Assembly (NCBI GenBank): GCA_015956445.1
Contig: WIUZ02000003.1
Span: 1,922,001 to 1,986,000, forward strand
DNA from: Thelephora terrestris
Taxonomy: Eukaryota > Basidiomycota > Agaricomycetes > Thelephorales > Thelephoraceae
Reading direction: 5' to 3'
DNA length: 64,000 nt
Shown: positions 1-64,000 of the stretch, one piece after another
Numbering within the stretch: position 1 is the first letter of the stretch
Layout of the letters: each line of letters opens with the position of its first letter
Made by a program: the position numbers and the translations under genes
The notes under the pieces: model-generated
The model's database searches: none
The model's input: only the letters and a program-made list of their open reading frames with translations
What the model was told of the DNA's origin: nothing

Positions 1-1521
1 AAAGGAGTCTAAGGCACTCCTTCCGAACAGCGGCGATTCCTTCCTCCGGTTAGGAGACTGTGATGTGACTGTCCACGTGTGTGATCAGGGTCCAGGGTTG
101 ATCGTAATCGTAAAGTCATGGGGGGGGGTCGTAAAAGGGGTTCGTGATGTCATAAAGGGGTCATCAGGGTCTTGAGACCTATTTTTAGTGCGCGCGCGTT
201 CTAGGCGTTCCGGAACGAAGTTCTTCCAAGGCCGTCCTGTGGGCCGAGGTGTCAGCTTGATGTAGTAAGCTGACGATGATGGTACAGGGGCGGAAGTTGA
301 TGTGACCCAGACCAATGAGGTTCGTCGAGGTAGGTCACGTGAAGGATCACCGATCTAGGCTATAAGAAGGACGTCTTCTTGGAGCCTTCCTTGATCAGCA
401 ACACCAGCAACTTCCCCATCATCTTACCAAAACATGTCCTTCCCCAACAACCATACCTACAAAGTCGCCAATGGTATCTCCACCATCTCTCGCATCAACC
501 GTCGTGCCGCCGCTCGCAAGACCTACGCCTGTGCGGCGGGGACTCCCTATACCACGGATGATCAGGTATGGGGGAGACCTAGAGCTTTTGTGTGCTAGCA
601 CTAACGCCTTCCTCTAGGTAGAGGAACATTCTTTTGGGCGTTGATGTCCAGCTAACGGCTTCTAGATCTTGGAGGTCATTTCGGAGGTGGACGCTGAACG
701 TCTCAGGGAGACGATCCCTCACTTGATGGGATTGACCTGGGACGACGAACTTTGGGTCCGTACGATCATCGCCGAGAAGGTGGCCTTCCAGATGAGGGGT
801 AGGTTCGGGGAGTTGGAGCATCCAATCAAGAAGGAGCTCTGGTACACCCTGCAGAGGGGGATCTATGATCAGGACCTATTGGAGCACGGAGCTACCGTTC
901 CTAGGGCTGTTCGCCATGCTACCGCTTCCACTAGCCTTTTGTGGTCGCTCGTTCGGGAGGGAGAAAGCCGGGTAGGTTTTCTGTCTGAATATTTGAGTAT
1001 GACTCTCGACTAATCAGACTGCCTAGGTTGAACGATTGGAGCGCGAGGTGAAGGAGGCGAAGGCAGACGTCCTGCGTCTATCAGCGGAGGGTCTTCAGAT
1101 GAAGGAGACCTTGGCAGCCTTCCAACAGGGAACGAACGAGGCGTTGGAGGCAATGGTCGCCAACCATCAAGAGTTGATCGCAGGGTTGAAGGTTAGGGAT
1201 AACAACATCAAGGGGGCGTTGGCCAGGAGGGATAAAAAGGTCGTCTTTCAGCCTTTGCAGTTTGTGCAAAAACTGAAAGACCTTCTAGACGGAAGAACTC
1301 GAGAACGTGGTGGCCGTGTTGACAGCGCAGGTCGAGTCCTTGCAGGAGAAGACCTGCAACTGTAAGAAGGGTCCCAAATTGGTTGGTCAGGGGACAGCCG
1401 ATGTTCCGTTCGAGTTGGAGTACGCCGACGAGGTGGTACTCCCATCTCCTAACCCGTCATCCTATGCGACGCCTCCGATCAAGAACTCGGTTCCCGTTCC
1501 TCCAGGTCCGGCTTCAACTTT

Positions 1522-2246
1522 CACTGGGGGCAAGGGGGTACTTACCCAGTGGGTACATTGTGAGTTCACTGTGGGTTTTGAAACCATTCGCCCAGTCGTT
1601 ACCCACTGGGTACTTTTTGAGTACTTTCTGAAAAATACCCATCAATTCACCCGCATTTTACCCACTGGGTACATGGTGGGTTCTTTGTAAAAGTACCCAC
1701 TCAGGAATCCAGTGGGTATTTTTTGAGTGAAACCCCTGGGTTCTTTCACAATTCACTTTCCAATGTGCCCATCACAAACTTGAGCCACTCATTGAGAGTT
1801 CTTTCACAAAATACCCACCAATCTGATCAAAATGTACCCAGTGGGTTTTTTCCAAAGAACTCACAAAGAATTAACAGTGTGGCTCAGTTTTACCACAAAC
1901 TCTCAAAGAACCCATTGAGTATCTGTTTGAGTACATTGTGATCAGATCAGTGGGTACTTTATGAAAGAACTCTCAATGAGTGGCTCAGGTTTGTGATGGG
2001 CACATTGGAAAGTGAATTGTGAAAGAACCCAGGGGTTTCACTCAAAAAATACCCACTGGATTCCTGAGTGGGTACTTTTACAAAGAACCCACCATGTACC
2101 CAGTGGGTAAAATGCGGGTGAATTGATGGGTATTTTTCAGAAAGTACTCAAAAAGTACCCAGTGGGTAACGACTGGGCGAATGGTTTCAAAACCCACAGT
2201 GAACTCACAATGTACCCACTGGGTAAGTACCCCCTTGCCCCCAGTG
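1522..2246. mobile_element. MITE D, 725-bp foldback CACTA-like element
   Basis: It starts CACTGGGGGCAAGGGGG and ends with the inverse. The two arms are nearly identical inverted repeats of about 300 bp, so almost the whole element folds back on itself. It is flanked by a 3-bp duplication TTT (1519-1521 and 2247-2249). Removing the element plus one TTT restores the A-family coding frame seen intact at 48,590-48,610. There is no coding capacity. Termini and duplication size match element C, which may be its autonomous-like relative. The near identity of the arms suggests a recent insertion. Confidence 0.9.
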
Positions 2247-2598
2247 TTTGGCCGCTTCCGACAAGGAAAACTGTGGGCGTTGCATCTTGCAGCCGATTCA
2301 TCAGTTGGTGAAGATCGAGGATGAGGTCATGGAGGTTGACCGAGCCGAAGATGCTCCGAGGGTCGCCGAGGTACGTCCGGTGACTAAGGGGCAACGATGC
2401 AAACACTCTCGACGCCGTCCTGCTCATTGTATGACCGCGTCGGCTAATCCTTACCCTCGACCAGTTGAGTCGGATGGTGACCAGTCTGGTCGAGGTGAGG
2501 AGCGAGGATTCCGATATCGGGTCCACCGTCCCTACCGACAGGTTGAGTCCGAGATCCAACTTCGACACCAGCTACGCCTCGCAAGGCAGGATCCCACC

Positions 2599-3910
2599 TG
2601 TCAGCGTGCTGAATTTTATTCCCTTTTTGAACCATTTTTACACCCAACTTTCGCCCACTTTCCTTACCTATACCCCGTTCCTATCTTATCATTTCCCTTA
2701 TCACGACTTACACGTCATCAAGGAACATAGACAAGGACACTGATGATATTACACACGCGCGCATAGCGAAGACACAAGACGACCAAACCGACGGAGTTGA
2801 ATCCGCCCGGACTCTATGGACGAGGACTAAGGAGTACAAACCCTAGCCATCAAGACCTGGTCTGCCAGTACTCCTCAGCACTGGCAATCTCCTCCTCCGT
2901 CCCCTCCGAGGCATTCTCGTCGACTTCCTCGTCGACCATCTCGACGACCCGAGCTTCCTCCAGACGATGAGCTGCGGCCAGCTGAACCTCGGCGCGAAGG
3001 CGGTTCCTCGCTGAATCGACCATAGTCTGATCCAGAGTCCTCTGGACTGACCAACCCTCCACTCTCTCGGTCAGTTGAGCCACCAGGTAAATGGCCTCCG
3101 CTGCACGCTGGACCGACAAGAGCGTAAGGTCGGTTAAGCCGTTCACGTCTACGGACTCCACCGGAATCAGCTCGCCGCGATCCACGCGACACTGCAACAT
3201 CGTCGCGTCGGAATAGGACGGTGGACTCGATGTCTCCACCCTGGCGGACAGCGTTGTCAGCGTGCTGAATTTTATTCCCTTTTTGAACCATTTTTTACAC
3301 CCAACTTGCGCCCACTTTCCTTACCTATACCCCTTTCTTATCTTATCATTTCCTGTATCACGACTCACACGTCATCAAGGAACACAGACAAGGACACTGA
3401 TGATATTACACAAGGCGCGCGGCGAAGACATGAGACTACCAAACCGACGGAGTTGAATCCGCCCAGACTCTATGAACGAGGACTAAGGCGTACAAACCTT
3501 GGTCGTCAAGACCTGGTTTGCCAGTACTCCTCAGCACTGGCAACCTCCTCCTCCGTCCCCTCCGAGGCATTCTCGTCGACTTCCTCGTCGACCATCTCGA
3601 CGACTCGAGCTTCCTCCAGACGATGAGCGACGGCCAACTGAACCTCGGCGCGAAGGCGGTTCCTCGCTGAATCGACCATAGTCTGATCCAGAGTCCTCTG
3701 GACTGACCAACCCTCCATTCTCTCGGTCAGTTGAGCCACCAGGCGAACGGCTTCCGCTGCACGCTGGACCGACAAGAGCGTAAGGTCGGTTAAGCCGTTC
3801 ACGTCGACGGACTCCACCGGAATCAGCTCGCCGCGATCCACGCGACGCTGTAGCATCGTCGCATCGGAATAGGACGGTGGATTCGATGTCTCCACCCTGG
3901 CGGACAACGT
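2599..3910. repeat. 656-bp terminal tandem duplication inside F1
   Basis: Bases 2599-3254 and those from 3255 are two copies of the 3' end of the element, each beginning with the terminus TGTCAGCGTGCTGAATTTTA. The outer copy carries a truncated last exon of the F gene (open on the minus strand 2850-3239, ending in the same acidic tail and stop). F2 has only one copy of this segment. Confidence 0.85.
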
Positions 3911-5254
3911 TGGGATTACTGGGACGCATGCGGTGCGCTGGACGAAGTGCCCCGCGATAAGGAACCCAACGACGAGCACGGATAGAATGTTGCCCACGCA
4001 CCGGCGAGATCGACGGAGGCGGAATCGGAACAGCCACCTCGTTCTCCCCCGCGTACTCCAACTCGGGAGAACTGCTAACCGGATTCACGGCCGTCTCCTC
4101 AGACGTCTCGCGAACGACCTCCTCCCCGCCATCAGTATGCGCAGGTGTGCGGTACGACCCATCGGAAGCTAAGAAGAGATGTGGACAAGCCAAATATGTC
4201 AACCGACATCCCACCTATGGGAGAAGCCATCCGATCGGGAATCGACTCGTCTCCGGACTCGTCGCGAACCGCAGCCACCGAACGAGTGCGGCAGTGGCAC
4301 AACCGCTCGCTCATGGACTTGACCCGAGCGCCCAGCAATGGCAAGGCGTCGTCCAACGTGTCAACCTAGAAGTGGCGTGAGCTCTCTTGGGTAAAGACCA
4401 GGAGAAGTCGCACCGACCTTGGTGTCGAGCTCATTCAGAGCCCTTCTATGACGATTGAGCCGTCGGTCGACCTCGATCAGGTCTTGTTGGATGGTGTCGT
4501 CCCGTTCCTTCAAGGACTCAACCAACCGGTTGTGTTCCTCGCGCATTGCCAGCATCTCGCTCTCAAACGTCACCCGAAGAGTGTCGTTCATAAGGAGGAG
4601 CGTTTTCTTCATGTCCAATGCCTCCGAGTACATCCTACGGGCGTCGTCCTTTGCCTCCTTCACCTCGCGCTTCAGCCGCTCATTCTAAGAAGTCAATCAG
4701 TGTTATCCCACAAGCGGGATGCACAGACCGACTCACCGCTTTCTGTTCCGTCCTCAATAGGAACCAAAGGTGGTGACCGACGGCTGCTGTATAGTGTTGG
4801 GAGCGAGTCGCTCCAGGCCATCTTCCTTCTCCATTCCCCAGATCGTAGATCCCCATCCGCAGGAGCCCCCACAGCGACGAAGCCACAGGAGTCTCGTACG
4901 GCATGCACAACTCGATGTTGAACGTTACCCCTCGCATCGACTCCTGCAGCTTGTGGTCGATCAGGTTGTGATACCACAACTCGTCGTCCATGGTCAAATA
5001 GCTAGGAGGCTTGGCAATCGTTGCTTCCAGTTGTCGGGCGTCCACCTTGTCGGCAGCCGCAAAGATCTATGGAAGCGACGTTAGTTGTTGCCAGCAAACG
5101 GCGACACGTGCCGTCGCACCTCGCGATAACTAGGGTATGCCACGTTGGCGTTCGGCAGGAAGTATCCTTTGTTCTGCACGGAACGTGGATCCGCGGACTC
5201 GATGGTAGCAGTGCTATTCTCAGCACGGAAGACACGATCGGAGATCATGGGCAT
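3506..5254 (-). CDS. F-family coiled-coil protein of unknown function
   Basis: Six-exon model on the minus strand: 5254-5120, 5066-4737, 4684-4418, 4365-4215, 4168-3998 and 3918-3506. The exons sum to 1467 nt (488 aa). Exon 2 holds an N-terminal helical domain with DDELW, MRG and GIYD motifs. Exon 3 is a long coiled coil rich in E, K and R. The middle is Pro/Ser-rich. The last exon is helical and ends in a strongly acidic tail. The order and phase of the first three introns match the A-family gene, so the two families are homologous. No enzyme or nucleic-acid-processing motif is seen. The last splice pair (3997/3919) was chosen because the frame it opens is conserved in F2; the alternative frame ends at 3531. 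Confidence 0.65.
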
Positions 5255-7361
5255 GGTGGATGAGTAGTTGGTTGGTGGATTGTTTGTTTTGGGAAGGAGG
5301 GAGTTTGATGGGTCCAACGGCCGGCTCGCGCTACGCTTTATCCGACCATCGATAGCGCTCGCGTCCTATTCGCCATTGGGTCGGACCCTCGCTTCCCCGG
5401 TCCAGGTTCCTCATACATTCGCCCTCGACATTCACGCCCCACTCGGTCTTTTGTTGCCCTGATCGAACGAGCTGACGCGTCATCTTCTCATTGGTTCGTC
5501 TTCACATGTGATATTATCCTTTGTCATTCCTTTCCCACACGACGTCATGACCCCTTTCTTATTCTCTCACGAACCCTGACCCATTAGTCATTCCTTCATT
5601 ATTCCTATTCTATAACCCGGGCCGCTTACTGTTCTAGCTTACTCTCGGCCCTTCTTTGCTCCGAGTTATTATTAGATAGGGTTATCTATGTCCCGGCCAC
5701 TCTCCTATATAGGTACCAGTAGAGTAGCTGAGGACTCCCCATCTTTGATATCTTGGGAAGTCCTCTTCTCCTTGCAGCATCGGTGTAATTGCTGTAGGCC
5801 ACTGAAGAGCTTATCGAGTAACTCCTTGAACCGTTCGCTCTCCTCTCTCACTCAGTCTTGATCCTTAACCAGTGTTTGAAGCGAGCTCGGACACGACATC
5901 GAGTTCCGCACTGCTCTTTAGATCAAGTCATCAGTTTGAGGCGCCATCCTCGGGCTCTTGTATCTGCCCTCAGAAGACGATAGGGATTTACCTGATAGAG
6001 GCTCGGCACTCCTGCTGTGAATTCGGACAACCTACCGGAGAACGCTCGTCCATCGCGTTTTGGACCACATAGACTTTGGGTGGATATAGGGAAGTCGTTC
6101 CCCCTTTGCCCCATTGTTTCTTGTTGGTTGGAGTTGCGACTCACCAACAGCACTGGTACCTGAAGGGCGAAGAGTGGCCCTGACACCACCCAGGGGTCCG
6201 ATGAGGGAGACGGAGGGTCGCTTGCTGACTACGTTGATAGTGCTGTCAAGCAGTCACCTGGTGATGGAGATGTGGGACCAGGTGTTCAGCAGTTCGGTGA
6301 CATCTGGGAGGCTGATTGGTCCGCTCGAAGGCATCTCTTCCTATCGGCTTGAACTGGTCATTCAGCTGAGTGCCGAAGACGGTGACGCCATGTTCGGGGA
6401 GGTCCTTGCGAGAAGGGGCCAGCACTACGATCTCCGGGATGGCCAGTTGATGACCTTCAGGCCTGCCGTAGATAGAGTCGACTTTTGAGGACGTTGTATA
6501 AGCATTAGTATAGCCATGTTGTTCCGTATTGCCGTGAATGTATGCGCGTTTGTGTGTTTTTGAATGATTGGTGTGAAGGATAAGGAGTGTGAAGCATTCA
6601 AACATAAGAAATGGTAAGAAGAGTTCGAAGAAAGAGCGTGTTATAAAAAGTTTAAAAATACCATGTTCCTGACACATGTGACATATTGAAGAAGATCACA
6701 CAGATAGTTCAAGACATTGGTCGTATTCGCAAACACAGTGGTAATAATACAAGAGGAGACAGGAAGAAAACTAGACAAGGAAGAAAGGATCTATCTTACA
6801 AACGCAGTCCTGATCTATTGGACAACGATGTGTGAAATGGAACGGGTTATATACCGACTGGGGGCAATATGTATAATCCCGAGATACCGGATCCACCCAG
6901 CAGTCTCAACACCCCAGAACATCATGTTCCAACCCATCGAACATATCCCTCCTCACTGAATCTAGCCCTTCATGGACTAGATCGAACCCATACTTCTCCT
7001 GAAGATTCGCTACCTCCAACTTCAACCGCATTCGAACTTGGCGACTCTTGCTTGATGGACGACACCATTGTCCAGAACGAGTTATCGGACTCTTGCGCTC
7101 TTTCTTCAAGGTCCTCGCCACCATCTGAGGAACTGGGGCAGGACTCCAGGGAGGGGATTGAGGAAGAGGGACTCCTTGATCCTGGTGGTGTTGGAGGGAC
7201 AACGGGGGAGTGAGGAGTGGGGTTGGTGCAATACGCCCCTCAGCACTGGTGGCCAAAATAGTGGAAGAGAGATTCCTGGAACGGTTTCCAATGTTCCAAG
7301 GTGAAGTGAATAAAGTCCTCGTTAAGACTGTTAACGACAACATACATGACATCCATCCTGC

Positions 7362-7698
7362 CACTGGGGGCAAGGGGTCAAATACCCAGTGGGTACATGC
7401 TGAATACATTGTGATCACAGTCAAAAAGTGATCACAATGTGCCCAGTGGGGAAAATTTGAATACATTCAAAATGTACCTGGCCATGTGAACCCAATGTAC
7501 CCATCAATGTGATCTCAATGTGCCCACTGGGGACATTTTGATTGCAATCACAATGTACACATCAATGTGATCTCAATGTGCCTGCTGTGCACATTTTGAT
7601 TTCTTTCACAATGTCCCCATCAATGTGTTCCCAATGTACCCAGCTCATTACATAATAGTTTCTTTCACAATGTTGTCCACAATGTGTCCAGCATGTGC
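7362..7698. repeat. Left terminal inverted repeat of element C
   Basis: About 337 bp that match the right end (12168-12481) in inverse orientation. Inside the arm, short words such as CAATGT and CCCAGTGGG recur many times in both directions, typical of subterminal transposase-binding repeats. Confidence 0.8.
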
Positions 7699-7881
7699 AT
7701 CAGTAAAGTAGTTGCTCAATTATTTCAACTTATTTGATTATCCGAGATTATTTTGATTATTTTGAACTTACTTTTTCACAATTCGCATGTGTTTTGCACG
7801 AGAAAATAAAGAGGAAATAAGATCAATCAGAAGTAAGAAATAATATTCGTGCTCAACATCGTGGTTACAGTGACCGGGAGA

Positions 7882-8876
7882 CTAAAACAAAGTTTCGAAG
7901 GAATGGTAATCAATATATTTGTTGAGGTAGAAAGCCTTGAACGCGTCGAGTGTGTGGGTGAAGTTAATCTCCCTCGGGATGGGAGTGTCGTCTTTGAATA
8001 CAGGCAAAAGATGGGCGGTGCGAACAATGGAATCAATGTGAATCACCGACATTAATCTGAACCCGTCCCTATCGTAGTCCGGCTCGAAGACCCACATGCA
8101 ATTGTCGGGTTCCGGATCATCAAAGCTCTTGCAGAATTCGTGGACAAGCACACATCCAAAGACCTCCTCCTCGAGTGCGAACGAAAAGAACAGATGAACT
8201 CTTGCAACTTCAAAACCCCTGGCTCCTGGCATATTCGAACCAGTGTGGAGGAGGACACAATCGCGATGTGGTGCTATGATGCCGCTTGTTTTCCACTTCG
8301 GGGTGGACCGGATCATTTTGCGGTAGAGACCTCCAACGCCAGGAGAGTTGCTCGGAGCATAGAACACCGCCTTGGCTGAATGGAAGACGGAGATGTCTTT
8401 GATGGAGTCGATAGACGGGCAGGCAGAGACAGAAGGGGCCCCAGCGGAGTTGGGATTCTGGTGGTAGAAGAGGAAAATCCGGACGAGTGCTTCGAGGTTT
8501 TCTTGTTTGATATGCTTGCCGAGCTCCCAGATTGACCCGAGAGGATAGCCACGTGCTGTGTTGACAGTGTAAGCGACGATAAGACGTGTAAGATGGTGAG
8601 GGATACTCACCGCACTTCAGCGTGAGGGTGATATCGCTCAACGGGGGTGGTCCGTCAACTGGACCTGTCACAGCATCCTCGTCCTCATCGGCATCGAGAT
8701 CCTGGCCATCCTCACTCTCAGAATTTGAGTCAGAATCTGTGGTACTCACGATGCAAATTTTGGATGGGATGGGCAGACTGGGTGGGTTGGCGGTGGACTG
8801 AGGAATGTTGAGTAAGTCTGCCAACGGACTTGCAAATCTTCCCACATCTGCTGCAGGCGAAGAACAGCGGACCCAT
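7882..8876 (-). CDS. Zinc finger fused to Plavaka-type transposase C-terminus, catalytic core missing
   Basis: Three exons on the minus strand: 8876-8750, 8658-8611 and 8555-7882 (849 nt, 282 aa). Exon 1 encodes a C2H2-type finger (CSRCGK, spacer, QHSSVH), as at the N-terminus of fungal Plavaka (CACTA-like) transposases. Exon 3 encodes the family's C-terminal end, with the RTAHLLPVF and LDAFKAFYLNKYIDYH motifs. The large central region with the DDE residues is absent, and the two ends are joined by a short Pro-rich exon. The frame is intact, so the product could still bind DNA without cleaving it. The family call is from recognised motifs. The splice at 8749/8659 is the least certain. Confidence 0.65.
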
Positions 8877-9862
8877 GAAGGGCGAATCACTGGGTGGCTT
8901 GTGGTAACGAAGGGGAGTCGAAGGAGGAATGAGACAAGAGTGTCGAAGTGGCAGCGGAGCGTTGCTGGCGTGAGGAACCGATGGCGCGAGGGACAGGAAC
9001 TTAAGGAACTTGTGACAGGTCACAAGCCTGCTTCCCAACACATGGTGATGTGATGGGCGCGGCGATTTTACGAAGTCAAGTCCCACCCACTCTTCTCGCC
9101 CTGCCTTCTCACTCCTCACCTCCCACCGCTGACACTTCTGATTCCCTCGTCTCTCTTCCTCCCACGTCCTGGCCAACAACGCGGCTGCTGCTCTACACAC
9201 AAGACATTTCAGCAGTGAATAGGTCCCAGCAACCTGGCGTGCCAGCCCACCTCATCGATGTCGCTGGCGTCGACGATGCCAATTTTTTCAGCATCAAGTC
9301 CACCAATCTTCCCTATGTTCACCCCCCCAGTGTCGATGGCGTCAGTTTCTCCAGCGCCAGCCATATCGATTTTCGTGATGCCCGCTCCTTCAATTCTCAA
9401 GACGTTTGCTGGATCAAGTTCCACAATGCCCGTGGGTCCAAGCTTCGCAGCGCTAGCTGCTTCAATCTTGGAGGTGCCGATGCCAACCGGGTGGTCGATT
9501 GGAACGGGAAACGTCACCCTCGCCTCTCAGTAAGTCCTTGTTACCATCGCCGAGACCGCCCACAATGATTCTGACCACTCGGATTCCAGGAGAAGCAACA
9601 AGACCCTTCTGACCCTTCCAAAACTGCCATTCTGTGCACTCGTTCTTATCACACTCCCCTTCTCCGACGAACGGATGGAGTTGCCTCAAGAGCCCCAACT
9701 ATTCTGCACCCATACATCTCCCTTCAAATTCAAATTCCTCTCGTGCTATAAAAGCGAACCTGTACGTTCCGTCGTCTCTCCCATCCTCACCTTCTCCCCC
9801 TTCTATCCATTCATTTCTCTCACCACCTCGTCGCTCTTTTCTTCTAGTCTCTCTTGCTCACT

Positions 9863-11636
9863 ATGGTGTCAACCCGTGCAAGGAACAAGGACGCTCGCCC
9901 AGCGGCGCCTGTCATGACCGAGGCCGCAAAAATCAAGGCTGGTATTCCAACCAAGAAGCGGACCAAAGCACCCACCAAGAATGATCAGATCCGGGAACTT
10001 CAAGCACGTCTGGCCGCCTTCGAACATCCGGACGAGACCGCTGCCCTTTCAAAGGAACCCCTTGTACGTCCACTCCACCTTCCGTTTTGACTAATTCCAA
10101 CATCTGATCATGCCTCAAGTTCATGAGGGACAGTAGTCCTCCCGATGACGATGTTGATATGCTCGTTGCAGCCGAGCCTGAGGCCCCGACCGACGCGGAA
10201 TCTGATGACTACATAGTTTTGGGTGGGAAACAAATCCCCTCGAGCAGCCTCGACCCACGGTGTGTCACGCCCGACAACCACAACTGTGGTTGGTTCTGAT
10301 TCTTTTTCTTTATACAGGGCCTTGAAGCGCACCAAGGAATATCACTCATTCAGTGAGGTCCGCCCAACGATTCGCAACAAACCATCCGGCCTCATCAACA
10401 ACTGGCCTCAAGTTTTACGGAAGACGATTCCGGCTGCTCGTCGACAGGCTTCCCCTTTGTCACCGATGATGTCTCCCACACCATCCTCAATGACCCAGAT
10501 GCTCTATACCCCATCGTCGTTGTGGTCCTCTTCCTCTCGACAGCCTTACCCGTCCCCGATCATGCCAGACGTCGACGACCTTGATCTCTTCAATCCCGTC
10601 GCATCCATACAAAACACTGTCGCTCCTTCACCATTTCATCTCGGCGATCAACATCAGGTTCACTCATTCAAAGGGAAGTATAAGGATAAGAACGAGAAAA
10701 TTCGCAGCCCGGGAGTGAAGCACCTGCCCTTCGGCATGCAGACAAACTTTCGTGATGTCTTCATCTGTCACATGATCAAGATGGTCTGCTCTGATGTATC
10801 CCCGTGGTCGAACCCTAGTCTCCCAATCTACCAGCACGAATTCAATCAAGTCTACCCGCAACTCCAGTGTCACCTATCCCTGGGTGATGCAGTTGTTGCA
10901 CCAACCAGCCGTGACATCGGTAAATTTCGTAATCAAATCGGCGTTGAAGGGCTCACAGCAGTCATTGAGTTCCTCCCCACTCAATACTCCAAACGTTTGC
11001 TAGACTCCAAGGCACAAAGGGCAGCTTACATCAACACTCTTCTCGAATCAGAGCAACATCCTATCGTCTGGGAGTATTTCCGCCCTGGAACCATCGAGGT
11101 TCCCTCCCCCAGTGGAGAAAAGTATTATGATGAGGTATGACTTACCCTCATCGTTCCTCGTGATTCCTGCTTAAATTTTGTGTCCTAGAAACACCGAGGC
11201 CTGTTTCAAGCAATTCCTGTCATCCGCGCTTTCTCAGCATACTACAAGTCATATGGTATCCGCCAGCCACCCGATGACACTGATCGCCCGATTGGTGCAC
11301 TTGCACTCGCTGCGGCAGCAGTAAGTCAAACTCGCTTCATATTATGTTTTTTACTGATTTTTATTTCAGGTTGAGCGCGGGTATAGGGCGCACAAAAGCA
11401 GCGACTACATATCAACCTTGAAAGACTTCTCCACCACAAACTGCCTCAAATCAACAACCACCTACGCCAACAAGATCAAGAAGCATTTCACTGATGACGA
11501 CTGGAAGGGAGTATTCGACGCACTCCGCCGGTATGAAAGGACCCGCACACACGAAGCCCAAGTCGACGCCGGGATTTCAGTTGATGAATCTGCACCGTTT
11601 CTGCCCGCTGATCCCCCATCCTCACCCTCCAACTAG
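9863..11636 (+). CDS. DUF6532-type protein carried by element C
   Basis: Five exons, 9863-10063, 10120-10259, 10318-11134, 11189-11320 and 11370-11636 (1557 nt, 518 aa), with canonical splice sites. The N-terminus is basic and disordered with a short helix, followed by an acidic Asp/Glu segment and a Ser/Pro-rich linker. The globular half (about residues 230-470) begins FRDVFICHMIK and contains the VERGYRAHKSSDY segment, resembling the basidiomycete family DUF6532. Function is unknown. Such genes often lie beside transposase-like genes in agaricomycetes. The gene is divergent from the transposase remnant and shares about 1 kb of upstream DNA with it. The intact frame suggests selection or recent insertion. 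Confidence 0.65.
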
Positions 11637-12167
11637 CTGTCGACATTTTTGTTGAACTAGACACCCTCGTCACTAGTTTCATGTATTTACAAACCAGTTT
11701 TCTGACTGCTGCCTCTTGACTGCTTGAATCACAATCACAATGGCCCGGTTTCTTGGACTAGTTATTTTTTAGATTATTTCCGTCTTATTTTGGACTTTAA
11801 TCAAACTTATTTTCGGCCCGTAAACCGCGTGACAAAATGGTGAGTGAAATTTAGATAAAATCGTGACCTGGTTTATATAACCAGGTTATTTGTGTTTATA
11901 TGCCGTATAAGCGCGGAATAACGTGAAAAAGGTCTCCGTGTCACGTTTACTGATTTGGCTGAGCCACTCATTCAAAATTCTTTCACAAAGTACCCAGTGA
12001 TGTGTCTAGAATGTGTACAGCCATACACATAGTGATTTCTTTGAAAGTTCATGATGAAATTGAACAATATTGAGACTACATTGTGATTACTTCAAAAAGA
12101 ACCCCCTGGGGACATTATGGACACATCACTGGATAATCTTTGAAAGAATTTTGAATGAGTGGCTCAG

Positions 12168-12481
12168 GCACATGCTGGACACATTGTGGACAACATTGTG
12201 AAAGAAACTATTATGTAATGAGCTGGGTACATTGGGAACACATTGATGGGAATATTGTGAAAGAAATTAAAATGTGCACAGCAGGCACATTGAGATCACA
12301 TTGATGTGTACATTGTGATTGCAATCAAAATGTCCCCAGTGGGCACATTGGGTTCACATGGCCAGGTACATTTTGAATGTATTCAAATTTTCCCCACTGG
12401 GCACATTGTGATCACTTTTTGGCTGTGATCACAATGTATTCAGCATGTACCCACTGGGTATTTGACCCCTTGCCCCCAGTG
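12168..12481. repeat. Right terminal inverted repeat of element C
   Basis: Inverse match to 7362-7698. The adjoining bases 11,960-12,167 contain further short inverted words (for example TGAGCCACTCATT) that also occur in MITE D. This links D and C as one lineage. Confidence 0.8.
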
Positions 12482-14128
12482 TGCTCTCCAACTTCCTAAT
12501 ACACTCCTCCCTCTCTCGCTCCATCGCATCCACTAATGGAGAGACACCAGGGGCCCATAGTCGAGCACGGTTAGGGTCTTCGTAACCGGCTTCCTCCCAA
12601 ACTTGAGGAGGAGCATTGTGAGCAGACAAGAACTCCATGGCAACCCGGTTGTCATGGGCGATGTTAGCAGGGGAATCATATAAGTGCTGAGCAGCGTCGT
12701 AAGGGGTGTCGTCCTTGTAGGAGACGGAGACAAAGGGGTAGCTTCAGCGTTGAGAGACATAGTAGTGAAGGTTGTTTGTAAGAGGGGAGAGTTGCTGTGA
12801 GTTGGTGGGAGTGGAAAAGAGGCGATGGGGAGAAAGGACCAAACCATGCCACAGACTAAATACATCCAGATCAATGAAGCACCCAAACGGGTAAAACAAT
12901 ACGCCATTACTCTTATTATCCCAAAAAGGATAAACGAACCCTCAACCCTAATCGCGATTCCATCAAACACTGAGAAATCCCCATCACTCTTCTACTGCCA
13001 CCGTAAAACACGAGAAATCCCCATCAATCATGGGAAATCCCCACCAGTCTTCTATTACTACCATGAAACGTGAGAAACCCCCATTGTACTCCTAATGACT
13101 CATCCGCTATTGTTCCCCTATTTGCACTCGTCATTAGTCAGTCCTAAGTCCCACTTCTCTGACTCACTTACTGTCACGAACGCGTGACATAGTAGCCAAG
13201 ATCACACAAATAATTCAAGACATTGGTCTTATTCGCAGTAGTAATAGTACAAGGGAGGCTAGTAAAAACTACAAATTCAGACAAGAACAAACGGATCTAC
13301 GTCGCACGCACAGTCCTGAGCAAACGGGCAATGGTGAGCGAAGTGATGAGGGTTATGTATGCTCTCAGGACAATACGAGTACGCTCGCGTTACCGGATCC
13401 TGCCAACACTCCCTGCACCCCAACACATCATGATATAGACTATCATGCATCTCCCGCTTCACGTCCGACAAGGCTGCGCTCACTAAGGCGAACCCATAGC
13501 GGTCTTGGAGACCCGCCACTTCCACCTTCAACTTCATCCGCACTTGACGTGACTTGTCGGAGGGACGACAGCGTTGACCAGAACGAGTCATTGGATTCCT
13601 GCGGTTCTTCTTCTTCTGGGACCTCTCCACCATCTGGCGAACTGGGGCAGGACTCCAGGGAGGGGATGGAGGGAGAGGAACGCCCTGATCCTGGCGGTGG
13701 CGAAGGGATGACTGGGGACTGGCAAGGGGGGTTGGTGCAATAAGCTCCGAGGCATTGATGTCCGAAGTATCGGAAGAGAGATGCCTGGAAAGGTCCCCAA
13801 TGTTCCAAAGCAAAGTGAGAGAAGTCCTCATTCAAACTGCTCATGATGACGTACATGCGGTCCACACGCTTCTCCAGCTTCAAAATCCTATCCTCCCTCT
13901 CCCTCTCCATGGCGTCCAACAAAAGGACGGCCCCAGGGTGACCTGCTTGAACACGAGGCCTAGAGAGCCTGGGGTCTTTGTACCCAGCTTGTTCCCAGAA
14001 CTCGGCAGGGGAGTTGTGGGCGGTAAGGAAGTCAACGGCAACCCTGTTGTCGTGAGCGACGTTGGCAGGAGAGTCATACAAATGTTGCTCCACGTTGTAG
14101 GGAGCGTCTGTCAGGGTTGTGGGCCTGC

Positions 14129-15256
14129 TTACTGTTTGTGGGGCGCTAGAGGATTAGTGGAGGGGTGAGGGGTGTCGGGTCTAGTTTTGAAGGGGGTTCC
14201 GGGTGTGGAAACGAGGGGGGGAGGGATATCGAGAGAGAGAGGTGACTCTGTCTGATAAGGGTGTACGGGTGAGTGGTAGTCCTGGCAGAACTGGCTGAGT
14301 TGTTGTACGAAAGGTTCGAAGTCCTGATCGCTAAGGCGTTCGAAGCTGACGAGATATTCTATAACCGAATAAGGTAACACTGGGGGCAGGGGCACCTGGA
14401 ATCAGTGATTACATCTTGATTACATGGTGAGTTCATGTGCACTTTTCAATAATTGTAATCGCCAATTCCAGGTTGATTACATTTCAAATGTTACCTTGAC
14501 ATGTAATTCAACTGTTGCCACCAACTCCATTTGAAATTTCCTCAAGATGTTCCTAAGCAATGTTTCCTGAATGTGCCCAGTGGGTACATTTTGAAAACAT
14601 CTCATGTTTTTGAGCGCATTTAGATTACATCTTGGACGATTGAAGAACATGCTGATTACATTGCAGTATCATTTTTGCCGACAGGTCAAAAACATCCTAG
14701 AAACATTTGTTGAGAACATTTCGAATGGAATTGGTGGTCATTGGCTGGATTACATGTCAAGGTAACATTTGAAATGTAATCAACCTGGAATTGGCGATTA
14801 CAATTATTGAAAAGTGCACATGAACTCACCATGTAATCAAGATGTAATCACTGATTCCAGGTGCCCCTGCCCCCAGTGTAATTCAGTTGGAATCTCCCAC
14901 CAAAGAACGATGATAGCAGGAGAATGGGTATGGATGTTAGTGGTGAGATGAACACGTGGGGATGGAAAGTAAAAGGCTGGACTGATACTGAAGTAGACAG
15001 TCGCAAGGACACTCTCAGTAAGATCTGAATTCCAAAGGAATTGATGATCTGCTCCTAGGAGGAAAGGAGGAGTAGTGACTCCGGCGTCGAGAGCTGCAAA
15101 GGGGCGATAGTAAGGGAAATGGGTGAGTAAGCCGGTGGTTCGGTTTACTTGAAGACTTCTGATGAGTTTATACTCCCAGATAGATCTCCTAGCGTCAGGG
15201 ACGACTGGTCGCTGAACTGGACTTGTAGAGGGAAAAGGGTTGGGGGCACTGAACAT
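14129..15256 (-). pseudogene. Second B-element gene (B2 copy), interrupted by MITE E
   Basis: The start is at 15256 with the conserved MFSAPNPFPSTSP N-terminus. The frame runs to E at 14878 and resumes at 14374 down to the stop at 14129. Removing E plus one TAA joins the two parts in frame and gives the same ~207-residue protein as 17658-18281. A TATATAA box lies at 15411-15417 on the minus strand. Function is unknown. Confidence 0.7.
14378..14878. mobile_element. MITE E, 501-bp CACTA-like element with perfect 130-bp inverted repeats
   Basis: The termini are CACTGGGGGCAGGGGCACCT and its inverse. 14378-14507 and 14749-14878 are exact inverted copies over 130 bp. It is flanked by the 3-bp duplication TAA (14375-14377 and 14879-14881). 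It has no coding capacity. Only the first 11 bases are shared with C and D, so it is a separate subfamily. Perfect arms indicate a very recent insertion, in line with its position deepest in the nest. Confidence 0.92.
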
Positions 15257-15579
15257 ACACTGGCAGGAGGATTCCTGCTGAAATGAGTCAGAAAAGGTAA
15301 GACGTGAGGAGAATTCCTCAGCTTACTTGTATTCAGATTGTGGGTAGAGGAGTACAGAAGAGATTGAGAATGGGGAAAAGAAAGGAGCAAACGCTCTTCC
15401 TTATATACCCAATCCTCTACAGGAGTCATTACTTTACAACGAGTCAAACAGGAATCAACATGGTCTGTGCGTAGTTTAGGGTAGGTTGGACGAGTCAGGG
15501 GAGTGGGACTTTTGAGCGACAAATAACGAAATGAAATAGGAGAACAATAGTAAAGGAGTCATTAGGAGCATAATGGGGA

Positions 15580-15735
15580 TTTCTCGCGATCGATGGTGGT
15601 AATAGAAGACTGATGGGGATTTCTCATGATCGGTGGGGATTTCTTTCGTTTCACGGTGGCAGTAGAGGACGAATGGGGATTTCCCATGATCGATGGGGAT
15701 TTCTCTGAATTGATGGGATCGCGATTGGGGTTGAG
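15580..15735. repeat. Short interspersed repeat array between the two B2 genes
   Basis: The motif GATGGGGATTTCTC (or its complement) recurs about every 25-40 bp between the two divergent genes. Equivalent arrays are at about 12,970-13,080 (B0), 17,205-17,340 (B1) and 33,930-34,080 (B3). It sits in the shared intergenic region and could be a regulatory or end-binding array. Confidence 0.7.
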
Positions 15736-15910
15736 GGTTCGTTTACCCTAATGAGGACGTTAATGGATAATGGGTTTTTGTTTTCCCCTTTTTGTTTTCT
15801 TTGAGTCAGGATGTATTTAAGTCAGGGGGATTAATGATCGTTCCCCTCATCGTCTCTTTTCCACTCCCACCAAACACCAGTACCACCTTCTCCAAACACC
15901 CACTACTACT

Positions 15911-16815
15911 ATGTCTTCTTTCGTTGCCAACAACGCCGTGCTCAATGCTGCCGCCACCCCCTTCACCCCGTCCTTCGAGACGGATGCTCCCTATGACGTG
16001 GAGCAACATTTGTATGACTCCCCTGCCAACATCACCCATGACAACCAGGTTGCCATTAACTTCCTCACCGCCCATAACGCCCCCGTCGAGTTCTGGGAAC
16101 AGGCTGGTTACGAGGACCCCAGGCTTTCTGGGCCTCGTGTTCAAGCTGCTCACCCTGGAGCCGTTCTTTTGTTGGACGCCATGGAGAGGGAACGGGAGGA
16201 TAGGATTGCGAAGTTGGAGAAGCGTGTGGACCTCATGTACATCATCATGAACAGTTTGAATGATGACTTCTCTCACTTTGCTTTGGAACATTGGGGACCT
16301 TTCCAGGCATCTCTCTTCCGATATTTCGGACACCAATGCCACGGGGCTTATTGCACCAACCCCCCCTTGCAAGTCCCCAGTCATCCCTTCGCCACCGCCA
16401 GGATCAGGGTGTTCCTCTCCCTCCATCCCCTCCCTGGAGTCCTGCCCCAGTTCGCCAGATGGTGGAGAGGTCCCAGAAGAGGAAGAACCGCAAGAATCCG
16501 ATGACTCGTTCTGGTCAACGCTGTCGTCCCTCCGACAAGTCACGTCAAGTTCGGATGAAGTTGAAAGTGGAAGTGGCGGGTCTCCAAGACCGCTATGGGT
16601 TCGCATTAGTGAGCGCAGCCTTGTCGGACGTGAAGCGGGAGATGCATGATAGTCTATATCATGATGTGTTGGGGTGTAGGGAGTGTTGGCAGGATCCGGT
16701 AACGCGGGCGTATTCGTATTGTCCTGAGAGTGTGCATAACCCTCACCACTTCGCTCATCGTTGCCCGTTTGCTCAGGACTGTGCTTGTGACGTAGACCCG
16801 TTTGTTCTTGTCTAG
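15911..16815 (+). CDS. B-family coiled-coil protein with Cys-rich C-terminus
   Basis: It starts at 15911. The N-terminal region (about 95 aa) has the DSPANITHDN and EQAGYEDPR motifs, followed by a coiled coil (MEREREDRIAKLEKR) and a conserved block ending in a Cys/His pair (YFGHQCHGAYC). The middle is Pro/Ser-rich. The C-terminal frame, ending at 16815, encodes a helical segment and a Cys-rich module (CRECW ... YCPE ... HRCPF ... CACD) that could bind zinc. N- and C-terminal parts are in different frames. An intron within about 16,390-16,550 is likely, but the splice sites are not settled, and this copy has one extra C in a C-run near 16,365. Function is unknown. Confidence 0.5.
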
Positions 16816-17502
16816 GTTTGTAGTTCTTATTAGCCCTTCTTGTATTATTATTATTGCGAATGAGACCAATGTCTTGAATTATTTGTGTGATCTTGACTAC
16901 TATGTCACGCGTTCGTGACAGCGTCCGTCTCAAAGGACGGAGTAAAGGGAGTGGCGGCCGCGTTGAGAATGACGTTGTTGGCACCAAAAGTAGACATAGT
17001 AGTGGTCGATAATTGGAGAGGAGGGTGGTAATGGTGATTGTGGGAGTGGAAAAGAGACGATGAGGGGAACGATCATTAATCCCCCCTGACTTAAATACAT
17101 CCTGACTCAAAGAAACCAAAAAGGGAAAACAATAACCCATTATCCATTAACGTCCCCATTAGGGTAAACGAACCCTCAACCCCAATCGCGACCCCATCAA
17201 TTCAGAGAAATCCCCATCAATTCAGAGAAATCCCCATCCGTCCTCTACTGCCACCGTGAAACAAGAGAAATCCCCGCCGATCATGAGAAATCCCCATCAG
17301 TCTTCTATTACCACCATCGATCGTGAGAAATCCCCATTACGCTCCAAATGACTTCGTTACTATTGTTCCCCTATTTCATTTCGTCATTTGTCGCCCCAAA
17401 GTCCCACTCCCCTGACTCGTCCAACCTACCCTAAACTACGCACAGACCATGTTGACTCCTGTTTGACTCGTTGTAGAATAATGACTCCTGTAGAGGATTG
17501 GG

Positions 17503-17509
17503 TATATAA
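17503..17509 (+). promoter_or_regulatory. TATA box of the second B-element gene
   Basis: TATATAA in the conserved context GGATTGGGTATATAAGGAAG, about 150 bp upstream of the start codon at 17658. The same box is at 18385-18391 (B0), 34234-34240 (B3) and on minus at 15411-15417 (B2). Upstream of each lies the motif GCACAGACCATG (17440-17451 here). Confidence 0.6.
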
Positions 17510-17657
17510 GGAAGAGCGTTCGCTCCTTTCTTTTCCCCATTCTCAATCTCTTCTGTACTCCTCTACCTACAACCTGAATATAAAGTAAGCCTGAGGAATT
17601 CTCCTCACGTTTTACTCCTTCTAACTCATTCTAAAGCAGGAATCTTCCTGCTAGTGT

Positions 17658-18281
17658 ATGTTCAGCACGCCCAACCCTTTCCCCTCCACTAGTCCAGTTG
17701 CCCGCCCCAATATCCCCGACGCCAGGAGATCTATCTGGGAGTATAAACTCATCAGAAGTCTCCAAGTAAATCGTACCAACGGTTTATTGACTCATTTCCC
17801 TTACTACCGTCCCTTCGCAGCCCTCGACGCAGGAGTCACCACTCCTCCTTTCCTTCTAGGCGCAGACCATCAGTTCCTTTGGAACTCAGACCTCACTGAG
17901 AGTGTCCTAGCAACCGTCTATTTCAGCGTCAGCCCTGCCTTTTACTTCCCTTCTCCCAAAGTTCATCTAACCACCAACGTTCACACTCACTGCCCTGCTC
18001 TCATCGTCCTTTGGTGGCATATCCCGACTGAACTACCTTATTCAATTATAGAATACCTCGTTCACTTCGAACAACTCAGCGGTCAAAACTTTGAACCGTT
18101 CATTCAGCAATTAAATCAATTCTGCCAGGACTATAACTCGCCTGTCCATCCTTATCAAACAGAGTCACCACTCTCGCTTGATATTCCCCCTCCTCTCATC
18201 TCTACACCCGGAACCCCCTTCCAAACTCGACCCGACACTCCACACCCCTCCGCTAATCCTCTAGCGCCCCACAAACAGTAA
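17658..18281 (+). CDS. Second B-element protein, 207 aa, unknown function (intact copy)
   Basis: Single open exon, 207 residues, starting MFSAPNPFPSTSP. It is a compact globular protein with conserved features in all four B copies: DARRSIWEYKLIRSLQ near the N-terminus, FLLGADHQFLW, an aromatic strand-like segment around SPAFYFP, and IVLWW. The C-terminus is Pro/Thr-rich and ends APHKQ. No known family is recognised. It lies next to the element's TGTCAGGG end, divergent from the coiled-coil gene. An acceptor-like stretch and a putative 5' intron lie just upstream (AAGTAAGCTGAGG region). Confidence 0.6.
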   Translation: MFSTPNPFPSTSPVARPNIPDARRSIWEYKLIRSLQVNRTNGLLTHFPYYRPFAALDAGVTTPPFLLGADHQFLWNSDLTESVLATVYFSVSPAFYFPSPKVHLTTNVHTHCPALIVLWWHIPTELPYSIIEYLVHFEQLSGQNFEPFIQQLNQFCQDYNSPVHPYQTESPLSLDIPPPLISTPGTPFQTRPDTPHPSANPLAPHKQ

Positions 18282-18537
18282 GCAGGCCTACAACCCTGAC
18301 ACTTACCCTGCCCTAAACTACGCACAGACCATGTTGATTCCTGTTTGATTCATTGTACGATTACTAAGCCTGTAGAGGATTGGGTATATAAGGAAGAGCG
18401 TTCACTCCTTTCTTTTCCCCATTCTCAATCTCTTCTGTACTCTCCTACCAACTGCTCAATAAACAAGTAAGCTGAGGAATTCTCCTCATACCTTATCCTT
18501 ATCTGACTCATTCAAGCAGGAATTCTCCTGCTAGTGT

Positions 18538-19113
18538 ATGTTCAGTGCTCCTAATCCCTTCTCCTCCACTAGTCCCATTCCACGCCCAGTCATCCTGGAC
18601 GCTCAACGCTCCATCTGGGAGTACAAACTCATCAGGAGTTTACAGCTTAATAGGACCTCTGGTCTATTAGCTCACCACCCATATTATCAACCTTTCACCA
18701 CCCTCGACGCCGGAGTCACTACTCCTCCTTTCCTATTAGGAGCTGATCACCAATTTCTTTGGAAATCAGATCTCACCGAAAGCGTGCTAGCCACCGTTTA
18801 TTTCAGTATCAGCCCGGCCTTCTACTTCCCCACCCCTCGCATTCATCTCACCACCAACGTTCATACTCATTGTCCAGCTATCATTGTTCTCTGGTGGGAC
18901 ATACCAACTGATCTTCCTTACGCTGTTATAGATTATCTCAGTAGTTTCGAACAGCTCAGCGATCAAGACTTCAAACCTTTTATTCAACACCTGATTGAAT
19001 TTTGCAGTGACTACAACACCCCCATTCACCCATATCAATTCGAGTCGCCACTCGCTCTTGATATCACTCCTCCTCTCATCTCCACTCCAGGAACTCCATC
19101 TTTCAAACCCTGA
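18538..19113 (+). CDS. Second B-element protein, B0 copy, 191 aa
   Basis: This is the most divergent copy of the 207-residue protein. It has the same N-terminus (MFSAPNPFSSTSP), FLLGADHQFLW and IVLWWDIP. A change near the end makes it stop at 19113, 16 residues short, although the sequence encoding the rest of the tail is still visible downstream. It stayed open while the coiled-coil gene of the same element was broken. TATA box at 18385-18391. Confidence 0.5.
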   Translation: MFSAPNPFSSTSPIPRPVILDAQRSIWEYKLIRSLQLNRTSGLLAHHPYYQPFTTLDAGVTTPPFLLGADHQFLWKSDLTESVLATVYFSISPAFYFPTPRIHLTTNVHTHCPAIIVLWWDIPTDLPYAVIDYLSSFEQLSDQDFKPFIQHLIEFCSDYNTPIHPYQFESPLALDITPPLISTPGTPSFKP

Positions 19114-19181
19114 CCTGATACACCCTACCCCACTAATCCTCTAGCGCCCCACAAACAGTAAGCAGGCCTTCAACCCTGACA

Positions 19182-21053
19182 CAGCCTAAACACAGGACTA
19201 TTACACAGCCTCAAGCACAGCCTCAAGGTCCATCCTTGAGTCAGGAACTCCATTCCTATCAGAACACAGATTCCCACAGTGAAGTTAGGTGTCTAATCAG
19301 AGTGTACAGAGCCCCTGAGTGATAACATTACTGATTCCCTGGAATAATTACTGAGGGACACACTACTAGTAGACCCCCAGCGAACTCATCAGGACCAAGA
19401 TCCGGAAAGAGGAACCCCACTCTACCCTGTGGAGTTGTTAGTTGAGTTCATTGACTAATCAACCAGCCTGCTTGGTTTCTATACTCTAGTCTCTAAGCAA
19501 ACCATGTTGAACCGGAGGTCTATGCCCAGCAACAGGTCAACCGGCTCCACCGCTTCAAGCGAGAGCCGATGCTGGAGAGCGCTGATCAAGCGACCCGAAG
19601 GGACGGTATCACATCAGTGATCTGATCGATCGGTATGACGCGCACGTGCCTTAAGCCGCCGCACGGACCCTGCATCAGTCACACTGTATAGATGTGACAC
19701 CGATAGAGTAGATAGATCAATCAATCGCTTCTCTCTCTCTCTCCCCCACTAGCAATCTTAAGCCTCTCCCCTTCAGGTAAGGATTAGAGTATCCATGTAG
19801 TAGTCTAGTATTATACTCTACCTGCTCAACAAACCAAAGGGTGTTAGTTATCTTCTGTATAGAAAATAACACTACACTCCCCATGAACCCAACAGCGCGT
19901 TCCGGTGTCTTAAAGGGGAGCTGATTCGGCTGGGCCAGCGAATGTGGCGGTGTGGTAGACATGGGGAGGGCAGGGGAGGAGATGGGGGAAAAGCATGCAT
20001 CTGCGCATCGCAGCTTATATAGGTCAACCAATTGACAGAAGTCGATGAGGGCCATCTTGGATAGCATATCAGGCCAGATGGCGTGTTGGAACCAAGCGCA
20101 ACAGGAAACCGTGGGATGAGTGGCGGGTAAGGACGATCGGCGAATCAGATGAGTTCATCAATGTTCAACGGTCATTTGATGGCCAAATATGCACAAACAA
20201 TAGCGAGGCCTTGCCAAACGGAACTCGGTCTGGACAATTGTTCAAAGGCTGAGGATATTCCCACACCCGCCATTTTTTGTCCCTTGAACCTCAACCCTCC
20301 CCCCACGGGCATCGTCACGGCTTCTCTCAGGTGATTACATTCACGCACGGCAGCCCATACTCCCACCACGCTCAATGTTTGCCCGGGTGCTTTTCGGCAC
20401 CGCCAACCCCAGAAATTTTCAATGATCCACTCGGCGGGCAGGGTCTCCCCAAGGCATTGTTCCCGTTCTATTTGAGGAACTTGCGCGCCGGGGGCCATTG
20501 ACCCACGGTCTACCACCCGTGAACAAGCACGAGTCAGATCGATGGAAAGCATTCTGACTCGGCTGATGACCGTGGTTCTATGGCGTGCCTATGTGTCCCG
20601 GAGCATTCTTCTGCAGTGCGGGAGCTTCGCCCCTCGGACCCCACGAACCGAATCCATGAGCTGCACGTTCGCAGGCGAGTCAGGATCTTCATCCTGTGTA
20701 TCCTCCCTGGTAGGGTGCATTCGCTCCAAGGAGGCGAGGGACCGCAGACCATTACCGAAGGGCTTTGATGTGGGTGTCCCCTCGCTTGTTTCCTTCCAGC
20801 CGCGAATACCCTACTACAGGATGTCTTCGACCCCGTTATGATGACAACTATCTCGAAGGGATGAGGTGAGTGCGAGCTGTAGGGTCTCTTCATCATAGCT
20901 CTCATCTATCAATCTCACGCAGGACAATGGCTTTGGTCCGTTTCCAGACTCAGAAGCCACCAATGAGGCAGCTGCATATGTACCGGTGCATCAAGCACAA
21001 ACGTTAAACGGTGAACATACTGACAAGCACCTGCATGCTAACACACAATAAAA
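19182..21053. other. 1.9 kb without a recognised gene
   Basis: Only short unrelated open frames are present on both strands. A CT-rich microsatellite lies at about 19,728-19,745. The base composition and short repeated words (CACAGCCTCAAG near 19,200) suggest old repetitive DNA, but no ends, duplications or protein motifs could be defined. Confidence 0.5.
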
Positions 21054-22460
21054 CTACGATCCATCTCCGAGGATCAAAGTATGAAAATTCGGAAACACGA
21101 GCTCCTCGACGATGCTCTTCCTGACCACGTCCTGAATAAACCTCTCGACCCTCCCTACATTCTTCAACACGTGTTTGTCCGCCTGGCCAATCTCACTCTC
21201 TATATCGATGTTCGGTAGCAGTCGTTCGCCGATTGGAAGCGGTTTCTCGTTCCTCTCGATGTCCTCCCGGAGGCCGATCGAATCTTCCGAGCTTTGGTGT
21301 GAGAGCGGAACCGCCCGCAAATGTGGTCTCAACGGCGGCGAGGAGGGGGTAGCAGGGCTAGACGCCAGATCTTCCCCACTTTGGGTAGAAGCCACCACTA
21401 CGGGAGAGTTGAGATCCGTTTTTTCTCTCAAACCTCCGGGATCTCGGTTCCGATGTGGTGCACTGGGTACGTACGGATCGAGGTCATCAAGAATGCACAG
21501 ATGAACTCGCCTCTTGTCGCCCTGATACGCAACCGCCAGTTGACCCTCGAACACCAATCCGGTGATGGAGAGCTTGATGGGGAGGGTCATGAACATCGGT
21601 GAAGGGTAATTTATCAACAGCGACGTCGTCAACGTGAGCCGTAGATTAGATTCCCATGAAATGTGAAGGTGCAGCTGCAGATTCGGATGCTCGCGTTTTG
21701 GAGGCTGAGAATCCGGACCCGTTGTAGCGTCCGGTCCTTGGTTTGGAACGTTTTGGGTTTCCGGGGTGGGCAGAAGGGGTGATCGACTTTGTGGGGAATG
21801 TCTCCGTGAACCGAGGTGGGAACCCGGAACGCTCCCGCCGTATGCCGACCCTCTCAGGCCTTGTGCCATAGAGGGGGGGAAGTATGACGTCGCGCGCAGA
21901 TCCAGCAAGTTCGACATCACGGGGCTCCAGTTGGGATATGGGCCATGATTGATAGAAGGCGTTGATCCGAACATGTCCATAGCTCCTATCCGAGGAGACG
22001 CCCTACCCATATTTCCGGGAAGGTGAGAGAAAGGGTGCGGAGGATACGGCGGGTGGTGCCCATCTTCTAGTCCTTTACCCCGTAGAGCCCTTCGCGGTAC
22101 CCATTCAAAGTGATCCTCCCCTTCAACCAACCCTTCTCCCACGGGTCCTGGCGGCTGGTTTGCGTAACCGCGTTCGGGTGGATGAGAGTGGTCTTGGCGA
22201 CTCGGAGGGAGGGGTCGATCGCTAGGAGCAGGACCCTCATCCCCGTCTTGATCTTCGTCGTCTTCAAGAAAGTCTGGATGGATTTCCCGTATGTCTATGA
22301 CTTCCACATCCGGCGGGGCGTTCCCAAACTCGAATGAGGTGACTTCGACTGGTCCGATGAACGAAGGACGCGTGACCGAGCCGAGATGTCGGTTGAGGAT
22401 CTCCACCAACGAGTTCGCGAGTTCCGAACTCAAGTTATCCCAGTCCAAGTCGACGCTCAT
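21054..22460 (-). CDS. MDM12: Mdm12, SMP-domain subunit of the ERMES ER-mitochondria tether
   Basis: Single-exon gene of 468 residues. Mdm12 with Mmm1, Mdm34 and Mdm10 forms the ERMES complex, which moves phospholipids between ER and mitochondrial outer membrane. The N-terminal MSVDLDW is the family signature. The SMP domain is split by a long Pro/Gly-rich insert (about residues 70-260) and resumes at LRLTLTTSLLINYPSPMF, followed by LPIKLSITGLVFEGQLAVAY and ILDDLDPY. The C-terminal end has IGQADKHVLKNVGRVERFIQ and ends in a family-typical VFPNFHTL. It is longer than the yeast protein (271 aa) because of the insert, as is common in basidiomycetes. It is divergent from the HYPK gene, with 153 bp between start codons. 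Confidence 0.95.
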   Translation of the reverse strand: MSVDLDWDNLSSELANSLVEILNRHLGSVTRPSFIGPVEVTSFEFGNAPPDVEVIDIREIHPDFLEDDEDQDGDEGPAPSDRPLPPSRQDHSHPPERGYANQPPGPVGEGLVEGEDHFEWVPRRALRGKGLEDGHHPPYPPHPFSHLPGNMGRASPRIGAMDMFGSTPSINHGPYPNWSPVMSNLLDLRATSYFPPSMAQGLRGSAYGGSVPGSHLGSRRHSPQSRSPLLPTPETQNVPNQGPDATTGPDSQPPKREHPNLQLHLHISWESNLRLTLTTSLLINYPSPMFMTLPIKLSITGLVFEGQLAVAYQGDKRRVHLCILDDLDPYVPSAPHRNRDPGGLREKTDLNSPVVVASTQSGEDLASSPATPSSPPLRPHLRAVPLSHQSSEDSIGLREDIERNEKPLPIGERLLPNIDIESEIGQADKHVLKNVGRVERFIQDVVRKSIVEELVFPNFHTLILGDGS

Positions 22461-22613
22461 GATTCCTAAGGCGCACGGTTAATGAGCAGATAATTTGGGC
22501 GTAAATCGGCCTGGTGGTTGCAACCGCAAACAGCGCAAGCGGCGGCGAGGGTGACCAAATTCTGATTTCCCACATTCGCTCATCTTCGTCCTTTTTCGCC
22601 ACAATCGATCACG
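22461..22613. promoter_or_regulatory. Shared divergent promoter of MDM12 and the HYPK-like gene
   Basis: 153 bp separate the two start codons, so both promoters must lie here. No TATA box is seen. The sequence is pyrimidine-rich on the HYPK side (TCATCTTCGTCC), typical of fungal housekeeping promoters. Confidence 0.5.
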
Positions 22614-23053
22614 ATGTCGTACGCGCGAGGGGAGGCCGACGTTATCGCTGGGGTAAACGATTCCTCTCACCTCTACCTCAACCTCGCGTTAATCTTGCGG
22701 CCGTTTCCCAGTTTGCAGATGGCCATTCGTACTCTAAGAACAAGATGGACGAGATCTTGAGGAGCGGGGCTCTGGACAAACTACCCCCTCGGCAAAAAGA
22801 ACACCACCCGCACGTAAAACGAGAGGACGTGGAGCTCATTGTGGGTTGTCAATTTGAACAGGCGGCTGCTTGGCGATGTCATCTGCGACGAGGAACTGAT
22901 AACGATCAACGAAACCAGGTGCACGAGTTGGAGATACCCAAGTCGCAGGCCGAAAAAGCGTTGCACGAAGCCGGGGGTGACGTTTCAAAAGCCCTCAAAG
23001 CGCTCATAACACCTAAGGAAGGCTTTGGAACCGAAAAATCCTCGCGAAAATAG
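22614..23053 (+). CDS. HYPK: HYPK-like NatA-associated UBA protein
   Basis: Three exons, 22614-22652, 22712-22840 and 22919-23053 (303 nt, 100 aa). HYPK binds the NatA N-terminal acetyltransferase (Naa10/Naa15) at the ribosome and modulates it. Visible features are the conserved FADGHSYSK segment created by the first splice, a helical linker (DEILRSGALDKLPPR), and a C-terminal UBA-type domain (HELEIPKSQAEKALHEAGGD). The acceptor at 22711 was chosen because it yields FADGHSYSK in frame. Length is close to the usual ~100-130 aa. The gene converges with MRP51. Confidence 0.9.
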
Positions 23054-23118
23054 CGAACGCTACTCAGTGGGTGGCAATCGCTCTGAGGCCAAGAAGTAGT
23101 TGAATTGTAGTGTACTTC

Positions 23119-23124
23119 AATAAA
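23119..23124 (+). terminator. Poly(A) signal of the HYPK-like gene
   Basis: AATAAA 66 bp after the HYPK stop and just before the MRP51 stop on the other strand. The two convergent genes have only 91 bp between their coding regions. Confidence 0.5.
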
Positions 23125-23144
23125 TGGGTCAACAAAGTCTAAGA

Positions 23145-24443
23145 CTAAGAACGCTCGTCTTCACTTCTCGGAGGGCCTCGCTGTTGCTTCTCCAACAACT
23201 CACAGAGCGAGTCCAGTAAATGTCGGCTTCGCGCTTCCTGATCCTTCGACGACTCTGCCAAATCGTACACCGCTTTCTGCTTCACTGGTGGGGGGTTGGT
23301 CATACCAGGTTTCTTGCCGGTAATTGGCGCGTCGGAAAGCTGAGAGACGTAGTCCCTCGTCCAAGGCAGATGGGGATTCGCCCTGACCATATCCAACCGG
23401 CCATGACTCGAAACATGCATCCTAACATCCATATTGCTAATACCGTCGGGCTTGTGGCCCACGACCCGAGGAGGTGTGGAGACCTCCATGAGTGAAACTC
23501 GGAATTTGGAAATACCCTTCCCGGTATCGACACCGCGTTCAACGAGGGACCTCCAGTCAATGGGTTGGAGGCCTTCCGATTGGCTGGGCGGTAGACGAGT
23601 ATTGAAACCGGCGAAGGAGGCGGTGAGCGTCTTCATTTTCCCGACAACGCGACCGGGGAGAGGTTGTCTCCAGAAGTAGTGTTCGAGTTTGGTGAGGTGG
23701 GTGTACGTTAAGGCACCATTGGGATGGGCGTCTTGTTCGAGGATCTTGGAATCTGGGTCGTTGACCCTTTGCGCTGAATGATTTGAAAGGAAGATCTTGT
23801 GGATTTCGGTTGGGTAACGGGATTGCTCGAGGAGGTTCGACGATTGAACTTTGCTCTTCCGGGCGGAGAAGCCTTTTGTGTACCTCTCTCGGACGGTCCT
23901 GGCCCGTTCGGCTTCGACGAATTTGTGGAACGCTGGTCGGAGGGCACGAAGGCTCTCAAGGTAGCGTTGGAACTGTTTCGGTGACATGGCGTCGATGTTG
24001 GGTATGCCTGCCTGGATATGGTCTTGAGACGCCTTTTCGACCTCCGACGCAGGATCTGCGGTGCCAAGAGCAAAATCCGAGTTAACCTTCCACTGGGACT
24101 TTGCATTCGGACCAAGTTTTTTCCAGAGGTCACTCCCGTCAGCGACCTCTGGGGAACTGGAGACCTCGGCAACCTTCCGTATCCACCTAGCTTCTCTCTC
24201 AGCGTGGGACCATTCGGTTTGTTGTTGGAGGGAGTCGACGGAAGCGATGGTGATGAAGGGTTCGCGTGTCCGAAGCGCGAGAGGACGTTTTACACCGTAG
24301 TTTCCGCGATGAGCGTCACCACCAAACGTGGTGTAGACTTGTCCGATCTTTGGGTCATAAGACGCGAATTTGGACCGTCGCAGAAGAGTCGCGAACGGGG
24401 AGGGAGAGGTTACGCCTTTGGCCGCTGTTGCGGCGGTGGCCAT
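23145..24443 (-). CDS. MRP51: Mitochondrial small ribosomal subunit protein Mrp51
   Basis: Single exon of 432 residues from the ATG at 24443 (MATAATAAKG). An upstream in-frame ATG at 24527 is less likely, since the preferred start gives a typical mitochondrial N-terminus (no acidic residues, then LLRRSKFA). Mrp51 is a fungal mitoribosome small-subunit protein. The signature lies at the N-terminus: SKFASYDPKIGQVYTTFGG followed by HRGNYGVKRPL and SVDSLQQQTEW. The rest is lower in conservation, with an Arg/Lys-rich middle (KGFSARKSK) and a helical C-terminal tail. Convergent with the HYPK-like gene. Confidence 0.93.
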   Translation of the reverse strand: MATAATAAKGVTSPSPFATLLRRSKFASYDPKIGQVYTTFGGDAHRGNYGVKRPLALRTREPFITIASVDSLQQQTEWSHAEREARWIRKVAEVSSSPEVADGSDLWKKLGPNAKSQWKVNSDFALGTADPASEVEKASQDHIQAGIPNIDAMSPKQFQRYLESLRALRPAFHKFVEAERARTVRERYTKGFSARKSKVQSSNLLEQSRYPTEIHKIFLSNHSAQRVNDPDSKILEQDAHPNGALTYTHLTKLEHYFWRQPLPGRVVGKMKTLTASFAGFNTRLPPSQSEGLQPIDWRSLVERGVDTGKGISKFRVSLMEVSTPPRVVGHKPDGISNMDVRMHVSSHGRLDMVRANPHLPWTRDYVSQLSDAPITGKKPGMTNPPPVKQKAVYDLAESSKDQEARSRHLLDSLCELLEKQQRGPPRSEDERS

Positions 24444-25276
24444 AGTTAGAGGAGGAGGGATGCTGTCCCGGAAATTGCCGCAGGGGAAGGAAATAATCAG
24501 AATCTCGCTCTTTTTTTTTCTTCTCAAACTCTTACGACGTCAAATTGCGATCCCGTCTTAACCGCGTTTTCTTTCGTGTGTTTCGCTCGAGGATGGGATG
24601 GTCCAGACAAACGTCGGAGATGGATTGTCGGAAGCTCAAAAACAATCTTTGCTGAACTCTTCCCTCTGGTTGAGGAGTAGGGAAGCTGGATCACCTGGGG
24701 TATTCCCACATTTCTTACTCGTGAGTTCTGTTTCTATGTTCTTGTTACGAGGAAGAAAACCCTGGTAAAAGCACGCACCCGTGCATATGGACCACAGGCA
24801 ATACGTTGCAGTGTGTCTTCTGGGTGCGGATGCGGAGGTAAAGGCGAGTCTGATGTATTCACCATCTTTGTTTCCGCACTTCCATCCCGATGCTAACCCT
24901 CTATGTCTTTCTAGAAACTATCTCTGTAGCATCGCGTAGAACTTTTTTTCTGTAATTTTACGAATTTTATGAAATGACAAACGTGTGGTGAAAATTGACG
25001 CGCACAATTCGCATGACGGAATTCCCAGAATCTCTTTGCCGGTCGACGACTCTCAACTTCGGTCCACATTTCTGCTGTAAGGACAGTCCGGGTGACGGCA
25101 ACGACGACGACGAAGACTCCGACAGCGACCACCTCTGCTGCCAACGTCTCCTATTCCCAATAGACATCACTTCCCCCTTTCCCTCAACTTACGTTCCATC
25201 CATTAATATTTTTCGTCCTTTTTATCGACCTCCGACCCGCGTTCTCGACCAACAACACAACGGAATCTCCTTCGCC
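24444..25276. promoter_or_regulatory. Intergenic region between divergent MRP51 and the sugar transporter
   Basis: 833 bp with no convincing gene. It must hold both promoters. A CT-rich, GA-poor stretch lies just upstream of the transporter start (25,145-25,260). Confidence 0.4.
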
Positions 25277-26756
25277 ATGTATCAACGCTCGAATCTCAAC
25301 GGTGCGATATCCAGTCGACGAGACAAGAGGGCAATGTCCCAGTCCCTCCCCCTCCCAACCTCAATGAACGTAGAGGGTCCAATGCTGTTCGGCCTCCCCC
25401 TCAAGTACATCTCGTGAGTCCGCATACATCTACCAATTTCGTTCGTTTTGCCCTCTTCCACCTTGTCTTACGCGTTCTCCGTCTTGCAGGCTGGTTACTT
25501 TGGCCGTGCAAAACGCTGCGCTGTCCATCGTGATGCACTATTCGCGTGTTTCGTTACCTCCTTCACAAACTTATTCTCCAGCTTCGGCCGTCCTGCTGAA
25601 CGAAATTCTGAAGGGGCTTATATCGTTCTTTGTTGCCGTAATTCAAGTTTATAACTCGAAGGAGTCCCCCTACCGCGGGTCATTATGCCTGTCTATCGCA
25701 CACGTCTATCGCGAGATCTTCTCGACAGACTCATGGAAACTTTCAATCCCGGCCATCCTCTACGTCATCCAGAATTCCCTCCAATTCGTCGCCATCAGCA
25801 ACCTCCCTGTCGCTACTTTCCAAGTCACCTACCAGATGAAGATTCTCACAACAGCAGCCTTCTCCGTCGTCCTCTTGCGCAGATCTCTTTCGCCTACGAA
25901 ATGGGTAGCCCTTTGTTTCCTCGCTCTAGGGGTAGGCATCGTCCAGATCCAGTCCACCTCAGCCACTGGACCTACCCACAAATCGATCAATACTCCGGTT
26001 GGCAGTGCCCATGATGCTGCGCCGGTGCATATCCACATCATGAGCCCTCTGAAAGGACTTGGAGCCGTAACTGCTGCGTGTTTCACGTCCGGGCTGGCAG
26101 GTGTCTACTTCGAGATGGTCCTCAAGGGCTCCAAGGCCGACCTTTGGGTTAGGAATGTCCAACTTTCGTTGTTCTCACTCGTTCCTGCATTATTCCCCGT
26201 TTTCTTCTCCGACCACCGAAACTCCCAAGGTTTCCCCAGAGATTTACTGAGGAATTTCGGTGGATGGGCTTGGGGAACGGTCGCCATTCAGACCTTCGGA
26301 GGTTTGGTCACTGCGGTCGTCATTAAATACTCGGACAACATCCTCAAAGGCTTTGCCACAAGTCTTGCCATCATTCTGTCATTCCTCGCCTCGGTGGCGC
26401 TATTCGATTTCAAATTGACTCCTTCATTTTTGGTCGGGAGCACCACCGTCCTGGTCGCCACCTGGATGTACAACCAACCTGCCGGAAAAGAAACGATCAC
26501 GATTCCACTCCCGAGCAGGCCTTCGACTCCGTTCAACGGGACGCCTAGCGGTAGCCCCAAGGTCGCTGCGACCGCGTTGGGAGAGAAGTCAGGTTTCGGG
26601 TACCTGGAACCTGGGAATTTTGGAGATATGAAGGACACGAATCGGTATTTGGACGCGCCTTACGGGTCCCCCTGGCACTCGCGAACGCCTTCCCCTGCGT
26701 TGTCGACACAATCACTGCCGAGGACGCCACCGTTGAACGGAGAAGGGAGACTTTGA
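25277..26756 (+). CDS. UDP-sugar (UDP-galactose type) Golgi nucleotide-sugar transporter
   Basis: Two exons, 25277-25413 and 25490-26756 (1404 nt, 467 aa). The product is a member of the SLC35A nucleotide-sugar transporter family, which exchanges cytosolic UDP-sugars for UMP across the Golgi membrane. About ten hydrophobic helices are visible from residue 40 to 355. Family motifs are KYISLVTLAVQNAALSI created by the splice, NLPVATFQVTYQMKILTTA and KYSDNILKGFATSLAII. The cytosolic tail (about 360-467) is Ser/Pro-rich and longer than usual. Substrate specificity cannot be fixed from sequence. A degraded second copy is at 40.2-41.36 kb. Confidence 0.92.
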
Positions 26757-27568
26757 CCGCCGCGATGAATGCTTGCAATCGCGCGACCGGCCCTCTTCCT
26801 CGCTTTGACTTGTTCCCTCCCCTCCATTTTCTTTCTTTTTCTCGTCATCGGCCTGCTGCGTGTCTCCAAAAACGATACCCCCCACCACCCAAACGCACCC
26901 CACACATCCGACACCCAACCTTTTGGCCATCCTTTCATTCGTGGCATACAGATGACATGACGACCTTTCTCGTCGCAACATTCTCCACTACACTAGCACA
27001 GCATTGGTTTGCGAAGACAAAGCCCACCATTTTTTATGCTTTATAACAGTAACGAATAAACCCCTCTTTTTCATTTTTCCCGTACCCTTCCCTTCCTTAG
27101 TTCGTGCAATCATTCTCCAAGTCTCCTCCATACAGTAGCTTCATTTTACCTCAGAGCTTTGTGTTGCATCCACTAAACTACCAGTATATAAGGGATTTTT
27201 TCCAAAACTTTCTCTCCTCTTGGTTCCTCTCCTTCCTCCTCATGACCCGAGTCAATTTCCTCTCACGTTACGCCACAACTTTCATAGAACGTATTTCTGT
27301 CTTTTTTTCTTCTTTCTTTCTTAGTTGATATGTTTTCGTCGTGTGTTTATTTTACCCCTTTTTTGTAAGTAGTTTAGAGCGTACGGATTGGGTTCTGGAT
27401 TGAAAGAGCCCGGTGTGATTTGACTTTGATTTCCGAGTCCAAGTCTTGCACAGTGTATTCTGTTCTATTACTTACATCCCCAGTGGCTTGCACTGCCAAC
27501 GTAAGGCGGTATGTAAATGTCTCTGCCTAGTGAGTCGAGCGCTTGTTGCCTTCTCCTTCTCCCCCCTC
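26757..27568. other. Intergenic, pyrimidine-rich
   Basis: 812 bp of 3' flank of the transporter and 5' flank of the DUF6535 gene. AATAAA occurs at 27,054. Parts recur at 41,361-41,866 with deletions, so this stretch belongs to the segmental duplication. No gene is seen. Confidence 0.5.
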
Positions 27569-30305
27569 ATGTCGGATCCGGGCGAGATTAAGGAGGTCTC
27601 GTCAGTCCCTCTGATTTCACCCAAGCTTATGACCGCTGGCTCACGTTTGCGTTCACAGCCGAAAAGACGAGGAAAACGATTCGAGACATGAAGATGAAAT
27701 GGATTTGGTTCGTCAGAGCAGCAAAAAACGAAAGCGGTGCGTTCAATCGAGCTCGCATCCTTCAGATCGTTGAGTGTTCCGAGACCCTTAGGTCGAAGAA
27801 GCGTCGAAACTCAGGTGGGCCACAGGTTTCTGCCCAGAGCGGGTACGTTACATCCTCCTCACTGTCGGGCCATGCTTTTGAATCTGACCTTCAATTTCAG
27901 TCGAATCCCGGAAGAAAGGCGAGAGGAGGACGAAAGCGGGGGACAAATCTTCCCCGCACAGGCGGATGAGTGAGAGTTTTTTCTTGTCCGACAAGAGTGT
28001 CGCTAAGATTACTCTGCAGCCGAAAACAGGAACCACTGCCGACTGAGGACTATCAGGCACAATTCTACGAGCACTACCGTGATGTGGCCGCGGAATACGA
28101 CGAGGAATTTCTCAAGAAACATGACGAGGATTTGACCACCACCCTGATCTTCGTGAGCAGGCTCCTCATAAAGCTTTTACGGATACGTGCTGATCGGGAC
28201 AACAGGCTGGTCTCTTCTCTGCTGTTACCTCCGCATTCATCATCCAGGTCGATTCTCAACTGCAGCCTGACCCGGCTGACGAGACCGCCGCGCTCATCCG
28301 GGTCCTGATCTACAAGATCGATAACACTACGTTCGGGAGCGATGTTCCCACCCTCCCACAGTGGACCGGCCCTCCCCGCACGCTCGTCCACGTCCAGGCG
28401 ATCCTGTTTGCAAGTCTCGCCGCTTCACTGTTCTCGGCCTTCCTTGCGATGCTCGGCAAGCAATGGTTGAACCGGTACGAATCGACAGACGTGCGGGGGA
28501 CCGCCATCGAGCGCAGCCAGAACAGACAACGAAAACGGGAAGGCATCGACGCGTGGTACTTTGACACTGTGATGGAGTCGTTGCCGTTGATGCTGCAGGT
28601 GTCTTTGTTGCTTCTGGGTTGTGCCCTTTCGCTTTACCTTTGGGGCATCGATAGCATCATTGCATCGGTTGTCCTTGGCATTACTTCAATCGGCGTCACC
28701 GTCTACTTGTTCATTACTATCGCAGGATCGGCTATCGAGAGCTGTCCCTATCAGACGCCTGGATCAAAATTCCTTCGCTACCTAGGGCCAAAATTTCGAA
28801 AGGCACTTGGACTCACCTTCGTGGAGACCATCAAAACCACCAAGAATACCATACAACGCTACTACCCCTGGCGGTCCAGAGCCAATATCACGCCTTTCTT
28901 GCGGGATCTGATTTTCAAGGTCCCGTTTTTCATCGTTGTTGACGTCTTGCAAACTGGAATCTTGGCATTAGCCACCATTAATGCAAGAGTCTACCATCTT
29001 TTCAGACCACACAACCGGTTACGGGGCCCATCTCCTCCTCCGGAACGGCGGACAAGCAGGCAAACTGCTGTATTGGACTCGCGATGCATCTCTTGGACAC
29101 TCCAGACGTCGCTGAATAAAGCCATTCATCTATCGGCCTTGAGGCACTTCTTCTCGTTGCTGGAACTTGCCGAATTCCACCCCACCCTTGTTGGAGATTG
29201 TTTCAATATCTTTGTTGGTGCCATTAGCGTCAGCAACGGGAGGGCGGAAATTTCACAAGAGTTGGGGCAGCTAGCAACAGTGTCTGCTGGGTGCCTGTTC
29301 CGTGCCTTTCATCGCCTCACAGTCATGGACCCAACTTCGAGTGTCCTGGGAGACATCCGCCGACGTTACCGCAAGGTTTTTCCTGGTAGCATCGATTTCA
29401 CCGATCTCCCATTTCGCCACATAGTAACAATGATCGATGGTTTGATTGGAAGAAGTGGGAACCCACAACCTATTTGGCGCGATGACTATAGGTTATCTAA
29501 CCATGAACACATTCCATTTGCGCAGGATACTGCTGAACTTGCCCAGGCGGAATATGAACGTAGAGGAAAGGTATCCCGATGGATCCTTGGCTTTGCATCC
29601 CACTCCCTGTCCCTGGACCCCCTGCCCCCAGCGTCCATTGTTGCTGACTGCCTCAAGGTCATTGCGGTTGATTTAGGGTGCCATGTTTCAGACATCATGA
29701 CTCCCGATGTGAGGTACATATTTTTAAGTATTATTAGTGTCCACCTTCTGACAAGTGTTAGTGCACGAGCAGAGCTCATCTCAAGCCTCATCACCCAGAA
29801 ACTCAAATATATGGGTGAAGCTGGCAGTTCACCTTCAATCAGGGTCAAGCATGAGGTGATCTGCTCACTGCTCCCATATGCAATCTTTCTGGAGCAACAT
29901 AACCAGCAAGGGATGGCCAATGCTCTTATGCATGCCATTCAGGCCTCAGAGATCCATCATCTCATGTCCTCTATCCGATCATTCATCACCATCCTTTTTG
30001 GAAAACCAGCTTCCCCTCTCCGGAATTGGATCATTGTGCTTGGGTCACCACATGTGTACTGGAGAGATAGGGTACATGGGGAAAATACAGTTGTTCAGTG
30101 GGCTGCAGCAGCCTCAATGGTCCCTGATACAGAGGAGGTTGGGCAGAGTGTAGTTAACACACTGTTGCAGATTGCAAAAATTGACTTCCTACGACCACAT
30201 ATTCCAGCTGAAATTTGGGCAAGAATAAGGAAACAGCAATCTCTCTCATTCAAGAAATGGGAACAGCGCTCTGGAACTACTCCAGGTGCAGTGTGCCATG
30301 TATGA
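27569..30305 (+). CDS. DUF6535-type membrane protein, copy 1, with a premature stop
   Basis: Well-supported exons are 27901-27969, 28020-28152, 28206-29713 and 29762-30305. Exons between the putative ATG at 27569 and 27901 are present but their joins could not be settled. The DUF6535 region starts with EDYQAQFYEHYRD, is followed by an amphipathic segment and AGLFSAVTSAFIIQVDSQLQ, and has about four membrane helices around FASLAASLFSAFLAMLGKQW and LMLQVSLLLLGCALSLYLWG. This is a large agaricomycete family of unknown function. The C-terminal cytosolic part holds one ~195-residue repeat unit (FRAFHRLTVMDPTSSVL type) that is present five times in copy 2. The frame ends at TGA (30303-30305), where copy 2 has an Arg codon. 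Confidence 0.75.
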
Positions 30306-30827
30306 GAGCTTGGAGACTTTGAAATTCTCAAGTCATACTTCCTTCTTGTTTGGTCATGGGCATACCACCCCTGTGTTGACAGCCTCAATGAGATGGAGAT
30401 CTCAATCAGGGAGGTGTTCTGTGGAATTGGGATGTGGGGCCACCGGGAAGATCTCATCAACCAGTTAGATGAAGTTGTTGAAGATTTTGTACCAATGTTA
30501 AGGCTTGGCAATGAGTGGGTTGATGCACAACAACAATACAAGAAGCTGAAAGAGGTGCTTCTGGATGTGGACAAGGAAGCAGTGGGAATATTAGCTCGTA
30601 AGTCTCTCAAGTTGGTCTTTTTCAACACACATGCTAATTACCATGAACATGTCCAGAATCTCATTCCACCTCCATATGTGCTCTGCCTCTTCAGTGCCTG
30701 TGACCATCTAGGGCAGTTTGCCTTACTTCCTTCAGCCCCATCCTATTGTTTTGTCTCTCTGTACTACAGTTTGACCCATTTCTCTGCTCTATTCTTGGAC
30801 TGTCATACTCTCCCACAGGGTTGCTAG
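30306..30827 (+). pseudogene. Lost C-terminal tail of DUF6535 copy 1
   Basis: After the TGA at 30303-30305 the same frame stays open for 174 codons and aligns with the C-terminus of copy 2 (52,980-53,426), including ILKSYFLLVW and the GIGMWGHREDLIN block. This indicates a nonsense change (CGA/CGG to TGA), stop read-through, or an unrecognised intron. Confidence 0.7.
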
Positions 30828-32824
30828 GATGATTGTTATAGTTTTACATTGTATTGTTAAATTCTTAGACCACTTTATATGAATATTCAACTATGTGAAT
30901 ACCTTGTAAATTTTTATTCTGGTATTGCTAGATGCATGTGCCTCAGAGACTGTAACATCTGAATGCATCAAGAGATATCTTCCATCTGTGTAACCTCAGA
31001 TGCAAGTGGTGACATGAACTAGTGTCAATCTCAGCTGACTGCACAGAATATCATTCCTGGTTCCTTGATAGAATATGTGTACTTTCTTGTCAGGGCCACT
31101 CTTCGCCCTTCAGGTACCAGTGCTGTTGGTGAGTCGCAACTCCAACCAACAAGAAACAATGGGGCAAAGGGGGAACGACTTCCCTATATCCACCCAAAGT
31201 CTACGTGGTCCAAAACGCGATGGACGAGCGTTCTCCGGTAGGTTGTCCGAATTCACAACAGGAGTGCTGAGCCTCTATCAGGTAAATCCCTATCGTCTTC
31301 TGAGGGCAGATACAAGAGCCCGAGGATGGCGCCTCAAACTGATGACTTGATCCAAAGAGCAGTGCGGAACTCGATGTCGTGTCCGAGCTCGCTTCGAACA
31401 CCGGTTAAGGGTCAAGACTGAGTGAGAGAGGAGAGCGAACGGTTCAAGGAGTTACTCGATAAGCTCTTCAGTGGCCTACAGCAAATACACTGATGCTGCA
31501 AGGAGAAGAGGACTTCCCGAGATATCAAAGATGGGGAGTCCTCAGCTACTCTACTGGTACCTATATAGGAGAGTGGCCGGGACATAGATAATCCTATCTA
31601 ATAATAACTCGGAGCAGAGAAGGGCCGAGAGTAAGCTAGAACAGTAAGCGGCCCGGGTTATAGAATAGAAATAATAAAAGAATGACTAATGGGTCCGGGT
31701 TCGTGAGAGAATAAGAAAGGGGTCATGACGTCATGTGGGAAAGGAATGACAAAGGATAATATCACATGTGAAGACGAACCAATGAGAAGACGACGCGTCA
31801 GCTTGTTCGATCGGGGCAACAAAAGACCGAGTGGGGCGTGAATGTCGAGGGCGAATGTATGAGGAGTCTGGACCGGTGAAACGATGGACCGATCCAATGG
31901 CGAATAGGGCGCGAGCACTGTCGATGGTCGAATAAAGCGTAGCGCGAACCGGCCGTTGGATCCATCAAACTCCCTTTTTCCCCAAACCAACAAACCCACC
32001 AAACAACTACTCGTCCATCATGCCCATGATCTCCGATCGTGTCTTCCGTGCTGAGAACAGCACTGCTACCATCGAGTCTGCAGATCCACGCTCCGTGCAG
32101 AACAAGAGTTACTTCCTGCCGAACGCCAACGTGGCGTACCCTAGTTATCGCGAGGTGCGATGTCACGTGTCGTCGTTTGCTGGCAACAACTGACATCGCA
32201 TCGTAGATCTTCGCGGTCGCCGACAAGGTGGATGCTCGACAACTGGAGGCAACGATAGCCAAGCCTCCCAACTACTTGACCATAGACGACGAGTTGTGGT
32301 ACCACAACTTGATCGACCACAAGTTACAGGAGTCTATGCGCGGGGTCACGTTCGACACCGAGTTGCGTATGCCATGGGAGACTCCGGTGGCGTCATCGTT
32401 GTGGGGTCTTCTGAAGATGGGGATCTACGATCTGGGGAACGGTGAAGGAAGGTGGCCGGGGGCGACTCGTTCGCAACATTATACAGCAGCCGTTGGTCAC
32501 CGCCTTTGGTTCCTTTTGAGGACGGAACAGAAAGTGGTGAGTCGGTCTGTGCATCCCGCTTGTGGGATAACACTGACAGGCTTGTAGAATGAGCGGCTGA
32601 AGCGTGAAGTGAAGGAAGCGAAGGATGATGCCCGTAGGATGTACTCGGAAGCGTTGGACACGAAGAAGACGCTGCTCCTGATGAACGATACGCTCCGTGT
32701 CACGTTTGAGAGCGAGATGTGTCACGAACGCGTGACATAGTAGCCAAAATCGCACAAGTAATCCAAGACATTGGTCTTATTCGCAGTAATAATAGTACAC
32801 GAGTGGTTAAAAAGAACTACAAAT

Positions 32825-33728
32825 TCAGACAAGAACAAACAGGTCGACATCGCATGAACAGTTCTGGGGAAGAGGGCAACGGTGAGCGAAGTGGTGAGGA
32901 TTATAAACGCTCTCAGGACAGTAGGACCACTCTCGCGTCACCGGATCCTGCCAACATTCCCTACACCCCAACACATCATGAGAGAGACTCTCATACATCT
33001 CTCGTCGCACGTCCATCAAGGCCCCGCTCACCAAGGAGAACCCATAGCGGTCCTGGAGACCCGCCACTTCCACCTTCAACTTCATCTTCACCTGCCATGA
33101 CTTGTTGGAGGGACGACAGCGTTGACCAGAATGAGTCATCGGACTCTTGCGGGTCTTCTTCTTCTGGGACCTCTCCACCATCTGGCGAACTGGGGCAGGA
33201 CTCCAGGGAGGGGATGGAGGGAGAGGAACGCCCTGATCCTGGCGGTGGCGAAGGGACGACTGGGGACTTGCAAGGGGGGTCGGTGCAATAGGCCCCGTGG
33301 CATTTGTGTCCGAAATATCGGAAGAGAGATGCCTGGAAAGGTCCCCAATGTTCCAAAGCAAAGTGAGAAAAGTCATCATTCAAACTGTTCATGATGACGT
33401 ACATGAGGTCCACGCGCTTCTCCAACTTCGCGATCCTATCCTCCCTCTCCCTCTCCATGACGTCCAATAAGCGAGAGACCGCAGGGTGTTGAGCCTGCAT
33501 CCGAGGCAAGGGAAGCCTGGGGTCTTCGTACCCAGCCTGTTCCCAGAACTCGGCAGGGGCGTTATGAGCGGTGAGGAAATCGATGGCAACCTGGTTGTCA
33601 TGGGCGATGTTGGCGGCAGAGTCGTACAGGTGTTGCTCCACGTTGTAAGGAGCATCCGTCTCAAAGGACGGGGTGAAGGGGGTGGCGACGGCGTTGAGCA
33701 TGGCGTTGTTGGCAGCGAAAGCAGACAT
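32825..33728 (-). CDS. B-family coiled-coil protein with Cys-rich C-terminus, B3 copy
   Basis: The start is at 33728 (MSAFAANNAM). The first frame is open to 32991 and covers the N-terminal region, EQAGYEDPR, the coiled coil, the YFGHKCHGAYC block and a Pro/Ser/acidic stretch. The conserved helical and Cys-rich C-terminus (CRECW ... YCPE ... HRCPL ... CSCD) lies in another frame ending at 32825. A splice from after SSPDGGE to the VKMKLKVEV segment would join them in phase, but its donor is weak. The gene is transcribed away from the 207-residue protein gene. Function is unknown. Confidence 0.5.
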
Positions 33729-34383
33729 AGTAGTAGTGGTATGAAGAAGACGGTAGTGCTGGTGTTTGGTGGGAGTGGAAAAGAGACGATGAGGGAAACG
33801 ACCATTAACCCCCCCTGACTTAAATACACCCTGACTCAAAGGGAAACCAAAAAGGGAAAACAATAACCTATTATCCATTAAAGTCCCAGTTAGGATAAAC
33901 GAACCCTCAGCCTCAATCGCGATCCCATCAAAAACCGAGAAATCCCCACCGATCAAGAGAAATCCCCATCAGTCTTCTATTACCACCATGAAACAAGAGA
34001 AATCCCCATCACGCTTCTATTGCCGCCATTGATCTAGAGAAATCCCCATCGATCACGAGAAATCCCTGGATGCTTCCATTGACTCGTGCCCCTATTGTTT
34101 CCGTATGAGTAATTACTATCTGTCGCCCTAAGTCCCTCCATTCTGACTCATCTACCCTACCCTAAACTACGCACAGACCATGTTGACTCTTGTTTGGCTC
34201 GTCGTAAAATAATGACTCCTGTAGAGGATTGGGTATATAAGGAAGAGCGTTCGCTCCTTCTTTTCCCCATTCTCAATCTCTTCTGTACTCCTCTACCCAT
34301 AACCTGAATAAAAGTAAGCTGAGGAATTCTCCTCACGCGTTACCTTTTCTGACTCCTTTCGGCAGGAATCCTCCTGCCAGTGT

Positions 34384-35008
34384 ATGTTCAGTGCCCCCAA
34401 CCCTTTTCCTTCTACCAGCCCCATCCAGCGACCAGTCATCCCTGACGCCAGAAGATCTATCTGGGAGTATAAGCTCATCAGAAGTCTTCAAGTGAACCGA
34501 ACCGCCGGTCTACTTACCCATTTTCCTTACTACCGACCCTTTGCAGCTCTTGACGCTGGAGTCACTACCCCTCCGTTTCTACTAGGAGCAGATCATCAAT
34601 TCCTCTGGAATTCAGATCTTACTGAGAGCGTCCTTGCGACTGTCTACTTCAGTATCAGCCCGGCCTTTTACTTCCCTTCTCCACGTGTTCATCTCACAAC
34701 TAACATCCACACCCACTCCCCCCGCTATTATCGTTCTTTGGTGGGAAATCCCAACTGAACTACCTTATTCTGTCATAGAATACCTCGTCAACTTCGAACG
34801 ACTTAGTGATCAAGACTTCGAACCGTTCGTGCAGCAACTCAATCAGTTCTGCCAAGACTACCACTCGCCCGTTCATCCGTATCAAACCGAATCACCCCTC
34901 TCTCTTGATATTCCTCCTCCCCTCGTCTCCACACCCGGAACCCCCTTCAAAACCAGACCCGACACCCCTCACCCCACTGCTAATCCTCTAGCGCCCCACA
35001 AACAGTAA
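34384..35008 (+). pseudogene. Second B-element gene, B3 copy, with a frameshift
   Basis: Same 207-residue protein as 17658-18281. The frame shifts in a run of C near 34,717-34,722 (CTCCCCCCGC): the first 110 or so residues are in one frame, the rest (IVLWWEIPTEL to APHKQ) in the next. Everything else is conserved, so the break may be recent or a sequencing error in a homopolymer. TATA box at 34234-34240. Confidence 0.7.
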
Positions 35009-36340
35009 GCAGGCCTACAACCCTGACAAGATGCTAGCGATGCGCGAAGAACACAACCGGTTGGTCGAGTCCTTGAAGGAACGGGACGACACTATCCAAC
35101 GGGACTTGATTGAGGTCGACCGACGGCTCAACCGTCACCGAAGGGCTCTGAATGAGCTCGACACCAAGGTCGGTGTGGCTTCTCCTGGTCTTTGTCCAAG
35201 AGGGCTCATGCCACTCCTAGGTCGATACGTTGGACGACGCCTTGCCGTTGCTGGGCGCTCGGGTCGAATCGATGAGCGAGCGGTTGTGTCACTGCCGCAC
35301 TCGTTCGGTAGCTGCGGTTCGTGACGAGTCCGAGGACGAGTCGATACCGGATCGGATGGCTTCTCCCATAGGTGGGATGTCGGTTGACATATTTGGCTTT
35401 GTCCACTGACATCCTTTTTAGCTTCCGACGGTTCGTACTGTACACCTGCGCACACCGATGGCAGGGAGGAGGTTGTTCGCGAGACGTCCGAGGAGACGGC
35501 CGTGAATCCGGTTAGCAGTTCTCCCGAGTTGGAGTACGCGGGGGAGAACGAGGTGGCCGTTCCGATTCCGCCTCCTTCAATCTCGCCGGTGCGTGGTCAA
35601 CGTTCTATCCATGCTCGTCGTTGGGTTCCTTATCGCGGGGCACTTCGTCCAGCGCACTGTATGCGTCCCAGTAATCCCAACGTTGTCCGCCAGGGTGGAG
35701 ACATTGAGTCCACCGTCCTATTCCGATGCGACGATGCTACAGTGTCGCGTGGATCGCGGCGAGCTGATTCCGGTGGAGTCCGTCGACGTGAACAGCTTAA
35801 CCGACCTTACGCTCTTGTCGGTCCAGTGTGCAGCGGAGGCCGTTCGCCTGGTGGCTCAACTGACCGAGAGAGTGGAGGGTTGGTCAGTCCAGAGGACTCT
35901 GGATCAGACTATGGTCGATTCAGCGAGGAACCGCCTTCGCGCCGAGGTTCAGTTGGCCGTCGCTCATCGTCTGGAGGAAGCTCGGGTCGTCGAGATGGTC
36001 GACGAGGAAGTCGACGAGAATGCCTCGGAGGGGACGGAGGAGGAGGTTGCCAGTGCTGAGGAGTACTGGCAGACCAGGTCTTGACGACTGGGGTTTGTAC
36101 GCCTTAGTCCTCGTTCATAGAGTCCGGGCGGATTCAACTCCGTCGGTTTGATAGCCTTGTGTCTTCGCTGCGCGCCGTGTGTAATATCATCAGTGTCCTT
36201 GTCTGTGTTCCTTGATGACGTGTGAGTCGTGATAAGGGAAATGATAAGATAGGAAAGGGGTATAGGTAAGGAAAGTGGGCGAAAGTTGGGTGTAAAAAAT
36301 GGTTGAAAAAGGGAATAAAATTCAGCACGCTGACATTTCT

Positions 36341-37192
36341 GAACATCCAAAGTTGTGTGGGAGAATGAAAATTGTGCCTGACCAACAAAACCATATCAAG
36401 ATTGCAATTTCAATCACCTGGGTATAATTAAAGTTGTGACTAATTGACATCCCTGAGGGTTTCTTGAAAATATGATAAACAGAGTCCAACTTTATGTGCT
36501 AGCTTTGGGATTCACTCCGAGCTGTCACGAGTGGGTGTCAATTATAGGTGGTCCATTTATTACAGAGTCCTAGATTTTCACAAAATGATAGAAAGCTTTT
36601 TATGTGGTTCAAAAAGCAGAGCAGCTGCACAAAGTCAATTGACTTGAGATCCATGCCCCCATTTCCACTTGTCAACATCCTGCCCCTGCAAGTGGGATTG
36701 TGTTGGTATGTTGGCTGGTGAAGGGCCCCTTGTGTGGTTCACATTGTTGATACAAACAACCTAGTTGGGTGTCAGGCCTTCAGGGACAAGTATTGGTGGT
36801 CAGCTTTGACAAAGTTTGTCGGGGGCTCCAACTCTGAGTAGAAGATAGACATAAATGCTTTCTTGCATGTGAAATATGCTCACAGTTTGGGGTCTCCTTC
36901 TAGTACCAACTGAACTGAATGGGCATGAGCTTACAAGTGAAGTGGGTCAAGAGATATGTATGTCACCACAGTTAGATACGTTCAACATGAAGACATAGAC
37001 AACTTACACTCATACCAATACCTGCTACACATGTCACATTGTTCTGAACTTGTCCCACTAAATCTAAAATGGTTTGCAGTGTAAATGGCAGGGGTGGTCA
37101 TGATATAACATAGAAGGACTATAGAGTAAGCATAAAAGTTACAAATGCCAAACCCGCAACATAAGGCGAGAAAAAATAAAATTTTGCCTTTA
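36341..37192. other. Intergenic, no gene seen
   Basis: AT-richer, non-coding sequence between the DUF6535 unit (interrupted by F2) and the Ifi-6-16-like gene. No open frame above background and no repeat termini were found. Confidence 0.5.
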
Positions 37193-38379
37193 CTAGTGTA
37201 AAGCTATGTTAGCACCCGGGAACACAACCTTTGAGATAAGGCACACACCATCATACGTGTGCAGCCACCTTGTGAACTGATCCCATGTCATATTGTGACA
37301 TCCAGCGGCATTGGCAGCTTCTCGACAATCGGTCTCCATGAAGTGCATGGCACACAAGCCTTGTTGTGTGGCAGGGACTCCATATACCTCACAAAATCTG
37401 TGCAGCCTGCCCAGCCAATCTGTGACACCAGTCCAGCAAGGATTATATCGCTCGATATTCCAGGCTTTGATGATGGCTTGAACGGCCTGTGGCGTTAGGA
37501 GGTACTCGTTGGGATCGGTTTGGGTATATGGAGGCGGGTCAGCATTATCACCACCACCCAAACCACCCAGTCCTGGACCACGAGCGATCGAATCAGACAC
37601 GGTTTGGTTGGTGCTCGATCCGCCGCTTCCCATTAACCCAATTCCAGCTCCTGTGCTTGCAACGCCCGTGATGATTGTCCCAGCTGATGGCAGGACCATG
37701 GTTGCCCCAGCAGATTGGAGTAATGAAAAAAGGCCTCCGGTTGCACCTCCGTATACAACAGACTGGACGGTCGCAGCAAGGCTACCTAAACTAAAGCTCA
37801 GCATCCAGTCTCTTAGCTAAAAAAAACTGGACTACCTGCAGCAACACCTGCAGAGGTAAAACCGACAGCACCGAGGGCACCGGCTATGGCTATCGGGGCG
37901 AAAAGAGCGGCGCCGGTGAGGAACAGGGCAGCACCTATGAAGGTGCCAACGTGATTGTTTTGGGGTGGACGTTCTGTATGGAGAAGTGTGAGTGAAGACC
38001 AAACAACAATGGGGGCCGCACTCACCGTGTTGTACCTCTCGGAATTTGCCTGTGGGAGTTCGGTCAGCATTAAGTTGGAGATGGCCATCAGATCTCACTC
38101 ACGATCCAGCTCGACCATGAAGGTCACGAATCGAGCCCAACGGACAGGACCAAACTGTTTCCGAGCATCTCTTAACACAGTTTCTAGCTCACTACGGAGC
38201 CCGCTCCTGATAAACCTTGTCGCGCACTGTGGCCGTTGAGTATCCGGAATCCCGTACATATGGCACAGAGATTCTATGGTGCGGATCCACTCGTGAATAC
38301 TGGTATTTGGAGGGTTGTACTCCCTGAGATGCCACTCTTTGAGGATCGCCTCAACCGCTGGGTCGGATAGTTGGTACAT
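37193..38379 (-). CDS. Ifi-6-16-like membrane protein between two helical domains, copy 1
   Basis: Four exons on minus: 38379-38103, 38049-38026 (24 nt), 37973-37836 and 37785-37193 (1032 nt, 343 aa). Domain 1 (about residues 8-90) has WHLREYNPP, EWIRTIE, YGIPDTQRPQCA and FGPVRW. Next comes a glycine/alanine-rich membrane module (about 115-200) built across the third intron: AVGFTSAGVAAGS then LAATVQSVVYGG and LLQSAGATM, the signature of interferon-induced 6-16/ISG12 proteins. A Gly/Pro linker follows, then domain 2 (about 250-335), which repeats domain 1 motifs (YNP, DWLGRL, YGVPATQ, CA). Domain resemblance to Gag capsid folds is an inference. The animal family acts in mitochondria and cell death; a role in fungi is unknown. 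Confidence 0.75.
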
Positions 38380-38435
38380 ATCGTGGACGGGGTACGGAAG
38401 GACGAGAATCAAGCACGAGGCCCAGTCGAAGAAAA

Positions 38436-38470
38436 GTGTGGCGGGCGTTACTCGTCACGTCACGCTGTTA
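38436..38470 (-). promoter_or_regulatory. Conserved upstream block of the three Ifi-6-16-like genes
   Basis: A GTGTGGCGGGCGTTACTC-type block followed by CGTCACGCTG lies about 57-90 bp upstream of this start. It recurs at 55,077-55,112 and 57,179-57,213, at similar distances from the starts of copies 2 and 3. It contains a CRE/ATF-like core (ACGTCA) in copies 1 and 3, changed to ACATCA in copy 2. Likely a promoter element. Confidence 0.4.
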
Positions 38471-38581
38471 CGGTGGTGACAGGTATGCAGTGGTCTGTGA
38501 GCGCTCTTAATTGTGTAACTGTATGTCGGCGAAATGAAGTCGACACACGTGCGAACAGCGCCTAGTGACTGTGCCACAGGA

Positions 38582-38821
38582 TTAATAGTTCCTTGGTCCG
38601 ATGAGTTCAAGTGGCACTTGCCTGTATTTACGGCCATGCCACAGAATCAGCGGCAGGTGTCGCTTGATACGAGTGACTCGAATCAAATCGCCACCCTCAC
38701 CGTCAATACTTTGTGACTTGCCAGTGCGTTGGGAGAAGAGGTAGGCACACGCATAAACCAGATAGGTCAAGCAAGCTGTTGCGACCGCTCCTATGAACCA
38801 CCGATAAAAAACACGAAGCAT
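38582..38821 (-). CDS. Possible small single-pass membrane protein, 79 aa
   Basis: Open frame with an N-terminal hydrophobic helix (FIGAVATACLTYLVYACAYLF) followed by a basic tail. It lies in about 410 bp (38,480-38,890) that are absent from the corresponding place in the second duplication unit (55,115-55,130). No family is recognised and the frame could be fortuitous. Confidence 0.25.
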   Translation of the reverse strand: MLRVFYRWFIGAVATACLTYLVYACAYLFSQRTGKSQSIDGEGGDLIRVTRIKRHLPLILWHGRKYRQVPLELIGPRNY

Positions 38822-39685
38822 GGTTCTCGGGTCAGCAGCTTACCTCCCAGGGAAGCGACCCATAGCACCCTGCCAACCAAGCTAAGCTTCGAGGTGGCTG
38901 TGGAGGCGGGTGCCGAAGAAACATCAATTATAGGACACCGGGGCGCGCGTATTGACCTTTGCAGTCCATGTGTCCTTCAATTTGTGTGCTTCGTTCGGCG
39001 TCAATCCTTAAGAGGGAGAACCGTTCTCGTACATCCCCTGAACTGTTCTGGGCGGCGATAAACGCCGGACGGTTGGGAAACTAGGGATGCGAGCTTGACA
39101 ACATGTCGTCGATATGAATATTGAGGCCCTGAGTAGCACACCATGTTAGATAGTAATCCGTAGAACATTGAAGCAACTGAAGACAGCTACATTTTTCGAG
39201 ATCGCGTTAGCTGGCCTGCCACCGATTCAATGTCCGGGGAAAATCCTGGTCATTCACCCCTGCACGCAAAGGAAGAATTTGAGCGAACGAAGAAAAGAGA
39301 GACAATGTGCACGGTACCAGTTGACCAGCCGGACGCCCGAAAAGGTGAGCAATATTTACCGTCCGATGAGTCACGTCTCGGATTCTTGCATTACGATCAC
39401 CCAGCGCGCTCGAAACTCCCGAGGAAATTCGCACACGGCGTCTTTGAAAGTTGTCAAGTGTTCTCAAGTGTGGAAATTTTATTTCGGTGGTCCGTCCCAT
39501 CGGGCGTATGTTGAGTACTTTGTCTCGCACGCGTCGAGGTTTCCGTCGTTGGCTCGGATTGACGACTTGCAGTCTCGATCCAGCCGATCTAGGTCGCTTT
39601 TTTCTCTGGAGGCGGGAGTTTCCTTCACCCACTGTCCGGCTGGATCCGAAGCTGCTGAGTCGAGTTACATACAACTCCGTCTCTG

Positions 39686-40189
39686 TCATTGAGCGGGTTG
39701 AGTCGGCGTGGTAAAGCCGGCATAGGAGAAGATGGAATAAAGCTCACGAGTGGCACACACGGAGTGCGGGAGCATGTTGTAAACGACTCCGATATGATCG
39801 ACCCACTCGTAGCCTGGGCCTGTTGGTTCCATCCAGGACAAGGAAATCACGACAAATCTCCCCGCTGAACTCACGATGTGTCGTTCCCATAAGAGATGGT
39901 GGAGCGGAACTTGTTCAACGAGAATTCTGCCGTTCTCGCAGGAATAATGGGAACATTCCGAGGTGAGTAAACCTAGGCTGCGCTTCAGCGTGAAATTGTG
40001 AAGATCGTTGAATCGGCCACCAGCAAACTGCGTGTGGTTGGCGCAGCGGAAAAACACTTCCGTATAATCGAGCTGATCACCACGACTGTCTGTTAATGCC
40101 CTACAACTCCGACATCGCAGTTCGCTGAGTAGTAGACTACGCGACCATTGCGAAGCGTATTCGGCCCCTGTTCTCTTCGCCAGGAACAC
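39686..40189 (-). CDS. Hypothetical protein fragment, 167 aa
   Basis: Open frame between the first Ifi-6-16-like gene and the transporter pseudogene. The product is Cys/His-containing (ELRCRSCRAL, CANHTQF, CSHYSC) and globular-looking, but no family is recognised and no upstream exon could be joined with confidence. It may be a remnant of a larger gene cut by the duplication boundary, or chance. Confidence 0.25.
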   Translation of the reverse strand: MFLAKRTGAEYASQWSRSLLLSELRCRSCRALTDSRGDQLDYTEVFFRCANHTQFAGGRFNDLHNFTLKRSLGLLTSECSHYSCENGRILVEQVPLHHLLWERHIVSSAGRFVVISLSWMEPTGPGYEWVDHIGVVYNMLPHSVCATRELYSIFSYAGFTTPTQPAQ

Positions 40190-40205
40190 AATCGCCTCAT
40201 AAGTT

Positions 40206-41360
40206 CTCCATGAATCGCCGCCAGAACCTCAACAGAGCGTCGTTCAGTCGACGAGACGGGAGGAAATGTCTCCTCACCCTCCCTCTCAAGTCCATTTTGT
40301 GAGTCCGAATACATCTGCCAATTTCATGCACTTTGTCCTCTTCCATCCCCTTTTATCACGTCTTACGCGTTCTCCATAGGCCGTGCAAAACGCCGCGCTG
40401 TACATCGTGACTCACTATTCGTGTGTTTCGACACAAGCCCATTCTCCCGCTTCAGAAGCCCTCCTGAACGAAAATGTGGACGGGTCTGTATCGTTCTCCG
40501 CCGCCGCAATCCAAGTTAAAAGGAATTGCCACGGGTGAGTATCCTTGTCAATTCTACGCGTCTATCACGAACTTTCATCCGCCAACTCATGGAAACCCGG
40601 TCATTCTACGTAGTCCAGGATTCCCTCCAATTTCTCGCCATAGCAACCTCCCTGTCGCTACTTTCCAAGTCGCCTACCAGATGAGGATTCTCACAACGGC
40701 AGCCTTCTCCGTCGTCCTCCTGCGCATATCTCTTTCGCATACGAAGTAGGTAGCCCTTTGTTTCCTCGCTTAGGCATCGCTCAGATATGGTTTGCCTCAG
40801 CCACCGGCCTTGCGCACAAATTGATCAATGCTCCGGTTGGCGGTGCCCATGATGCTGCGCCGGTGCAGATCCACATCATGAGCCCCCTGAAAGGACTTGG
40901 AGCCGCAACTGCTGCGTGTTTCACGTCCAGGCTGGCAGGTATCTTCCTCGAGGTGGCCCTCAAGGGCTCCAGGGCCAACCTTTGGGTTAAGAACGTCCGA
41001 CTTTCGTTGTTCTCACTCGTCCTGCATTATTCCGTGTTTTTCTCTCCGACCGCCGAAAGTCTCAAGGTTTCGTCACTGCGGTCGTGACCAAATACTCGGA
41101 CAACATCCCCAAGGGCTTTGCCACCAGTCTTGCCATCATTCGGAAGTCTACCGGTAGCCCCAAGGTCGCTGCGACCGCGTTGGGAGAGAAGTCAGGTATC
41201 CGGTAACTGGAACCTGGGAATTTTGGAGATATGAAGGACACGAATCGGTATTTGGACGCGCCTTACGGGTCCCCCTGGCACTCGCGAACACCTTCCCCTG
41301 CGTTGTCGACACAATCACTGCCGAGGACGCCACCGTTGAACGGGGAAGGGAGACTTTGAC
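40206..41360 (+). pseudogene. Degraded second copy of the nucleotide-sugar transporter
   Basis: Aligns piecewise with 25,285-26,756: exon 1 end (SRRDK-like), the intron, NLPVATFQVAYQMRILTTA, the middle loop, and the C-terminal Ser/Pro tail with its stop. Several deletions (for example most of the region encoding the third to fifth helices and the segment before the tail), frameshifts and an in-frame stop (GAAGTAG at 40,743-40,749) make it non-functional. The tail is nearly identical to copy 1, so decay is uneven. Confidence 0.88.
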
Positions 41361-44300
41361 CGCCGCGATGAATGCTTGCAATCGCGCGACCGGCCCTCTT
41401 CCTCGGTTCGACCCGCCACCCAAACGCACCTCACACAGATGACATGACGACCTTTCTCATCGCAAAATTCTCCGCAACGCTAGCACAGCATGGGTTTACA
41501 AAGACGAAGCCCACAATCTTTTGTGCTTTATCTCCAAACCTTTTGGCCTTTCTCCCTTCTCATGACCCAAGTCTTCTCCCTCACGTTGCGCCACAACTCT
41601 CATAATACGTGTTTCTGTTTTTCTCTTCTCTTTCTTAGTTGATATAGTTTCGTCGTGTGTTTGTTTTACCCTTTTTTGTAAGTACCCTAGAGCGTACGGA
41701 TGGGTTCTGGATTAAATGAGCCTGGTATGGTTTGACTTTCCGGGTCCAAATCTTGAACAGATGACTGGTGAGGGCCTGAGGCGGTATGTAATTTTCTCTT
41801 CGTAGATCGGGCGCTCGTTGCCTTCTCCTTCTCCCACCATCCCGTATCCCTCTCTCACTATCCGCCATGTTGGATCCAGGCGAGATCAAGGAGGTCTCGT
41901 CAGTCCCTCTGATTTCACTCAAATTCATGCCCGCTGGCTCACGTTTGCGTTCACAGCCGAACGGACGAAGAAAACGACTCGAGAGGCGAAGATGAGGTAG
42001 ATTTGGCCCGTCAGAGCAGCAAGAAACGAAAGCGGTGCGTTCTATTGAGCCTGCACCCTTCAGATCGTTGAGTGTTTGCCTTTCAGGTCGAAGAAGCGTC
42101 GAAACTCAGGTGGGCCACAGGCTTCTGCCCAGGGCGGGTGCGTTACATTCTCCTCACTGTCGAACCATGCTTTTGGATCTGACCTTCAATTCCAGTCAAA
42201 TCCCAGAAGAAAGTCGAGAGGAGGACGAAAGCGGGGGACAAATCTTCCCCGCACAGGCGGATGAGTGAGAGTTTTTTCTTGTCCGACAAGAGTGTCGCTA
42301 AGATTACTCTGCAGCCGAAAACGGGAACCATTGCCCACTGAGGACTATCAGGCACAATTCTACGAGCACTATCGTGATGTGGCCGCGGAATATGACAAGG
42401 AATTTCTCAAGAAACATGACGAGGATTTGACCACCACCCTGATCTTCGTCAGCAGGCTCCTCACAAAGCTTCTATGGATACGTGCTGATCGGGACAACAG
42501 GCTGGTCTCTTCTCTGCTGTTACCTCTGCATTCATCATCCAGGTCAATTCTCAACTGCAGCCTGACCCGGCTGACGAGACCGCCGCGCTCATCCGGGTCC
42601 TGATCTACAAGATCGATAACACTACGTTCGGGAGCGATGTTCCCACCCTCCCACAGTGGACCGGCCCTCCCCGCACGCTCGTCCACGTCCAGGCGATCCT
42701 GTTTGCAAGTCTCGCCGCTGCACTGTTCTCGGCCTTCCTTGCGATGCTCGGCAAGCAATGGTTGAACCGGTACGAATCGGCAGATATGCGAGGGACTGCC
42801 ATCGAGCGCAGCCAGAACAGACAACGAAAACGGGACGGGATCGACGCGTGGTACTTTGACACCGTGATGGAGTCGTTGCCGTTGATGCTGCAGGTGTCTT
42901 TGTTGCTTCTGGGATGTGCCCTTTCGCTCTACCTTTGGGGCATCGATAGCATCATCGCATCGGTTGTCATTAGCATTACTTCAATCGGCGTCACTGTCTA
43001 CCTTTTCATCACCATTGCAGGGGCGACCACCGACAGTTGTCCCTATCAGACGCCTGGCTCAAAATTCCTTCGCTATCTAGGCCCAAAATTTTGGAAAGTA
43101 CTTGCCTCGGCTCGCAGAAATACATTCAGGGAGACCATCGAGACCATTAAGGATAATCGCCGTCGACGATCTAGAGGCCAGACTCTGCATTTCTTGCGGG
43201 GTCTGATTTCCGAAGTCCCTCCTGCCATTGGCGCTGATGCCCGTGGTCTCTTGCGAGCTGCGATCCAGGTATTAGCCGCCCTCCCCGCCAGAGCCTACAA
43301 CATTTACAATGCACACAATTGGTTAAACCACCCATCTCCCCCTCCTGAACGACGAGAAACCTGGCAAACCACTGTACTGGACTTGCGTTGCATCTCATGG
43401 ACATTACAGACATCCCTAAACAGAGCCGTCCATCTATCGGCCTTGGAGTACCTCATGTCGGCGCTGAAGCTTGCCGGATTGGACCACACCCTTGTTGTAG
43501 ATTGCTTCAACATCTTCATTCGTGGCATCCTCGTTGACGAAGGAAGGGTAGCAATTATGCAAGGGCTGGAGCAGTTCGCCGCGGTGGCTGCTGGATACTT
43601 CTGCTCTACCTTTTATCACCTCACAGCCATGGACCCGACTTCGAGCATCCTGGAAGACATCCGCCGGCGTTACCGCAGGGTTCTTCCTGATGGGATTGAT
43701 TTTACAGATCTCCCATCCCGGCACTCAATGATCATGATTGATGCTTTAATCCGAAAAGATTGGGGCCTTCGCCACGTCTGGCGCAGTAACGACAGGCCAT
43801 CCGATCACGAACATATCCCTTTTGCGCGGGATGTTGCCGAGCTTGCCCAGGCAGAATATCAGCGGGAGCAAGAAGTACCAGATTGGATCCTCGGCTTTGT
43901 GTATAACTCCCTGTCCCTGGTCCCCCTGCCCCCAGCATCCATTGTTGCGGACTGCCTCAAGACAATCGCGGTTCATTTGGGTTGCAATGTTCAACCTGTT
44001 GTTACTTTAGATGAGAGGTACACACCTTGACACTATCGGTTTCCACCCTCTGACCAATTCTTAGTGCGAGAGTGGAAGAAGTTTTGACCCTCATCACCCA
44101 GAAGCTCAAAACCATGGTCGAAGATGGAGATCAAGCTTTAGATTCCACTCTGGTGCTGAACTGTTTCAACATCTTCACTTTTTGCTTTAGCATCAGCAAC
44201 CAAATAGTGACAGCTACACAGGGGTTGGAGCAGCTTGCAACAGAATCCACTAGCTGCCTCTACCGCGTCTTTCACCACCTCACCATCATCGACCCGGCTT

Positions 44301-47300
44301 TGAGTGTCCTGGGACATATCCGCCCTCGTTACCGCAGGTTGTTTTCTGATGCGGTCGATTTCTCGGATCTACCATACTGCCATACAATGGTCATGATTGA
44401 TGCCTTGATCAGAAGAAATTGGGGTCCTCGTCCTATCTGGCACAATGATAATAGGCCATCCGATCATGAACACGTCATATATGCACGGGATATTGCTGGT
44501 CTTGCTCAGGTGGAGTATCAACAGGAATCAGAGGTACCCCATTGGATCCTTGGGTTTGCATTCAACTCCTTGTCCCTGGATCCCTTGCCCCCAGCATCTG
44601 TTGTTGCTGATTGCTTCAAGATTATTGCAATTGGTCTGGGTTATGACATTTTAGATGGGGAGGCTTCAAAAAAGGGGTAAATTTGCTTCACTTCTGTCAT
44701 CATCTACCTTCTGACCAGATTTAGTTTGAGCATGGAGGGGCTTTCAACCTTCATCGTCCAGGAACTCAAAATCATGATTGAAGGCGGCAATCCAGCTCTT
44801 GACTCCACCCTGATTGTACATCGTTTCTACATCTTTGCTGTCTGCATTGATTTCAGCAATCGACGGGTAGCAATCACACAAGGGCTGGGAAAATTTGCAA
44901 GAATGTCTGCTCGGGGCTTCTATCATGCCCTTCATCACCTCTTGGTCATGGACCCAACTTCAAATGTCTTGGAAGACATTCGCCAACTTTACCACAAGGC
45001 CTTTGCTGATAGGATCAATTTCACAGGCCTCCCATCTCGCCACACAATGATTACAATCAATGCTATGATCAGAAGAGATTGGAGCTCTCGTCCTATCTGG
45101 CATGATGATGATAGGCCGTCCGACCGTGAACACATCGGATTTTCCCAGGATATTGCTGAGCTTGCCCAGGTGGAGTACCTACAGGAACGAAAGGTACCCC
45201 AATGGATCCTCAACTTTGCTTTTGATTCCCTGGCCCTGGACCCACTGCCCCCAGCATCAGCTGTTGCTGACAGTCTCAAGGCCATTGCAATTTATCTTGG
45301 TTGTCATGTTTCAAATGATGGGAATTTGGACAACAGGTATATATATTCCAGTCCTCTTAGCATTCTCCTTCTGACTGATAATTAGTGCAAGAGTGGATGA
45401 AGTTACAACCCTCATCACCCAGCAACTTGAAACAATGGTTGAAGACAGTAGCCAAACTCTTGACTCTGCCTTTGTTGTGAACTGCTTGAACATCTTTACC
45501 CTCCGTGTTCAAAAGGCAGGAATCACACAGGGGCTGGAGCATCTCACAACAGTGTCTGCTATGTGCTTCTACCGTATCTTCTATCGCCTCACAGTTGTGG
45601 ACCCAAATTCAAATGTCCTAGAAGACATCTGCCGACGTTTCTGCAGGGTTTTCCCAGATGGAGTTAATTTCACAGGTCTCCCATACCGCCACACAATGAT
45701 CATGGTCCGTGCTTTACTCAGGAGAGATTGGGGACCTTGCCCTGTATGGCGTGGTCATGATAGGCCACTTGATCATGAACATCTTCCATTTGCACGGGAT
45801 GTTGCTGAGCTTGCCCAGGCAGAATATCAACGGGAGCAAGAAGTACCAGGATGGATCCTCGGCTTTGTGTTCAACTCCCTGTCTCTGGTCCCCCTGCCCC
45901 CTGCATCCATTGTTGTGAACTGCCTCAAGACAATTGCGGTTCATTTAGGCTGTGACATTGGCAAAGTTACCATTTTTAACGAGAGGTAAATATTTGGGTC
46001 TTTTCATTAGAATCAACCCTCTAACCAAGAACTAGTGAGAAAGTGGAGGAAGTCACAACCCTCATAACTGGGAAACTCAAAACCATTGTTGAGAACAGTG
46101 ATCAAGCTCTTGATTCCACCTGTCAGGGCCACTCTACCCCAACAACTACCAGTGCACTGAGCCAACTCCGCAGAGTACTCACTAGTCCAACTAGCTTGTG
46201 AGAGAACGATCACGTCTCTATTCTTCCGGTAGGTTGTCCGAGGTCACTACAAGTCAGGTCGAAATCCTAAAGAGAAACCCAACCTAAACCGTACTTCGTT
46301 CGGTTTAACAAGCAAGGGTTTATCCCTACAACAGGATTGATGACTCCACCAGTTGATCGACTGGACGCTCGAGGTGTTCTAATATGACTGTGGAGAGTCT
46401 ATAGTTACGAGGCGCAGTTGACGCGCAGAGCGGGAGGGAGAGCAGATGGGGGATGTCTTGGATCAAACAAGAAACTCTGACTTGTCCTTAACTGCAACTG
46501 GGCTGAGAAGGGCAGAGGATTTCCTGAGGTAACAAAACTAAGGTACTACGATACAGCCACAGTTGCTACTTATACTAAAGGAGTGGCCATGACGTCAATA
46601 CCCTAATATACCCTTATCAAGTCCAGAACAAAGGGAGATAAGGAGTGTGAGAACGCTAAGTAAGGGAAGCGAACAAGGTGACGCGTGGGAGAATAAAGGA
46701 CAAAGGGCCTTACTAGCGTGTGAAGGATTGCATAAAAGATAAGGAATGTCCGCATGAAACATAGGGGTAAAGATAACACTAGTCTTAAAAGAAAAAGGGG
46801 CATGGGGTCATGAAAGTTCGTACCTGGGGATCACACCCAAGGGCCAGGTAGCAATCTCCCTTTACATAGCTATGCCAGCGGATTCGGGAGTAGAGCCATG
46901 CAACATCCCTTGTTGTCTGTAGGCAGTAACAGCATCACGGACTAGTGGTAACCTCAACGTACGTCCGAACATGAGGAGGTCGGGCCTAGACTCATGGGAC
47001 ATGAGGGATTACAGATTCGCCGGCGTTTCAAGCTAACGGCTACTCCACATGCGCTGGGCTAACCAAAAGAATCCTAGGGCGATGCTTCCGAATAGCGGCG
47101 AGTCCTTCCTCCGGTTAGGAGACTGTGATGTGACTGTCCACGTGTGTGATCAGGGTCCAGGGTTGATCGTAATCGTAAAGTCATGGGGGGGGTCATAAAA
47201 AGGGGTTCGTGATGTCATAAAGGAGTCATCAGGGTCTTGAGACCTATTTTTAGTGCGCGCGTGTTCTAGGTGTTCCGGAACGAAGTTCTTCCAAGGCCGT

Positions 47301-47423
47301 CCCGCGGGCCAAGGTGTCAGCTTGATGTAGTAAGCCGACGGTGATGGTACAGGGGCGGAAGTTGATGTGACCCGGACCAATGAGGTTCGTCGAGGTAGGT
47401 CACGTGAAGGATCACTGATCTAG

Positions 47424-47431
47424 GCTATAAG
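47424..47431 (+). promoter_or_regulatory. TATA-like box of the A2 gene
   Basis: GCTATAAG about 70 bp upstream of the ATG at 47499. The same box is found in A1 at about 359-366. The G-element gene has TATATAA at 50966-50972, about 65 bp before its ATG. Confidence 0.45.
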
Positions 47432-47498
47432 AAGGACGTCTTCTTGGAGCCTTCCTTGATCAGCAACACCAGCAACTTCCCCAACATCTTACCAAAAC

Positions 47499-49238
47499 AT
47501 GTCCTTCCCCAACAACCATACCTACAAAGTCGCCAATGGTATCTCCACCATCTCCCGTATCGACCGTCGTGCCGCCGCTCGCAAGACCTATGCCTGTGCG
47601 GCTGGGACTCCCTATACCACGGATGACCAGGTATGGGGGAGACCTAGAGCTTCGTGTGTTCGCACTAACGCCTTCCTCTAGGTAGAGGTTACGTTCTTTT
47701 GGGCGTTGATGTCCAGCTAACGGCTTCTAGATCTTGGAGGTCATCACGGAGGTGGACCCCGAACGTCTCAGGGAGACGATGCCTCATTTGATGGGGTTGA
47801 CCTGGGATGACAAGCTCTGGGTCCGTACGATCATCGCCGAGAAGGTGGCCTTCCGAATGCGGGGTAGGTTCGGGGAGCTGGAGCATCCGATCAAGAAGGA
47901 GCTCTGGTACACCCTGCAGAGGGGAATCTACGATCAGGACCTATTGGAGCACGGAGCAACCGTTCCTCGGGCCGTCCGTCATGCCACCGCCGCCACGTCG
48001 TTGTTGTGGTCGCTCGTTCGGGAGGGGGAGAGCAAAGTAGGTCCTTCGTTTGAATATTCGAGTATGACTCTCGACTAATCAAACTGCCTAGGTTGAACGT
48101 TTGGAGCGTGAGGTGAAGGAGGCAAAAACAGACGTCCTTCGTCTGTCTGCGGAGGGTCTTCAGATGAAGGAGACCTTAGCGGCCTTCCAGCAGGGGACGA
48201 ACGAGGCGTTGGAGGCAATGGTCGCCAACCATCAGGAGTTGATCGCAGGGTTGAAGGTTCGGGACAACAACATCAAGGGAGCGTTGGCCAGGAGGGATGA
48301 AAAGGTAATGCCGCTTTCATCATTGCTTCGAATGATGGAAGCTGACATTTCCTAGACCGAAGAACTCGAGAACGTGGTGGCTGTGTTGACAGCGCAGGTT
48401 GAGTCCTTGCAGGGCAAGACCTGCAACTGCAAGGAGGGTCCCAAATTGGTTGGTCAGGGGACCGCCGATGTTCCGTTCGAGTTGGAGTACGCCGACGAGG
48501 TGGTACTCCCATCGCCTAACCCGTCGTCCTATGCAACGCCTCCGATCGAGAACGCGGTTCCCTTGCCAACTCCGGGTCCGGCTTCTACTCTGGCTGCTTC
48601 CGACAAGGAGAACTGTGGGCGCTGCGTCTTGCAGCCGATCCATCAGTTGGTGAAGATCGAGGATGAGGTCATGGAGGTGGACCGCGCTGAAGATGCTCCG
48701 AGGGTCGCCGAGGTACGTCCGGTGACTAAGGGGCAACGTTGTAAACGCTCTCGACGCCGTCCTGCTCATCGTATGACCGCGTCGGCTAACCCTTACCCTC
48801 GACCAGTTGAGTCGGATGGTGACCTCTCTGGTCGAGGTGGGGGAGGAGAGTTCCGCTATCGAGTCAACCGTCCCTACCGACAGGTCGAGTCGGAGATCCA
48901 GCTTCACCACCAGCTACGACTCGCAAGACATGATTCCGCCCAGGGGTCCGACGAGGGAGACGGAGGGTCGCTTGCCGACTACGTCGATAGTGCTGTCGAG
49001 CAGTCACCCGGTGATGGAGATGTGGGACCAGGTGTTCCGCAGTTCGGTGACATCTGGGAGGCTGATCGGTCCGCTCGAAGGCATCTCTTCCTATCGGCTT
49101 GAACTAGTCGTTCAGCTGAGTGCCGAAGACGGTGACGCCATGTTCGGAGAGGTCCTAGCAAGGAGGGGCCAGCACTACGATCTCCGGGATGGAAGGGTGA
49201 TGACCATGAGGCCTGCCGTAGATAGCGTTGAATTTTGA
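47499..49238 (+). CDS. A-family coiled-coil protein (intact copy)
   Basis: Exons 47499-47630, 47731-48036, 48092-48304, 48356-48982 and 49032-49238 (1485 nt, 494 aa). The last splice is tentative: it enters a frame that is conserved in A1 mostly by synonymous changes. Without it the protein ends at 49102 (465 aa). Layout: basic N-terminus, helical domain with TWDDKLW, MRGRF and TLQRGIYD, a coiled coil (about 150-240), CNC motif, a Pro/Ser linker (SSYATPP), a basic stretch KRSRRRPAHR that could be a nuclear signal, and a C-terminal globular end (SYRLELVVQLSAEDGDAMF). It is homologous to the F-family protein, with matching intron positions. No catalytic motif is seen. Confidence 0.65.
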
Positions 49239-50338
49239 TGGACTTGGGTGATACTTGTATAGCTCGTTGTGGATTCGCTGGGAATAGTACGCGCGTGTGT
49301 GTTTCGAATGATTGGTGTGAAGGATAAGGAATGTGAAGCATTCAAACATAAGAATTGGTAAGAAGAGTTCGAAGAAAGAGCGTGTTATAAAAAGTTTTAA
49401 AAATACCATGTTCCTGACACCACCCCTGTTATGAATTGCTTCAACATCTTCACTGCTTGCATTAGTGTCAGCAACCAAAGGGTAGCAGTTAAAGAAGGGC
49501 TAGAGCAGCTTGCAACAGAATCTGCTGGGTGCCTCTACCACATCTTTTGTCACCTCACCATCACCAACCCAACTTCAAGTATCCTGGGACACATGCGCCC
49601 ACGTTACAGCAGGTTTTTCCCTGGAGCAGTTGATTGGACTGCTCTCCCATACTGCCACACAATGGTCATGATTCACGCATTGGTCAGAAGAGAATGGGGC
49701 CCTCTTCATATCTGGAGCAATGACAATAGGCCCTCTGATCATGAACACATCACATTTGCAAGGAATATTGCTGAGCTTGCCCAGGCAGACTACCAACGGG
49801 AACAAAAGGTACCTGGATGGATCCTTGGCTTTGCATTTGATTCCTTGTCTCTGGACCCGCTCCCCCCACCATCTGTTGTTGCCGACTGCCTCAAGGCCAT
49901 TGCAGTTGAATTGTGCTGTGAAATTTTAGATGTTGTGACATCTGATACAAGGTAAATATCTTTTAAACTTCTTAGTATTCACCTCCTGACAAGGATTAGC
50001 CCTCAAATGCAGACAGAGCTCATTTCCAGCCTCATTACCCTGAAACTTGAAACTATGGTTGAGGCTGATGATCTACTTCCAATTGTGCTCAAGTGTGAGG
50101 CCATATGTGCACTACTTCCATATGTGATCTCTTTGGAGCAACATGTTCAACAAGAGATGGCCAACACAATCATGCTTGTCATTCAGGCCTCAAAAGATCA
50201 TTATCTCATATCCTTCATTGCATCACACTTCACTCCATTGCTTGGCAAACCAAGTTCCTCTTTCCAAAACTGGCTTATCACAATCATGGCACCACATATA
50301 AACTGGGAGGACAACATACACAGGGAAAGCACAGTCAT

Positions 50339-52760
50339 TGTCAGGCCGACGTGACCTCTACAGTTCAATAGCACTCTTGCTATCCAAACCTTTCACACGC
50401 AGGGATCAAACACACAGTTATAACCCTGTTGCAAACCCAGGGATATCGGAAGTTTCTTCACAGACTAGATTGGAGAAGAGGAGAAAGAAGGAGACAAGGG
50501 TCTTCAGGCACTCTTGCTCTAAGCACACAGCAATAGAGGTCACGGAGAGTCTGATGATAACAAATCTAAGGAGTACAGGCTAAACTACTCTGAGTATATA
50601 TACTACTTAGATTTGTGACGTGACAGTGACATGTAACTACCCTAAAGATACAAACACAGACAAACATGGTCCGTGCGCAGCACTGCATGGTCTGTGCGTT
50701 ACGTGGTGACTAATGCTACAAATTATCAGCTGATAAACGAAAGTGTGGTGGCCAATAGCAATTTGAGAGCATTACAAAGCAGTTACAAAGCATGACGTAG
50801 CTTGGGAATGTTCGGAAGGAATGTGGGTATGACTGACTAACAGCCAATAGCAAAAGGGGAGCATATGACTAAAGATAGGGGCATATGATGTCATGTGGGT
50901 CATGCGCAGTAAACAATAGAAATGATGACTCAACTCCTGAGTCGTGGAAGGGGCGTGGCATTTGGTATATAACCAAAGGGGGTTGGATGACTGGGTCTCT
51001 CAACAAACCTCCCTTTGTTACACACACAGCCAACATGCCTCGTGCCTCTACTCGTGTTCCTACCCGCCGCTCCTCTTCTTACTCTCCTGTTCAGGAGAAC
51101 AACTTCAACATTGATCGTTTCTCCCATGCTCGTCGAGATGCTTCCCGCCCTTATCCTACTCTGGGAAACGTTATGGACCGGACCGCCACCGCCGACCCTA
51201 ATGAGGGGTTCTCTGATTTAGGTGGGGGCCCTGCTTGCGTATTCCGATTTAGGAAACCAAGCTAACTCCTTTTTAGGTTTCAGGGATTTCATCCAGGCTT
51301 CTCGTAGGGTATCTCGGCGCAAGTTGGCGCGTATCGAGACGAACCCCTATGCGACCGAACTCCTTAACAGGGGTGTCGAGTTCGTCACCGAGACCAATGA
51401 GACCTTCAACTCCGTGTTGGAGGCCAGCGTTATCCATACGGGTAACGTTGGGTCCATGTTGATGGACGAGATTGCTCACGTCAATGAGCGAGTTGATGGT
51501 CGTCGAGAAGAGATCGAGAAGTTGGAGAAGGAGTTCCTTGGATGTCATGAGGGCATCTTAAAGATTGAAGATGAGCAGGAGCAACATGGTATGGCGATTG
51601 ACAGGTTGAAGGTAAATGTGGGGTCGGGAGATATTGGACATCTCTAACCCAACATTTCCTTTAGGGAGAGGTGATCACATTGAAGGACTTGGTCCGGAGC
51701 CTCGTTGCCAAGACTGGAGAGTTGGAGGATGATAAGGTAACGGGTAGGGGTTGAAGGTTTTTGATATCTTCTAACCCTATTCGTTTTAGGTTCGCCTTAC
51801 TCGTCGTGTCTCCGAGTTGACCGGAGAAGTCCGGGATCTCCAAAGGAAGTGCAACGAACCGGAGGTCCGAGTTGAAGAGGAAGAGGATGAGGTTCTGCAT
51901 CGGGCCGGGTCGCCGATCATCCCTAATCGGGCTGAGTCGCCACCCGCTCGTTTGTTGGTCCGTCACGAGAACAGGTTGGTTCCCATCGACGATGAGGTCA
52001 TTGAGATCGGGAGCGACGAATTCTATCAGAACGTAGGAGTTGTCCGTAGGGATACTCCTCATCCTGAGTTCGTGTCTACTCCTTGGGGTAGTCGCCGTCA
52101 ATGGCCTGCTCTGGAGTATGATCCGTACGCCGAGTTCGTTCCCGATAGTGAACCAAACTCTGATACGGAGCTTCCAGATTACGATGACTTGTCGGACGTG
52201 GACCCGAACGAGATCCGGGAGCAGAACTGGTTGAATGAGGAGTTGGTGAGATCGGCATTGGAAGTAGTACAAAGGATCCGAAGAGATATTGATTAGATAA
52301 CTCTTTTGTACTGTTGGCTTCCAATGAATCTTCTTTCTATTTTGTCTATTGCGTGTGATCCATGAGTCGTAAAGCATAATGGTTTTCATAAGTCCAATCC
52401 AAGGGTCAGATTAATAAGCCGGTTGACTTCTGCGAGAGGTCAGCACGCGACGCTTATTAATACATCCCTTGTTGTCGGTAGCCTGAATATCTACTAATCG
52501 TCCAGGGGCAACGGAGGGCCAGGTAGGGGGGATCTTCATATGAAGGTCCGCCGGTACATGTTCACGTATTATACCTCGGGTCTTCTGGGGTATCTTGACT
52601 AGTAGCACGTTCCACGTATTGGACTTTGAGTCGTTAAGCATAGAGCATACTGCATAATAAACAGTTTACCGCCGTGTTTAGGGCAAGGCACCAACTGACT
52701 TAGTGGTGATGAGGCGTTAAACGAAGGAAATAAAAGGGGGTAAACGGCGAAATCATCACA
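50339..52760 (+). mobile_element. Element G (TGTCAGG superfamily), complete
   Basis: 2422 bp, starting TGTCAGGCCGACGTGACC and ending AATCATCACA. It is flanked by the 5-bp duplication GTCAT (50334-50338 and 52761-52765). It interrupts the last exon of DUF6535 copy 2 and its removal restores the frame. The 3' end shares only ACA with the other families. Two motifs CATGG(T/C)C(T/C)GTGCG at about 50,664-50,700 match the GCACAGACCATG block of the B elements in inverse orientation. One four-exon gene is present. Confidence 0.92.
51035..52296 (+). CDS. G-family coiled-coil protein (intact)
   Basis: Exons 51035-51221, 51277-51611, 51665-51736 and 51790-52296 (1101 nt, 366 aa), all with canonical splice sites. 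The N-terminus is Arg/Ser-rich and disordered (about 1-60). A helical segment with RKLARIETNPYATELL is followed by a long coiled coil (about 95-200). The C-terminal third is strongly acidic and disordered (SEPNSDTELPDYDDLSDVDP) with a final helix. The layout, orientation relative to the TGTCAGG end and intron-rich structure parallel the A, F and B genes, but direct sequence similarity is weak. Function is unknown. Confidence 0.65.
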
Positions 52761-53426
52761 GTCATCAAGTGGGCTGCTGCAGCCTTGGCAGTCCCTGATA
52801 TAGAGGAGGTTAGTAGGAGTGTGGTTGTCACAATGTTGCAAATTTCAAACCTCAGCTCCCTACAACCACACATTCCCATTGAGATTTGGATGTTGATGGA
52901 GAAGCAGCAATCCCTCTCACCTGTGTTCTGGAAACAGCATCGGAAAATTACTCCAGATGCTGTTCACTTCATCCGGGGACTTGGAGACCTCAAAATTCTC
53001 AAGTCATACTTCCTCCTTGTTTGGTCAAAGTGGTATTACCCTCATACTGATCTCCTCAATGAGATGGAGGTTTCAATCAGGGAGGAGTTTGGTGGAATTG
53101 GGATGTGGAGTCATCGAAAGGATCTCATCAATAGGCTGGAGCAAGTTCTAGAGGATTTAAACACAGAGTCAAAACATGGTAACTTGATTGGCTGCTTTGT
53201 AAGGATATTGCAATATGGAAAGCTAAAGGAGGTGCTACTGGACATGGACAGAGAAGAAGACAAAATTTTAGCTGGTAAGCCCCTCAAGTATCTCCCTTCC
53301 AACAAGAATACTAATTTTTATGAACCCATACAGAATCTCATTCTAACTCTATATGTGCTTTGCCACTTCAGTGTCTGTGAAAATCTGGGGTGGTTTGTCT
53401 TATATCCTTTGGCACCATCTTGTTGA

Positions 53427-53821
53427 TTTATCTCTATCTGTATCATGGTTCACTATGTTTCTCCAAACCCTTCTCACCGTCTTCAAACTACTATGCAATC
53501 CCATGTAAACAGTGTTGGAAATATTATCTCCCTTTTTATTGAGTTGTGGAGATGAAATCCTCCAAACAGAATTATAATTCATATATGGAGGAAAATTTCT
53601 GTTTTTTTATACAAGCCCTGAATTTTAACACTGTTTGTTCAAAAATAGCATTGGCTCATTGACGCCTGCATAGAAATGAACATGTCAGGTGTCCTTAGAC
53701 TTTTGGTCTTTTTACCAACAGGTCTGCCGCCTTCCCTAAGGGACCGAAAGTCAGTCAACTACATTTGGCATGGAAGACAGAAATAGTTACTGTTTGCGCT
53801 CATCCTAACAATCTCTGGTAG
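53427..53821. other. Intergenic, duplicated at 55.61-55.94 kb
   Basis: 395 bp of 3' flank shared by the convergent DUF6535 copy 2 and Ifi-6-16-like copy 2. From about 53,505 it is repeated, diverged, upstream of Ifi-6-16-like copy 3. No gene is seen. Confidence 0.6.
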
Positions 53822-55004
53822 CTATGTCAGCACCAGGCACAGAACCTTTGAGATAACACACACACCATCATACTTGAGCAACCATGTTGTGAACCGATCC
53901 CATGACATATCATGACATCCAGCAGCGTAGGCCGCTTCTCGGCAATCATCCCCCATGTGGTGCATGGCGCACTGGGCTTGTTGTTTGACAGGGACTCCGT
54001 ACTCTTCACAGAAATGGTGCTGTCTGCTCAGCCAATGTGCAGCGCCCGTTCCGGGAGGATTGTATGGCGGGGTATGCCAGGATTTGACAATTGCTTGGAG
54101 GGCCTGTAGTGTTAGGAGGTATCCGTCGGGGTTGACTTGGTTATATGGTGGTGGACCTGCACCACCAGGTCCTGGACCGCAGGCAATTGAATCAGACAGG
54201 ATTGTCCCAACTGATGGCAAGACCATGGTAGCGCCAGCGGATTGAAGTAACGAAAAAAGGCCCCCTTGGGTATCACCATACACAACGTACTGGATAGTGG
54301 TGGCGAGAATACCTAAATAGCAATCCAGCATGGGTCTCTTTGGATAGGTGAAAAGAACTCAGTTACCCGCAGCAACGCCCACAGAGGCAGAACCCACAGC
54401 CGTGATGGCACCAACAATGACCACCGGCGGAGCCAAGACGGCACCGACAATGGCCACTGGAGCCATTAGGACGGTGCCGGTGATACCCAGGGCAGCACCC
54501 GTGCTTTTTGGGTACTTCTTATAAAATGGGAGTGCTGTCCGGAAGAGTGCATGAAAGAAGCCCAAAAAGATAATGAAGGAGGGCGCGCTCACCCTCCCAT
54601 GCCTCTCGAAACTTACCTGCAGAAGTTCTATCAGCGACGACCTCAGGAACGACAATCAGATCTCACTTACGATCCAATGCAACCATGAAATTCACGAACT
54701 GTGTCCAATGGACAGGACCGAACTGCGTCCGAGAGTCCCTCAACACGTTTTCCAACTCATTGCGGAGCTCGCTCTTGATGAACCTCGTTGCGCACTGTGG
54801 CCGTTGAGTATCCGGAACCCCATACGTATCGCACAGAGTTTCTATGGTACAGATCCACTCCTGGATATCGGTATTTGGGGGAGCGTACTCTTGAAGATGC
54901 CATTCGTTGAGGATCGCTTCAACCGCTGGGTCGGCTAGTTGGTACACATCGCAGAGGTGGTCGTTGAGGATCGCTTCAACCGCTGGGTCAGGTAGTTGAT
55001 ACAT
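53822..55004 (-). CDS. Ifi-6-16-like membrane protein, copy 2
   Basis: Exons on minus: 55004-54671, 54616-54593 (24 nt), 54534-54367 and 54312-53822 (1017 nt, 338 aa). It is the same two-domain layout as copy 1. The N-terminus has an in-frame tandem duplication of about 18 residues (QLPDPAVEAILN and QLADPAVEAILN). The membrane module is extended by a repeat of the APVAIVGA-type segment. Domain 2 keeps YNPPGTG, YGVPVKQQAQCA and DMSWDRF; the linker is shorter than in copies 1 and 3. Convergent with DUF6535 copy 2, as copy 1 is with DUF6535 copy 1. Confidence 0.75.
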
Positions 55005-55939
55005 ATCCCAGAGGTGGTTGTAGAGGAGGTACGGAAGGAAGATTCAAGAGAGTCAAGCACGCGGCCCAGTCTACAAAAGTGTGGCGGGCGCTACTCATCA
55101 CATCACGCTGGCGACATGTGGGTGGAAGCAGACGCCAAAGAAACATCAATCGTGGAAGAAGACCTGGGCGCAGCGACATTTTTTTCCGTCTGTGTCGTTC
55201 AACTGATCGTGTGCTCCGTCCGGGGTCAACCGCCCGAGGAGAAAGACCGTTCATGTGCTTCCTGAGTATTGTTTCGAGCGGCGGTAGACCACTTGTAGTA
55301 GGAAATCTTGGGAAGCTGGGAATAAGAGCTGGACTATGGTCATCGATCACGTATACGAGGCCCCTAATCTGAGATCATCCGCAAAGCACGGGGACACAAT
55401 GACTTGACTCACAACAACATGGAGAAGAAACTGTTCACACCGTGCCAGCAACATTTCGTCCAGAGATCAACCATCCTCCTCGTCTGACGAGTGACCCATG
55501 CCTGAGTTCCTAACGTTACGTTGCAATCACCTAGCACTCCAGGTCCCTTGAGGAACTTCCCACACCTCCTGCCATAAGATTGACCGAGTGCTCTTCATGC
55601 AATCCGGCCTATGTAAATATTGCTGGAATAATTGTTGCCGCTTTCTCTTTTTCGAGTTGTGGAGATAGAATCCTCCGAACAGAATTATATTTCATAGACA
55701 GAAGAAAATTTCTGCTTATTTATACAAGCCCTGAACTTGAACGCCGTTTGTTCAAAAGTGGTGTTGGCCCATTGATGCCTGCATAGAAGTGAACGTAGCA
55801 GGTGTCCTTAAACTTTTGGCCTTTTTACCAACAGGTCTGCCGCCTTTCCTAAGGGACAGAAAGTCAGTTAACTGCGTTTGGCATGGAAGACGGAAACGCT
55901 TACTGTTTGCGCTCATCCTAATGATCTCTGGTAGCTATG
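55005..55939. other. Intergenic between tandem Ifi-6-16-like genes
   Basis: Contains the conserved upstream block (55,077-55,112). The stretch 55,125-55,330 aligns with 38,890-39,090, the flank of copy 1, showing that the duplication extends past the gene. From about 55,610 it repeats the 53,505-53,821 sequence. No gene is called. Confidence 0.55.
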
Positions 55940-57113
55940 TCAGCGCCCAGACACGGAACCTTTGATAACACACGCACCATCATACCTGAGCAACCATGTT
56001 GTGAACTGATCCCACGTCATATCATGACATCCAGCAGCATGAGCTGCTTCTCGACAATCAGCCCTCATGTGATGCATGGCACACAGGGCTCGTTGTGTAA
56101 CAGGGACTCCGTACTCTTCACAAAAATGGCACTGTCTGCTCAGCCAATGTACAACGTCCGTTCCGGGAGGATTGTATGGCGGAGAATGCCAGGATTTGAC
56201 GATCGCTTGGAGAGCCTGTGGCGTTAGGAAGTACTCGTGGGGGTTAACGTGACTGTATGGAGGTGGATCGGCGTTGTTATCACCCCCGCCTGCATCACCA
56301 GGTCCTGGACTGCGGGCGATTGAATCGGACAGGATTTCGCCAGTGGCGATCGCTTCGCCATTTCTAAGCAGACCAGCCCCGGCTCCGGCGGTGGCGGCAC
56401 CCGCAAAGATCGTCCCAACCGACGGTAAGACCATGGTTGCACCGGCAGATTGAAGTAACGCAAAAAGGCCCCCGGTCGCACCCCCGTACACAATGGACTG
56501 GATGGTGGCCGCAATACTACCTAAACGGTAATTCAGCATCCGGGTCTCTTTGTATAGGTAGAAAAAACTCCGTTACCCGCAGCGATGCCCACGGAAGTAA
56601 AACCCACAGCTGTGAGGGCACCAACGATGGCTACCGGAGCCAACAGGACGGTGCCGGTGATACCCAGAGCGGCACCTGTGAGTTTCGGGTACTTTTTGTA
56701 AAATGGGAGTCCTGTTCGGAGGTGTGCATGAGCGAAGAGCAACAATGGGTGAAGAGGGCGCGCTCACCCTCCCATGCCTCTCGTAAATTACCTACAGAAG
56801 CTCTATCAGCGATGGCCTCGGGAATAACAATCGAATCTCACTTACGATCCAATGCAACCATGAAATTCACGAACTGTGTCCAACGAACGGGACCGAACTG
56901 CGTCCGAGCGTCCCTCAACACATTTTCCAACTCATTGCGGAGCTCGCTCTTGATAAACCTCGTTGCGCACTGTGGCCGTTGAGTATCCGGAATCCCATAC
57001 GTATCGCACAAAGTTTCTATCCACTCCCGAACATCGGTATTTGGGGGAGCGTACTCTTGAGGATGCCATTCGTCGAGGATCGCTTCAACCGCCGGGTTGG
57101 ACAGTTGGTACAT
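55940..57113 (-). CDS. Ifi-6-16-like membrane protein, copy 3
   Basis: Exons on minus: 57113-56846, 56791-56768 (24 nt), 56711-56577 and 56520-55940 (1008 nt, 335 aa). It has the same intron phases as copies 1 and 2. Domain 1 has WHPQEYAPP and YGIPDTQRPQCA. The membrane module has AVGFTSVGIAAG joined by the splice to the IAATIQSIVYGG segment and LLQSAGATM. Domain 2 has YNPPGTD, YGVPVTQRALCA and DMTWDQF. The start at 57113 is the Met conserved in all three copies, although the frame is open further upstream. It arose with copy 2 by a local tandem duplication. Confidence 0.75.
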
Positions 57114-57428
57114 ATCGCAGAGGTGGTCGTAGAGGTGGTACGGAAGGAGGAGAGTCAAGCACGCGGCCTAATATACAAAAGTGTGGCAGACGCTACTCAT
57201 TACGTCACGCTGTCACGTGGGGCTGGGATAGAGATGCTGCAGTAGCCTGTGGGCTCCTGTGGGTGCCACGGCAGAAAGAGGTCAACAGGAATGGGTCTGC
57301 GGCTCACGAAGTCGAAGATTGACATATATATATAGAGATCATGCACGTACATTACATCCAAGAAATAATTAAACCGGTGATGCGAGAGCATTCTCAGGGT
57401 AGGTAAAAACATAGCCGTTCACTCAGCG

Positions 57429-59992
57429 TTATCGCAACTTTGGTCTCAGCCTCGTCCCAACCTCCACCGTCAAAGCAGGTTTAACCCCTCCATTCCCTCC
57501 CTTGCCCACCCTTAACCTCCCCTTCCCACCAAGCACGTCCCTCTGACGAAGGAGTTCGCCGATCCAGTCAGAACTCTGCTGTATGAGAACCAACCCTATT
57601 TGGTGTAATCGCTCCTCTTCCTCGACCGAGCAGACCGCCGTAGAGCTCCTGCTACCGCTTCTCCAAAGCAGTATCTGCAGGATGGCTTCTGGCACGAGAA
57701 TATTTGTACAGTACTGCCCCATCAGTGCAGTCAATCAGCATCTTCCGCCGATTTTGTGAGGATTACAGGCTCACATCAAGCTTCTCGCGCACTGCGAGAC
57801 CCTCGTAGGCCGTACACCCTCTTATGGGTAGATGATGCGCGGTAGAGGTAGCAGCTGGAGAGATTTCCTCTGGTTCCTGTGATTTTTCTCTGACTTGGCG
57901 CTCGAGGGAATTGATAGGGATAGATGTACCTCAGAACCTCGGGTAAAATCCACCGAGCCAGCAAGTGAGGAAGGAGGGGGTTCCAAGGGAGGGTCAGAAT
58001 CCGTGGCCGCATCAGGTTCCGTAGCTGTCTAGACACGTGGATAAGTAACCGACCCTCGCCTCCGACGAAAAGACACAAACCTCGCAGTCCTCGATAACAT
58101 GCTCGGCTTTCACCAAGTCTCTCAACACCCATCTAATCAGTAGCTTGGTCAGCTTAGACACCTCTTTCGAGGTCAACACCCCCTTGAGGCTCGCATCCTT
58201 GTCAAGCGCCGCACGTTCTTTTCCACCCTTCATGAACATATCGTGCCGCGGCTGTACAGGCAGGTACGAGTTGTTCAAAACGGCTTGGAGAACTTCTTTA
58301 GTGAACCCGAACTGTTGGTGAAGATCCAAACTCCAGAATTCCTCGGGAGTACAGGGGGATGATGGGGGGACAGGTGAGGGGCATCGATCCAAGTCTTCCA
58401 TCTCTTCATCATCAGATTCGTCCTGCCCATCATCAACGGGCGCACAGTACTGAATCTCCCCTAACTGACATATAATTAGTAATGGAGAATGATGTTGCTC
58501 CAAGCCCCAAAACAGTCACCTTGCATGTCGGGAATTCATCGTCAAGCGATGTACAGAACAGCGCCCTATTGACAATCCTCTTCGCACCATCAAAAAACAT
58601 AACGCTGTATCTTCCCCGTCGCCTAGAGGCTGTCCCAGGGACATATCCAGTTATCATGGCTGGCCAGTACTCTGTCCGGGAATTGTTGACGCGAGCAAAA
58701 ACCTTCTCTCCAGGAATGTTGAGCATGGGATCAGGTCCAGGATCAACGAAAGGTGTGAGGGGGTGATCAACTTCTGTTATCTCGTCATCTGAGATGCTGT
58801 CATCGGTGGATATTTCTTCCCAGTCCATGAGCCTTCCATAGGTCGTTCCAGACTGGAGCGACGTTAAACGAGGGGGAAGTCCATCGTTCTTCTTGGCATC
58901 TGCCTGGATCATCTCGTCTGCGGCAGCTTTCCATCGGTCATCCAAATCTGTTCGTGGTCGTTTTGCCGGAGCTGAAAACTCGAGGGCGGCAGAGCCGTCT
59001 GTGAGGGTATAATTTGTTGAGGTGAAACGCATCCCGCCTGAAGGCAGAAGCATCGACCGGACAACATCGCCTGATGGGGTCCACAAACTGCATTTTGGTG
59101 GGGCAGTGTCACGTATCCGTCCGAAGAACTTGACATCGACGGGGACCGCTCCGCGCTGGGATGTGACCTATACGAATGTCTAGCTCAGGGATAAAAATCC
59201 GTGTACAATGAACAAAATCACCTCAGCTGGCCACCAATACGCTTCTCCTTGGTCTCGTTTCCCCGTGGGATGTCCAGATCGATCGATCAATACCCAAACG
59301 CACGAGCCAAGCGTGCTTCTATCCCAAGTTTCCCGGGGGAGAGAGACGGCAGCCAAGGAAAAAGAGATATTTGGTGAAGAGTTCGTCCGGCCCAACACAG
59401 ATTTACCCGATCCCAATACTCCACTGAGGATATTCCTCACCCTGGAAGTGTCAGCCGGCGTCTTTGGAGGGGCGCCGAGTGTGAAGGAGGCAGAGGAGAT
59501 CAGAGAGCGGGAGGGCATGGAGGAAGACAATGGTTTGTGTTTTGAGGCCTTCTGCCCGGTGCTGGGTGGCGGGTTATTGTCCCGCTCAGGGATCGACCGA
59601 GAGGGTATAGCGGGACGTCGATGGTGGGTAGGGGATTCCGGATCCTCGAGTGAGGACAGTTCACTCAAGTCAGAGTCCAACCCGGACGGAGTCGCAGGTT
59701 GTGGTCGTTTACTTCCTTTAATCGGGGAGTCGAGTGATTTCCGCACCTTCGGGGTCGGTCGAGGCGAGTCGGGTCTCGTGCTAGATAGATCAACGCTAAG
59801 GGCCCGAAGACGACCCCCCTTCTTCCTCCCGCTACCATCGCCAGATACCCGCCCCTTCTTCCTTGCCTTCGGTTTCGGTTTCGACTTCGAACTCTCGCCC
59901 CCATCCAGGGCATCACTTCCCTCGTCCTCGTCAGATGAAAGCTGAGACTTTGCAGCAGCTCTGGCTATCGCGGCGGCCTTTCGGAGTGACAT
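57429..59992 (-). CDS. PWWP/Tudor-like chromatin-associated protein
   Basis: Six exons on minus: 59992-59222, 59167-58520, 58464-58077, 58024-57930, 57876-57775 and 57713-57429 (2289 nt, 762 aa), all introns 52-61 nt. The N-terminal half of exon 1 is basic and disordered with KPKPKARKKGR-type nuclear signals. A PWWP-like fold spans the first intron (CVWVLIDRSG ... YWWPAEV then VPVDVKFFG). A second Tudor/PWWP-like segment (about 405-475) has KVFARVNNSRTEYWPAMI and YSVMFFDG. The C-terminal end has a YEGLAVREKLDY ... VPEAILQILLWRSG block seen in fungal relatives. Such domains usually read methylated histone or DNA. The specific role is not known. Confidence 0.85.
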
Positions 59993-60573
59993 AGAAAGAG
60001 TGGAGCGGTGGGCTTCTGAGTGCAGGGACCGGACAGCACTTTGAGTCGGAACAATGGACCACGGATTCAACACGCCGCAACGGTTGAAGGGATGTAATCG
60101 TACCTTGCACCGTTTGCTGAGTATGAGGTGAACCAAGAGCTTGTTCAAGGGTTGGGGTTGGACAGGTGTAGTGTGTAGGAGACACCGTTGGCGAACGCCA
60201 CTCGACAGGGTTGATGGATTCAACAGGTCGATCAAAATCGCGGGGTTCGCTGTTCGATACGACGCGAAACACGGTATGTCACACGAGCCGTCACACATGT
60301 CTGCTTCGTATTGCATCTCTACATCGTATTGGAATCGCCGTAGAACTACCACAAATGTAGATAGTGTCTAAGTAGCAACAAGCAAGAAGGCTCGAGAGAA
60401 CTACTCGCGTCGTCGAGAGACGGGAGCGAGGTGTCCCACCATTGACGCGACGCGGTCGGGCGCCCCGTCGCGTCCGTGACAGCGATCACTGCGGTCTATA
60501 CCGGTCATTTCCCTGGGATGGGCACGTTCCGACGTTCCCCCGTTTGATGATCCCAGACGTCGAAGGTGTGAGT
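59993..60573. other. Intergenic, no gene seen
   Basis: 581 bp between the 3' end of UPF1 and the 5' end of the PWWP-like gene, both on the minus strand. It must contain the UPF1 terminator and the PWWP gene promoter. Open frames here are short and show no family motif. Confidence 0.4.
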
Positions 60574-63500
60574 TTAGAAAACGGTGACTCCGGCCTGGGT
60601 TCCCGTGTACTGAGACTTCACGTCATCCAAATCGGAGATATCATCCTGTCCCTTGTAATCATACTGCGACATGTCGGAAGTGCCAGCGATAGAAGAGAAC
60701 GAACTCCGCCTTCGCAATCTATCGGATTGGGAATACCCCACGTTGACCAAACGGGGGTCAGAGGTGCCAACTGAACTTCCGACAACGCTCGAGCTGTCGG
60801 TTCCAGCCGGTCCCTCCTGGGAGATGATGGAACTGGCATAACTCCCGTACGGACCCCGCTTGGCAGCAGGTCCACGTTGCATTCCTACTCCGAATGGACC
60901 ATTCGCGGCGAACATGGGCAACCCAGAAGAGTAGGTAGCTTGAGAGCGAAGCGATTGGGCGTCGGACGGGACATACCCGAGAGCGTCGTGTGTTCGATAG
61001 AAACTCTGGTCAAACCGACTTGGAGTGCCTGATCTGCGCGCTGTACAACATGGGAGTGAGAAAACAAGCGAAAGGGATGAGAAAGATATCAACTCACAAT
61101 CATCTCCAGAGCCGGACATGAAGTCCCTGGCGCTGGTTTCGTGGCGTCGGAACTGTTCCATAGCTTTGGACAAGGTCCGCTTGGGCTTGCTGAACTGAAT
61201 CATGCTCGGTTGGAGGTTGTTAAGTGGTCCTTCCACGAGGCAGGTCTTCTCCTTGTAGTGAGTCAAGAGATAGTGCCACAACGGATGCTGGGGTTGATGT
61301 AAGAAGTAGGAAGGTCGCGTAAGGTCATGAGGTGATCACACACCTTGCTCAAAACCTTCGGATTCCCAAGGATGACAACACCATATTTTGCCCTCGTAAG
61401 CGCGACATTCAACCGTCTGGGGTCATTCAAGAAACCAATCCCTTGGTGTTCGTTACTCCTGACGCAGCTCAAAATGATGTAGTCCTTCTCTCGTCCTTGG
61501 AACGCGTCGACGCTCGCCACTTCGATATCCTTGTACAAGTCCTTCCTTAAGGAGCCACTGAACTGCATATAACTGACGATATACGACCTCTGGCCTTCGT
61601 AGGGAGTGACGATTCCAATCTGATTCGGGACAACGCCGGACTTAAAGAACTTTGTGACAATCTTCTCCACGTTGGAAGCCTCCGTTCTGCACAACCCCTT
61701 AGTATTTGATGCAATAGGCTACAAAAACACCGACCTGTTCAAGAATGACGTTCCGCTTGAGGAAATTTCCTCCTGGCCCAAATTTTGGTAGAAGAACATC
61801 GGCGTGTCGGGTACCGGCCAAGGGAAATCCACATTCCTCCGCAATCTTTCAGGCGCAGTGACGCCATTTTGCAAGGAACCCTCGTAAAACATGTTGGAAG
61901 GGAACTCGGAGAGGCAAGGATGCATCCGATACTGGACTTGAAGTCGAATTGGGCGATTGCCCAGGACGACGAGGCGCTCGAAGAGCGACTGGGTGAGACC
62001 AGCCCGGGCGGCTTTCTTGTTCATGATGACGGGGCCCAATTGTTGATGATCACCGACGAGGACTACCTGTCGACACCCAAGCACCAAGGGTATCATACAC
62101 TCTACAAAGGACCTGGTGAGACAGAGGGTTTCGAGAGAAAAATTGGCCGAACCTGGTTCCGCGGATTGAGTAGCCTCATCAATGAGAACTGTCCTGAACT
62201 TCAACTTCGCCAGCCTGGGGTCTCCTGCACCGACACAGGTGCAGCAGATAACGTCAGCAGCATTGAGGATCTCCCGTTCGCACTGCTTAATCAATGTCTT
62301 ATATTTCCTCTCGTCGTTGGAGCTCAACTCTCCCCGCTCGTTCTTCAATAGAATGAGTTTTTGCAACTCCACCTGCGAAGTGTTCTTCGCCACTTGTTGA
62401 TGGAGGGTCAAGAACGAAACGGAGGAATCAAGGGCCTCTCGGGACTTGGCGGTGATGCGGACAACTTTCAATCCCGTGACGTGAATCTTCTCGGTGAGTT
62501 GGTCCACAGCAACGTTGGATGGTGCGCAGACCAAAACAGGTCCAGGGTTCATCTTCGCCAGATGGTAGACGATGGAAGCTGAGGTGACAGTCTTTCCAGT
62601 CCCTGGAGGTCCCTGGATGAGGCTGATCGGTTTCTGGAGGATGCTCTTCACGGCGTACATCTGCGAGTGGTTGAGTTCTGGGAGTCCGGGGGCTGAGAAC
62701 CGTTTCGGCATCTGGGTCTTCAATGACTGTGCTTCGACTTCGTGGCCAAGCAACTTGTGGTACTGAGGGACCTGTGAGTCCTACATCTGCAACTAGGTCC
62801 GGTAGAAAACTCACGATGTATGCACTAACGCTCTTCTCGTCAACGGCAAACGTCTTCATGGCCAGCTGCATACGATCAAAACTCGTAGATTTCCAAACGA
62901 AGTCAACGATGAAGTTATGGGTAACTTCCGTTGGCACTCCTTCACTTTTTCGCAGCTCAAGAGCGATTTCATCGGACACATCTGGAGGGAGTCGGTCGGT
63001 CAGCTATGGATCGAGAGGTGTAGTGGTCAGACACCCACTGTTCGGTATCTTGATGACATGTCCTGCTCCTTCCCAATTCTTATGTAGCTCTCCCGCGTAC
63101 TTCAACCTCAATTCATCTCCAACCGCAAGTCTGACTTCTCCACTCTCCAATTTCGGCAACACGAACCAAGCGATCCTCTTTTGATTCAAACCCAAATCCC
63201 ATCTAACGGTGATATCAGTTTGAGTCTGAGATTCCTTGAGACGCTTGTCGTAGTCGGCTTCAATTTTCACCAAAGGTCCCATGATGTTTTGGTACTGGTA
63301 GGCATCTTCGTAACGGAGCAAGACGGGCTGGGGTTCATCGTCTACGCCAGGCTTCTCTAGATCTTCGAGCGTGGCGTTCGCATTCTCGCGCCACAAATCT
63401 TCGAGGCGGGTGATCTGCGGGAACGATATTTGTCGCGACCGGAGCTGTTCATTCTCGCTGGGTGGCTTGACGAGCCAAGACAGGAACGATCGATCGTCGA

Positions 63501-64000
63501 TGAGAGGAGCCCAGAGGTTCACGTTCCACGAGATATCCTTCGTGATTGACGCACAAGGTTGTCTAAAAGGAATTTAGCTTTCGAGGCCCCAGGCCTGCGA
63601 ATAGGATTATCCGCACCGACACAACAAAACCACAACCGTGTCACTCTTGGCGGGGATGAACCCAAGCATGAACACATTCTTACTGCCACAGTTGTAACAT
63701 TCGGGAACGGTATCCCCGAGTGGGCTTTCCTTGTGTAGGGTCACTTCCTTGTGTTTGGCGCGCACTAAATGGTTCACGATGTGTGAGGCGGAGGTGTTGC
63801 CACGAGAATTGCAGAACCATTTGTTGCAGACCAGACATTGAACAACAGACGCCGGACAATGGATGCCACAGTAACTGATCAGACGGTCAATGTGTGGTTA
63901 TCGAGCTGACCAGACATCTCACACTTACCTGCAGGCATGTGGCGGAAGCTCGACTTGACTGTCATCCGGTAATTCGTCCAACACATTATCAAAGTCCTCG
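60574..64000 (-). CDS. UPF1: Upf1 (Nam7), RNA helicase of nonsense-mediated decay, 5' end outside window
   Basis: Eight exons on minus: 64000-63929 (partial), 63874-63617, 63562-63039, 62981-62815, 62771-61735, 61686-61344, 61287-61098 and 61040-60574, giving 1018 residues. Upf1 is the ATP-dependent superfamily-1 helicase at the core of nonsense-mediated mRNA decay. The CH zinc domain that binds Upf2 starts the window ([26 protein letters not shown]). Helicase motifs: [64 protein letters not shown] and [11 protein letters not shown]. The C-terminal tail is Ser/Gln-rich with several SQ pairs, the usual phosphorylation sites. Only the extreme N-terminus is missing. Confidence 0.97.

Follow-up and report, generated by a model that had tools for sequence, protein, structure and literature searches.

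Solo long terminal repeats of chromodomain Ty3/gypsy retrotransposons in Thelephora terrestris carry a predicted spliced antisense gene in U3

A 64,000-nucleotide stretch of contig WIUZ02000003.1 of the Thelephora terrestris genome (hereafter, the window) contains several families of repeated units, named A, F, B and G, for which an initial annotation described TGTCAGG-type ends and exact 5-bp target duplications but no long terminal repeat (LTR), and the question raised by this locus is what kind of mobile element these units represent. The ends and exact flanking 5-bp duplications were found in all seven named copies. Copy A2 (46121..49419, 3299 bp; gag-pol sense on the minus strand) is flanked by CCACC at 46116..46120 and 49420-49424. 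Copy F1 (2599..6185; gag-pol sense on the plus strand), in which about 656 bp are tandemly duplicated internally, is also flanked by CCACC and is nested in A1 (1..6674, minus strand), an A copy that is truncated by the window edge and split by F1 and a 725-bp palindromic element. Copy F2 (31088..36335, minus strand; TTTCT) is interrupted by B3 (32720..35028, plus strand; AGATG), and B1 (13172..18301; CTTAC) is interrupted by B2 (14109..16920; GCGTC), which itself contains a 503-bp palindromic insertion at 14377-14879. The single G copy examined for a duplication (50339..52760, minus strand) is flanked by GTCAT. The TGTCAGG heptamer itself occurred in the window about as often as chance would predict (13 matches compared to 12.4 expected), and so motif enrichment was dropped as evidence and the case for these elements rests on the repeat families.

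Because the A and F copies seen in the window are solo, the absence of LTRs could not be judged there, and comparison with the rest of the genome showed that the units are in fact LTRs, paired around gag-pol genes. Among 40 scored of 635 candidates there were 34 near-full-length A copies including A2, the others being 93-96% identical. Direct pairs of A units (3.3 kb each) bracket 6,017 bp, with start-to-start distances of 9,318 and 9,341 bp, and direct pairs of F units (2.9 kb each) bracket about 5.8 kb. In the two A elements compared, the paired units were identical at 3299 of 3301 and 3323 of 3324 positions, and the outer ends carried the 5-bp duplications GATTA (contig C1) and CCATC (contig C12). 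The F pairs were recognized by position together with an outer duplication, GACAT, in one element; there, the sequence read on one side stops where the LTR border is expected. The complete F element closest to the window extends from C23:1909986 to about 1921674, ending approximately 0.3 kb to the left of the window start (C23:1922001).

The full domain scan covered one A interval, that of the C1 element, and Pfam matches there revealed a gag with a CCHC knuckle and a pol with protease, reverse transcriptase (RT), RNase H, integrase and a chromodomain, in addition to a Tf2-1-like SH3 domain. In the F elements the domain identified is the RT, which is 79% identical to the A RT and lies in long open frames. 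Among 96 RT matches listed, eight were of the A type (99-100%) and three of the F type (79%), and it was these same 11 elements that contained the junction of LTR end and primer site, the exact pattern of which was found nowhere else. A polypurine tract adjoins the 3' LTR in the three elements compared (two of A, one of F), as a purine run that stops 3 nt short of the LTR. Together, the paired units, the outer duplications, the primer site and the integrase identify A and F as the LTRs of two related families of chromodomain Ty3/gypsy retrotransposons. The larger RT-bearing relatives that the initial annotation had suggested looking for thus exist for A and F, lying outside the window as the autonomous partner it had envisaged, whereas no such partner was found for B and G; it was also right in treating the units as genuine mobile elements and in proposing an integrase-like mechanism, an integrase being encoded in the A interior. 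The integrase would generate the 5-bp duplications, the TG...CA termini would be ordinary LTR ends, and the A and F copies in the window would most simply be the products of LTR-LTR recombination. The orientation by "main gene" used at first runs antisense to gag-pol.

It could be argued that gag-pol landed fortuitously between A units of separate origin and that A is not an LTR. We consider this barely credible: no evidence in its favor was found, and it is contradicted by the shared junction of LTR end and primer site at all 11 elements (8 A, 3 F), the near identity of the flanking units at both A elements compared, the 5-bp duplications at the outer ends, and a primer site that is complementary to part of the unit itself, with a matching difference between the families. 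In regard to this last point, Tf1 is a case of self-priming. The A primer site has 12 nt of complementarity within its own LTR and at best 7 in F, and the F primer site has 11 nt within its own LTR and at best 7 in A. In A2 the complementary 12 nt, shared by 29 of 30 A copies, mark the putative start of R at 46529..46540 (minus strand), and in F2 the corresponding site, assigned from complementarity to the F primer site, lies at 31522-31532. Such complementarity of a primer site to a stretch of the element's own LTR is how self-priming is described in the part of PMC2864245 used here. The family-specific match would fit self-priming of the Tf1 type, in which the transcript of the element would act as primer through its own 5' end; reverse transcription is probably primed in this way, as in Tf1.

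The target duplications were also present elsewhere in the genome, at 24 of the 30 A copies and 12 of the 12 B copies fetched. Among the A copies lacking an exact duplication, L019 has matching flanks once one altered terminal base is tolerated, L007 and L009 form the LTR pair of a single element with GATTA at both outer ends, and the flanks of L022 and L024 are swapped between the two, as after inversion by recombination; for the remaining locus (L004, 1 of 30) the flanks gave no explanation. The solo state was observed for 25 of the 30 fetched A copies.

The distinguishing feature of these elements is that U3, which in A is about 2.9 kb long, holds a predicted spliced gene antisense to gag-pol; the A gene would encode 465 amino acids in four exons separated by GT-AG introns. 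In A2 the exons are on the plus strand at 47499..47630 (beginning with ATG), 47731..48036, 48092..48304 (coiled coil) and 48356..49102 (a long ORF ending at the stop codon), the second and third being homologous to F. The splice sites are conserved in 30 of 30 copies and the frame is open in 28 of 30. Variants found in at least three copies comprised 152 synonymous and 40 nonsynonymous changes (pN/pS of 0.11 for shared variants), those in two copies 49 and 17, and singletons 75 and 81, a difference between the first and last classes with a Fisher p value of 1.5e-9. This distribution indicates that, as judged from the sequences of the copies, the gene is kept intact by selection in replicating lineages; such selection would preserve the U3 protein.

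A chance frame, in which the phase signal would arise from mutation bias or gene conversion, is a very unlikely explanation of these data. The A copies behave as a recombining population, and strong recombination among copies could spread variants; moreover, third codon positions are favored among singletons too (77 of 156). Against this, third positions hold 145 of 192 shared coding variants, there were no gapped columns in the coding sequence as opposed to 56 outside it, and the low pN/pS is not that of a chance frame. Furthermore, the favored phase moves with the intron lengths, shifting at introns 1 and 2 (100 and 55 nt) and remaining unchanged at intron 3 because its 51 nt are a multiple of three, and the phase bias in windows outside the gene is weak at most (for example, 2, 9 and 4 at 901-1050). 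A homologous gene is also present in F, with protein identities of 34% and 41% across two exons.

As to what the selected gene encodes, the A protein gave nothing above the cut-off in Pfam, with weak coiled-coil-type matches below it. The initial suggestion of a mobility role for the coiled-coil protein is unsupported for A and F, in which gag-pol provides the enzymes, and the protein would most likely serve the element in an accessory or regulatory capacity. Its location in the LTR gives a full element two copies of the gene and lets the gene outlast the loss of gag-pol in solo LTRs, and its antisense orientation means that the introns would stay in the genomic RNA.

The B and G families have the same kind of termini, with TG...CA ends and 5-bp duplications in all 12 B copies and in the window copy of G, and when up to 2 mismatches were allowed there were 214 B and 199 G termini genome-wide, compared to 0 in each control. 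The annotation had united all four families in one superfamily, which is shown for A and F only, because homology could be shown for their genes alone: the A-G gene similarity was not significant (the A-G motif was matched or beaten by 3 of 100 shuffles) and the same comparison revealed no homology for B. Comparison of genome positions identified no internal region for either B or G. There were no pol-flanking pairs among the 121 B and 114 G positions entered, which were compared with 89 of 96 Ty3 and 78 of 99 Copia pol matches; these lists cover part of the positions in the genome, so that the absence of a full element is not proof. Copia was rejected as a partner, as no flanking pairs were found. 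The flanks of 83 B ends contained no recurrent primer-site-like sequence except at three apparently duplicated loci, and no exact A-type primer site was present at B or G ends, the B end at C23:1066526 having one with a single mismatch. A polypurine-tract scan for B and G gave 22 matches, of which the upstream sequences of the six read had nothing in common. Three B-B pairs about 3.2-3.3 kb apart were dropped as candidate short non-autonomous elements, since the stretches read near the gap borders share no sequence (the C1 stretch being partly inside a B copy).

Both families also appear to contain genes under selection. In B3, gene 1 lies at 34384..35008 (plus strand), ending 20 bp from the element end, and encodes 207 amino acids in intact copies. 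It is intact in 11 of 12 copies, with a shared pN/pS of 0.035, and an intron suspected from the window copy was discarded after the 11 other copies showed a plain frameshift in B3. No Pfam or PDB match was obtained for gene 1, and its predicted structure (mean pLDDT of 31.5) was uninformative. Gene 2, on the opposite strand (32825..33728, minus strand), has codon-phased variation in 12 copies and encodes a coiled coil followed by a Cys/His-rich C-terminus in another frame, to which it is probably joined by an intron with a weak 5' splice site. The G gene (51035..52296, plus strand) is multi-exon with a coiled coil, its exon borders being provisional, and has codon-phased differences among three copies.

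Most simply, B and G would be solo LTRs of elements similar to A and F, full copies of which are rare or gone. Alternatively, the single units could be self-contained transposons of an undescribed kind that are mobilized by the proteins they encode, the gag-pol elements being separate, which we regard as improbable. What speaks for it is that each strand of B has a conserved coding region, one of them reaching almost to the element end, and that some B copies appear young, because they have few private variants (7 in L037 and 9 in L036, in a range of 7-57 over 12 copies), yet no full element is visible, as is also true of G. Conversely, A and F were identified as LTRs, B gene 1 lacks introns, in keeping with a retroelement whose genomic RNA would be read from that strand, and its product resembles nothing in Pfam or PDB. 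A similarly doubtful variant is that B, and perhaps G, is a self-contained 2.3-kb unit with retroviral-type ends and two divergent genes that is copied singly, perhaps by the RT and integrase of A/F; in a milder form, A/F solo LTRs would still supply the accessory protein after loss of gag-pol. We favor, with considerable confidence, the interpretation that A and F are Ty3/gypsy LTRs with a selected, spliced antisense gene in U3 and that B and G are most simply taken as similar solo LTRs.

Solo-LTR formation drops gag-pol and leaves the LTR gene whole, spreading dozens of intact, possibly expressed copies. For a gene that survives in this way, roles in copy-number control or trans-complementation suggest themselves and could be tested. 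Variants are reassorted among the A copies, and this pattern records recombination that took place either while the elements were reverse transcribed or later. In genome annotation, it is easy to confuse such LTR units with families of host genes or with transposons that lack a transposase, as occurred here.

In comparison with known systems, the A and F elements share with the Tf1/sushi group of chromodomain Ty3/gypsy elements the RT, RNase H, integrase, chromodomain and Tf2-1-like SH3 domain, as well as a primer site that could pair with sequence in the element's own LTR. They differ in that their LTRs measure 2.9-3.3 kb and contain, in U3, a predicted antisense gene with introns; to our knowledge, Tf1 LTRs are a few hundred bases long and have no such gene. 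The fungal chromodomain element crapaud of Podospora anserina has many solo LTRs and divergent U3 variants, and, in the part of PMC10787394 drawn on here, the divergent U3 is less than 200 bp and no LTR gene is mentioned, as opposed to the U3 of about 2.9 kb with its gene in A; the word "antisense" is absent from that paper. The rice elements Retrosat2, RIRE3 and RIRE8 have LTRs of about 3 kb with TGTCA...TGACA ends and an extra ORF; however, this ORF0 is upstream of the gag-pol ORF, and PMC3485330 does not use the word "antisense", whereas the A/F gene is antisense and in the LTR. Extra antisense genes are known in Ty3/gypsy elements, as in the conserved ORFs of plant Grande, RIRE2 and Retand and the brtn gene of Boty/BcGypsy1 of Botrytis cinerea (PMC7264820, PMC11963269 and PMC8365987, each in part). 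In the plant elements the ORF is located between pol and the 3' LTR, whereas here it is inside the LTR itself and predicted to be spliced; the word "intron" is absent from PMC7264820 and PMC11963269. Our searches, which covered part of the literature, turned up no earlier description of fungal LTRs that contain a spliced antisense gene. Genes that are wholly or partly in retroviral LTRs, or antisense, include sag of MMTV, HBZ of HTLV-1 and the antisense gene of the HIV-1 LTR; the hosts are unrelated, and the likeness to the A/F gene is one of arrangement.

The initial annotation had described four repeat families, A, F, B and G, as elements that begin with TGTCAGG and are flanked by 5-bp target duplications, with no long terminal repeat (LTR) and no visible transposase. 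The claimed ends and exact 5-bp duplications were confirmed in all seven copies named for them. The heptamer TGTCAGG by itself was uninformative, with 13 matches in the window compared to 12.4 expected. The genome-wide search that had been proposed was run on the full assembly (G000; 40.6 Mb, 60 contigs), in which the window occupies C23:1922001-1986000, and it was found that the duplications recur, exactly, in 24 of the 30 A copies fetched and in all 12 of the B copies fetched. At least 34 near-full-length copies of A2 (window 46121-49419, minus strand), itself counted, were present among the 40 scored of 635 candidates.

For A and F, the absence of LTRs did not hold. Contigs C1 and C12 each carry a pair of A copies in direct orientation, separated by 6,017 bp, and the F pairs on C23 and C5 have the same arrangement, with intervals of 5,827 and 5,867 bp. 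The C1 A interval, from which the full domain set was read (RT only for C12), encodes, both on the strand opposite to the gene by which the elements had been oriented, a 484-aa gag with a CCHC knuckle and a pol of >1,240 aa comprising protease, RT, RNase H, integrase, a Tf2-1-like SH3 domain and a chromodomain. The paired A LTRs agree at 3299/3301 positions on C1 and 3323/3324 on C12, and the outer duplications are GATTA and CCATC, respectively. The F element on C23, whose end is about 0.3 kb short of the window start, carries GACAT on both sides, although the sequence read on one of them extends no further than the expected LTR border. The A/F element is a chromodomain Ty3/gypsy retrotransposon with very long LTRs that hold a selected, spliced antisense gene. 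The larger, RT-bearing relatives that had been suggested thus exist for A and F, and an integrase-like mechanism had been named correctly; the LTRs were missed because the window copies are solo.

The A RT query gave 96 matches in the genome, 8 at 99-100%, 3 at 79% and the others at ≤54%, the long ones among these at about 30-37% identity. An exact junction pattern, in which the LTR end is followed by 12 free bases and then TACCAGCC, was found at 11 places; 8 of them have the A primer site and the other 3 that of F, with a first-base difference in one of these three. The 11 places belong to the same elements as the 8 A-type and 3 F-type RT matches. Allowing one mismatch added three further places, and the reversed control, with up to one mismatch allowed, gave 4 and 0. 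On C23 (approximately 1032748-1045874), a pair of A primer sites and a pair of A RT matches both show a same-strand spacing of 9,310 bp, which probably reflects an LTR-internal-LTR-internal-LTR tandem.

Between the C1 and C12 elements, the two halves of the internal region diverge by 2.7% and 3.6% and the LTRs by 6.3%, the latter mostly within one 600-bp block, so the full elements belong to at least two lineages. About 280 bp of LTR (query 734-1014) is so diverged from A2 in L033/L034, the C12 element, that the alignment omits it; the same gap is seen at three further loci (C13, C52 and C56), which form an A subfamily with L033/L034. Two inverted A copies on C23 at about 671-681 kb, L022 and L024, are nearly identical with exchanged flanks, which marks an inversion produced by solo-LTR recombination.

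The mean difference between A copies is 4.7%, but private variants make up only about 0.4% per copy. Linkage between A variants (28 copies, two near-duplicates left out; 174 sites) fell from an r2 of 0.29 within 20 bp to 0.04 past about 200 bp, against an unlinked expectation of 1/27; in 12 B copies it fell from 0.29 to 0.11 (expected 0.09). Template switching between co-packaged RNAs would give this decay and the scarcity of private variants, and gene conversion would equally do so; assembly error in repeats would be a less likely cause.

B and G termini were found 214 and 199 times with ≤2 mismatches (control, 0 for each), with positions listed for 100 of each. No B or G pair was found around a Ty3 or Copia pol among the 121 B and 114 G positions entered and 89/96 Ty3 and 78/99 Copia pol matches, in a test that recovers the A and F pairs. 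A search for B ends that required a fixed base other than T 18 positions further along found 84; among the 83 listed with their flank, 80 flanks were distinct, and the three repeats resemble duplicated loci. The primer site adjoins 1 of 30 fetched A loci, and at this share zero 5′ LTRs among 80 B flanks would be expected in about 7% of cases, so B may still represent solo LTRs. The intronless B gene of 207 codons, intact in 11/12 copies, has 95 synonymous and 8 nonsynonymous shared variants (pN/pS 0.035), and 47 and 46 singletons, respectively; on the opposite strand lies a second gene, for a coiled coil followed in a different frame by a Cys/His-rich end. The G gene is multi-exon, with codon-phased differences among three copies. 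Sequence comparison established no homology between the B or G genes and those of A or F. B and G copies recur on C59 (about 629-633 and 670-674 kb), always displaced by about 40.77 kb, an apparent segmental duplication. Imperfect repeats of GAGAAATCCCCATC-like units, from the intergenic centre of B, occur at window 13005-13097, 17198-17350 and 33930-34062.

Palindromic fold-back elements with CACTGGGGGCA at their ends are inserted in A1 (window 1522-2246, 725 bp) and B2 (14377-14879, 503 bp). F1 contains a tandem duplication of about 656 bp (2599-3912) that is absent from F2 and from near-full F copies among the matches listed. A2 is inserted within a tandem array of host gene units of about 650 bp (43486-46120 and 49420-49932), whose ORFs have a DRPSDHEHI-like motif, and G (50339-52760) lies just past its last unit.

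In 30 aligned A LTRs, variants in ≥3 copies along 1351-2850 cluster at a single codon phase, with two switches in which phase is favoured. The gene model, antisense to gag-pol, comprises 465 codons in four exons, separated by three GT-AG introns (100, 55 and 51 nt); the phase shifts at introns 1 and 2 and not at intron 3, whose 51 nt are a multiple of three. All 30 copies retain the splice sites, and 28/30 have an open frame. Synonymous and nonsynonymous variants number 152 vs 40 in ≥3 copies (pN/pS 0.11), 49 vs 17 in two copies and 75 vs 81 among singletons (pN/pS 0.46; 77/156 at third positions). The coding sequence has no gapped alignment columns, whereas the rest of the LTR has 56. The F LTR gene is homologous (34% over exon 2, 41% over exon 3). 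Introns could persist in a gene that runs antisense to the reverse-transcribed RNA. Upstream of the ATG of the A gene, non-coding positions 1051-1350 have just 6 shared variant sites in their 300 bp, possibly a shared promoter region. The product is most likely accessory or regulatory, as judged from antisense genes of other elements discussed in PMC7264820.

Two bases past the 5′ LTR, a 12-nt stretch in A and an 11-nt stretch in F each recur on the antisense strand of the family's own LTR, at a distance of about 410-445 nt from its end, whereas cross-family matches reach ≤7 nt in either direction. The complementary site is kept in 29/30 A copies and missing in L005. The retrotransposon Tf1 primes with the 5′ end of its own RNA, and the co-variation of primer site and LTR sequence in A and F is consistent with similar, Tf1-like priming.
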